Part shown: positions 1-43,211 of the stretch, piece after piece | How the letters are laid out: every line of letters begins with the position of its first letter | Numbering within the stretch: the stretch's first letter is position 1 | Origin: Pseudomonadota bacterium | GTDB lineage: Bacteria > Pseudomonadota > Gammaproteobacteria > Steroidobacterales > Woeseiaceae | DNA: 43,211 nt | Reading direction: 5' to 3' | Assembly (NCBI GenBank): GCA_022572185.1 | Contig: JACZWL010000028.1 | Span: 1 to 43,211, forward strand | Position numbers and translations under genes: made by a program | Notes under the pieces: model-generated | Told to the model about the DNA's origin: nothing | Databases searched by the model: none | The model's input: only the letters and a program-made list of their open reading frames with translations

Positions 1-83
1 AAGCGGAACAGGTGGCTGGGGACGATGACCTGCAGCGTAATTACCACAGCAAACTGGAAATGCTGCTTTCGCCGCAAGAATGA
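1..83 (+). CDS. C-terminal end of an unidentified protein (partial)
   Basis: The third frame is open from the window edge and reads 26 residues, ending in ...LEMLLSPQE before a TGA at 81-83. The composition is charged and helical and looks like the tail of a real protein; the other plus-strand frames give less plausible peptides. Too little is present to name a family. It runs in the same direction as the next gene, about 255 bases downstream. Confidence 0.45.
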   Translation, partial: AEQVAGDDDLQRNYHSKLEMLLSPQE

Positions 84-338
84 TACGAAAGAGGCACTAC
101 CACCGACCAGATCTGCGGGTATTGCCAAGTAGCCTGAGTACTTATCTAAACTGTGCCAATTCGTGTTCCAGCAGGGCGCCGAAAAACAGAGTTTTTCAAC
201 ATCCTGCCAGGTGAGAGTTGGTATGCTGTCTGGCACGGTTGTCGCTTACAGATAGTCGAGCGATTTTTGCCTTGAGAAAGCCGCGAAAACCAGCGTAAGT
301 CAGGCTTCGATCAGCATAGTAGCCAGGGGGTTAGAGCC

Positions 339-2012
339 TTGCCGCAGCAGCAGGCGAAACGGCGCGATGTGATGCGCAGACCCATATCAATCGCAATGGC
401 CATTTCCGTTGTGATTCACCTCGCGCTCCTGATGGCCGTGGAATGGATGCTGAGCGATAAAGCGGATGCATCCATATCCAATTCCGTGCTGCTTGTGATC
501 ATCCAACCGCCAGAAGCACAGGATGGATTTTCCGCTAACGAGAAACATGTTGCCGCAGTGGCAACTAGCGAAGTCGCGATCCCCGCAAAGATCCGGGAGG
601 CAGCCAGGGCGTTAGATCAACAAGCGAAGTTTGTGGCCGCGACAGAAACGATAGTCGCAGCCGAAACCAGCCCGAACAATCTGAATACAGCAACTGTCGC
701 GGCCAGTTCGGAGAAGCAGGCTGCAGTTGACCGTGAGCAAGTTGCTGACGAAATCGACGTTGCTTCTGTAAGGGAGGACACTGTGGTCGCTCCTTCTGAT
801 GTTGTGACGACGTTCACGGTAGCCGAGCCTGTCGTCACCGGGCGCGCATCGAAGACCGCACGGCCAGCGTCCGTGCAGGCGCCACTATCACCCAAGCAGG
901 AGAAAATGCTGCAGCGGAAGATCACGGCATGGACCGAGAATCTCGATAAGGTGCCGGAGGCAGCTGCAGGTTTGACCTGGAGATACAAGGGGCAGGAGTA
1001 CCTCGCGAAGTTCACACAGCTACCTGCGGAGGACGGGATGAGCATGCAGCGTGTAATCGTCGAAGTCAGCACGGAGGAAGACGGTAAACGACTATCGACC
1101 CAGCTGCGCATGAAGCGCCTCGCTTTTTCCAACTACGCGCAGTTTGTCAACAGATGGGACCCCCACGTCCAGATTCATAACGACGAGGTGGACGGGCGCT
1201 TCCACTCCAATTCGGAGATTAACCTGACCTACAGCCGCAAAGTCAAACCACTGTTTCACGGCAAGGTAACGACGACTGCCCGCAGAATAAATATCACAAA
1301 CAGTCGTGGATACGTCCGGCGTGACCAGATCTTTTCCGGCGGATTGCAGACAGGCGTGAGAGTCATCCGCTTGCCGAAGCATTTTCTGCCGTTTCCGGGT
1401 GGAGCAGAGGTGGCCGAAGATCAGATTCATCGTTTCGACCAGGATGCGCAGATCACGTTTTATGCCGACGGCAGCTACGATTGGCAGGTAATCGGATCGG
1501 AGTCTCCGCAGCAAAGGGCAGTCCTATCGAAAGATGTCTCGTATCTCATCGCAGCCAGGAAGGTGAAGCTGCATGTCAAAGGCACGGTCAACGGAAAGGT
1601 GCTGGTCTACTCACCGGAGCGGATTGTCATTGACGGCGATCTCGTCTATGCACAGAACCCGGAGGAAGTGCCTGATGCCGATGATTATCTCGGACTGGTT
1701 TCGGACAAGTATGTCGACATAGCGCCTCCGGACGTTACAGGGCCGGGTGACCTTGTTATCAACGCCGCGATTTATGCCAAGCGCCGATTTGTGGTAAGGG
1801 GATATCGCTCCCGCAACGAGGCGTTGCTATACATTTACGGAAGTTTGAGTGTCGGTTCATTGTCTGCGACCGAGCCCCGGTATTACACCAGGATCCGGTT
1901 CGATCAGAGACTCGAGGAGTTGCGGCCACCGGGATTCCCGATGACAGATCGGTTTGAGGTTGAATCCTGGGACACGACCTGGAAGGTTGAACCGATTGGG
2001 ATATTGCACTGA
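339..2012 (+). CDS. Membrane-anchored protein with TonB-like N-terminus, function unknown
   Basis: A 557-residue protein of no family I can name with confidence. A short basic N-terminus precedes one hydrophobic segment (about residues 17-37), then a long Ala/Val/Thr/Glu-rich, probably disordered linker to about residue 190. This is the layout of TonB-type anchored periplasmic proteins. The rest (about 190-557) is beta-rich with many Arg/Tyr, and its last third, rich in alternating Val/Gly, could form a stacked-beta structure. The chosen start is TTG at 339, preceded by an AGGGGG-type ribosome site about 8 bases upstream; an ATG at 372 (residue 12) is the alternative. It would sit in the inner membrane facing the periplasm. 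I infer a cell-envelope or pilus-assembly-like role only from architecture. Confidence 0.75.
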   Translation: MPQQQAKRRDVMRRPISIAMAISVVIHLALLMAVEWMLSDKADASISNSVLLVIIQPPEAQDGFSANEKHVAAVATSEVAIPAKIREAARALDQQAKFVAATETIVAAETSPNNLNTATVAASSEKQAAVDREQVADEIDVASVREDTVVAPSDVVTTFTVAEPVVTGRASKTARPASVQAPLSPKQEKMLQRKITAWTENLDKVPEAAAGLTWRYKGQEYLAKFTQLPAEDGMSMQRVIVEVSTEEDGKRLSTQLRMKRLAFSNYAQFVNRWDPHVQIHNDEVDGRFHSNSEINLTYSRKVKPLFHGKVTTTARRINITNSRGYVRRDQIFSGGLQTGVRVIRLPKHFLPFPGGAEVAEDQIHRFDQDAQITFYADGSYDWQVIGSESPQQRAVLSKDVSYLIAARKVKLHVKGTVNGKVLVYSPERIVIDGDLVYAQNPEEVPDADDYLGLVSDKYVDIAPPDVTGPGDLVINAAIYAKRRFVVRGYRSRNEALLYIYGSLSVGSLSATEPRYYTRIRFDQRLEELRPPGFPMTDRFEVESWDTTWKVEPIGILH

Positions 2013-2277
2013 GGCATGCCAGCGGGCAAACCCGATAACACTTCATCATAAAAATCAGGATACGCACACAATCCCGGAACTCCCGCTGTCAATATCTGAA
2101 AGTATAGGAGAATTTCAGGTTCATCTCGTTGTTCGTGCTTGTCAGGCTGTTAAGGACGTCAACCGAGTAAACCTGATTCAGTACGAGTAACAACTTACGG
2201 GCTGCCTCCAGCATGTAACGAAGTCGGCTATTCAAGCCGTCGGCTTCGGCAGTATTGTCGTAAGGACATTAATAACA

Positions 2278-2553
2278 ATGACATATGGTTGGCATGACCT
2301 GCTCGGCATGATCGGAGTCGTTTTGATTCTTGTAAGCTATTTGCTGCTGCAGCTGGAAAGACTATCTGCAACGAGTTTTTCATATTCGGCGACTAACGGC
2401 TTGGGTGCTTTGCTGATTCTCGTATCACTGATGTACGATTTCAATCTACCTGCTTTCATTATCGAGGCATTCTGGCTGCTGATCAGCATCTATGGCGTTG
2501 TGCGCTATTTCTCGTGCGACAAATCCAAAGCCCCGACCAGGCACAATAACTAA
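2278..2553 (+). CDS. CBU_0592-type small membrane protein
   Basis: A 91-residue protein made almost entirely of three hydrophobic helices (about residues 8-25, 37-53 and 58-78) followed by a short basic tail. The pattern YGWHDLLGMIGV...SYLLLQ, with a central SYSATNGLGA loop, is that of the small CBU_0592 family of bacterial inner-membrane proteins, whose function is unknown. It starts at an ATG after an AT-rich stretch with no strong ribosome site. It converges on the DUF885 gene and the two stop codons are only a base apart, so no terminator fits between them. Confidence 0.75.
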   Translation: MTYGWHDLLGMIGVVLILVSYLLLQLERLSATSFSYSATNGLGALLILVSLMYDFNLPAFIIEAFWLLISIYGVVRYFSCDKSKAPTRHNN

Positions 2554-2554
2554 T

Positions 2555-4357
2555 CTATTTTTCCGTATGCGGGATCGGCTTGTTCATAATGAGGGCGCGA
2601 ACATATTTCACGGATGGTGAACCGTAAGACAAGGCCTGGTCATGATAGCGCCGTAGCGTGAATTCATCTCGCCAGGCCTGCTCGACGGCGGCTCTCATAT
2701 CGATGTGTTCCTGGTAGCCGACAAAGTAGGTGGATAATTGCGTGGCTGTGAGCTGGGCACGCACCCACTTGCCGGCCGCTTCACGCTCTTCCTGAAACCC
2801 GCCCTCGATCATGAGCTTCATTGCCGCATCGCGCGACATCCCGTCAACATGAATCGCCTGATCGATGATGGCGTTGGTAACGGCCCTCAGATACCACTTG
2901 AGATTGATAAGACGCATCAGCGGATCGTTGTCCAGGTAACCCTCGTCGACCATGAGCCGTTCGGCGTAGACGGCCCAGCCCTCGACGAACGGTCCGGACC
3001 ACAATACCGATCGCAGGATTGACGGGTAGCGATTGCTCAAGGCTAATTGTAAGTGATGGCCGGGCATTGCCTCATGCACGGTGAGCGCCTGGATCGACAG
3101 GAGGTTGTACTCGCGAAGAAATGAATTGACCTGCTCGTCGCTCCAGTCCGACGGCAGAGGGGCAACCGCGTAAAAGGATTTCTGCCCTTTATCCAGAGGC
3201 CCCGGCGGGTCGAGATAAGCGAGTGTAACGCCGCGTCGGAACTCCGGCATAACAATAATTTCTATTGGATCGTCCGGCACGGTGACGAGGTTTCTCTCCT
3301 GCACGAAGTCGGTTGCCTGCTGCAAGTACTCTTTCGCGACCGTGACAATACCGTCGGGCTCAGGCAACTGCTGATACGCTTTTTCAAGAGCCGTGCGAAT
3401 GATGACCTGCTTGTAAGCCTCATCAGGATTATCGGGAAAATTCGTAAAAGGATATTCTTCTGCGTACAACCCTTTTGATATCTGGTACATCTGATCGCGG
3501 ACGGCAACATATTCATTCTCCGCGCGTGTCCTGATATCCCTCCGACTCAGCGGCGAGTTCAGCGTAAAGCCGAGTTTGCTATCGAATAGTGCTGCCCCAA
3601 TGCGAAAATTCCCCGCAGCCTTTGGCAGCAATTCCTCCTCGAGCCAGGCCTGATGCTCGGCCACCGCATTCCTGGCTGTGGCTATTGCCGCCTGCAAGCG
3701 GAACTTGAACTCGCCCGTCGCCGTGCCCATATGCGGCACAATCATTGTTGCGATAATCGAGTCGAGGCCGGGGTTCTGTTGCACGGCTGTCTCTGCATGA
3801 ATCTTGGGCACGCGCTGCGGTTGCAGAGCAGCACGGGCCTGGGCAAGAAAACGAGGCATCTGTTCGAGTCGTGATGCGGCGCTTACAAGGCGCTCAGGCA
3901 GAGGCGCGAAGTCCCGGGCCATGAGGCCATAAATCGCGCTGCCGGACCGGTCGACGTAAATGAGGGGGTTCCACGCCCACTCCTGCAGTGACTCAAGCTG
4001 CCAGAGGCGAGACTCTATTTCGTTGTGGAGCAGATCGGCGTCCACCTGATTGGCGCGGGACAAGGCCTGCCACTCGATGCTTTGCAGAGCCGCCAGGTGC
4101 TTCTCATAGAGCCTTACGGTGGCGGCACGGCCGTCGCTGTCAACCTGATCGAGAATATCGTCCTGCCGATGGTCGCCGCTCAGTGTTGCACTGACGGGAG
4201 AGAGTGCCGGAAGATCATTGACGAATGCTGCGGCAACGCTCTCGAATGCCGAGTCTGCATCCGATTGAGCATGGGCGACCGGCACGCAGCCAAGCAAAAC
4301 GAAAAATGCGGTGTATTCCGCGAACCTCAGACGAATGCCGTCTGTCAAAGCTGCCAC
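2555..4357 (-). CDS. DUF885 family putative exported metallopeptidase
   Basis: A 600-residue protein with an N-terminal signal sequence (hydrophobic core about residues 12-28, ending in VAHA-QS). The body is the all-helical DUF885 fold, and the family's hallmark zinc-type motif HEAMPGHH lies at residues 428-435, with downstream GxFVEGWAVYAE about 20 residues later. These proteins resemble M32-type carboxypeptidases, and a metal-dependent peptidase acting in the periplasm is the usual inference; the substrate is unknown. The start is GTG, because no ATG precedes the signal peptide in frame, and an AGGAG lies upstream. It is divergent from the L,D-transpeptidase gene, with about 80 bases between starts, so the two may share a control region. 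Confidence 0.88.
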   Translation of the reverse strand: MAALTDGIRLRFAEYTAFFVLLGCVPVAHAQSDADSAFESVAAAFVNDLPALSPVSATLSGDHRQDDILDQVDSDGRAATVRLYEKHLAALQSIEWQALSRANQVDADLLHNEIESRLWQLESLQEWAWNPLIYVDRSGSAIYGLMARDFAPLPERLVSAASRLEQMPRFLAQARAALQPQRVPKIHAETAVQQNPGLDSIIATMIVPHMGTATGEFKFRLQAAIATARNAVAEHQAWLEEELLPKAAGNFRIGAALFDSKLGFTLNSPLSRRDIRTRAENEYVAVRDQMYQISKGLYAEEYPFTNFPDNPDEAYKQVIIRTALEKAYQQLPEPDGIVTVAKEYLQQATDFVQERNLVTVPDDPIEIIVMPEFRRGVTLAYLDPPGPLDKGQKSFYAVAPLPSDWSDEQVNSFLREYNLLSIQALTVHEAMPGHHLQLALSNRYPSILRSVLWSGPFVEGWAVYAERLMVDEGYLDNDPLMRLINLKWYLRAVTNAIIDQAIHVDGMSRDAAMKLMIEGGFQEEREAAGKWVRAQLTATQLSTYFVGYQEHIDMRAAVEQAWRDEFTLRRYHDQALSYGSPSVKYVRALIMNKPIPHTEK

Positions 4358-4438
4358 CCTCGTTTAACTCCTGAATTTTGTGCCTTTTGCAAACTTTATC
4401 ATGGTGATGTGATTGCGGCAGCTGTTATATTCCCGCCA

Positions 4439-5383
4439 ATGAACAGGATCGGCATCGCAGCGAGTATCATCTTTTTTGTCACGCCTGATTTGTGTGCGGC
4501 GCAGGAAGAAGCGACTTCGGCCCTGGCTGTTCCGGCCGCAGACGTGGATGCGGTCCCCGCCTACGTATTGGAGCTGCCTGAGTCAGTATCCGATGTGCTG
4601 ATCGCCGACACCACAACAGGAACACTGCACCGCTTCGGCCGCACGGCATCCGGCATCGCGAAGATTGACCAGCGCTACATGTCGATCGGTGAGAACGGTG
4701 TCGGAAAAAAAAGAGCATGGGATCGAAAAACGCCATTGGGCGTATACTTCATCACCGAGCAGCTCGACACGAGCAATCTCGACGACAAGTACGGCGTCGC
4801 AGCATATCCGCTGGATTATCCAAATGCGTGGGACCGCTATAATCAGCGGACTGGAAACGGCATCTGGTTGCATGGTGTGGACCGAAACGGATCGCAGCGG
4901 CCGCGGCGAGACACCGATGGTTGCCTGGCGCTGCCGAACGATGAACTGTCGGCACTCGCCGACACGCTCAAACCACTCGTTACACCGGTCATCGTGGCAC
5001 GCGAACTGGTCTGGACAACGCCGGACGAGCTCGAAAACATTCGCATTGAATTCCGCGTAGCGTTGGAAATGTGGAGACAAAGTCTGGAAGACAATGATCT
5101 CCTGACTTATTTGTCTCTATATTCCGATGAATTCCGGCATCGCGGAATGGATAAGGAGGCATGGGCTTCGTATCGATTAGCTGTATTCGACGCCAGGGAT
5201 CTTGAGTCGGTCGATCTTGAAGATGTATTGCTGATCGCAGACCCGGAAGAGCCCGGGCTGTACCTGAGCCGGTTTACTCAGGAGTTCGTTACAGGTAGCG
5301 GCACGGTAACGATTATGAAACGCCTTTACTGGCAACGGCGGGAAGATAGTCTCTGGAAAATCGTTGCGGAGGATTCCGGGTAG
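4439..5383 (+). CDS. Exported L,D-transpeptidase (YkuD domain) with C-terminal NTF2-like domain
   Basis: A 314-residue protein with a signal peptide (residues 1-21). The YkuD catalytic domain spans about residues 50-180: the histidine in GIWLHGVD is His145 and the nucleophile is Cys162 in TDGCLALPN, the standard H...(S/T)xGC arrangement. Such enzymes form or remodel 3-3 or lipoprotein cross-links in peptidoglycan in the periplasm. A second domain, about residues 200-314, has the helix-then-curved-sheet pattern (LEMWRQSLEDNDLLTYLSLY...) of SnoaL/NTF2-like domains found at the end of many YkuD proteins. The frame is open upstream to 4025, but the ATG at 4439 is chosen because it begins the signal peptide and leaves a normal intergenic region to the divergent DUF885 gene. 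Confidence 0.88.
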   Translation: MNRIGIAASIIFFVTPDLCAAQEEATSALAVPAADVDAVPAYVLELPESVSDVLIADTTTGTLHRFGRTASGIAKIDQRYMSIGENGVGKKRAWDRKTPLGVYFITEQLDTSNLDDKYGVAAYPLDYPNAWDRYNQRTGNGIWLHGVDRNGSQRPRRDTDGCLALPNDELSALADTLKPLVTPVIVARELVWTTPDELENIRIEFRVALEMWRQSLEDNDLLTYLSLYSDEFRHRGMDKEAWASYRLAVFDARDLESVDLEDVLLIADPEEPGLYLSRFTQEFVTGSGTVTIMKRLYWQRREDSLWKIVAEDSG

Positions 5384-5393
5384 TCGGAGACAG

Positions 5394-5456
5394 GCCAGGT
5401 TTGTCTCCCGCACTTGAATCCGACACTCGCTCGCGAGACACGTCGGACGCGCACCG
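5394..5456. repeat. Dispersed hairpin repeat, copy A
   Basis: About 60 bases in the gap between the L,D-transpeptidase and dsbA. It aligns by eye with 7966-8034 and 36372-36436. Shared elements are TTTGTCTCCC-like and CGAGACAC-like arms around an ACTCGCTCG core, followed by GGACGCGCACC. The arms are less well paired than in the copy at 7966. Confidence 0.6.
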
Positions 5457-5488
5457 GTCGCGCCGGCGTAAACGTAATCTATCCCCGC

Positions 5489-6349
5489 TTAAGGAATTGT
5501 TTCCCGCTCGATCAATTCGTCAACGACTTTGAGCAATTTCGGGTAGCTGCCCGCTTCAGCAGCACCGGTGCGATACTTTCCGTTCACGACCACGGCCGGT
5601 ACGCCGGTAACGTTGTATCGTTTGACCAGGTCATCGGCAACGCGAATTTTCTGATTGACCTCGAACGAGTTCCAGGTGGCGAGAAAGTCTTCCTTGCTGA
5701 CGCCGAAGCGCTCGAACAACTTCTGAATCGCAGCTTCCGAGGTGAGGCGGTTGCTCCTGCGGTGAAACTCGGTGAACACGGCGGCATGAAACGCCTTGAC
5801 ATCTGTCAGCTTTTCGTTCTTTGCGAGCACCTCTTCAGTGTAGTAGAGACGTCCGTGCAATCTTGCCAGCGGATTCCAGACGGCAGGAATTCGAACGAAG
5901 CGGGCGTTGGGAGGCATGTTTTCCGCCCAGGCGTTAATTTGTGGGTCGAAGTCATCGCAGTGCGAGCAGCCGTACCAGAATATTTCGGCGACTTCGATTT
6001 TGTTGGCGCCACCCACCGTGGGTTGTGTCGGTACCAGGCGGTGGTAGTGTTGCCCCTCTGAATAATTCCACTCTCTCGGCGGCGCTGCCACAGTCGCCGG
6101 TTCCGTCCCACGCGCCAGAAGAATAGGCTGATTCTCAGCCTGGGCTTCGTCGGGTTCAGCGGCCGACTCCTCAACGAGCTCCGGCTGTGCCTCTTCGTCA
6201 GCTTCCCCGGCAGCTGCTTCAGCGGGCGCCTCAGGAGCAACGTCCTCCGTTGTTGCCTCCGGCTCCGGAGCTTCGCTTGACGGTTCCTCCCTGCTGCATG
6301 CAGCCAGGGCGAAGCTTAGAACAAACCCCAATAAAACGATTCTATTCAT
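5489..6349 (-). CDS. dsbA: Thiol:disulfide interchange protein DsbA, lipoprotein form
   Basis: A 286-residue thioredoxin-fold oxidase that would introduce disulfides into exported proteins. The active site is Cys128-Ser-His-Cys131 (FWYGCSHC) and the cis-proline loop is VTGVPAVVV near the end, both typical of DsbA of the Pseudomonas/Xanthomonas kind. It is unusual in having a lipobox (LAAC, Cys18) and a 60-residue linker of Ala, Glu and Pro before the fold, so it is probably tethered to a membrane on the periplasmic side rather than soluble. It lies downstream of the cytochrome c4 gene in the same direction, the order seen in pseudomonads. Confidence 0.93.
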   Translation of the reverse strand: MNRIVLLGFVLSFALAACSREEPSSEAPEPEATTEDVAPEAPAEAAAGEADEEAQPELVEESAAEPDEAQAENQPILLARGTEPATVAAPPREWNYSEGQHYHRLVPTQPTVGGANKIEVAEIFWYGCSHCDDFDPQINAWAENMPPNARFVRIPAVWNPLARLHGRLYYTEEVLAKNEKLTDVKAFHAAVFTEFHRRSNRLTSEAAIQKLFERFGVSKEDFLATWNSFEVNQKIRVADDLVKRYNVTGVPAVVVNGKYRTGAAEAGSYPKLLKVVDELIERETIP

Positions 6350-6409
6350 ACGAATTTCCCGTGATGAACTGCGTGTTTGACTAACAGAGTTCAGAATGGT
6401 TTACCTGGA

Positions 6410-6456
6410 ATCGATGCCTGACCGATCTTACGCGGCATCTGATGAAACATTCGCGC
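6410..6456. repeat. Dispersed repeat (GATCTTACGC family), copy 1
   Basis: The stretch contains CGATCTTACGCGGCATCTGA followed by TGAAACATTCGCGC. It matches the repeats ending at 19742 and 42778 across about 40 bases with scattered differences. It sits between cytochrome c4 and dsbA. Confidence 0.6.
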
Positions 6457-6495
6457 CGCGATGGAAGGAGTCCATGACACGAGCCCCTGCCAGAA

Positions 6496-7125
6496 TCAGC
6501 GAAGTCCCTGCACGTAAGCGGCTACGGCCAGGATGTCGTCTTCGGTCAGGCGTTTTGCGATGTCGCGCATAATCTTGGTCGCTCCGTCTGATTTGCGCGC
6601 ATCCGTCGCATAAGCACGAAGTGTCGCCGCAATATAGGGTGCGTGCTGGCCACGCAACAGGGGATAGGCTGCAGCTGGATTGCCTCGTCCCGTCGGACCA
6701 TGACATGTTAGGCAGGCTGCAGCGCCGGTTTCTTTCTTGCCGCCACGATAAAGTGCCTGACCCTTTTCAACGAGCCCGGGGTCCGCAACCGATTTGGCCG
6801 CGGCCGGCTGCGCGGCGAAGTAAACGGCCACGTCATTTATATCCTGTTCCGTCAGTGTCATTGCCTGGCTCGTCATCAGAATATTGGTGCGTTCGCCGTT
6901 CTTGAATGCCTCGAGCTGCCGTACGATGTACGGCGCATGCTGACCGGCGATGCTGGGCCATTGCGGATTGACGCTGTTGCCGTCGGGACCATGGCAGGCG
7001 CCGCACCTGATCGCTTTGGTTTTTCCCGCTTCGTATGATCCATCAACAAGCGCGTCAGCGGAGGCCTGTGAGCATAGGAGCAGCGCAATAACTGCGGCAC
7101 CGAACATGGAATACCTGTTATTCAT
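6496..7125 (-). CDS. Cytochrome c4 (di-haem)
   Basis: A 209-residue exported di-haem cytochrome. A signal peptide (residues 1-23, ending ASA-DA) is followed by two homologous c-type domains with haem sites CGACH (41-45) and CLTCH (138-142). Each carries the GQHAPYI motif a little downstream, the repeat signature of cytochrome c4. It shuttles electrons to terminal oxidases in the periplasm. The ATG at 7125 is chosen because the signal peptide begins there; in-frame ATG at 7143 or GTG at 7167 would add 6 or 14 residues and none has a good ribosome site. It is divergent from engB and upstream of dsbA, a conserved gammaproteobacterial arrangement. Confidence 0.93.
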   Translation of the reverse strand: MNNRYSMFGAAVIALLLCSQASADALVDGSYEAGKTKAIRCGACHGPDGNSVNPQWPSIAGQHAPYIVRQLEAFKNGERTNILMTSQAMTLTEQDINDVAVYFAAQPAAAKSVADPGLVEKGQALYRGGKKETGAAACLTCHGPTGRGNPAAAYPLLRGQHAPYIAATLRAYATDARKSDGATKIMRDIAKRLTEDDILAVAAYVQGLR

Positions 7126-7359
7126 ATTTTGTAACCATCGCATCAAGGCAGTCTGCAAGGCCGCCACTATTCTTTAGCCGAGATTTTGAGTCAGGGATAT
7201 GTGACAGGCGAACGCCGTACGGTATACGGCTGACCTCAGCCATACTGCAGGGCCCGACAGCGGTCTTGCTGCATCACTCTGAACCGGTCAAACTATGCCT
7301 GTCGGTTCACTTAACTCAGCAGGCCCCGGATTATACACAATCAGTCGGGGCCGTATCCC

Positions 7360-7944
7360 ATGTCACAATACGCAGATGCCAAATTCATTCTGAGCGCCAA
7401 TGCGCCCGGGCAATTCCTGCCGGATACCGGCCGGGAGGTCGCTGTCGCCGGGCGCTCGAACGCCGGAAAATCGAGTGCCATCAATGTCATAGTGAACAGG
7501 CGGCAGTTCGCACGGACCAGCAAAACGCCCGGCCGGACACGACTCGTGAACTTCTTTTCGCTCAGAGAAAATGAGCGCCTCGTCGATCTGCCCGGATACG
7601 GGTTTGCGCGGGTGTCAGATGCAGTACAGCAGCACTGGCGAGAGCTTTTGGAGACATATTTTGAGGAACGGAAAAGCCTGTGTGGCCTGCTGCTCGTTGT
7701 AGACGCAAGACGCAAGTTGTCTGATTTTGACAGGAAAATGCTGAGCTTTGCGGATTCGGTCGATCTGCCCGTGCATGTGCTGTTAACAAAAGCCGATAAA
7801 CTGAAGCGTGGCCAGGCATCTTCCGCGCTCTTGCAGGTAGAGAAAGAACTTAACGGCCAGGCAAGCGTCCAACTTTTTTCTGCGTCAAAACGTCAGGGTG
7901 TCGAGGACGCACGAAAAGCCCTGGAGCGGTTTCTGTCAGCTTAA
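7360..7944 (+). CDS. engB: Ribosome biogenesis GTPase EngB (YihA/YsxC)
   Basis: A 194-residue GTPase of the TrmE-Era-EngA superfamily needed for large-subunit ribosome assembly. All G motifs are visible: G1 GRSNAGKSS (31-39), G2 in TPGRTR (56-61), G3 DLPGYG (76-81), G4 TKAD (143-146) and G5 SASK (174-177). The length is normal. It is divergent from cytochrome c4 and convergent with polA across a 413-base gap that carries a repeat and a probable small-RNA gene. Confidence 0.96.
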   Translation: MSQYADAKFILSANAPGQFLPDTGREVAVAGRSNAGKSSAINVIVNRRQFARTSKTPGRTRLVNFFSLRENERLVDLPGYGFARVSDAVQQHWRELLETYFEERKSLCGLLLVVDARRKLSDFDRKMLSFADSVDLPVHVLLTKADKLKRGQASSALLQVEKELNGQASVQLFSASKRQGVEDARKALERFLSA

Positions 7945-7965
7945 CGGGGTTAAATATTGCATAGT

Positions 7966-8034
7966 GGCGCGTGCCTGGTGTGTCCCCTTCGTTCGGATTT
8001 TAAACTCACTCGCGGGACACACCGGACACGCACC
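7966..8034. repeat. Dispersed hairpin repeat, copy B (best paired)
   Basis: Arms at 7966-7987 and 8013-8034 pair at 18 of 22 positions around a 25-base loop containing TTTTAAACTCACTCG. The core of the arms is GGTGTGTCCC / GGGACACACC. It lies just past engB and could fold as a hairpin in the engB transcript, but no T-run follows. It is homologous to 5394-5456 and 36372-36436. Confidence 0.7.
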
Positions 8035-8161
8035 ACACTTATGAGCGTATGATGTAGGAGTGGCTTGCCGTGCAGGGACGCACAAATATCGCGGAGGACA
8101 GGACGTCCGCGAGCGATGAAGCCGCGATTGCTTTACCGCGATTGTTTTTTACCGCCCAAAC

Positions 8162-8285
8162 AAAAAAACCCCGGCGTGTTACATAGCGTAAACAGCCGGG
8201 GTCGAGTTACGCAACCGGCTTGGGGGGGCCGTGTTGCACGCCTGCCTAGGGAGGTAGGCAAGCGAGTGACAAAAGCACTCCAATA
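8162..8285 (-). ncRNA. Probable trans-acting small RNA downstream of polA, with C-rich loops
   Basis: This is the only gap above 300 bases (7945-8357). On the minus strand, starting about 70 bases past polA, three hairpins follow each other: GAGTG/CACTC (loop CTTTTGT); TGCCTA/TAGGCA with loop CCTCCC; and GCAAC-a-CGGC/GCCG-GTTGC with loop CCCCCCAA. They end in the strong terminator below. The sequence has no open frame. Small RNAs commonly occupy this site: Spot 42 in enterics, ErsA in Pseudomonas and, as I recall, sX13 in Xanthomonas, whose hallmark is also hairpins with C-rich loops that pair with G-rich ribosome sites. The 5' end (about 8281-8285) is estimated from the first hairpin and a TATACG box at 8294-8299; no convincing -35 is seen. 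Confidence 0.7.
8164..8203 (-). terminator. Rho-independent terminator of the polA-linked small RNA
   Basis: Read on the minus strand, CCCCGGC pairs with GCCGGGG around a loop of about 20 bases (itself able to pair partly), directly followed by seven T residues (8162-8168). It could end both the small RNA and polA read-through. Confidence 0.85.
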
Positions 8286-8357
8286 CTTCGAACCGTATAC
8301 CCGGTGAGAGTTCCGTCTTTATATAAGTTATTGTTATTTAAAGACTAATTCGGGTGA

Positions 8358-11066
8358 TTAGTGCGCTTCATCCCAGTTTGCACCGATACCCGTATCGACC
8401 TTGAGCGGAACCGCGAGGTCTGCCGCGCCACTCATCAGAGTCACTATTTCATCGCGTACAGGCTCGGCACTGTCCTTCGAAACTTCAAATACGAGCTCGT
8501 CGTGTACCTGCATGATCATGCGCGTATTCGCACCGCTGTCCTTTATCCATTTGTGAACGGCAATCATCGCTATCTTGATGATGTCGGCAGCGGTTCCCTG
8601 CATCGGCGCATTGATCGCGCTGCGCTCGGCGTATTGTCGTCTTTGCGCATTGCGGTCGTTGATCTCGGGAAGATAAAGACGGCGGCCGAAAACCGTTTCC
8701 ACGTAGCCCAAGTCATGCGCCTGTGCGCGTATTCCGTCCATATAAGCCTTCACACCGGGATAACGTTCGAAATACAGGTCCACGTACTCCTGCGCCTCGC
8801 CTCTTGTTATGCTGAGCTGCTTCGCGAGCCCGAACGCTGACATGCCGTACATGAGCCCGAAGTTGATGACTTTTGCAGAACGACGATGGTCGGCGGTCAC
8901 CTCGTCCGGATCGAGCCCGAAGACTTCGGCTGCGGTTGCCTTGTGTATGTCGAGTTCAGCGGCGAACGCGTTCAGCAGCCCTTTGTCGCCGGAGAGGTGC
9001 GCCATTATCCGCAGCTCGATCTGGGAATAGTCTGCGGCAAGCAATACGAAACCGGTCGGTGCAATAAACGCCTGTCGAATGCGCCGGCCCTCCGGTGTAC
9101 GAATCGGGATATTCTGAAGATTCGGATCGGTGGAGGAGAGCCTGCCGGTGGCGGTGACGGCCTGGTGATAGGAAGTATGAACACGGCCGGTATCCGGAGA
9201 AATCTGTTGCGGGAGCTTGTCTGTATAGGTGCTTTTCAGTTTGCTGACGGTTCGGTATTCGAGGATCACTTGCGGCAGCTCGTACTCGTCAGCCAGTTCC
9301 TGTAACACGTCCTCGGCCGTTGACGGCTGACCCTTGGGCGTTTTCCGGACCACCGGCAGGCCGAGATCTTCGAAAAGGATCTGTTGAAGCTGCTTGGGCG
9401 AGCCAAGGTTGAACGGACTGCCCGCGAGGTCGTGCGCCTCCTGTTCCAGCTTGGCCATCTTTTTCGCCAGCTCGCCGCTCTGCGTTTTCAGCATCTTCGG
9501 ATCGATCAGCACACCGGTCTCTTCCATATCGAGAAGAACAGGCACCAGCGGTTGTTCGATTTCCTCGTATAGCCTTTCAAGTGATTTGGTTTTCCTGAGC
9601 TCTCCCCACAAGTATTCGTGCAGCTGTAGCGTGATGTCGGCGTCTTCGGCCGCATAGGGTGATGCCTGTTCCAAATCGATTTGATTGAAAGTGAGTTGCT
9701 TCGCGCCCTTGCCCGCGACGTCCTCATAGTGAATCGTGCCGATATGGAGGTATTTTCTGGCGACGGAATCCATGTCGTGTCGCGTGGCGACGCTGTTCAA
9801 CACATAGGACTCGAGCATCGAATCAAACTGCATGCCGCGGAGGTCAATACCGTAGCGCGCGAATATATGCGCATCGTATTTCAGGTGGTGGCCTACTTTT
9901 TTCTTGTCAGGGTCTTCGAGGAAGTCTTTGAGGGCCGCCAGCACTTCATCTCTTGGTAACTGGTCCGGTGCGCCCGGATAGTCGTGGCCGAGGGGAATAT
10001 AGGCAGCCTCGCCCGTTTTGACGGCGAGTGAGATACCGACGATCTCCGCCTGCATGTAATTCAGGCTGGTCGTCTCGGTATCTACGGCGACAAGCGCCGC
10101 CCTGTCGATTTTCTTAAGCCAGGTCTTGAATTCGGATTGCTTTAGTACAGTCTGATAGTCACCTTTCCTCGGCGGGATCTCTGGGAGTTCTTGCTCAGTC
10201 GTATCGCCGCCCGTCTGCTCGTCCAGCTGTCGCAGAAGCGACCTAAGTTCGAGACGGCCGTAAAGCGCCCGCAAGGCCTCAAGATCGGGCTTGCCCCGTT
10301 TGAGGTCTTTGGGTTTTTTCTCGAGCTTGACGCTTTGTTTAATTGTTGCGAGCTGCTGCGACAGCGCCAGCTGGTCCAGGTTTTCCCGCAGGCTCTCGCC
10401 GACTTTGCCGGTGATTTCATTCGCGTTCTTGACGATCTCGGCAACGCTGCCGTACTGGTTCAGCCATTTGGCCGCAGTCTTGGCACCGACACGCGGTACA
10501 CCCGGGATGTTATCGGAGCTGTCGCCGACCAATGCGAGATAGTCGATAATCTGTTCCGGATAGACGTCGAATTTCTTCTTTACACCGTCCCTGTCGAGGA
10601 CCGTACCGCTCATCGTATCAATAAGTGTGACCTTGTCGTCGACGAGCTGAGCCATGTCCTTGTCGCCGGTCGAGACGAGCACGTCCAGGCCGCTCTTGAC
10701 AGCTTGACGGCACAGAGTCCCGATGACATCGTCAGCTTCCACGCCTTCGATGCGTAATAGCGGCAGGCCCATCGCCGTAACCGCTTCCAGCAAGGGATCG
10801 ATCTGTAAACGAAGTTCATCGGGCATCGGCGGACGATTCGCTTTGTACTCTGCGAATATCTCGTCACGAAATGTCTTGCCCGGCGCGTCGAATACAACGG
10901 CGATATGCTCGGATGACTGCTCCCTGACCAGCTTGTTGATCATGTTCAGTACGCCGTGAACGGCGCCCGTGGGATCACCTCGGGAGTTGCTCAGCTTGGG
11001 CAGGGCATGAAATGCCCGGTAAAGATAGGACGACCCGTCGATAAGGACGAGCGTGTCATCACTCAT
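8358..11066 (-). CDS. polA: DNA polymerase I
   Basis: A 902-residue, full-length PolA used in Okazaki-fragment maturation and excision repair. The N-terminal 5'-3' nuclease domain spans about residues 1-290, with VFDAPGKTFR, STGDKDMAQL and GDSSDNIPGV. The 3'-5' exonuclease is intact: DTETTSL at 329-335, then VGHHLKYDAHI and AAEDADI, so proofreading residues are present. The polymerase domain (about 520-902) carries motif A LLAADYSQIELR, motif B RRSAKVINFGLMYG and motif C MQVHDELVFEV. It starts at an ATG 9 bases after lptM and probably shares its transcript. It is followed by the small RNA. Confidence 0.98.
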   Translation of the reverse strand: MSDDTLVLIDGSSYLYRAFHALPKLSNSRGDPTGAVHGVLNMINKLVREQSSEHIAVVFDAPGKTFRDEIFAEYKANRPPMPDELRLQIDPLLEAVTAMGLPLLRIEGVEADDVIGTLCRQAVKSGLDVLVSTGDKDMAQLVDDKVTLIDTMSGTVLDRDGVKKKFDVYPEQIIDYLALVGDSSDNIPGVPRVGAKTAAKWLNQYGSVAEIVKNANEITGKVGESLRENLDQLALSQQLATIKQSVKLEKKPKDLKRGKPDLEALRALYGRLELRSLLRQLDEQTGGDTTEQELPEIPPRKGDYQTVLKQSEFKTWLKKIDRAALVAVDTETTSLNYMQAEIVGISLAVKTGEAAYIPLGHDYPGAPDQLPRDEVLAALKDFLEDPDKKKVGHHLKYDAHIFARYGIDLRGMQFDSMLESYVLNSVATRHDMDSVARKYLHIGTIHYEDVAGKGAKQLTFNQIDLEQASPYAAEDADITLQLHEYLWGELRKTKSLERLYEEIEQPLVPVLLDMEETGVLIDPKMLKTQSGELAKKMAKLEQEAHDLAGSPFNLGSPKQLQQILFEDLGLPVVRKTPKGQPSTAEDVLQELADEYELPQVILEYRTVSKLKSTYTDKLPQQISPDTGRVHTSYHQAVTATGRLSSTDPNLQNIPIRTPEGRRIRQAFIAPTGFVLLAADYSQIELRIMAHLSGDKGLLNAFAAELDIHKATAAEVFGLDPDEVTADHRRSAKVINFGLMYGMSAFGLAKQLSITRGEAQEYVDLYFERYPGVKAYMDGIRAQAHDLGYVETVFGRRLYLPEINDRNAQRRQYAERSAINAPMQGTAADIIKIAMIAVHKWIKDSGANTRMIMQVHDELVFEVSKDSAEPVRDEIVTLMSGAADLAVPLKVDTGIGANWDEAH

Positions 11067-11075
11067 GAAATTGAC

Positions 11076-11264
11076 CTAGTTCTCGTCTTGTGACTCTTCT
11101 TCTTCTTTATCTTCGTCGTCTTCTTCGGTCTGGCTTTGGTCCTGAGCCGGCACATCCGTCTTCATCAGGCTCGGATCACCTGGCAAATACAAGGGCCCTT
11201 TCTGGCCGCATCCTGCTGCGAACAAAAGTCCAAGAACCAAAGCCAAGCGATAATAGCTGTTCAT
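11076..11264 (-). CDS. lptM: LPS-assembly lipoprotein LptM (YifL-like)
   Basis: A 62-residue lipoprotein. A short signal ends in the lipobox AAGC, followed at once by the family's conserved GQKGPLYLP. In E. coli LptM (YifL) binds the LptDE translocon at the outer membrane and helps its oxidative maturation. The remainder is a highly acidic tail dominated by Glu and Asp (residues 40-62), likely disordered. It lies 9 bases upstream of polA and about 60 bases after argH on the same strand. Confidence 0.88.
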   Translation of the reverse strand: MNSYYRLALVLGLLFAAGCGQKGPLYLPGDPSLMKTDVPAQDQSQTEEDDEDKEEEESQDEN

Positions 11265-11326
11265 AATCTGTACCGTCGGGTTGCCTTGAGCGGTTGACTA
11301 TCCACGCAGCAATATAACGTACCGTG

Positions 11327-12511
11327 TCATTTATTGTAACGTTCCGCGACCCGTCGATAGGCTTCGCGAAATGGTATGTTTTCCCTGCTTGCGAGTTCGT
11401 TTGCTTCCCGGGCGGCATTGATGCTCTCGTCAAGCCGTATGTTCTCGGGCCTGAACTTCAAGCCTTTGAGGACATGCGACATGATGTCGACGCACTCGAT
11501 CGCCAGATCGATCGAGCGAAATAACGGTGATTTGAGCCGCTGCAAATCGCGCTGATATCCGGATGGCAGTTTTGCCGTGATCATCAGGCATTCCTCAAGG
11601 CATGCCTGCGACGTGGCCGAAGATGCGCGTATCAGTTCGAGTACGTCGGGATTTCGTTTCTGCGGCATGATGGAAGAACCTGTCGTCACTTCGGGTGCCA
11701 GCTCGATATAGGCGAACTCCTGGGTATAGAACAACAGAAGATCGCTGGCGAGGCGGCCGAGGTCCTGCACCAGCAGCGTTAGCTCGAACAGGAGGCCGCT
11801 TTCGGCCTTGCCGCGGGACAGTTGCACGGCAGTCACGGGAACCTGCGTTTCATCGAAGCCGAGCTTTGCCGTCGTCAGTTCACGGTCAATGGCGAGCCCG
11901 GGTGTGCCGTACCCGGCTGCGCTGCCGAGCGGATTCTTGCCAAGGCGCCGCCGCGATGCCTGGAGGCCGGCGGCGTCGTCTTCAAAGGCCTCAATAAAGC
12001 CCTCACTCCAAAGAGCCACGGAGGATGGCATGGCGTGCTGCATATGCGTGAAGCCCGGCAGCGCTGTGTCGCCTTCACGTGCCGCGAGTCCGGACAATGA
12101 CTGACACAGGCCGCCAATGCTCTCTGAGACCGCATCTATCGCATCGAGCGAGTAGAGACGCAGTGCCGTAAGCACCTGGTCGTTCCTCGAGCGCCCGAGA
12201 TGCAGCCTGCCGCCGGCAGGGCCGATGAGTTCTGTCAGGCGGGACTCCAGGGCCGTATGTACATCCTCGTCCTCAAGGCGAATCTCCCACTCACCATCGG
12301 CGAAACCCTGTTCGAGCTTTCTGAGGCCGTCGCAGATCGCTTTACAGTCCTGGTCGGTAATCAGGTCCTGCGCAGCAAGCATCTCGGCATGGGCAACACA
12401 GCCCAGGACGTCGTAGGGAACGAGGCGCGCGTCAAGCCGGTGATCCTCGCCGGCCGTAAACGCGAGGACTCGCTGATCGAGCGGCAGTCCCTTTTCCCAG
12501 AGGCGAGTCAT
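11327..12511 (-). CDS. argH: Argininosuccinate lyase
   Basis: Cleaves argininosuccinate to arginine and fumarate, the last step of the pathway. The protein has 394 residues. Fumarase/aspartase-superfamily motifs are in place: SRNDQ (108-112), THMQHA (155-160, catalytic His region) and the signature GSSIMPQKRNP (278-288). It stops shortly after the ENIPFREAYR region, roughly 50-60 residues before the end of E. coli ArgH. The other frames downstream do not restore the missing tail, so this looks like a naturally short form rather than a frameshift. Its ATG overlaps the argB stop by one base (TGATG), indicating coupled translation. Confidence 0.95.
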   Translation of the reverse strand: MTRLWEKGLPLDQRVLAFTAGEDHRLDARLVPYDVLGCVAHAEMLAAQDLITDQDCKAICDGLRKLEQGFADGEWEIRLEDEDVHTALESRLTELIGPAGGRLHLGRSRNDQVLTALRLYSLDAIDAVSESIGGLCQSLSGLAAREGDTALPGFTHMQHAMPSSVALWSEGFIEAFEDDAAGLQASRRRLGKNPLGSAAGYGTPGLAIDRELTTAKLGFDETQVPVTAVQLSRGKAESGLLFELTLLVQDLGRLASDLLLFYTQEFAYIELAPEVTTGSSIMPQKRNPDVLELIRASSATSQACLEECLMITAKLPSGYQRDLQRLKSPLFRSIDLAIECVDIMSHVLKGLKFRPENIRLDESINAAREANELASRENIPFREAYRRVAERYNK

Positions 12512-13446
12512 CAGTCTGCACTGCTCGATGCTGCCTCAGCCAACGTCAACGCAGCAATGTCGTTGACAACCAGAGTGCCCGTGCCTTCATTGGTGAATAT
12601 CTCCAGCAAGAGGCTATCTGCCACTTTATACGAAATGACGTGCACCCGATTGACACCATTAGCCAGCGCAGCATCGATGGCGGCAGCTTTCGGCAGCATG
12701 CCATCGGCGAGCTTCCCGTCTTTTCGGAGTTGATCCAAAGCGGCACGGTCGACATAGGATATGAGTGAGTGCGGATCGTCGGCGTCATCGAGAATGCCCG
12801 GGGCGCTCGTCGCCAGTATCAGTTTCTCTGCACCGAGCTCGGCGGCGATCGCGGCCGCAACCGTGTCGGCATTGATGTTCAGTATGGTGCCGGACGAGTC
12901 GCAGGACAAAGGACTGACCACCGGCATCAGCCCGTTATCGAGTTGTTTCTGCAGGACATCGGCATCGACCGAGTCAATGTCACCGACATACCCGTAATCG
13001 ACCGGACTGTCGCCGTCTCTCTCGACCGGCGGGCGCCGGTGAGCGCGTATCAGGCCGGCATCGATGCCGCTGATGCCAACAGCGGGAATTTCCAGATCGC
13101 GACAGGCCGCGAGAACACGCGTGTTGATCTGCCCGTTCAGGACCATTGTCGCGACGTCGAGCGACGGACCGTCCGTAATTCTGCGGCCGTCAACAAATTT
13201 CGTGTCGAGGCCCAGTTGCCTGGCGAGTTCGGTCGACTGCTGACCGCCACCATGTACCAGGACAATCCTGATGCCGACCTGGTAAAGAATGCCTACCTGT
13301 TCCATCAGCGCGCGCGTGTCGGCGGTATCTGCGAATACCTCGCCACCGACTTTGAGGACAAATATCTTGCCTTTGAACATGCGGATGTATGGTGCCGCAT
13401 GTTTCAGCGCCGCAACCACGATTGCCCTGTCTTTGCCTGCAGTCAT
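12511..13446 (-). CDS. argB: Acetylglutamate kinase
   Basis: Phosphorylates N-acetyl-L-glutamate, step two of the acetylated arginine pathway. This 311-residue amino-acid kinase has KVGGE near residue 33, the glycine loop VLVHGGGQQ, and INADTVAAAIA in the nucleotide region. It is a stand-alone kinase: no GNAT acetyltransferase domain follows, unlike the fused NAGS-kinase of Xanthomonas. The separation from the transcarbamylase is only 5 bases, and its stop overlaps argH. Whether it is arginine-inhibited cannot be read with certainty. Confidence 0.96.
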   Translation of the reverse strand: MTAGKDRAIVVAALKHAAPYIRMFKGKIFVLKVGGEVFADTADTRALMEQVGILYQVGIRIVLVHGGGQQSTELARQLGLDTKFVDGRRITDGPSLDVATMVLNGQINTRVLAACRDLEIPAVGISGIDAGLIRAHRRPPVERDGDSPVDYGYVGDIDSVDADVLQKQLDNGLMPVVSPLSCDSSGTILNINADTVAAAIAAELGAEKLILATSAPGILDDADDPHSLISYVDRAALDQLRKDGKLADGMLPKAAAIDAALANGVNRVHVISYKVADSLLLEIFTNEGTGTLVVNDIAALTLAEAASSSAD

Positions 13447-13451
13447 GAATT

Positions 13452-14453
13452 TTATCCGAGCATCTGGTGCAGCACTGCCATCTGCGCCAGCATGCGATTG
13501 CGGGCCTCATGGATGACGACGCTTCTCAGGCCGTCGAGTACGCGTTCGCTGACCACGACGCCGCGCCGTACGGGCAGGCAATGCATGAACCTGCAGTCGC
13601 TTCTTGCATTGTCGAACCATGGCTCATCGATGCACCAGTGGACCAGTTCGCGGCGCAGCTCCTCGTCCGCCGCCTTGTCACCATAGTGTCTCGTCGAGGA
13701 CCAGGATTTTGCGTAAATGATGTGGGCGCCTTCCATCGCCTGCACCCGGTCATCGGTCTCGCACAGCGAACCACCCGAGGCCTCGGCCGCCTTCCTGGCC
13801 TTGTCCATTATTGCTTCGGGCAGCTCAAAGCCGTCGGGTCGCAGCACGGTCACGTCCATGCCGCGCATCGCCGCCATGTGTATGGAGGCCGCCGGCACGG
13901 CGAGCGGCAGTGACATCGGGTGATATGCCCAGCTCAGCACGAATTTCCCGCTTTTCGTGGGGATGCCCAGGTCATCGAGCGTCTTCCAGTCGGCCAGGCT
14001 CTGGCAGGGGTGATTGCTTGCTGACTCCATATTGATGTACGGCGTGTCGATCAGTGCGATCAAGGAGGAGAATTCGGTGTCCGCAAGATCGTGTTCCAGG
14101 TTCCTGCGCTCGGCAAAGGCACGAATGCCGATCGCGTCTCCGTAGGAAGCGATCACAGGCACGGCTTCACGAATATGTTCGGCCGCGGCGCCGTCCATGA
14201 CGATGCCCGGCCGCGTTTCGAGTCCGTGAATCGACATCTCCGGCGAAATCACGAATGAGCCGCCGCCGAGCCTGGTCATGGCGGCCTGAAAAGATGCCAG
14301 CGTTCTCAAGGACGGGCTCAGGAAGAGCAACGACAGCACTTTGCCCTTGAGCGCCTCTGGCTCCGGCTTTTCGTCGAGCCGGTTCGACAATTCAAGCAGC
14401 GCAGAAATCTCTTCTGTTGAAAAGTCGGCAAGATCGTTAAATGCCTTCATCAT
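13452..14453 (-). CDS. argF': N-acyl-L-ornithine transcarbamylase (AOTCase/SOTCase group)
   Basis: Transfers carbamoyl phosphate to an N-acylated ornithine, giving N-acylcitrulline, instead of to free ornithine. Support comes from the phosphate loop SPSLRT (51-56, numbering from 14468), the VMDG motif with EH two residues later, SNHPCQSLAD, WAYHPMSLPLAVP and FMHCLPVRR, all like the acetyl- or succinylornithine enzymes rather than ordinary OTC. The residue that sets acyl specificity, by my alignment of MDGxxxEH, is Ala96, where Xanthomonas AOTCase has Glu and Bacteroides SOTCase has Pro. The start is ATG 14453 or 14450 because AGAGGA lies just upstream; an ATG at 14468 is possible. Neighbours are argD (6 bases from the outermost start) and argB. 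Confidence 0.9.
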   Translation of the reverse strand: MMKAFNDLADFSTEEISALLELSNRLDEKPEPEALKGKVLSLLFLSPSLRTLASFQAAMTRLGGGSFVISPEMSIHGLETRPGIVMDGAAAEHIREAVPVIASYGDAIGIRAFAERRNLEHDLADTEFSSLIALIDTPYINMESASNHPCQSLADWKTLDDLGIPTKSGKFVLSWAYHPMSLPLAVPAASIHMAAMRGMDVTVLRPDGFELPEAIMDKARKAAEASGGSLCETDDRVQAMEGAHIIYAKSWSSTRHYGDKAADEELRRELVHWCIDEPWFDNARSDCRFMHCLPVRRGVVVSERVLDGLRSVVIHEARNRMLAQMAVLHQMLG

Positions 14454-14473
14454 TGTTCCTCTAATCATTCCAT

Positions 14474-15658
14474 TTATGTTTTGGGCGCTATGGCGCCGAG
14501 TGCCTTCGCCAGGCGCCTGACATGCTCCGGCTGCAGCACCAGGGGCGGCAGTAACCTCAGCACACTGGGGTCGGCGCTGGTGCCGGTCAGTATGTCACGC
14601 TGCAGCAGTGCATCACGAATCTCGCCAGCCGGCCTGTCACAGACGAGGCCAAGCAAAAGACCCATGCCCTGGACCGATCGAACCGGCCCTGTGACGCAAT
14701 GCTCACGGATTTCAGCTTCCCGTCGTCGGACGTTCGCGAGCAGGTCTTCAGCCTTGATGGTTTCAATGACGGCGATGATGGCCGCGGCTGCAACCGGACC
14801 GCCACCGAATGTCGATCCGAGGCTTCCCAGGCCGACAGTTTTCGACACGCTCTCGCTGCAAAGCAGTGCGCCGCAGGGGATTCCACCGCCGAGCCCTTTG
14901 GCTGTTGTGAGCAGGTCCGGTTCTGCACGACAGGCTTCAATCGCGAAATAATGACCGGTACGGCCCATGCCGCATTGCACTTCGTCGGAAATTAACAGCG
15001 CACCGGTCCTTGAAGTGCCCTCGCGCAACGCCGCCACAAAATCGGCTGACAGATCGAAGGCGCCGGCGACACCCTGCACGGGTTCAAAAATCACGGCTGC
15101 AACGCTCTCATCGATCATTGATTCTGCGGCGGCAACATCGTTCCGTGGGATGAAATCAACCGCGAAAGGCGTGTTTGGAAAACCGTACCAGCTGTCAGCC
15201 GAGTTCCACGTCACCGCCCCGGCTGCCGCCGTGCGGCCGTGGAAACCGTGCGTCAACGCGAGGATTTTTTGTCGGCCCGTCGCCAGGCAGGCCATGCGCA
15301 GGGCATTCTCGTTCGCTTCAGCGCCGCTGTTGACGAAGAAAACCCTTGACAGGTTTTTCGGCGCAATCCCGACAAGCTGCTCCGCTGCAGCTGCCCGCAC
15401 GTCCAGCGCAACGGCGTTGCTTTGAAATATCAGCTGCCTGGCCTGTTCGCAGATGGCCTGCACGAGGCGCGGATGACCATGTCCGAGCGCTGCAACGGCA
15501 TGTCCGCCCCAGAAGTCCAGAATACGCTGACCACTCGTCGTGACAAGATCGCAGCCGGTGGCTTGCGCCGGCACGAATGGCAGCTGGCCATAAACCTGCA
15601 GCATAACGGCAGCTTCCCGCGTGCGTGGATCCTCTGATGCGCTGTTGGCAGTATTCAT
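14474..15658 (-). CDS. argD: Acetylornithine aminotransferase
   Basis: A class-III PLP transaminase of 394 residues converting N-acetylglutamate semialdehyde to N-acetylornithine. Visible features are SGAEANE (121-127), HGFHGR, LLISDEVQCGMGRTG and the Schiff-base lysine Lys254 in TTAKGLGGGIP. The length is typical of ArgD. It starts 4 bases after argC and ends just before the transcarbamylase, so all are one transcript. A broader role toward succinylated substrates or diaminopimelate is possible for ArgD enzymes but not shown here. Confidence 0.94.
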   Translation of the reverse strand: MNTANSASEDPRTREAAVMLQVYGQLPFVPAQATGCDLVTTSGQRILDFWGGHAVAALGHGHPRLVQAICEQARQLIFQSNAVALDVRAAAAEQLVGIAPKNLSRVFFVNSGAEANENALRMACLATGRQKILALTHGFHGRTAAAGAVTWNSADSWYGFPNTPFAVDFIPRNDVAAAESMIDESVAAVIFEPVQGVAGAFDLSADFVAALREGTSRTGALLISDEVQCGMGRTGHYFAIEACRAEPDLLTTAKGLGGGIPCGALLCSESVSKTVGLGSLGSTFGGGPVAAAAIIAVIETIKAEDLLANVRRREAEIREHCVTGPVRSVQGMGLLLGLVCDRPAGEIRDALLQRDILTGTSADPSVLRLLPPLVLQPEHVRRLAKALGAIAPKT

Positions 15659-15662
15659 CTGT

Positions 15663-16718
15663 TCAGGTCCATGCGGGTGATGCTGCAGTCAGGCCGCTGG
15701 ATTCAGACAATGACCAAAGCCGGTTCATCCATTGCAAGGCACCGCCGGCAGCTCCTTTAACGAGGTTGTCGATCGCGCTCATGACAACAACAGTATCGCC
15801 TTCGCAGCTGACGCCAATCCTGGCATCGTTACACGCAATGACGTCTTTCAGACGCGGAATTCCGTCGACGATGTTGACGAACTCGCTGTCTTCATAAAAT
15901 GAACGAAAGGCGTTTCGAACCTCGTCCGACGATACCGGGACTTTCATCCTGGCCTGCATGGTCACGTAAATGCCGCGTGCGAAAGGACCCGAATGCGGCA
16001 CGAAATGTACGGATGCTCTTGTCTGACAGCTTGCTTCAAGCAACGCTTCGATTTCGGGCACGTGACGGTGCAGCAGCGGTTTGTACGCATACAGGTTGCT
16101 GTGCCGTTCGGGATGATGCGTGCCGGCCTGCGGACTCCGCCCGGAACCGGTGCTGCCGGTAATGCCGCTGACAAAAAGTTCTTCGTTGACGACGCCTGAT
16201 TTCAGTAAGGGCACAGCTGCGAGAAGCACGGCTGTCGCGAAACATCCCGGATGCGCCGCATGCGGCGCATCCGGGACCGGGGCGTGTTCCGGTACGGCAC
16301 AGAAAAACTCCGGTATCAGGGCCGGCGCCGGATGTGGTATTCCATATACCGCCTCGTATTGCTCCGCGCTGGTGTAGCGAAAGTCTGCGGATGAGTCGAC
16401 CACATGAACATCAAGACCGCGATCAGCGGCTCCCTCGAGTGCCGCCGCAATGACAGGCGCTGAAGCGCCGTGCGGCGCAGCGGAGAACAGGGCAAGGTCG
16501 CCGCCTTTGTCCACTTTCTCGAGCCAGGCATCCGGACCGTCGAACGATACGCCGGAGTATGTGCGGGCCAGATTTGGAAAAACGTCCGCGATGGCGTCGC
16601 CGCGACGGCTATCGGACACTGCGGCGGCCAGTCGGAAGTGCGGGTGTGTTCCAAGCAGACGCAGGATTTCGCCGCCGACATATCCGCTTGCGCCGAGAAC
16701 GACTGCGGGGATGGTCAT
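15663..16718 (-). CDS. argC: N-acetyl-gamma-glutamyl-phosphate reductase
   Basis: NADPH-dependent reduction of N-acetylglutamyl phosphate to the semialdehyde. The 351-residue protein begins with the Rossmann motif GASGYVGGE (9-17). The catalytic cysteine is Cys159 in HPGCFATAVLL, and SGITGSTGSGR follows. The start ATG overlaps the stop of the upstream P-loop gene (ATGA), implying coupled translation, and argD follows after 4 bases. Confidence 0.96.
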   Translation of the reverse strand: MTIPAVVLGASGYVGGEILRLLGTHPHFRLAAAVSDSRRGDAIADVFPNLARTYSGVSFDGPDAWLEKVDKGGDLALFSAAPHGASAPVIAAALEGAADRGLDVHVVDSSADFRYTSAEQYEAVYGIPHPAPALIPEFFCAVPEHAPVPDAPHAAHPGCFATAVLLAAVPLLKSGVVNEELFVSGITGSTGSGRSPQAGTHHPERHSNLYAYKPLLHRHVPEIEALLEASCQTRASVHFVPHSGPFARGIYVTMQARMKVPVSSDEVRNAFRSFYEDSEFVNIVDGIPRLKDVIACNDARIGVSCEGDTVVVMSAIDNLVKGAAGGALQWMNRLWSLSESSGLTAASPAWT

Positions 16719-17779
16719 GATTTCAAGCGCTCCGTATCGGTCAGGAGATCGGCGATCGAATCGCCAAGCGTGACGCCGTCGCTGAGCGCGTTGATCGCGG
16801 GCAAAGACAATCGCTCTCTGATCTGATCGATCCCGACCGCGTTGTCGGTCGCCGGGCCGGTGATGACGACCGGCGCGATGTCGAATTGCTCCCTGAGAAT
16901 TCGTACGCCGCCCCAGGCAGCAACCGGATCGTTTGCGCAGAGAATGACGGCAGTAAAAGCGTCGCGTATGTCTTCATCTGCGAGTATTGCTTCAACGCCG
17001 TAAGCCCCGAGCAGACCGTCGCCAAGCTCGATTACGATGACATCGGGTTGCAGCTCGGCCAGGCTGCTAAGCAATGCGCGGGTGAGAGCCGGTCCGTTTT
17101 TTGCTGTCGTGGTCACGATGCCGAGATCCGAGAAGATCATCGAGTCAGCAGCGCCCGCGTCCTCCATCGCAAGAATATCCCGGCGCAATGAAACGCCGGT
17201 CGCTTTGCAAGCTGCGACCTTCATGCCACGGTGACGCAGGCGGCTGATGATTGCACAGGCGGCCGCCGTCTTGCCGGAATCCATGCAGGTACCGGCAAGC
17301 GCTATGACCGGTACACCCTGTGTGTCTAGTCGCGCGTTCTTATCGAGCTCTTTGGCACCGACTCGCGCAGGCACGCCGATGCGTTCGCCAAGGTAGGGAA
17401 AGTGCAGAACAGTGCCAAGTACTTCGCAATCGAAGGGCGCACCGACGTCCGGATTTGCGGAATCGCATAGTCCAAGAACACCACCAATATTCAGGATTTG
17501 AATCATGGAACCGACTTCGAGCTCCTGCGGCAAATGGCCCGAGTATCCGAGCAGCGCTTTTCGATGACCGAGCGCGCCGACAACGATATCGCCCTGGTTG
17601 ACGGTGGCCATTCTGCCGCTCGTCAGTTCAAGCTGGTTGTAACGTGTCTTGTTATTCAAGACGCGCACGGCAATGAGCACGCCTTCCTCACAGGGAATAT
17701 CGGCAGACAACCTGAGTTCGTGGCTCAGGTCACTGTGCTGGGCAACGGAGGCGACTTTATCCACGAAAATGCTGCGCAT
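16715..17779 (-). CDS. P-loop protein of unknown function inside the arginine operon (DUF1611-/dethiobiotin-synthetase-like)
   Basis: A 354-residue protein I cannot assign to a known arginine enzyme. Residues 1-150 look like a beta-rich domain. Residues 155-354 form a P-loop domain whose Walker A is GTCMDSGKT (163-171), the GTxxxxGKT spacing of dethiobiotin synthetases and DUF1611 proteins. It is followed by ACKATGVSLRRD and by DVIVIELGDGLLG. It begins 3 bases after argG and overlaps argC by 4, so it is translated with the arginine enzymes. One DUF1611 member, DgcN, has been reported as a D-glutamate N-acetyltransferase. Since this operon lacks a glutamate acetyltransferase, a related role here is an attractive but unproven inference. 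Confidence 0.85.
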   Translation of the reverse strand: MRSIFVDKVASVAQHSDLSHELRLSADIPCEEGVLIAVRVLNNKTRYNQLELTSGRMATVNQGDIVVGALGHRKALLGYSGHLPQELEVGSMIQILNIGGVLGLCDSANPDVGAPFDCEVLGTVLHFPYLGERIGVPARVGAKELDKNARLDTQGVPVIALAGTCMDSGKTAAACAIISRLRHRGMKVAACKATGVSLRRDILAMEDAGAADSMIFSDLGIVTTTAKNGPALTRALLSSLAELQPDVIVIELGDGLLGAYGVEAILADEDIRDAFTAVILCANDPVAAWGGVRILREQFDIAPVVITGPATDNAVGIDQIRERLSLPAINALSDGVTLGDSIADLLTDTERLKS

Positions 17780-17782
17780 TGT

Positions 17783-19003
17783 TCAGGCCTCTCCGGCGGA
17801 TGCGCCGGCCCGGGTCTGCAACAAGCCCGGCAAAGACAGAATACGTGCGTAACCGAGCGCATCCCCGGCGGTCCACTCGCCGGCGGCTTCCCCATACACG
17901 CCTTTGGTGGCGGCAAGCAGAGAGTATGGTGAGGTAACGCCATCGATAAAGAGATTGCCGGGCCGCAATGTGAAGCTGACCTGGCCCGTCACGCGCAGCT
18001 GCGACGAGGAGAGCAAAGCCTCGATGTCCCGGCACGCGGGATCCAGCTGCCTGCCCTCGTGTATGAGATCGCCGTAGACGGACGCGACGGTGTCCTTGAC
18101 ACGGGACTGCTGTGCACTCAAGACGAGTTTTTCAAGTTCACGATGTGCTGTGATCAGCGTAAGCGCTGCCGGCGCCTCAAACGCGACACGGCCCTTGGTA
18201 CCGAGAAGCGTATCGCCGAGATGAATACCCCTGCCGACAGCGTAGGACCCGGCAAGTATTTCGAGCTTCTCGATCAGCGCTACCGGATTCAGATTCTCGC
18301 CGTCCAGTGCCACCGGGATGCCGGCGTCGAAGTCCAGCGTGTGATGCGATGTGGCCTTCGGCTTGTCGAATGCGCCGGCCGACAACACCCAGGCTTGCTC
18401 CGGCAAAGACCGCTCGGAAGTCAGCGTTTCCTGGCCGCCAATCGTTATGCCCCACAATCCGCGGTTGATCGAGTACGCGGATCCCTGCGCGGGCAGCGGC
18501 AGGCCATGATCTTCAAGGTAACGACGCTGTTCCTCGCGGACCCAGTTGTTGTCCCTCACCGGCGCAAGAATTTCGAGGCCCGAGTTCAGTGTCCGCAGCG
18601 TGACCTCGAAGCGCACCTGATCGTTGCCGGCAGCCGTGCAACCATGTGCGACCGTCGCAACTCCCCTTGCGCTGGCAAGCTCGGCGAGGCGCGCAGCCTG
18701 AAGACCGCGCTCCGCGCCGACACATAAGGGATAAAATTGACCCCGACGCACGTTGCCGGCAATGAGATACCGCAAAACCGAATCGAAAAAGTCGTTTTTG
18801 CAATCGAGCAGCACATGTTCGATCGCACCGAGCCTGATTGCGCGATCCTCGAGAGCTGCTGCAGCCACGTCGTCAATACCGCCGGTATCGACCGTGGCCG
18901 TAATAACCTCGCGTCCGTAATTCTCTTTCAGCCACGGGACGCAGAATGACGTGTCCAGACCACCTGAAAAGGCAAGAATAATTGGAGATTTGGCGTCGGT
19001 CAC
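17783..19003 (-). CDS. argG: Argininosuccinate synthase
   Basis: Condenses citrulline with aspartate using ATP. The 406-residue protein starts with the PP-loop LAFSGGLDTS (10-19) and has GCTAAGNDQVRFE, the citrulline/aspartate binding region, in the first third. The start is GTG at 19003 with AAGGA about 9 bases upstream. It is the first enzyme gene after argR, 31 bases downstream. If the transcarbamylase product is acylcitrulline, a deacylase such as ArgE must act before this enzyme; none is in the window. Confidence 0.95.
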   Translation of the reverse strand: MTDAKSPIILAFSGGLDTSFCVPWLKENYGREVITATVDTGGIDDVAAAALEDRAIRLGAIEHVLLDCKNDFFDSVLRYLIAGNVRRGQFYPLCVGAERGLQAARLAELASARGVATVAHGCTAAGNDQVRFEVTLRTLNSGLEILAPVRDNNWVREEQRRYLEDHGLPLPAQGSAYSINRGLWGITIGGQETLTSERSLPEQAWVLSAGAFDKPKATSHHTLDFDAGIPVALDGENLNPVALIEKLEILAGSYAVGRGIHLGDTLLGTKGRVAFEAPAALTLITAHRELEKLVLSAQQSRVKDTVASVYGDLIHEGRQLDPACRDIEALLSSSQLRVTGQVSFTLRPGNLFIDGVTSPYSLLAATKGVYGEAAGEWTAGDALGYARILSLPGLLQTRAGASAGEA

Positions 19004-19034
19004 GGGAAACGTCCTTCAGATGGAGGGCTCGAAA

Positions 19035-19484
19035 TCAGCCGCGGGCGCATGCGCGGTCGATTTTTGCAAGAAGATTTCTTTGAGCGGCGGCATTCTTGGT
19101 CGCGACTAACACCGTGTCATCGCCACCCACGTTGCCAACCATTTCCGGCCAGCCACTCCGGTCCAGTGCCAGTGCGACCCGCTGTGCCGCACCAATGGCA
19201 GTCTTTATGACCAGGAGATTAGGCCCGGCGGTCTCTATCTCCCTGAGAAACCCGGACACCTCCGCCACCTCGTCGCCCTTTCCCGGGCCCGGCAGTTCAT
19301 AGCCTTTTGCTGTCTTGATCGCACCCAGTTCCTTCAGGTCACGGCTGACGCTCGATTGCGTCGCGACAAAACCCTGTGAGGTCAGGGCGTCCACGAGTGA
19401 CTGCTGAGTCCCCGCGGGGCCCAGTTCCAGGATCTGACGGATGGCCTGGCGTCGGTCTGACTGAATTTCCGGGGAATTCGGCAT
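19035..19484 (-). CDS. argR: Arginine repressor ArgR
   Basis: A 149-residue ArgR/AhrC-type regulator. The N-terminal winged helix has the DNA-reading ATQSSVSRDLKELG (41-54), and the C-terminal oligomerisation and arginine-binding domain carries GNVGGDDTVLVA. It would bind arginine as a hexamer and repress the operon it heads. The ATG at 19484 is preferred; a start at 19508 would add 8 residues but would run through the probable operator just upstream. Being the first gene of the operon argues for autoregulation. Confidence 0.94.
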   Translation of the reverse strand: MPNSPEIQSDRRQAIRQILELGPAGTQQSLVDALTSQGFVATQSSVSRDLKELGAIKTAKGYELPGPGKGDEVAEVSGFLREIETAGPNLLVIKTAIGAAQRVALALDRSGWPEMVGNVGGDDTVLVATKNAAAQRNLLAKIDRACARG

Positions 19485-19491
19485 GGTCTGA

Positions 19492-19530
19492 CTCGCATAA
19501 ATATGCACATATAAATATCAGAATGCGCAT
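19492..19530 (-). promoter_or_regulatory. Putative pair of ARG boxes upstream of argR
   Basis: Immediately upstream of the argR start, GCATAAATATGC (19495-19506) is a near-perfect dyad. The 18-base window around it fits the ArgR box pattern (TGxAT, four A/T, ATxCx) at about 14 of 18 positions. A second, weaker match (19513-19530, right half AATGCGCA) follows after 3 bases, the spacing of tandem ARG boxes in E. coli. The assignment is by eye. Confidence 0.45.
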
Positions 19531-19616
19531 ACTCAGTCAAGCACTTGCGGCTGTTAATATGCGCTGCTTCACATGAGCCCGAATATGTCACCAGTATGCT
19601 GCGCTCTCGCTTAGTC

Positions 19617-19697
19617 TTTGATCGCCTGAGGGGTTTTCTGCGCTCGGAAATACACAAGGTTATTCCACTCACTCAGAAAACCCCTCAGGCGATCAAA
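19617..19697. repeat. Perfect 24-base inverted repeat
   Basis: Arms at 19617-19640 and 19674-19697 are exact reverse complements (core GATCGCCTGAGGGGTTTTCT), separated by 33 bases. It lies between the divergent argR and esterase genes, so it is not placed as a terminator for either. The right arm runs directly into the dispersed repeat ending at 19742. Confidence 0.9.
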
Positions 19698-19742
19698 TCC
19701 TTAAGCGATCTTACGCAGCAACTGATGATACATTCGGGCTAA
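19684..19742. repeat. Dispersed repeat (GATCTTACGC family), copy 2
   Basis: AAATCCTTAAG, GATCTTACGCAGCAACTGAT, then CGGGCTAAAG. It matches 42720-42778 nearly throughout and 6410-6456 over its central part. It ends just before the ribosome site of the esterase gene. Confidence 0.7.
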
Positions 19743-19755
19743 AGGGGAAGCGGCT

Positions 19756-20439
19756 GTGGATACAGCGGAAACCGTCGAGGTCGGCGGTGGAGAAAAACCG
19801 GACGGCACTGTTATCTGGCTTCATGGGCTGGGTGCTGATGGACACGATTTCGAGCCGATCGTGGCCGAGCTCGATCTCGACAAACAGGCAGACCTTCGTT
19901 TTGTGTTCCCGCATGCGCCCGTCCGTCCGGTCACGATCAATGGCGGCATTCCGATGCGGGCCTGGTATGACGTCATGAGCCTCGATCGGTCCGGGCCGCA
20001 GGACGAGGCCGGTATTCGTGACAGTGCTGAGACCTTGAAGCGACTGATCGAGCGCGAGCACGATCGGGGAGTCGATTACGACCGCGTCGTACTGGCAGGC
20101 TTTTCGCAGGGCGGCGCCATCGCGATGCATACGGCAATGAGGTTCCCGGAGAAATTGGCCGGCCTGATGGCCTTATCGACCTGGATGCCTCTCGAAGCGA
20201 CAATTGACGGGGAAGTCATGCAGAGTCCGGAGTCTCAGCCGCGCGATCTCCCGGTCTTGATGGCGCACGGCTCATTCGATCCGATGCTGCCGATCGCAGT
20301 CGGCCAACACGCCCGGGACATCATGCAGAAGGCAGGTTTCAATGTCCAATGGCATGAATTCCCGATGGCGCATGCCGTTTGTGCAGAGGAAATCGCTGAA
20401 ATTCGCAGGTGGCTGCTGAGTATTTTTGCAAATTCCTGA
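19756..20439 (+). CDS. Carboxylesterase / acyl-protein-thioesterase-like alpha/beta hydrolase
   Basis: A 227-residue hydrolase of the phospholipase/carboxylesterase family. The oxyanion region is IWLHGLGADGHDF, the nucleophile serine is in GFSQGGAIA, the acidic residue is in HGSFDPMLP and the histidine in MAHAVCAEE, completing the catalytic triad. The length is normal and there is no signal peptide, so it is cytoplasmic. Homologues hydrolyse short-chain esters or thioesters; the natural substrate is unknown. The start is GTG, with AAGGGGAAG just upstream. It is divergent from argR and convergent with the NRDE gene. Confidence 0.9.
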   Translation: MDTAETVEVGGGEKPDGTVIWLHGLGADGHDFEPIVAELDLDKQADLRFVFPHAPVRPVTINGGIPMRAWYDVMSLDRSGPQDEAGIRDSAETLKRLIEREHDRGVDYDRVVLAGFSQGGAIAMHTAMRFPEKLAGLMALSTWMPLEATIDGEVMQSPESQPRDLPVLMAHGSFDPMLPIAVGQHARDIMQKAGFNVQWHEFPMAHAVCAEEIAEIRRWLLSIFANS

Positions 20440-20502
20440 TTGCCATTCCTGGTGCCCGGCACCATTGCCGAATCGCGATGGGCTGAATCACTACGGACAT
20501 GA

Positions 20503-20600
20503 ATTGCCAGCCTTCAGTCTGAGACCGTGGCCCGCAGGGATGCGGGCCCCGAGCCTACATGGACGTACTTGCGGGGTGTCTCAGACTGAAAGCTGGCAAT
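20503..20600. repeat. 98-base cruciform-forming inverted repeat element
   Basis: Outer arms of about 22 bases (core TTCAGTCTGAGA against TCTCAGACTGAA, ends ATTGCCAGC/GCTGGCAAT) match with one mismatch. Inside is a second hairpin, GGCCCGCA / TGCGGGCC with a GGGA loop (20529-20548), followed by CCTACATGGACGTACTT, itself partly palindromic. It lies between the convergent esterase and NRDE genes and may work as a bidirectional terminator or be a mobile-derived repeat. Confidence 0.85.
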
Positions 20601-20689
20601 GCATGTCCTCGATCGTCGTTCCCGGTTTATGGCACAGCAGTGGGTCGTATCCCCTTTTTACCTGAGTCTGGGAAATTTACCGAAACGAA

Positions 20690-21448
20690 TCACTCGAGGA
20701 CGAACCTGAAACGGGAATCGCCCGTCGTGCGCCCGGCAGGATCGAAGCGGCGCTCGCTGAATTCAACCACATTATCATTGCCCCACAGCACGGTCGTCGA
20801 CGAACGCGTGCCGTAATCGGGCGCCATTATGAAAGGGGCGGTCAGCGCCCTGGCGATTTCGAACGGGAGATCGTCCGCGGCAACGTCGTCCACCGCCGCC
20901 GGCGTCCGGTCGGCAAGCAGTCGCAACAGTTCGGTTTCGTTTACAGTGTCATTTTCCATCAGCGATTCAAGACAGGCCTTGGCCCGAATGACTTTTGACC
21001 AGGGTGTATCGAGCGAAGCGTTGCTCAAACCGTAAATGCCGGGAGCGACGTTTGCTTCCAGGTCATCGCGATTGGACAGGTAAGACATGGACTCGCCGTC
21101 AGATACCAGCAAACTGAATCCGGCGTAATCCTTGTTCGAAATTGAGGATGCGAATTCTCCGGGCGATTGAGATCCGGCAACGAAATCAGTGACGAGAGTG
21201 CCGCGGGACTCGAACATGGCCCTGCGGCCCTGTCGTTCGTGAAAATTGGTCACGGTCGCGAAGCGACCCGATTTGCTCATTGCCAGCCAGGTGCCACCCG
21301 CCTGCAGGTCGCGGCCCGCGAGAATCGATTCATTGTCCGGCCACCAGTGTGCATCCTGCGTCGGTCGCTGGTGAGATTCATCCCGGTTGCCTGCGAGGAT
21401 CAGGCGATATTGCGGGTGCGCCTGCCAGGCGAATACGACGAGGCACAT
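20690..21448 (-). CDS. NRDE (TANGO2-like) family protein
   Basis: A 252-residue member of the NRDE family, named for the Asn-Arg-Asp-Glu motif seen here at residues 21-24 directly after an N-terminal MCLVVF start. A conserved GGTWLA follows around residue 52. The Cys2 start suggests an N-terminal-nucleophile-like fold. Human TANGO2 and bacterial HtpA-type members have been linked to haem handling or metabolite repair, but the function is not settled. It is the last gene of a three-gene unit, 2 bases after nudC. Confidence 0.85.
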   Translation of the reverse strand: MCLVVFAWQAHPQYRLILAGNRDESHQRPTQDAHWWPDNESILAGRDLQAGGTWLAMSKSGRFATVTNFHERQGRRAMFESRGTLVTDFVAGSQSPGEFASSISNKDYAGFSLLVSDGESMSYLSNRDDLEANVAPGIYGLSNASLDTPWSKVIRAKACLESLMENDTVNETELLRLLADRTPAAVDDVAADDLPFEIARALTAPFIMAPDYGTRSSTTVLWGNDNVVEFSERRFDPAGRTTGDSRFRFVLE

Positions 21449-21450
21449 CG

Positions 21451-22359
21451 TTATCTTGCCTGTCTGATCTCATCGATGTCAGACAGCAGCCAGTCGTCAA
21501 CGAGCCGGCGCGCGATAGACAAGCGGTAGGGCAACTTCGGAAAGCCCGAGCGCAATTGCTTTCGCGAGAACCACTGCGCATCTTCGAGCTCTCCATCATT
21601 CAACAGAATGTCTTCCGACAAGGCTGTCGCGGTAAAGCCCAGCATCAACGATGAGGGAAACGGCCAGGGCTGTGAGCTGTGATACTGAACATTCTCGACC
21701 AGGATGTTGGCTTCCTCCGCTACCTCACGCAGGACCGCATCTTCGAGGCTCTCGCCGGGCTCTACGAAACCCGCGATCGTGGAATATCGGCCGTCGGGCC
21801 AGCTCGGCTGACGTCCGAGGAGACACCGGTCGCGGGTGCTGACGAGCACGATAATTGCCGGGTCAACCCGAGGAAAAAGCACGGCGTGGCACTCAGGGTC
21901 GACACAGATTCGCGAATTGCCCCCCGATTCGGCCCTCGACGGCGAGCCGCAATGACCACAATATTGCTGCATGCGGTGCCACAGAACCAGCGCACGCGCG
22001 TGGGCGACCAGATTCGCCTCGTCAGCCGGCAACACATTACCCAGGTAACGCAAGTCATGAAACTTGCCGACATCCTGGAACGGCGCCTCAGTCGCACCGT
22101 CTATTCCAAACGCGAAGGCCGGCCTGTCACGAAACTTGCCCAGGAAAATGACTTCCTGTTCCAGCAGCTGTTTACTGACATCATGCCGATCGAGAAGAAT
22201 CGCATGAAAGGGTTCTCCTGACGCCAGGCATTTGTCGCCCCAGACTGCAATGAAACAACTGTTGTTGCTGTTTATGGCCTTGCTGAGCCACTCAGGATCT
22301 TCCCGCCGGTGACCCCAACGATCGACGAATGCGCCACCGAATACGTTTTGACCGCTCAT
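21451..22359 (-). CDS. nudC: NAD+ / NADH diphosphatase NudC
   Basis: A 302-residue Nudix hydrolase that cleaves NAD(H) to NMN(H) and AMP, and decaps NAD-capped RNA in E. coli. A zinc ribbon with two CxxC-type pairs (YCGHCGS ... ICVDPEC) precedes the Nudix domain. The Nudix box GX5EX7REVxEEA starts at GFVEPGES, and the NudC-specific SQPWPFP lies about 20 residues after it. Its ATG overlaps the rraA stop (ATGA). Confidence 0.95.
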   Translation of the reverse strand: MSGQNVFGGAFVDRWGHRREDPEWLSKAINSNNSCFIAVWGDKCLASGEPFHAILLDRHDVSKQLLEQEVIFLGKFRDRPAFAFGIDGATEAPFQDVGKFHDLRYLGNVLPADEANLVAHARALVLWHRMQQYCGHCGSPSRAESGGNSRICVDPECHAVLFPRVDPAIIVLVSTRDRCLLGRQPSWPDGRYSTIAGFVEPGESLEDAVLREVAEEANILVENVQYHSSQPWPFPSSLMLGFTATALSEDILLNDGELEDAQWFSRKQLRSGFPKLPYRLSIARRLVDDWLLSDIDEIRQAR

Positions 22360-22868
22360 TTTGAGGGAGTACTAGCCTCGTTTACGGATTGCGACAGATC
22401 ACGCGCTGACACGACGACACCGTCTTCGTCCGCAAAAATGTAATCGCCGGGCGTGACATCGATTCCTGCAAAAAAAAGATCGACATCTCTTTCTCCAAGG
22501 CCCTGCTTGCGGCTCTTGCGCGGGCAGCTATTCAGCGCTCGCACACCGATGTCCGTAGCATCGACCTCAAGCCGATCGCGAATGCAGCCGTTGATGATCA
22601 CGCCGGACCAGCCGTTCTCGGATGCAAGGCGGGCAATGTTTCCACCCAGAAGCGCACAGCGCTGCGATGCACCACCGTCAACGACCAGCACCTGCCCCTT
22701 ACCGGCCTCCTCCAGCGCCGATCTGACAAGCGAGTTGTCCTCGAAGACCCGCAGCGTGACCGCCTGTCCGCCAAAACTTCGCCGGGAGCCGTAGGTCCGG
22801 AATATGGGCTCGGCCACTTGTATATCGGCAGTGTATTCGTCACAAAGGTCGGCGGTCATTGTCGTCAT
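22356..22868 (-). CDS. rraA: RraA family protein (RNase E activity regulator or HMG/CHA aldolase type)
   Basis: A 170-residue RraA-fold protein. The glycine-rich loop GGNIARLAS, the GVIINGCIRD motif with the Arg-Asp pair, and DVTPGDYIFADEDGVV are characteristic. In E. coli RraA binds and inhibits RNase E; closely related proteins are class II aldolases for 4-hydroxy-4-methyl-2-oxoglutarate. The length and the DLCDEY start favour RraA proper. It heads a unit with nudC and NRDE, both translationally close. Two proteins linked to RNA turnover in one unit may be meaningful. Confidence 0.9.
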   Translation of the reverse strand: MTTMTADLCDEYTADIQVAEPIFRTYGSRRSFGGQAVTLRVFEDNSLVRSALEEAGKGQVLVVDGGASQRCALLGGNIARLASENGWSGVIINGCIRDRLEVDATDIGVRALNSCPRKSRKQGLGERDVDLFFAGIDVTPGDYIFADEDGVVVSARDLSQSVNEASTPSK

Positions 22869-22995
22869 TTATTGTTCCCGGCAATTGTTGGACTGCGCGC
22901 GCAGGCAGGTTGAAGTCTAACGGAAATTCGCGAGTTTCCGATAGTCGGCCCGGACGACGCTCAGCGTGAGCTCTTCTGACTGGAGGCTATTGAAA

Positions 22996-23565
22996 TCAGC
23001 TGTGCCTTTGGTGATGACGGGATATCTCGCAGCTCGGGCACTTTTTCTGATCTAGGGCATAGGCATCCTGAACGTACGAGGTCTGGCAGCCCCTGCACAC
23101 TGCCAGATACAACTCGTCGTTTCGGGATATGTTTTGCAGGAGATTCCAGGCCCACTCGAAACTGAGTTTCGGCATCCGGTGCAGCAGCAGATAAGTCTCG
23201 AAGGCGCGGCACACGCGGTGGCCGTATTCCACGCTCGGTCGCGGCCAGCAGGCATGAACCCGGTTTGCTGCATCGATCCTGAGCAGCAGGCTTGCGCAGA
23301 AAAGCGCGATTAACGTTGTCGCTTCCAGCTGATTGTGTGGATTCTTGACGAAAAGACCGACCTGTTGGGGTGACTTGCCGCGGCGGCGTTTCACAGTGCC
23401 GGACCCCCCATCACGGAAATAAGTCGCATAAAGTTTGCGAATCCTGTCGTCACTAAGCCCAGTGCACACCTTGATGGTGCGGGTCCTGGCCTCGTGTCCG
23501 ATCATTCGGAGCGCGAGTTCGAACTGGCTTCGCTCGGTCGCATATCGGTTATCAGTGAGTCGCAT
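22996..23565 (-). CDS. flhC: FlhC-like transcriptional activator
   Basis: A 189-residue protein that resembles FlhC, the DNA-binding half of the flagellar master regulator. The N-terminal helices include IRKLYATYFRDGG. The C-terminal zinc site has Cys157-x2-Cys160 and Cys176-x2-Cys179, spaced as in E. coli FlhC (two CxxC pairs about 16 residues apart). No flagellar or chemotaxis gene is in the window. The only candidate partner is the divergent gene starting 132 bases away, whose product looks like two FlhD domains. A role outside motility is possible. Confidence 0.85.
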   Translation of the reverse strand: MRLTDNRYATERSQFELALRMIGHEARTRTIKVCTGLSDDRIRKLYATYFRDGGSGTVKRRRGKSPQQVGLFVKNPHNQLEATTLIALFCASLLLRIDAANRVHACWPRPSVEYGHRVCRAFETYLLLHRMPKLSFEWAWNLLQNISRNDELYLAVCRGCQTSYVQDAYALDQKKCPSCEISRHHQRHS

Positions 23566-23697
23566 TTGTTCCTATTTCTGCTAGTTTTTACCCATATACA
23601 GTGGATTAAAAGCTTATACTATCTATACATGGTAAAGCAATCAAAAATAGCGTAAGTCGGGTTTCACCCAAAAAATACGCATGACGGGGAGTTCACT

Positions 23698-24360
23698 ATG
23701 GATTTTCAGGGACCAACGCTGGCCGATTATGAAAACGTCCGATCGCTGAATATCGCTTTTCTCAAACTCTTACAAAATGGAAACGAATGTGCCCGGTACC
23801 TGGAAGGACTGCCGGAGGAGCTTGGTCGGCGTTTACGACGCTTGAGTCATCGGGAGATCGGGCGGCTGGCAGCGACGCCCTTTCTGTTGTTTTCGTTTCG
23901 AGAACGTGACGATGGCTTCTGGCAGAAGGTCTTGGCCGACGACAGAACCCGCGACCTGTTTGCTTTACCCCTGAAAACGACAGATGACGCAGGCCGTCTG
24001 GTATCCGCGGGTCTGGGATTCGTATGGCAGCTTGCCCAGCGAAACCCGTTCGCTGCGCGCCTCCTCTGCGGTGCCAGCACACATTGGTGCGAACAAATCA
24101 CCGAGCGGACCATCTTTCACATACTGGCAGTTGCCGGACACCGCTCCGACCTGCTCGTGTTACGAGCACAGCATGACACTGAAATCTGGCAGAAACTTCT
24201 TGTTGACGGTTTGAGCAACGAGACAGAGACCCGTCATGCAGCGCATATCAGTGCGTTGCAGTCCGTTCTGACCCGGCTACCCGCACCGGCCGCGTGGTCG
24301 GCGGCCGCCTGTGCGTCACGCAATCCGGCGCTCAAAGTGGCGGACGAGCCGCAAAACTAG
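23698..24360 (+). CDS. Tandem FlhD-like protein (two FlhD-type domains in one chain)
   Basis: A 220-residue protein. Residues 15-83 resemble FlhD of E. coli in order and pattern: LNIAFLKLLQ ... LSHREIGRLAATPFLLFSFR. Residues 104-172 appear to be a second copy: GFVWQLAQRNPFAARLLCG ... ILAVAGHRSDLLVLR. Both end in the same phrase, FWQKVLAD (74-81) and IWQKLLVD (163-170). Native FlhD is about 116 residues and dimerises, so this would be a covalent pseudo-dimer. It starts at an ATG with GGGGAG upstream and is divergent from the FlhC homologue. The repeat was recognised by eye, not by alignment software. Confidence 0.75.
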   Translation: MDFQGPTLADYENVRSLNIAFLKLLQNGNECARYLEGLPEELGRRLRRLSHREIGRLAATPFLLFSFRERDDGFWQKVLADDRTRDLFALPLKTTDDAGRLVSAGLGFVWQLAQRNPFAARLLCGASTHWCEQITERTIFHILAVAGHRSDLLVLRAQHDTEIWQKLLVDGLSNETETRHAAHISALQSVLTRLPAPAAWSAAACASRNPALKVADEPQN

Positions 24361-24370
24361 AAAAACATTA

Positions 24371-24410
24371 TTCGACACCGTCATAGCCGCCGCGTATACA
24401 ATACGCGGCG
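24371..24410 (+). promoter_or_regulatory. Promoter of the ABC-transporter operon with a 23-base palindrome over the -10 box
   Basis: A -35 of TTCGAC (24371-24376) and a -10 of TATACA (24395-24400) are 18 bases apart. The perfect dyad at 24388-24410, with 10-base arms CGCCGCGTAT/ATACGCGGCG and loop ACA, covers the -10 and ends 2 bases before the ATG. There is no ribosome site. The predicted start of transcription falls about 6 bases before the ATG, so the message is probably leaderless or nearly so, and the dyad is a likely repressor site. Confidence 0.6.
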
Positions 24411-24412
24411 CC

Positions 24413-25360
24413 ATGCAAGCACTGTCGATCAAGAAACTTACCAAGATCTACTCGAACGGCAACCAGGCGCTGAAAGGAATCGACCTCGATGTCGAGGCCG
24501 GCGACTTCTATGCACTTCTCGGGCCCAATGGTGCGGGCAAGACCACGGCAATCGGCATCATTTGTTCGCTTGTCAACAAGACCAGCGGCGAAGTCGAGAT
24601 TTTCGGACACAGCATCGACCGTCAACCAGAGGCAGCTAAATCCTGCATCGGCCTCGTGCCACAGGAGATTAACCTGAACCTGTTCGACACCGTGCTGAAT
24701 ATCGTGGTCAACCAGGCCGGCTATTACGGGATAGGGCGCAAGCTGGCCTTGCAGCGCGCCCAGGAATATCTGTCCGAGTTGAAGCTCTGGGACCGCCGTT
24801 TTGAACAGGCAAGGAGTCTTTCCGGCGGTATGAAGCGCCGTCTGATGATCGCCAGAGCGCTGATCCACGAGCCCAAGCTGCTGTTACTCGATGAGCCCAC
24901 GGCCGGCGTCGATATCGAAATTCGCCGTTCCATGTGGAAGTATCTGCGCCGCATCAATAATGAAGGGACGACGATCATTCTGACAACGCATTACCTCGAG
25001 GAAGCGGAAAGGCTCTGTCGACACGTGGCAATTATCGATGAGGGTAAGATTATCGAGGATGCGGCCATGACCACCGTGTTAAGAAAAGTGCAACGCGAGG
25101 TTTTCGTCTTGAGTCTTGGCGAAGCATTGACCGAGACTCCCGAGCTTCCGGGTTTCGAGGCACAATTGAATGACCCATTCGAACTCGAAGTGGCCATCGA
25201 CGCGGAACATGATCTAAATAATCTTTTTGCCATCCTGAGCAGGCAGGGAATCAAGGTTGCGAGCCTCAGAAATAAGGCCAATCGCCTGGAAGAACTATTC
25301 ATTAGAATGGTTGAAAAAAAACAGAAGAACAACGCCGCGGCCATCGCCTCAACGCCCTAA
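24413..25360 (+). CDS. ABC transporter ATP-binding protein (YadG-like)
   Basis: A 315-residue ATPase that energises the permease encoded next. It has Walker A GPNGAGKTT (37-45), signature LSGGMKRRL, Walker B LLLLDEPTAG and the switch His in TTHYLEEAERL. The last 80 or so residues are an extra regulatory-like domain, as in YadG and other ABC-2 exporters. The ATG at 24413 is chosen over in-frame upstream codons because the family begins here; the palindromic promoter lies immediately upstream. The export substrate is unknown. Confidence 0.93.
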   Translation: MQALSIKKLTKIYSNGNQALKGIDLDVEAGDFYALLGPNGAGKTTAIGIICSLVNKTSGEVEIFGHSIDRQPEAAKSCIGLVPQEINLNLFDTVLNIVVNQAGYYGIGRKLALQRAQEYLSELKLWDRRFEQARSLSGGMKRRLMIARALIHEPKLLLLDEPTAGVDIEIRRSMWKYLRRINNEGTTIILTTHYLEEAERLCRHVAIIDEGKIIEDAAMTTVLRKVQREVFVLSLGEALTETPELPGFEAQLNDPFELEVAIDAEHDLNNLFAILSRQGIKVASLRNKANRLEELFIRMVEKKQKNNAAAIASTP

Positions 25361-25369
25361 GGCGACGGA

Positions 25370-26146
25370 ATGATGAACCTGACACTCAACTGGATTGGTC
25401 TCAAGACCCTCGTTCGCAAGGAGATCGTCCGCATCATGCGGATCTGGATTCAGACCATCGTTCCGCCGGCTATTACGATGACGCTGTATTTCATCATATT
25501 CGGCAACCTGATCGGGCGACGGATCGGTAGTATGGGCGGCTTCGACTACATGCAATATATCGCTCCCGGCCTGATCATGATGTCGGTCATCACCAATTCC
25601 TACGGCAATGTCGTTTCATCTTTCTTCGGCGCCAAATTCGGACGGCATATCGAGGAAATGCTGGTATCACCGATGTCGAACGCAACGCTAATTATCGGTC
25701 ATGTGGCAGGTGGGGTGTTTCGAGGCATGCTGGTAGGAGTGCTCGTTACGATTGTTGCGCTGTTTTTTACAAAGCTCGAGGTACAGCATCCACTGATCAC
25801 ATTATCGATCGTAATTCTGTCGTCAACTGTTTTCGCGCTGGCAGGATTTATCAATGCCGTGTTCGCAACAAAGTTCGATGATATTTCGATTGTGCCGACC
25901 TTCGTTCTGACGCCGTTGACGTATCTGGGAGGCGTGTTTTATTCAATTTCCCTGTTACCGGAGATCTGGCAGAAAGTATCGCTCGCCAATCCGATCATCT
26001 ATATGGTGAACGCATTTCGCTACGGCATACTCGGGATAGCCGATATCAATATTACTTATGCCTATCTGATTGTCGGGCTTTTTGTCGTCGGCCTTTTCTC
26101 CGTTAGCCTGGTGCTGCTGAATCGCGGTGTGGGCATCAAGGAGTAA
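25370..26146 (+). CDS. ABC-2 type transport permease (YadH-like)
   Basis: A 258-residue inner-membrane permease with six predicted helices (about residues 28-48, 58-80, 105-135, 140-165, 170-190 and 225-250). It has the ABC-2 signature region FVLTPLTYLGGVFYS followed by NPIIYMVNAFRYG. Size and order match YadH. It begins 10 bases after the ATPase gene and ends 3 bases before the SRAP gene, so the three are co-transcribed. Confidence 0.93.
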   Translation: MMNLTLNWIGLKTLVRKEIVRIMRIWIQTIVPPAITMTLYFIIFGNLIGRRIGSMGGFDYMQYIAPGLIMMSVITNSYGNVVSSFFGAKFGRHIEEMLVSPMSNATLIIGHVAGGVFRGMLVGVLVTIVALFFTKLEVQHPLITLSIVILSSTVFALAGFINAVFATKFDDISIVPTFVLTPLTYLGGVFYSISLLPEIWQKVSLANPIIYMVNAFRYGILGIADINITYAYLIVGLFVVGLFSVSLVLLNRGVGIKE

Positions 26147-26149
26147 TAA

Positions 26150-26821
26150 ATGTGCGGAAGGTTTGCATTCTATTCTCCCAGTGAGGCGACTGCGGCGCTA
26201 TTCGGTGTCACGGGCGCGGTGGATATGAAACCACGCTATAACATCGCGCCGACCCAAATGATTGCCGCTGTTCGGGTGAGCGCCCAGGAAACGCGCGAAC
26301 TCGCGATGCTGCGCTGGGGGCTGGTTCCCTTCTGGGCAAAGGATTCGTCGATCGGCAATCGCATGATCAACGCACGTGCCGAAACGGTTGCGGAGAAGCC
26401 GTCGTTTCGCGCGGCTTACCGGAAGCGCCGATGCCTTGTTCTCGCTGATGGATTTTATGAATGGCGCAAGGAGCCCAGCGGCAAGAAGCCTTACTATATT
26501 TCTCTTGCCAGCGGCGCACCGTTCGCGTTTGCGGGTTTGTGGGAGGACTGGCACGCCAAAGACTCGGATGAATCAGTGCAAAGCGCGACGATCATCACAA
26601 CCGCAGCCAACAAGTTCATGAGTAATCTGCATGACAGAATGCCTGTCGTGCTCGAAAAAGATGCCGGGGACCGCTGGCTGAACGGCGATGAGCAAGTGCT
26701 GTCCGAGGCCACCGAGCTAATCCCAAGGTTTCGGGCCTGGCCGGTCGACAGGCGCGTCAATAACACGAGCAACGAAGGGGCCGAACTGGTCGAACCGGTC
26801 GGTGAAGCGCTGTCGGGCTAG
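26150..26821 (+). CDS. SRAP domain protein (YedK/HMCES), abasic-site shield
   Basis: A 223-residue SOS-response-associated-peptidase protein. The catalytic Cys2 follows the initiator Met (MCGRF). Other fixed residues are seen in NIAPTQ, WGLVPFWA, NARAET and LHDRMPVVL. Such proteins form a thiazolidine cross-link with abasic sites in single-stranded DNA, protecting them. A strong AAGGAG lies just upstream. Its place after an ABC transporter has no obvious functional logic. Confidence 0.95.
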   Translation: MCGRFAFYSPSEATAALFGVTGAVDMKPRYNIAPTQMIAAVRVSAQETRELAMLRWGLVPFWAKDSSIGNRMINARAETVAEKPSFRAAYRKRRCLVLADGFYEWRKEPSGKKPYYISLASGAPFAFAGLWEDWHAKDSDESVQSATIITTAANKFMSNLHDRMPVVLEKDAGDRWLNGDEQVLSEATELIPRFRAWPVDRRVNNTSNEGAELVEPVGEALSG

Positions 26822-26825
26822 TGCT

Positions 26826-26854
26826 CCATCAATATAACCTTGTTGGACCACTGG
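26826..26854. repeat. Short intergenic repeat (CCATCAATAT family), copy 1
   Basis: CCATCAATATAACCTTG followed by TTGGACCACT, just after the SRAP stop. It matches 29222-29252 in most positions; a partial third copy (CCTTGTTGGGCCACTAG) is at 39990-40006 and supplies the fadE stop codon. Confidence 0.4.
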
Positions 26855-26870
26855 TCAGTCTCGCAAATCG

Positions 26871-27500
26871 TTATTCACGGGGAAGGAGAAAGCCGTTGCC
26901 AAGATGCTCCAGGATGACACCCTCCGGCGTAATCTCCTTCACCACGGGGCCTTCCGCCAGTCGTTCGTGTTCCCGGTATTTGTTCATGTTGACAAACACG
27001 AATCGCTTCGCGGGCTGATCATTGTAGACATGGATGTCCAGGTGCAGGTCCGGTAACAAGAGAGTTCCATTCGCCCGAAGATCATTGAACGTCGCATAAG
27101 ATTCTGTGATCGTTGCCGCCAGTCTTGGTTTGGACACAGGGCTTGCTTCTACCACAGGGTTGTCAGCTGTCGATTGTTCCTCTGTGGCGCCAGTGACTTG
27201 TGGTGCTTGCGTGTTCTTCGCCTGTTCAACCATTTCTGAGAATGATGCCTCACGCTCAGGCTGCGCCCCGTCCGGTATTGCTTCGTCGGTCGCTGTGACG
27301 TCCGTTTGTGGCCGCGGGTCGGGTCGAAGCATGACTCCTGACAACACGATCAGGTTTACGGCAAGCAAGCCGCCGAGTACCCATAGCCAGCGCGGAGCAC
27401 GCGGCGAGTCCACCCCATCGGGTACGTCAGCGAAACCAGGCGCATTCTTTTGCTGGCGCTCGGTTTCAGACTTCTTTAACGCATCCAGGATAAATGACAT
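26871..27500 (-). CDS. gspB: General secretion pathway protein B (GspB)
   Basis: A 209-residue bitopic inner-membrane protein. It starts with the family's MSFILDALKKSETERQ, has one transmembrane helix (37-58), a Pro/Gln/Glu-rich periplasmic linker and a C-terminal GspB domain of about 80 residues. GspB works with GspA to place the type II secretion secretin through peptidoglycan. Its start codon overlaps the gspA stop by one base. No other type II secretion gene is in the window. Confidence 0.9.
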   Translation of the reverse strand: MSFILDALKKSETERQQKNAPGFADVPDGVDSPRAPRWLWVLGGLLAVNLIVLSGVMLRPDPRPQTDVTATDEAIPDGAQPEREASFSEMVEQAKNTQAPQVTGATEEQSTADNPVVEASPVSKPRLAATITESYATFNDLRANGTLLLPDLHLDIHVYNDQPAKRFVFVNMNKYREHERLAEGPVVKEITPEGVILEHLGNGFLLPRE

Positions 27501-29194
27501 CAGTAGTTCCCCGTGCGATTCATATCATCATCTTTGTTCGTCAGCCGTGGCTTGCCGTCCGGCGCAAGCGACGAATTGATGATGATCTGGGTCTGTTGTC
27601 CCGCAAGGCCGTCGACCTTCAGGCGGTGCTGCCGCTGAAAGTCCCTCAGTCTCTCTTCAAGTTCCCTGTCGAAGTAATCGAGCTCCGCAGATGCGGTGAC
27701 TTCCGGCTCATAGTCGGTATCGATCGCGGCAAGGCTCTGTCGCAGCCAGCGGACGTTTTCGTTACGCATGCCGGGCTTGATTGCCCTGGCATCGCCGTTG
27801 GGCGGCCGCCAGATCAGCAGGTATTCGCCAAACCAGAGCTTCGAGATCTCCTCAATCGAGTGAATAATGCGAGTCTCGCCGAGTGCGAGCTCACCTTTCT
27901 CACCGTCCAGAGACGCGAGAACCGGCTGATGAGTGTTGCCATTCCTGTCTGTCAGCGTCAGCACCACCGGCCGGTCGAGCTGGCGAATGCCGGTCCACGA
28001 ACCTCTCTGGAACAGGCAACTCAAGCCCGCCGTCTCGGCTTGCGAGCATGCCGTCCCGCCGCCGACCTGATATTCGATGCCCCACAGGCCAAACAGAGTA
28101 GCCATCGCGGAATTGGTGTCGGTGAATGCGCTTGCGTCGATCAACAAATCCTCGAGTAATGTGGTAACGGGCTCCAGGCCCGTGCTGTCTCCGGTCCCTG
28201 AGCCCGGTTCGGGGGAGGCTGCCTCGGTCCCGGACTCTGTTTTTCGGGTTTCCAGCGGCACCGAAAGCACCTCGGACGGTTGTTGTTGCTGCTGATTTGC
28301 CAAAGACCAGATACCCAGGGCAATGATGCCTGCCCCGGCGATTCCGAAAACCGGTACCGCCCATCTGAGCAGGCCGGTCGCATACTTCTGCCCGGATACC
28401 TCGGCCGCAGCCCTGCCAACGAGACGCTTTCCAATCTTCCTCGTTTCACGGCTGTAGGCGCCAAGCATCGCCCGGTCGCAGATCACGTTCATGATGCGTG
28501 GCACGCCGCCCGACAGATTAAATACTTCCAGCTTGGCTTCCGCGTCGAAGATCTCACCGAGGGCGCCCGCGACTTTGAGCCGATGGTCGATATACAGGCC
28601 TGCCTCGTTACGCGATAACGGCTCGAGGTGGTAACGGCCAGTCACACGCTGCGCCAGTTGACGGAGTTCATCGCGCGCCAGCGTGTCGCGAAGTTCCGGC
28701 TGTGCGATGAGGATAACCTGCAGCAGTTTCTGTTTTGCAGTCTCGAGGTTGGTTAACAGGCGAAGTTGTTCGAGTACCCCGTTGGAAAGATTCTGCGCCT
28801 CATCAACAAGCAGAATCGTACGACGGCCGCGGGCGTGCGCTGCAAGCAGATGGCGATTCAGGGCATCTACAAGCGCTATGACGCTGTGCCTGTCTTCGGG
28901 AAGCGGAATGCTCAGTTCCTGGCAGATGGCAATCAGGAATTCCAATTCGGTTAGCTGCGGGTTAAGAATGAGCGCGACATCAACTTCAGCCGGCAGGCGG
29001 CCGAGGACCGTACGAACGAGGGTTGTCTTGCCGGTGCCGACTTCGCCCGTCAGCTGAATAAATCCGCCGCTTTCGGAAATGCCGTACACGAGATGCGCCA
29101 ATGCCTCGCTGTGCCGTTCGCTCATGAACAGATAACGCGGATCGGGGGTGATCGCGAAAGGCTTTTCAGTCAGCCCAAAGAATTTCGTGTACAT
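27500..29194 (-). CDS. gspA: General secretion pathway ATPase GspA (ExeA)
   Basis: A 564-residue ATPase with a peptidoglycan-binding domain. It has a cytoplasmic AAA domain with Walker A GEVGTGKTT (50-58) and Walker B ILLVDEAQ (127-134), a single membrane helix around residues 270-290, and a periplasmic part ending in a PG_binding_1 domain (FQRQHRLKVDGLAGQQT near the end). In Aeromonas ExeA hydrolyses ATP and remodels the wall so the secretin ExeD can assemble. The partner gspB follows directly. Confidence 0.94.
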   Translation of the reverse strand: MYTKFFGLTEKPFAITPDPRYLFMSERHSEALAHLVYGISESGGFIQLTGEVGTGKTTLVRTVLGRLPAEVDVALILNPQLTELEFLIAICQELSIPLPEDRHSVIALVDALNRHLLAAHARGRRTILLVDEAQNLSNGVLEQLRLLTNLETAKQKLLQVILIAQPELRDTLARDELRQLAQRVTGRYHLEPLSRNEAGLYIDHRLKVAGALGEIFDAEAKLEVFNLSGGVPRIMNVICDRAMLGAYSRETRKIGKRLVGRAAAEVSGQKYATGLLRWAVPVFGIAGAGIIALGIWSLANQQQQQPSEVLSVPLETRKTESGTEAASPEPGSGTGDSTGLEPVTTLLEDLLIDASAFTDTNSAMATLFGLWGIEYQVGGGTACSQAETAGLSCLFQRGSWTGIRQLDRPVVLTLTDRNGNTHQPVLASLDGEKGELALGETRIIHSIEEISKLWFGEYLLIWRPPNGDARAIKPGMRNENVRWLRQSLAAIDTDYEPEVTASAELDYFDRELEERLRDFQRQHRLKVDGLAGQQTQIIINSSLAPDGKPRLTNKDDDMNRTGNY

Positions 29195-29221
29195 GGTTTG
29201 GCGAGGATTCCTGCTAATAAT

Positions 29222-29252
29222 CCATCAATATCACCTTGACGGAGTACTAGCC
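29222..29252. repeat. Short intergenic repeat (CCATCAATAT family), copy 2
   Basis: CCATCAATATCACCTTG followed by ACGGAGTACTAG, in the gap between gspA and dinB. It is similar to 26826-26854. Confidence 0.4.
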
Positions 29253-29278
29253 CCGAATATTGCACGACAACGCCGATT

Positions 29279-30463
29279 CTACCTGATTTGGCCCGAATCC
29301 AAGGTTCGCGCCCGATTAACCGAGGACTCCCCGAAGCGGTCGCGGATCTTGTCGGCCGTCTCGTCCAGGTGCGAACCTGCAGGCATGGCATCGCCGGCGA
29401 ACAGATCGCGCTGTTCCGCCGCGGAGAGATCGCTGCCACCGACTCCGAGCAGCCGAATTCTGGCGCCCGGGTGCTCGGAAAGCCACTGCCGAAGCAAGAT
29501 CCTCACGATCTCGAAAATCTGGTCTGTGCTGTTACCTGGCGGCCGCAATGCCCGCTGGCGTGTAAAGGTGGTGAAGTCCGCCTGTCTGATTTTCACCTGA
29601 ACGGTGCCGGCAACCAGGTCTTTGCTGCGCAGGCGGTTGGCAGTCCGCTCGGCAAGACGCATCAGTTGCCGGTCCATCGCATTCGTCTCAGTCAAATCCG
29701 CATCGAATGTTTCCTCGGCGCTGATCGATTTCTCCGGCCGTGACGACACGACCGGCCGGGAATCGACCCCCGATGCCTGATCGCGGGTTTTTTGCGCAAA
29801 ACGTCCGAATATCGGTTCAAGAACCCTGTCGGAAGCAAGGCGCAGATCGGCCACAGTCACAATATCTTTTTCCTTGAGTCTGGCGAGCGTCTTGCGGCCG
29901 ATTCCCGGAATGACGCGAACCGGTAACGGGTCAAGGGTGGATCTGATTTCTTCGGCAGAGACGACTACCAGTCCATCGGGCTTGTCAAGATCTGACGCGA
30001 TTTTCGCGACCAGCTTGTTCGGCGCGACGCCGACCGACGCGGTGAGTGCAGTAGTGTCAACAACGCGCTTCTTTATTTCCTTCGCGATTTCAATGTCGGA
30101 ACCGAACAACGCGAGACTGTCAGTGACATCGAGAAAAGCCTCGTCCAAAGACAGTCCCTCGACCAGCGGAGTGAACTCCCGGAATATTGCGAATATTTCC
30201 TCTGATACCGATTTGTAATGCCCTATTCGCGGGGGCACACGAAGGAGATCGGGACAACGCCTCAAAGCGTCGCGCATAGGCATCGCGGAATGAATGCCAT
30301 ATTCACGTGCTTCGTAGCTTGCGGCAGCAACTACGCCGCGATTGCTGCCGCCGCCGACGACCAGCGGCTTGCCGCGCAGGGACGGGTTGTCGCGTTGTTC
30401 GACGGACGCATAAAACGCATCCATATCAATATGCAGTATATTGCGGAGGTCCGTCCGGGTCAC
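29279..30463 (-). CDS. dinB: DNA polymerase IV
   Basis: A 394-residue Y-family translesion polymerase. The catalytic acids are Asp13 (HIDMDAFYAS) and Asp107-Glu108 (SLDEAF). The steric-gate Phe17 and the YEAREYGI motif are present, followed by the helix-hairpin-helix PGIGRKT and the little-finger domain from about residue 245. The length is slightly above the 350-residue norm, with an extended C-terminus. The start is GTG at 30463, two bases from the ispA stop, so it is probably read from the ispA promoter. No LexA box was identified. Confidence 0.94.
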   Translation of the reverse strand: MTRTDLRNILHIDMDAFYASVEQRDNPSLRGKPLVVGGGSNRGVVAAASYEAREYGIHSAMPMRDALRRCPDLLRVPPRIGHYKSVSEEIFAIFREFTPLVEGLSLDEAFLDVTDSLALFGSDIEIAKEIKKRVVDTTALTASVGVAPNKLVAKIASDLDKPDGLVVVSAEEIRSTLDPLPVRVIPGIGRKTLARLKEKDIVTVADLRLASDRVLEPIFGRFAQKTRDQASGVDSRPVVSSRPEKSISAEETFDADLTETNAMDRQLMRLAERTANRLRSKDLVAGTVQVKIRQADFTTFTRQRALRPPGNSTDQIFEIVRILLRQWLSEHPGARIRLLGVGGSDLSAAEQRDLFAGDAMPAGSHLDETADKIRDRFGESSVNRARTLDSGQIR

Positions 30464-30465
30464 AG

Positions 30466-31356
30466 CTAGCTGCCTCTTTCGACGATGTAACGTGCAAGCC
30501 AGCGCAACGGTTCGGCATCGTCGCCGAATATCTCAAGTTCCTGCATGCCGGCCTGAAGAAGTGTTTCGCAGCGCTGTCTTGCGGCCTTGACGCCAAAGAG
30601 AGACGGGTAGGTGGCTTTCGCCAGACGCTGGTCTGCGCCGGCTTGCTTACCGATCACGTCTGTTTCTCCCTCCACATCAAGGATGTCGTCCCTGATCTGA
30701 AAAGCCATGCCGATGTTCCGGGAAAAACGCAGAAGCGCGGCCCGCCGGTCCGCCGGCAGGTCATCCGCAAGGCAGCTCACGGACATGACAGATGCTTCTA
30801 TGAGCGCGCCGGTCTTCAGCTCATACATCTGTTCGAGTTCCGATTCCGTCAGGACCCGGCCTTCCGACGAGAGATCAATCGATTGTCCACCGGTCATGCC
30901 GAGCGAGCCGCAGGCTTTCGCGATTGACTGGACAAGATGGATCAGTTTGTCCGGGCTGATGCCTGGCGCCGCAGCCAGAACCTGAAACGCCAACGGTTGC
31001 AACGCGTCCGCGGCGAGTATCGCCGTAGCCTCGTCGAATTTCCGGTGGACGGTCGGGTGTCCCCGCCGCAGGTCATCGTTGTCCATCGAAGGCAGATCGT
31101 CATGGACCAGCGAGAATGCGTGAATGAGCTCGATAGCCATCGCCGGCGCATCCAGGTCGACGGCGTCAAGTCTCAGGCATTCGCCCGTGGCATAGACGAG
31201 CAGCGGACGAATACGCTTGCCGCCATTCAAAACAGAGTAACGCATCGCCTCGTGCAGGCGACGGGGCGTCACGCCCGATTCCGGCAATGCCTCTTCAAGC
31301 TTGTCGGCAATGCGGCTCGTATACTCGGAAATTCGTTCTGAGAATGGCGTCGGCAA
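30466..31356 (-). CDS. ispA: Farnesyl diphosphate synthase
   Basis: A 296-residue trans-prenyltransferase condensing IPP with DMAPP and GPP. The first Asp-rich motif is DDLPSMDNDD (86-95) with the DDx4D spacing of IspA, and the second is DDILD (223-227). The frame is open further upstream, but the TTG at 31356 is preferred: GAGGA lies 7 bases before it and the predicted length then fits the family. It is divergent from the mevalonate operon, whose product it consumes, across about 140 bases. Confidence 0.93.
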   Translation of the reverse strand: MPTPFSERISEYTSRIADKLEEALPESGVTPRRLHEAMRYSVLNGGKRIRPLLVYATGECLRLDAVDLDAPAMAIELIHAFSLVHDDLPSMDNDDLRRGHPTVHRKFDEATAILAADALQPLAFQVLAAAPGISPDKLIHLVQSIAKACGSLGMTGGQSIDLSSEGRVLTESELEQMYELKTGALIEASVMSVSCLADDLPADRRAALLRFSRNIGMAFQIRDDILDVEGETDVIGKQAGADQRLAKATYPSLFGVKAARQRCETLLQAGMQELEIFGDDAEPLRWLARYIVERGS

Positions 31357-31427
31357 TGACCGGTCCTCGTCTGTATTTTTCCTGAGCAAGCGTACACTGA
31401 AACCATGCCGCCTGTGAAAGTCCCGCC

Positions 31428-31456
31428 TTCGTGCATTGTACGGGCTGGGATATAAT
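31428..31456 (+). promoter_or_regulatory. Sigma-70 promoter of the mevalonate operon
   Basis: A perfect TATAAT at 31451-31456 is preceded, after a 17-base spacer, by TTCGTG at 31428-31433 (3 of 6 matches). Transcription would begin near 31463, about 30 bases before the mvaD start. No operator or riboswitch is apparent. Confidence 0.65.
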
Positions 31457-31494
31457 CTCGCCCCCGAATAACCGGCTCCTGCCACCCCCGGACA

Positions 31495-32457
31495 ATGCTA
31501 ATGTGGTCACAAGCTCAGCCAAACATTGCGCTTGTAAAATACTGGGGCAAACGCGACGTCGCCAGAAACCTGCCGGCTGTTGGTTCGCTGTCCATCACGC
31601 TCGATGCGCTTTATTCGCGAATGTCTGTGGATTTTCTCGAGAATCGCGGGCTCGATGAGCTCGTTGTGAATGGCGAGGAGAACAGCGCGATGCTGTCGAG
31701 GGTATCAGGCTGCATCGACCGGATTGCGGGCAATGACCGACCGGCCGCGAGAATCCAAAGCGAGTCTAATTTTCCACTTGCAGCAGGTCTCGCATCATCT
31801 GCCTCGGCATTCGCGGCTCTCGTCTTGGCCACCTGTGAAAGCGTGAATCAGACTGCCGATACCCTGGCGATGGCGCGCATCGCAGGCAGTGTGTCCGGAT
31901 CTGCCGCCCGGTCGTTTTACGGAGGCTTCGTCGAGTTGGCTGCCGGCGACGAGAATATTGATGTTTGGTCAATTGTCGGTCCGGAAGACTGGCCCCTGAA
32001 GGTTGTTGTTGCGATTACAGAGACGGGACCCAAACCGCTGAGCTCCGGAGAAGCAATGATTCGCTGCGCGAAGACGTCTCCTTTCTACGATAGCTGGGTT
32101 GAACGTCAGCCTGACGACCTCGCAGCGGCGAGGGAGGCGGTCGACAAACGGGACTTCGAGCAACTGGCGGCGGTCTCCGAACATAATTGCCTCAAGATGC
32201 ACTCTGTGATGTGGGCCTCACGCCCTCCTGTTGTTTACTGGAATAATGCGACGATCGCCTGCATGGAGACGGTACGTGATCTGCAAAAAAAATCCGAGCC
32301 GGTGTTTTTTACAATAGACGCCGGGCCGCAACTCAAAGCTGTCTGTCTGCCGTCGGCCGAAGAGACCGTCAGAGATGCGCTCTCAGATACCGCTGGTGTT
32401 GTGACGACGTTGGTGAGTGGACTCGGTTACGGTGCACGTGTTTTGGAGCAATCATGA
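31495..32457 (+). CDS. mvaD: Diphosphomevalonate decarboxylase
   Basis: A 320-residue GHMP-fold enzyme making IPP from mevalonate diphosphate with ATP. Signature pieces are NIALVKYWGKR (10-20), the nucleotide loop PLAAGLASSASAF (94-106), SGSAARSFYGGF (134-145) and the catalytic Asp275 in FFTIDAGPQ. The start is ATG 31495, or ATG 31501 two codons later; neither has a strong ribosome site. It is the first gene of the operon, and its stop overlaps the next start (ATGA). Confidence 0.95.
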   Translation: MLMWSQAQPNIALVKYWGKRDVARNLPAVGSLSITLDALYSRMSVDFLENRGLDELVVNGEENSAMLSRVSGCIDRIAGNDRPAARIQSESNFPLAAGLASSASAFAALVLATCESVNQTADTLAMARIAGSVSGSAARSFYGGFVELAAGDENIDVWSIVGPEDWPLKVVVAITETGPKPLSSGEAMIRCAKTSPFYDSWVERQPDDLAAAREAVDKRDFEQLAAVSEHNCLKMHSVMWASRPPVVYWNNATIACMETVRDLQKKSEPVFFTIDAGPQLKAVCLPSAEETVRDALSDTAGVVTTLVSGLGYGARVLEQS

Positions 32458-33473
32458 CAGCCACTGTGGCAAGTGCCCCGGGAAAAATCGTCCTTTGTGG
32501 CGAATACGCGGTGCTCGACGGAGCACCCGCGATTTGCATGGCAATCAACAGACGGGCGCGCGCCAAAGTGGGCGCTGTCGATACCGACTATCATACGGTT
32601 CGTACTAGCGGATATATCGACGGAGAGTGGAGGTTTCGAACTGACAGGAACGGGAGCTTCGAGTGGATCGGGAGCGAGCCGCCCGCGGGCGGCCTCGATT
32701 TGCTGCAACAAGTCTGGAAGACAACTGGCATCAACGGGAGGTTCGATGTCACATTGGATACGGGAGAGTTTCTCGATCCTGTCAGCCACTCGAAACTCGG
32801 ACTCGGGTCGAGTGCAGCACTGACGGCCGCCCTGGTCACTGCGCTGTTCGACGTGACTAGCAATCCTGGTGATGCGGGCATACAGGCCGTTAAGGCACAC
32901 CGGCTTTTCCAGCAAGGCCGGGGAAGCGGCGTCGATATCGCGGCAAGCCTCAATGGTGGCGTCATTGAGTACCGTATGCAGGAATCCGGAGTCGGCCGCT
33001 CATTGCCCTGGCCTGCCGGACTCGAGTACGCGGTGCTATGGAGCGGCCGGCCGGTGAGTACGAGCGAAAAGCTCAGGAAGCTCGATGAAGGCTGCCGAAA
33101 TAGTAGCTCCGGGGCAAGCATGGCTTGTCTGATCGACGCTTCGGAAGCGACTGCAAAGACCTGGGCAGCAGGCAGCACGGCCGAGCTGTTGGCAGAATTT
33201 CATCGTTATGTTGATGTCCTCAAGCAATTCGATGTTGACCATGATCTCGGCATATTCGATGCTGGGCACAGGGAGTTGGCGGACGCCGCGGCACAACGAA
33301 ACGTAGTTTACAAACCCTGCGGTGCGGGTGGCGGCGACACCGGCATAGTGTTTGCTACTGACAGGCAGGCCATCGCAGATTTCACTGACCTTGCCGGAGA
33401 GGCTGGTTTTCGATTACTGGACGTCTTGCTGGAGGCGCGGGGCGTACTTTTTGAAAACCGAGCAATTCATTGA
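32454..33473 (+). CDS. Phosphomevalonate kinase (GHMP type)
   Basis: A 339-residue kinase converting mevalonate 5-phosphate to the diphosphate. It has the GHMP motifs SAPGKIVLCGEYAVLDG (7-23), LGLGSSAALTAAL (115-127), the catalytic Asp in GRGSGVDIA (155-163), and YKPCGAGGGDTG near residue 290. The SGVDIAAS and YKPCGAGGGD wording is that of bacterial phosphomevalonate kinases rather than mevalonate kinase, and mevalonate kinase is already encoded downstream. It overlaps mvaD by 4 bases and the next gene by 4. Confidence 0.9.
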   Translation: MTATVASAPGKIVLCGEYAVLDGAPAICMAINRRARAKVGAVDTDYHTVRTSGYIDGEWRFRTDRNGSFEWIGSEPPAGGLDLLQQVWKTTGINGRFDVTLDTGEFLDPVSHSKLGLGSSAALTAALVTALFDVTSNPGDAGIQAVKAHRLFQQGRGSGVDIAASLNGGVIEYRMQESGVGRSLPWPAGLEYAVLWSGRPVSTSEKLRKLDEGCRNSSSGASMACLIDASEATAKTWAAGSTAELLAEFHRYVDVLKQFDVDHDLGIFDAGHRELADAAAQRNVVYKPCGAGGGDTGIVFATDRQAIADFTDLAGEAGFRLLDVLLEARGVLFENRAIH

Positions 33474-35710
33474 GTGATTCACGAATAGCTGCTTTCTATC
33501 GGAAGAGCATCGCAGACAGAATCGAAGCACTGGTGGCTCGCAAGCTGATCGATGCGGCGGACGCGAGCGCCCTGTTGGAAGACGGCCAGCTACTTACGCC
33601 GGAACTCGCCGACAAGATGATTGAAAACGTGATCGGTGTGTTCGGGCTACCGTTCGCCACCGCGCCCAATTTCCGCGTCAACGACCGCGATTACATCGTG
33701 CCGATGGTCGTCGAAGAGCCGTCTGTCGTGGCAGGCGTTAGCAGTGCGGCAAAAACGGCCAGAATAGCCGGAGGATTCAAAGCCACGTCGACCGACCCGG
33801 TGCTTATCGGGCAGATTCAACTGGTCGACATTGCGGAACCAGATCCCGCAGTGCAAGCGCTGTTCGCTGCAAGTGACGAGCTCATTGAACTTGCGAACGA
33901 CCTGCAACCGAATCTGCTTGCCCGCGGGGGCGGCGCCAGGGAAATCGAACTCTTCAAGTACCGTTTGCCGGATGGCAAGTGGACCGTCGTATTGCATGTG
34001 CTCGTTGACACGCGGGATGCGATGGGCGCGAATATCGTCAACACGATTTGCGAGGGAATTGCGCCACGCGTGGAAGCAATCGCGTCAGGCAGGGCGTGCC
34101 TGAAAATACTGTCAAACCTGGCGGACAAATCACTCGTGACTGCGAGCGTCAAGATACCACTGGCAGGGCTCGCCCGGGAGGGGTTCTCTGCCGATGCCGT
34201 GCGTGATGGCATAGTCCTGGCGAACGAGATCGCGAATATAGATCCGTATCGGGCAGCCACCCACAACAAGGGCATCATGAATGGAATCGATGCCGTTGCA
34301 ATCGCTACGGGTAATGACTGGCGCGCCGTTGAAGCAGCCGCCCATGCTTATGCGGCTCGCGGTGGCACGTACCGCGCGTTGACCAGCTGGACTGTCGAGT
34401 CCAACGGCGATCTGTACGGCGAAATTATCATACCCATAAAAGTGGGTGTGGTCGGCGGCTCCCTGAAATCGAACCCCGCGGCTTCCATCGGGCTCAGGAT
34501 TGCGGGGACAAAGTCGGCAACGGAGCTGGCCGAGCTCATGGGTGCCGTCGGCCTCGCACAGAATTTCGCCGCACTGGGGGCGCTCGTTACGGAGGGAATT
34601 CAAAAAGGTCATATGAGCCTGCATGCCCGCAGCGTTGCCGTAAGTGCGGCAACTCCAGCGGAGCTTTTTGATCAGGTCGTCGAAGGCATGGTCGACAGCG
34701 GGGACGTTAAACGCTGGAAGGCGCATCAACTCATTGACGAACTCCAGGACAAGGCCGAAACGAAAGATACCGACAGTATTTTCGAGAACGCGGTTCACGG
34801 CACGGCTTCAGGCAAAGTCATTCTCCTGGGTGAACATGCAGCCGTTTATGACCGGCATGTATTGGCGTTGCCGCTTGAGTCTGCGGTAACGGCAGCGATT
34901 GTAGAAACGCAGGCCGGCATCAATTTGTCCATACCCGATTGGGACATCGAACAAAGCTTTACGGTGAAAAACCCGGCACGGGGCGGTGCTGGTGAAGCAC
35001 TGGCGCTGATTATGCGCCAACTCGGCGCCGCTGATCGGGGATTCGACATTCGTGTTCGGTCACGTATTCCGGTTGCGATGGGACTCGGTGCTTCGGCAGC
35101 GCTGGCCGTGGCGATCATCCGGGCCTTCGACAAGTTGCTCGGCCTCGACATGGACAACGGGGCCATTGAAAAACTGGCGTTTGAGTGCGAAAAGCTGGCT
35201 CACGGTATGCCTTCCGGTATCGATAATAATATAGCGACTTATGGTGAGCCGGTGCTGTATAGCAAGAGTAGCGCTACCCGAACCAAGCCCATACCGCTGG
35301 CCGAACCGCCACCGATTGTCATCGCGTCAAGCGGAATTCGGGGCGCAACCAAAGAGCAGGTCGCCGGCGTCCGCTCCCGTTTTGAAAAAAATACGGAGCT
35401 TTATACGACGATTTTCGATGAGATCAATGAGATGAGCATTGCGGGCGCCGTGGCATTGAAGGACTGCGATTACGACACGCTGGGTTCCTTTATGAATGTC
35501 TGCCACGGTTTCCTGAATGCGCTGCAGGTCTCGACACCGGAATTGGAAAAAATGGTTGAGATTGCCCGTGCGAACGGCGCGATCGGCGCTAAGCTCACCG
35601 GCGCCGGGGGCGGTGGCTCGATCGTGGCAATATGTCCGGACAAAGTGTCCGAGGTTGCGCAAGCGCTGCATGCGGCAGGTTATCAAATAATACGGATGAG
35701 GGACCGCTAG
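33470..35710 (+). CDS. mvaA: Fused class II HMG-CoA reductase and mevalonate kinase
   Basis: A single 746-residue frame. Residues 1-425 are a class II HMG-CoA reductase that can be numbered as in Pseudomonas mevalonii: Glu83 (VEEPSVVAG), Lys267 (ATHNKGIMNG), Asp283 (ATGNDWRAVE) and His381 (GHMSLHARS), plus the DAMGAN loop (183-188). After a short charged linker (about 426-443), residues 444-746 are mevalonate kinase: GKVILLGEHAAVYD (448-461), VAMGLGASAALA (535-546), the catalytic Asp585 in GMPSGIDNN, and KLTGAGGGGS (708-717). The chain would make mevalonate and phosphorylate it. The start is TTG at 33470 overlapping the previous stop; residues SDSRIAAF match the reductase N-terminus. No frameshift or internal stop separates the halves. 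Confidence 0.96.
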   Translation: MSDSRIAAFYRKSIADRIEALVARKLIDAADASALLEDGQLLTPELADKMIENVIGVFGLPFATAPNFRVNDRDYIVPMVVEEPSVVAGVSSAAKTARIAGGFKATSTDPVLIGQIQLVDIAEPDPAVQALFAASDELIELANDLQPNLLARGGGAREIELFKYRLPDGKWTVVLHVLVDTRDAMGANIVNTICEGIAPRVEAIASGRACLKILSNLADKSLVTASVKIPLAGLAREGFSADAVRDGIVLANEIANIDPYRAATHNKGIMNGIDAVAIATGNDWRAVEAAAHAYAARGGTYRALTSWTVESNGDLYGEIIIPIKVGVVGGSLKSNPAASIGLRIAGTKSATELAELMGAVGLAQNFAALGALVTEGIQKGHMSLHARSVAVSAATPAELFDQVVEGMVDSGDVKRWKAHQLIDELQDKAETKDTDSIFENAVHGTASGKVILLGEHAAVYDRHVLALPLESAVTAAIVETQAGINLSIPDWDIEQSFTVKNPARGGAGEALALIMRQLGAADRGFDIRVRSRIPVAMGLGASAALAVAIIRAFDKLLGLDMDNGAIEKLAFECEKLAHGMPSGIDNNIATYGEPVLYSKSSATRTKPIPLAEPPPIVIASSGIRGATKEQVAGVRSRFEKNTELYTTIFDEINEMSIAGAVALKDCDYDTLGSFMNVCHGFLNALQVSTPELEKMVEIARANGAIGAKLTGAGGGGSIVAICPDKVSEVAQALHAAGYQIIRMRDR

Positions 35711-35717
35711 CACGAAG

Positions 35718-36302
35718 ATGTTGGAGAGCATGCCGGACAGCACAGATAAAGTCGTTTCGTCGGAGAGCGAAGAACTGATTCTCGTCGACGCGGGCGACAA
35801 CGAACTGGGATTTCTGAGCAAGGAGAAATGCCACGACGGTGACGGCATATTGCATCGTGCGTTTTCGCTCTTCGTGTTCAACAACAATGGTGAGCTCTTG
35901 TTGCAGAAGCGCGGTGCCGGAAAGCGACTGTGGCCGCTATTTTGGTCCAATAGCTGCTGCAGCCACCCGCGGAAAGGTGAATCGATGCAAGTGGCAACGC
36001 GTCGCCGCCTGCGGGAAGAACTCAGTATTGAGGCCAGCCTCGAGTTTACTTACAAGTTTTCCTACCGGGTGCAGTTCGGCGACCTTGGATCCGAGAATGA
36101 ACTATGTACTGTGTACTTGGGTAAGACCGGACAGGCGTTCTCCGCAAATACGCACGAGATCGCGGAGGCCCGGTATGTGTCCCGGGAAGCGCTACAAGGC
36201 GAATTGCAGACAAAGCCGGAAGAATTTACACCCTGGTTCAAAATGGAGTGGGAGCGGCTCTGCAAGGAGTTTGCCGAAAAGCTCGCTGCCTATGCAAAAT
36301 AA
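35718..36302 (+). CDS. idi: Isopentenyl-diphosphate delta-isomerase, type I
   Basis: A 194-residue Nudix-fold isomerase interconverting IPP and DMAPP, which a mevalonate pathway needs because it makes only IPP. The catalytic cysteine region is SNSCCSHP (77-84) and the glutamate region is ENELC (116-120). It has a hydrophilic N-terminal extension of about 20 residues; an ATG at 35730 has the better ribosome site (GGAGAG). It lies 7 bases after the fusion gene, ending the operon. Confidence 0.94.
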   Translation: MLESMPDSTDKVVSSESEELILVDAGDNELGFLSKEKCHDGDGILHRAFSLFVFNNNGELLLQKRGAGKRLWPLFWSNSCCSHPRKGESMQVATRRRLREELSIEASLEFTYKFSYRVQFGDLGSENELCTVYLGKTGQAFSANTHEIAEARYVSREALQGELQTKPEEFTPWFKMEWERLCKEFAEKLAAYAK

Positions 36303-36490
36303 GAAAATCGGGGGTGGACACCCAGCAAAAAACGGGCGGACCCCATTTTTGTCATCGGGCCCGCTCACGGCTTGCGTCGCGTATATCCCTCTCGCTCGGG
36401 CTTTAAACTAGCTCGTGGAACACACCTGACGCAGGCCGCTCGCAAAATCAGCAAAAATCGGGACCCGTCCCCATTATTGCTCGTCCCCGA
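36303..36490. repeat. Composite intergenic element with inverted ends (MITE-like)
   Basis: The gap between the convergent idi and mvaS genes begins with AATCGGGGGTGG, hairpin GGGTGGACACCC, then GGACCCCATTTTTG. It ends with the roughly inverted AAAAATCGGGACCC, GTCCCC and GTCCCCGATT. Between them is dispersed repeat copy C. No coding frame is evident. The inverted ends suggest a small non-autonomous element; they may also act as a bidirectional terminator. Confidence 0.5.
36372..36436. repeat. Dispersed hairpin repeat, copy C
   Basis: CTTGCGTCGCGTATATCCCT, then CTTTAAACTAGCTCG and GGAACACACCTGACGCAGG. It aligns with the copies at 7966-8034 and 5394-5456. Confidence 0.6.
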
Positions 36491-37963
36491 TTAGCCGACG
36501 TAGCGGTAGTATTCGATACCGAGATCCTGAAACTGCCGCCGATCGGCCCTGCCGACTTTTTCTATAATGAATTCATTCTTCGGCAGGTAGTCCAGACCCC
36601 TTGCTCTGCGTCCGTCATGCAGCGCTTTGTATTGCTCGAAATCGAGATCAACCGAAAATTCCATCGCCTCGCTGAAACGAATCGACCTGGTCGCTTGCTT
36701 CCACTCTTCCGAAATGATCACGGGAATAACTTCCGCCGCGTCACCGCTGCCGTATCCGAGAGTCAGGATCTCCTCGCCGGCAAGATCGCGGTTTTCATCC
36801 AGTGCCTGCTCGAATCCCGCAGCCATCCATGCCGGAAGCGCGGCAGTATAAAGATTGCCCAGGTCCAACATCGTGTCGCTTCCGAGCGCGAGCTTGTCGA
36901 GAATCTCGCGGCGGTAATTTCGCGACGCACGGAAAATTCTAAACACTGCCATCGTCAACGGATAGGCTTCGTAATTAAGCTGCTCAGGATTAGCCAGTTC
37001 GGTAATTTCCGGTTTGCTGACCATTTCCTTTAACAGGGCGTCGGGTTCTATGCCGGCTTCGTAGCAATAGGATGCGAGCTCCGCCCGGTCCTCCACACCG
37101 CCACTGCCCAGCGCAAACAAGTAGGCGACGGCCCAGCCGGTTTCCGGCATGCGGCGATAAGGCCTGTGCATGAACACGGTCTTCAGTGAGCGCAGGTATT
37201 CAGAGGCAGAGATTCCGCGCTTGCTGTACATGTCGTCGAGCGCGTGCAAGGTTTCATCGATGTAGCAGGTGGTCGAGTACTTGCCATTGAAGACGGGAAA
37301 GTCCTGTACCTGATGACTTTCGCTCCGGTCCTGTCCGCAGAAACGCAGCATGGGCTTGCGAAAATCCATGATGCGATAGTCGGACGCTGCGCCGGAACGG
37401 CTCAAATCGACACTCGCGAGTTTCGGGTTCTCTTCGAGCAGCATGGCAACTGCACCGGCGCCCTGCGTTGGTTCACCACTGCTGCCGCGCGCATATTCGG
37501 CGATATCAGCGCAGACAACGATAGCCTGACCTCCTGCGCCGTCGAGCGCGAGGTGCCGGAGCGCACCTTTCATGCCATAGACGCCGCCCAGGCAGGCATG
37601 TTTGAACTCCGGGACTTCACAGCTACGGGCAATCGGTGCTATGCCCTCCTTGATCAGTGCGCCATCGACCATCCCTTTGACAATGATCGCGCCCGCGGAA
37701 TTATCCGTGCTGGATTCGGTGCCAAGGCCCAGAAACTTGATGCGTGAGGGATCGATATCGTACTGCTTGATAAGGCGCATGACCGCCGTCGCCGCCAGCG
37801 TATAGACGCTCTGCTTAGGACCACGGACGCGGAAACTGCGCCCCACGATCTCACGGATTTTCGGCCAATGGTTGCCGGTCCAGTCGCACCAGTCTTCCAG
37901 CCACACCCGGTATGGCGGTATATATGCGGCGAGTCCGCTTATGCCTATATTCTTTTTGTCCAT
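36491..37963 (-). CDS. mvaS: Hydroxymethylglutaryl-CoA synthase
   Basis: Condenses acetyl-CoA with acetoacetyl-CoA to HMG-CoA, the committed entry to the mevalonate pathway. In this 490-residue protein the catalytic set is Glu83 (GTESSTDNS), Cys124 (KHACLGGVYG) and His266 (FMHRPYRRM), all in the expected order. It is about 100 residues longer than staphylococcal MvaS, with extra sequence in the second half. It is on the opposite strand, convergent with idi, so it must have its own promoter. The acetoacetyl-CoA thiolase is not in the window. Confidence 0.94.
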   Translation of the reverse strand: MDKKNIGISGLAAYIPPYRVWLEDWCDWTGNHWPKIREIVGRSFRVRGPKQSVYTLAATAVMRLIKQYDIDPSRIKFLGLGTESSTDNSAGAIIVKGMVDGALIKEGIAPIARSCEVPEFKHACLGGVYGMKGALRHLALDGAGGQAIVVCADIAEYARGSSGEPTQGAGAVAMLLEENPKLASVDLSRSGAASDYRIMDFRKPMLRFCGQDRSESHQVQDFPVFNGKYSTTCYIDETLHALDDMYSKRGISASEYLRSLKTVFMHRPYRRMPETGWAVAYLFALGSGGVEDRAELASYCYEAGIEPDALLKEMVSKPEITELANPEQLNYEAYPLTMAVFRIFRASRNYRREILDKLALGSDTMLDLGNLYTAALPAWMAAGFEQALDENRDLAGEEILTLGYGSGDAAEVIPVIISEEWKQATRSIRFSEAMEFSVDLDFEQYKALHDGRRARGLDYLPKNEFIIEKVGRADRRQFQDLGIEYYRYVG

Positions 37964-38038
37964 GGACTCAATCTTCGTGTGTGGGCCACTGCATGGCCCC
38001 GGGAATTTTAGTTGTCATCAGGCGCAGCCGCAAGCCAG

Positions 38039-38545
38039 CTATTCTACCGTAATCGTGATTCGCTTTGAAAATACAGGGGGATCGTGCGGTACGTGCAGGT
38101 AGTCGGCCAGCAAGAGTTGAAGCGTGTGCTGTCCCGCGGGGAGGGTGAGCTCGGTCTGCGAGCTGCCATCACCGAAATGGACGTGGTGCTCGTCTGCCGG
38201 GACAGGCAGGCCAAAGGCCGGCAACCCGGCGTCAATGATCAGGTGGTGGTGGCCGCTGCCCGGGTGCTGATCACCCGCCGGCAGCACCTCCATGCCCTTC
38301 AGGCCGAACTCCAGTCGGATCGGATTCGAAACCACCTCACCATCGGCAGGCATTATGAAAAACACCTGCGCGCCGTCAATTGAAGGAGTCCGTGCCATGG
38401 CGGCGGGTGCCCGGGCAGGCTCCATCTCCATTTTCGCAGCTGGCTCTTCGGCGGTGGGTACCGTTTCAGCGCCTTCCTGGCCGCAGGCTGCAATTAAGAA
38501 AAGCGCAGGAAAAATCGCCTGCCAGGCAATAAGTGGCTTTTTCAC
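38039..38545 (-). CDS. DUF4399 lipoprotein
   Basis: A 168-residue lipoprotein: signal peptide with lipobox IAAC (Cys21), then a Pro/Ala/Glu-rich linker of about 35 residues. The DUF4399 domain follows, recognisable from SGHHHLIID, HHVHFGDGSSQTEL and LPAGQHTLQLLL then PHDPP. The clusters of histidines hint at metal binding, but no function is established. The start is GTG with GGGAGG 7 bases upstream. Confidence 0.88.
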   Translation of the reverse strand: MKKPLIAWQAIFPALFLIAACGQEGAETVPTAEEPAAKMEMEPARAPAAMARTPSIDGAQVFFIMPADGEVVSNPIRLEFGLKGMEVLPAGDQHPGSGHHHLIIDAGLPAFGLPVPADEHHVHFGDGSSQTELTLPAGQHTLQLLLADYLHVPHDPPVFSKRITITVE

Positions 38546-38571
38546 TGTATGCCTCCCATGAAGTAATGATA

Positions 38572-39930
38572 TTAGATCGAGAATGCCGCAAACAGGGCGG
38601 CAAAGGCAAACATCAGGCCGAAACCGATGAAGTATGACAACACGAGGAACATGAATTTGAGCGTCGTGATGAACTTACCCTGGCCGTACACGCGTTGCAT
38701 GGCCCTGAATAAATAGACAGGGATATAAAGGGATGCGCCGATCAGAGCGATGTCGGCCGCGCTTTCGGGAATACCGACAAGCGTCGCAAACCGCGCAAAC
38801 AGTATCTGCAGCGTTAGAATCAGGAAAAAGAAAGCATGGTAGTGCACGACGAAAAGCAGGTGCTCGACGTAGTAGCGCTTCGACAGCGGATACAGCACCC
38901 TGAGCACCAGCGCCATGAGCGGCAACAGGAAGAACAATGCGGCCGGGACGTTGTCCAGCAGTTTGTCGAGTAAGGCCCTGCCGTCATCGGCACGAATGCG
39001 CTCGCACATGATCTGGAGCCGCTCCGGCGTGATGCGTCTGGATAGCCACTGCGGTATGTCTGCCGACTCAATGTCGCTTACATCGCAGTCAAAATCCGAT
39101 TCTTCGCCTGCAGTATTCAGATTCGCGGAGTTCCCATCATCTCCATCTTGCGGATCTTCGGCCAGCTCCTTGTCACCGATGATGATGCCTTGCTCGGCCA
39201 GTTCCTGTGGCACCCCTTCACGGATCTCAGCGGCATTCTGAGCGGAATCTTCTGCCTGCTCCGTCGGTTCAGCCGCGGGTTCGAACAACAAACCGAGCTC
39301 TTCCCTCGGATCAAAAAATGCGATGAGGAAAAACACCACACTCAGTACAAGGTAGGTCCGAAAAGGCGGCATGAACCTCGCGCGGCGACCGAGCAGGTAG
39401 TCTTGCGTCAATTGACCCGGGTGAATGACGAGTGGCACCAGAGTTTGCCAAAGCCTCGAGTCCAGCTCGAAAAGATCGCCGAACGCATCACGAATCAATC
39501 CCCAGATACTGATGAGACGGCTGTGCGCCCGCTGGCCGCATTTGCGGCAGTACTGCCCACCGAGCGTGGTTCCGCAATTAAGGCAGGACGGCAGAGGCCT
39601 CAACTCTTCATCCGAATCGCCCGAGCGACGAAGAACACGGCGGCTTGCCTCGAATTGATCCGCAAACTGATCGATGCCCGACTGACGCATGGCGTTCGCC
39701 GGCCCGGCAAGATACTGCTCCAGGTCTTCCTCGCTGGCGAGGTAATAATGAGTGACGCGGCGGGCGCGGCCCTGTTCGTCGTCTTCCAGCTCAAAGGTCT
39801 CGGCTTTCAGAAAGCCCGGAATTTCGAGCATTTCCGTGACGTGAATCGCGAGCCAGGCGTCAAACGCTGCAACGATCTCCCGATCGACATTGAACGTAAC
39901 TTCGTAGATGGGCCCTGCTGTGTATGACAT
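38572..39930 (-). CDS. DUF4286-DUF3667 fusion membrane protein
   Basis: A 452-residue protein. Residues 1-100 match DUF4286, a small ferredoxin-like alpha/beta domain (YEVTFNVD ... FDAWLAIHVTEML ... VTHYYLASEEDLEQYL). Next comes a zinc ribbon, Cys116-x2-Cys119 ... Cys128-x2-Cys131, and then the DUF3667 membrane domain with helices near residues 190-210, 325-345, 358-380, 390-410 and 425-450. An acidic loop of about 100 residues separates the first helix from the rest. The function is unknown; it lies in the inner membrane. Confidence 0.85.
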   Translation of the reverse strand: MSYTAGPIYEVTFNVDREIVAAFDAWLAIHVTEMLEIPGFLKAETFELEDDEQGRARRVTHYYLASEEDLEQYLAGPANAMRQSGIDQFADQFEASRRVLRRSGDSDEELRPLPSCLNCGTTLGGQYCRKCGQRAHSRLISIWGLIRDAFGDLFELDSRLWQTLVPLVIHPGQLTQDYLLGRRARFMPPFRTYLVLSVVFFLIAFFDPREELGLLFEPAAEPTEQAEDSAQNAAEIREGVPQELAEQGIIIGDKELAEDPQDGDDGNSANLNTAGEESDFDCDVSDIESADIPQWLSRRITPERLQIMCERIRADDGRALLDKLLDNVPAALFFLLPLMALVLRVLYPLSKRYYVEHLLFVVHYHAFFFLILTLQILFARFATLVGIPESAADIALIGASLYIPVYLFRAMQRVYGQGKFITTLKFMFLVLSYFIGFGLMFAFAALFAAFSI

Positions 39931-40002
39931 GCACTAAACCGTCAAGTCTGGCCCGAACATTTCAGCACACCGGAGGCTCTGCGCTCTCGCCTTGTTGGGC
40001 CA

Positions 40003-42639
40003 CTAGCGTTGCCTGGAGGCCTTCTTTTTGGCAGTCGTTTTTGCCCCGGATGCTCTTTTTGCCGTTTTCTTTTTTGACACGGTTTTTTTCTTCGCGCCTT
40101 TTATCTTTGCGGCAGCTTTCTGTGCAGGGGGTTTCGCGGCTGCACGAGTTTTCCCGTCGACGGCATTTGCACCGCGCGAAGCTGCCTTTCCACGGGCGCC
40201 CGAGCGGCCGAATTCGTCTGGCGCGAAGTCATCGACGGCCAGGAGGTTCATTACCTTCTGGTGATAGATACGCAAGTCCTTTGCTTCGCTCTTTGTGATC
40301 ACTTCGGCGGTTTCCGCTTCGCCGATCTGGTGACCCAGGTAGTCCGACCGAATCAGGCCCTCTTGTCGCGACTGCTTCAGTTTTCTTTCGAGCGGCGCCA
40401 TTTGCTCCGACAACTCGAGCGCCTCCTGCAGCAGGCCCAGCGGGTTACCGGGTTCAAGCGTCGTGTATGCCTGCCGGCTTAGTCTTTCGCGTGCCTCACC
40501 GGGTCGCGTGACCAAATCGACGATCTTTTTGACCAGTTCGTCCGATGGTGCCGAGTATGTCCGGCCGCGCGGAAATATGAAGCAACGCAGGAAGAATGCA
40601 ACCGGGCGATTCGGGAAATTGCGCAGGAAACTGTGTAATTGCTCCTGTGCGTGATACATCAGCATGCGGACAGACCATTCGACCAGCGGCAAATCCGTTG
40701 CGCGACGCCCCTGATTCTCGAAATGCTTGAGAACGGTAGAAGCAAGATACATCGAACTGAACACATCGCCGAGCCGCGCGGACAGCAACTCTTTCTGTTT
40801 GAGTTTTCCGCCCAGCGTAAGCATCGCAAAATCGGCCGCAAGCGCGAATGCTGCACTGTACCGGTTGATATTCTGGTAATAGCGGCGCGTCGGCGTGTTC
40901 AGCGGTACGGTGCTGAATTTAGCGTGAGTCAGTGCGAGGAAGAACGATCGCGCCAGGTTGCTGATCGCATAACCGATGTGTCCGAAGAGTGCGGCATCGA
41001 ACTCGTTGAGCCCACGTTCCCTGTTCTCGTCCTGGGCCGCGTGCAGTTCCCTGAGAACAAATGGATGGCATCGCATCGCGCCCTGCCCGAAAATAATCAG
41101 GCTGCGCGTCAGTATATTTGCGCCTTCTACGGTGATGGCGATCGGCGTTGCCATGTATCCCCGACCGACGTAATTCTTCGGGCCCATCATGATCGCCTTG
41201 CCGCCGTGAACGTCCATCGTGTCGTTCGCGACCTTGCGGCCCATTTCCGTACAGTGATACTTGAGAATGGCCGCCGGGACCGCTGGTTTCTCACCCTGGT
41301 CGATAGCACCGGAAGTAACGGACACCGCAGCATTCATAATGTAGGTATGTCCGGCGATCCGCGTAAGCGCCTCGCCGATACCGTCGAACTTCGCGATCGG
41401 CATATTAAACTGCCGGCGAATCTGCGTGTACGCGCCGGCGGCGTAAATGGCGGCCTGGCTACCGCCGGCAGAGATCGACGGTAGCGTGATCGCCCGGCCG
41501 ACCGACAACAGCTCCACCAGCATTTTCCACCCCTTGCCGGCCATTTCCTGTCCGCCAATGATGTAGTCCAGCGGCACAAACACGTCCTCTCCGGATGTCG
41601 GTCCGTTCAGGAACGCTATATTCAACGGATCGTGTCGGCGCCCGACCGTGACGCCGGGCGTGTCGGTAGGAATCAGCGCCGCCGTAATACCGTATTCCTC
41701 CCGGTCGCCGATCAGGTGGTCCGGGTCATAGAGTTTGAAAGCAAGGCCAAGGACCGTCGCGACGGGCGCGAGCGTAATGTATCGCTTGTCCCAGTTAAGC
41801 CTGATGCCAGTGATCTGCTTGCCGTTCCACTTGCCTTTGCAGACGACCCCACTGTCGATAAGTGCAGCAGCGTCAGATCCTGCCTGTGGCGACGTCAGCG
41901 CAAAACAGGGAATCTCGTCGGCCGTGGCAAGCCCGGGCAGATAGTGTTGTTTTTGTTCCTCGGTGCCATAGTGCAATAACAACTCCGCCGGCCCGAGTGA
42001 ATTCGGAACGCCGATGGTCGAGGATGCAGCCGTGCTGTGACTCGCCAGTTTCATGATGACCATCGCATTGGCATGCGACGAAAACCCCAGGCCGCCGTAC
42101 TGCTTCGGAATAATCATTGCGAAGAATTTGTGTTTCTTGATGAACTGCCAGGCGTGCTGCGGCATATCTCCGAGCTCGTGGCTGATCTCCCACTCGTCGA
42201 GCATCGCGCACAGTTCTTCGCAGGGGCCGTCGAAAAACGCTTGCTCTTCTTCGGATAGTTGTGGTGCCGGAAAAGACATCAGGCGGTCCCAATTTGGCGC
42301 GCCCGAAAACAGCTCGCCATCCCACCACACGTTGCCCGCCTCGAGCGCCTCTCGTTCTGTGTCCGACATTGACGGCAACATCGTGCGATAAATCTCGAGG
42401 AGCGGCGTGGTGATTTTCTCGCGGCGGAACTGAGCCAGATTCGGCGCCACCATGACGGCGAACAGGAGCCAGAGCAGCAAGAGCCAGAAGAAACCGCCCG
42501 AGCCGAATATTGTGTAGGCCAGCAATGCGATGCCGGTGGCGACAGTGGATGTGCGCAGGTCTATTCGATTGTAGGCAAGGGCAATGCCGCCGCCGACAAA
42601 CAGGAGAAACCAGAAAAGGCTGACAATCAAACCGGACAA
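40003..42639 (-). CDS. fadE: Acyl-CoA dehydrogenase, FadE type, with basic C-terminal tail
   Basis: An 878-residue flavoprotein for the first step of fatty acid beta-oxidation. Residues 1-65 contain two membrane helices. The dehydrogenase domain (about 100-560) has FALTSPQAGSDAAAL, the family's EGANILTRSLIIFGQGA and a DUF1974-like C-terminal region. E. coli FadE has 814 residues. Here about 64 extra residues form a tail in which Lys and Arg make up over a third, with Ala and Thr, like histone H1 or AlgP tails. The start is TTG at 42639 with GAGGA upstream. Its stop codon lies in a short repeat-like sequence. Confidence 0.94.
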   Translation of the reverse strand: MSGLIVSLFWFLLFVGGGIALAYNRIDLRTSTVATGIALLAYTIFGSGGFFWLLLLWLLFAVMVAPNLAQFRREKITTPLLEIYRTMLPSMSDTEREALEAGNVWWDGELFSGAPNWDRLMSFPAPQLSEEEQAFFDGPCEELCAMLDEWEISHELGDMPQHAWQFIKKHKFFAMIIPKQYGGLGFSSHANAMVIMKLASHSTAASSTIGVPNSLGPAELLLHYGTEEQKQHYLPGLATADEIPCFALTSPQAGSDAAALIDSGVVCKGKWNGKQITGIRLNWDKRYITLAPVATVLGLAFKLYDPDHLIGDREEYGITAALIPTDTPGVTVGRRHDPLNIAFLNGPTSGEDVFVPLDYIIGGQEMAGKGWKMLVELLSVGRAITLPSISAGGSQAAIYAAGAYTQIRRQFNMPIAKFDGIGEALTRIAGHTYIMNAAVSVTSGAIDQGEKPAVPAAILKYHCTEMGRKVANDTMDVHGGKAIMMGPKNYVGRGYMATPIAITVEGANILTRSLIIFGQGAMRCHPFVLRELHAAQDENRERGLNEFDAALFGHIGYAISNLARSFFLALTHAKFSTVPLNTPTRRYYQNINRYSAAFALAADFAMLTLGGKLKQKELLSARLGDVFSSMYLASTVLKHFENQGRRATDLPLVEWSVRMLMYHAQEQLHSFLRNFPNRPVAFFLRCFIFPRGRTYSAPSDELVKKIVDLVTRPGEARERLSRQAYTTLEPGNPLGLLQEALELSEQMAPLERKLKQSRQEGLIRSDYLGHQIGEAETAEVITKSEAKDLRIYHQKVMNLLAVDDFAPDEFGRSGARGKAASRGANAVDGKTRAAAKPPAQKAAAKIKGAKKKTVSKKKTAKRASGAKTTAKKKASRQR

Positions 42640-42719
42640 GACTTCTTCCTCAATAAATGAACCCTATCATCGGGGCTCCCGGGGCGCCATAGACCGGTTC
42701 GCATGCCTGCGTGTTTTGC

Positions 42720-42778
42720 CAGGCGCTGAAATCCTCAAGTGATCTTGCGCAGCAACCGGCAACACACCCGGGCTAAAG
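42720..42778. repeat. Dispersed repeat (GATCTTACGC family), copy 3
   Basis: AAATCCTCAAG, GATCTTGCGCAGCAACCGGC and CGGGCTAAAG, nearly the same as 19684-19742. The TAG stop of malate dehydrogenase (42773-42775) falls inside the terminal GGGCTAAAG. Confidence 0.7.
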
Positions 42779-43211
42779 CAGGTCTTCGATCGCAGCGCGT
42801 TCCTCCCTCAGCTCAGCCTCGGTGGCATCCATGCGCTCCCTGCTGAAGTCGCTGATCCCGAGCCCCTGCACGATTTCGTAAGCACCGCCACTGCAGCGAA
42901 CGGGGTAGGAATAGATCACACCTTCCTCTATGCCATAGCTGGCATCGGCCGGTATTGCCATGCTGACCCAATCGTCATTTGGCGTGCCATACACCCAGTC
43001 ATGTATGTGGTCGATCGCAGCAGACGCCGCGGACGCCGCCGAAGACGCACCCCTGGCCTTGATAATGGCCGCCCCGCGCTGCTGAACGGCCGGTATGAAC
43101 TCATCAATCAGCCAGCTTTCATCGACCAGGCTCAGCGCTGCCTGCCCGCCGACGGTGGCATGATGAATATCCGGATATTGCGTGGCCGAATGATTTCCCC
43201 AGATCGTTAAC
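42773..43211 (-). CDS. mdh: Malate dehydrogenase, C-terminal part (cut by the window edge)
   Basis: The last 145 or so residues of an NAD-dependent malate dehydrogenase. Reading from the window edge, the catalytic His sits in [12 protein letters not shown]. There follow [39 protein letters not shown] and a C-terminus ending IEDLL with [17 protein letters not shown] before it, as in the long cytosolic-type bacterial Mdh. It oxidises malate to oxaloacetate in the citric acid cycle. The N-terminal NAD-binding half lies outside. Confidence 0.95.

Follow-up and report, generated by a model that had tools for sequence, protein, structure and literature searches.

The question raised by this locus is whether a class II HMG-CoA reductase (HMGR) and a mevalonate kinase (MVK) are genuinely encoded as one polypeptide and, if so, which role such a chain would have. 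In the window, i.e., the whole stretch of 43,211 nucleotides that was analysed, the frame is open over all 746 codons (Table 1), as the original prediction had stated. It begins with a TTG that overlaps the stop of the upstream phosphomevalonate kinase (PMK) gene as TTGA, the last two bases of the start being part of that stop codon.

Table 1. Coordinates of the fused gene, its parts and the neighbouring genes in the window.
Feature	Position	Strand	Remarks
Farnesyl diphosphate synthase family	30466..31485	-	NF045485 exceeds cut-off
Diphosphomevalonate decarboxylase (MVD)	31495..32457	+	TIGR01240 exceeds cut-off
Phosphomevalonate kinase-like GHMP kinase (PMK)	32454..33473	+	Best model TIGR01220, 83.3 bits, under cut-off 165.7
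HMGR-MVK fusion gene	33470..35710	+	746 codons plus stop, TTG start; Pfam and NCBIfam
Class II HMG-CoA reductase part, residues 1-432	33470..34765	+	E83, K267, D283, H381
Reductase C-terminal flap, residues 377-432	34598..34765	+	Three predicted helices; flap as described in an excerpt of PMC10070635
Linker, residues 430-438	34757..34783	+	pLDDT below 50
Mevalonate kinase part, residues 442-746	34793..35707	+	K449, S542, D585, K708, glycines 713-716
Isopentenyl-diphosphate isomerase, type 1 (IDI)	35718..36302	+	Exceeds cut-off
HMG-CoA synthase-like protein	36491..37963	-	Pfam exceeds cut-off; TIGR01835 164.5 bits, under cut-off 360.35

The product of the fused gene matches HMG-CoA_red (residues 17–386), GHMP_kinases_N (509–591) and GHMP_kinases_C (662–738) of Pfam, all of which exceed the cut-off. 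The reductase half scores 369.9 bits against the class II HMG-CoA reductase model TIGR00532 of NCBIfam (cut-off 259.95), and the kinase half scores 240.2 bits against the mevalonate kinase model TIGR00549 (cut-off 163.05). Against a further mevalonate kinase model, NF003036 (PRK03926), the kinase half reaches 203.1 bits, which is under the cut-off of 403. Both TIGR00532 and TIGR00549 are matched by all of the fused proteins compared with them (39/39). The reductase residues E83, K267, D283 and H381 stand at the positions that they occupy in the P. mevalonii enzyme, as had been predicted, and the GHMP motifs of the kinase half, including the catalytic Asp585, are likewise present. These four residues, together with K449, S542, D585 and K708 of the kinase half, are identical in 78 of 78 aligned fused proteins, and both halves appear to be under selection. 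A Pfam scan (E 0.001) found no thiolase domain in the protein, which agrees with the earlier view that it is distinct from the thiolase–HMGR fusion MvaE. These sequence features support the identification of the gene as an HMGR–MVK fusion with two putatively intact active sites.

It had also been considered that an efficient internal start might yield a separate kinase. In the window such a product is unlikely, as no in-frame ATG, GTG or TTG occurs between codon 408 and the start of the kinase part, and the closest ones are codons 382 and 407. The objection retains some force for other fused genes, since 53 of 78 have some start codon within the 30 codons before kinase Lys449, in eight of them together with a Shine-Dalgarno-like stretch, and a separate kinase may be made from some of these.

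The AlphaFold2 model of the fusion, built with 39 sequences, has a mean pLDDT of 87.7 and a pTM of 0.64. Three flap helices are predicted at the end of the reductase (residues 377–392, 400–410, and 415–432), followed by the linker, which is predicted to be disordered, and by the kinase. Foldseek returned P. mevalonii HMGR (PmHMGR) chains first and then mevalonate kinases, one half per match, and all 42 of 42 PDB sequence matches also cover one half only.

The resemblance of the reductase half to the P. mevalonii class II enzyme (1qax) comprises 48–51% identity, the same catalytic residues and the three-helix flap; it does not extend to the cofactor site, nor to the placement of the fusion in a biosynthetic operon. 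According to an excerpt of PMC10070635, NADH use in P. mevalonii is determined by Asp146, Leu148, and Leu152, and NADPH use in E. faecalis by Tyr146, Pro147, Ser148, and Arg152. The reductase of the window has Gln146, Pro147, Asn148 and Arg152 and lacks all three of the NADH determinants, which sets it apart from the NADH-dependent degradative enzymes. Asp146 occurs in 0/87 fused versus 25/53 unfused reductases, and Arg152 in 85/87 versus 23/53; Pro147 with Arg152, or a close set, is common to two Myxococcota and the Bacillaceae sequences. The residues at positions 146 and 152 suggest that the fused enzymes most likely use NADPH, the site being of the NADPH type although the best-scoring model carries the name 'degradative'.

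The genes around the fusion encode further steps of the same pathway, in the order MVD–PMK–[HMGR–MVK]–IDI on the plus strand, and the block is flanked by the genes for HMG-CoA synthase and farnesyl diphosphate synthase on the minus strand. The names PMK and HMG-CoA synthase are likely rather than certain, because both proteins score under their NCBIfam cut-offs. PMK lies directly upstream in 67 of 78 fused loci and IDI directly downstream in 66 of 78. The only other GHMP match in the same genome is a homoserine kinase, so that no mevalonate kinase besides the fusion was found in it. That it is also the sole HMGR of the genome was considered and dropped, since contig C58 encodes a second HMGR-type protein of 426 amino acids. 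This protein is distant from the fusion and nearest to class I enzymes (TIGR00533, 299.5 bits, under the cut-off of 441.8; best PDB match HMGR 6hr7), and with it present, the fusion need not be the only source of mevalonate. Distant full-width HMGR matches of 26–30% identity are found in three of the other 59 relatives as well. Bacterial homologues related to class I HMGR include fatty acyl-CoA reductases (FcrA; PMC11948995, in excerpt), and the class I-type homologue may be either an HMGR or an FcrA-like reductase. Class I-type homologues were noted on C58, in locus L002 (589–1869) and in locus L185 (4193–5473), where by eye a Rieske-type oxygenase-like gene lies beside them.

Several other genes of the window were noted in passing. 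An arginine cluster (11327–19003, minus strand) comprises argG, a gene of unknown identity, argC, argD, N-acetylornithine carbamoyltransferase (PRK04523, 316.3 bits; cut-off 288), argB and argH, and represents the N-acetylated route familiar from Xanthomonas; a 354-residue protein of this cluster (16715–17779) has only a weak match to MobB. The product of 27500–29194 (minus strand) is an AAA ATPase with C39-like and peptidoglycan-binding domains, which scores 270.7 bits against the XrtA/PEP-CTERM ATPase model, under the cut-off of 324.5, while the product of 38572–39930 (minus strand) combines DUF4286 and DUF3667 in one protein.

Across the order to which the window belongs, 60 genomes were compared (its own and 59 relatives). 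Both halves are in one open frame in 44 of these, fragments at contig ends are seen in two, and the fusion is missing from the other 14. Of these 14, 11 carry IspG of the MEP pathway, which is found in none of the 46 genomes with the fusion; Dxr occurs in 10/60 genomes and never beside the fusion, and both the fusion and IspG are absent from three genomes. Outside the order, the fusion and IspG occur together in six of 20 fused genomes examined, i.e., in Cryobacterium (4/4) and in two Acidobacteriota genomes, so that a strict replacement of the MEP pathway holds in the window's order only. A class-wide search of 369 genomes (matches at E 1e-30) gave 29 matches, namely nine full-length fusions (the genome itself and two relatives from the set of 60 included), one fusion fragment, and 19 cases of HMGR alone. 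The best 80 loci from a contig database, which represent a ranking by similarity and not a frequency, comprise 42 whole fusions, two cut by contig ends, seven pairs of adjacent separate genes, and 29 in which HMGR is alone in its frame. Among 40 Calditrichota genomes, 32 carry the fusion at full length, six carry fragments and two have none; in the Microbacteriaceae, the family of Cryobacterium, it is found in 6/150 genomes. Going by record titles, the carriers comprise among others Woeseiaceae, Dyella, Salinisphaera, Calditrichota, Acidobacteriota, Cryobacterium, and one Planctomycetota bin. A sequence from a 'Nakamurella' bin groups with the gammaproteobacterial ones, and this bin may be misbinned. 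In the Cryobacterium loci (L068, L069, L072, and L081), the fusion cluster occurs with HMG-CoA synthase and the MEP-pathway IspG, and groups with Salinisphaera; this cluster was likely acquired. Fifty-six plasmid records match the query, none over 80% of its length, and no fused copy was seen among them. The fusion is thus common, occurring in several bacterial phyla, and is not a single oddity.

Quick trees, made without bootstrap, were calculated for each half. In the kinase tree the 88 fused rows group together as one clade, apart from 32 unfused ones, with moderate support (SH-aLRT 95; 84 once four long rows are left out), and in the reductase tree 87 fused rows and two contig-cut ones form one clade (SH-aLRT 99), to which two Myxococcota rows are closest (92). 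Because each half forms one clade, a single origin is likely. One of the two Myxococcota rows is the Myxococcaceae locus L071, in which HMGR and MVK genes share a frame and are parted by just one TGA (4841–4843), and in Bacillaceae loci the two genes are adjacent and separate; both arrangements fit the loss of one stop codon between neighbours. We propose that the fusion probably arose once in this way and then spread between phyla.

In our judgement, with a probability of roughly 0.88, the gene encodes a bifunctional enzyme with a biosynthetic role in the mevalonate pathway. Its class II reductase, at the N-terminus, would convert HMG-CoA to mevalonate, with NADPH as the most likely reductant. 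The kinase, carried on the end of the reductase's mobile flap, would then phosphorylate the mevalonate with ATP, and the products of the neighbouring PMK and MVD genes would carry the resulting mevalonate 5-phosphate on to IPP. The active sites of class II HMGR lie at the dimer interface, and since this is so, the chain would form a dimer or larger assembly through its reductase. The benefit might be a fixed 1:1 dosage and the closeness of both steps. Both activities are predicted from sequence; the reading draws on the joined frame, both folds in sequence and model, the catalytic residues, the operon, the single clade, and the lack of IspG alongside the fusion in the window's order. Counted against it are the PRK03926 score, the second HMGR-type protein on C58, the three genomes with neither fusion nor IspG, and the co-occurrence with IspG in Cryobacterium and Acidobacteriota.

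An alternative that we regard as quite possible, if short of probable, is that the fusion merely reflects operon order, translationally coupled neighbours having lost their stop codons without catalytic benefit and their products having tolerated it. The overlap of the PMK stop with the HMGR start in the window and the one in-frame TGA that parts the L071 genes would suit such a history, and so would the longer fusions. PMK–HMGR–MVK is found in one frame in L180 (2561–6799, minus strand) and L181 (3665–7063), from genomes G043 and G056 of one genus, and HMGR–MVK–IDI in L179 (2217–5210), from genome G007. PMK acts after MVK in the pathway and is next in line, but the step of IDI is not the next one; fusion thus follows gene order. 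However, the HMGR–MVK joint has been kept through deep divergence, whereas the PMK and IDI joints are seen in two genomes and one genome, respectively, and neither tree shows a fission within its fused clade. Other candidates for longer chains were rejected: G649 (open frame 810) encodes an ordinary HMGR preceded by a stretch free of stop codons, and the long N-terminal stretches of L072, L171, L027, and L011 yielded no second enzyme and appear by eye to be high-GC out-of-frame sequence.

A more demanding proposal, which we consider unlikely, is that the bifunctional enzyme channels its intermediate, mevalonate moving from reductase to kinase within the complex. In favour are that the two reactions follow one another directly and that the joined form is kept across phyla. 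Moreover, the flap moves between open and closed positions over the active site of the reductase (PMC10070635, in excerpt), and as the kinase begins after flap and linker in the model, it would be tethered to this mobile element. Yet H381 and the kinase are separated by anywhere between 21 and 120 residues in 78 fused proteins, the linker is predicted to be disordered and, with a pTM of just 0.64, no fixed interface is predicted; furthermore, a fusion to IDI exists although IDI is not the next step. A variable disordered linker and the IDI fusion would suit a simple tether as well. Three fused reductases (L039, L063, and L172) lack flap helices 2 and 3, an absence that takes two or more changes on the tree to explain; the model of L039 has one flap helix, then disorder, and then the kinase, in place of the three-helix arrangement. 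As an excerpt of PMC12292504 describes the flap as essential for catalysis in class II enzymes, these three would be an interesting exception. One could speculate, with still less confidence than for channelling as such, that mevalonate is passed to the kinase as the flap opens, that the chain is a growing assembly to which PMK or IDI has been added in some lineages, and that in L039, L063, and L172 the kinase replaces flap helices 2 and 3.

That one domain of the fused protein is dead or acts on another substrate is highly improbable. We know of no biochemistry of any fused HMGR–MVK member, and HMGR homologues with altered substrate do exist (FcrA; excerpt of PMC11948995), but the catalytic residues are invariant (78/78), the remaining pathway genes adjoin the fusion, the other kinase match of the genome is a homoserine kinase, and IspG is absent beside the fusion in the set of 60 genomes. 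An assembly or frameshift artefact at the junction, which the original prediction had named as a possible refutation, can be discounted almost entirely, for while the source is a draft genome of 99 contigs, the same joined frame recurs in 43 other relatives and in many separately assembled genomes, including isolates of Dyella monticola and Cryobacterium.

The bifunctional enzyme has partial counterparts among known systems. MvaE of Enterococcus faecalis also unites neighbouring steps of the mevalonate pathway, with a class II HMGR, on one chain (PMC10070635, in excerpt); there, HMGR forms the C-terminal part and is joined to the acetoacetyl-CoA thiolase that acts before it, whereas here it forms the N-terminal part and its partner is the kinase of the subsequent reaction. 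The kinase half shares the GHMP fold and motifs with the stand-alone mevalonate kinases MKbur (8teb) and that of Methanosarcina mazei (6mde), at 31–32% identity in the structure match, but neither of these is joined to a reductase. The folds of IspDF are unrelated to those of HMGR–MVK. IspDF of the MEP pathway is likewise a common fusion of two isoprenoid enzymes, but of another pathway and of non-consecutive steps, and a 2026 review names IspDF and MvaE as fusions (both from an excerpt of PMC13001223). The original prediction knew of no described HMGR–MVK enzyme, and searches of the open-licence full text of PubMed Central turned up no description of one; a term search of PMC11052028 gave no match. 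The two parts belong to known families; as far as searched, neither their union in one chain nor the single origin and spread of this architecture has appeared in print.

A whole-protein name taken over from the reductase model ('degradative') can obscure the kinase as well as the role in biosynthesis, and as a result genomes may be scored as being without mevalonate kinase. The natural variants, which include full and one-helix flaps, linkers from short to more than 100 residues, chains of three enzymes and genes that are in frame but separate, are a ready test set for whether the tethering of consecutive enzymes changes flux, and a single-chain HMGR–MVK would be useful for pathway engineering. 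The chain would represent a second natural way of fusing HMGR, with the next enzyme of the pathway and not a preceding one, in lineages most of which are without the MEP pathway.
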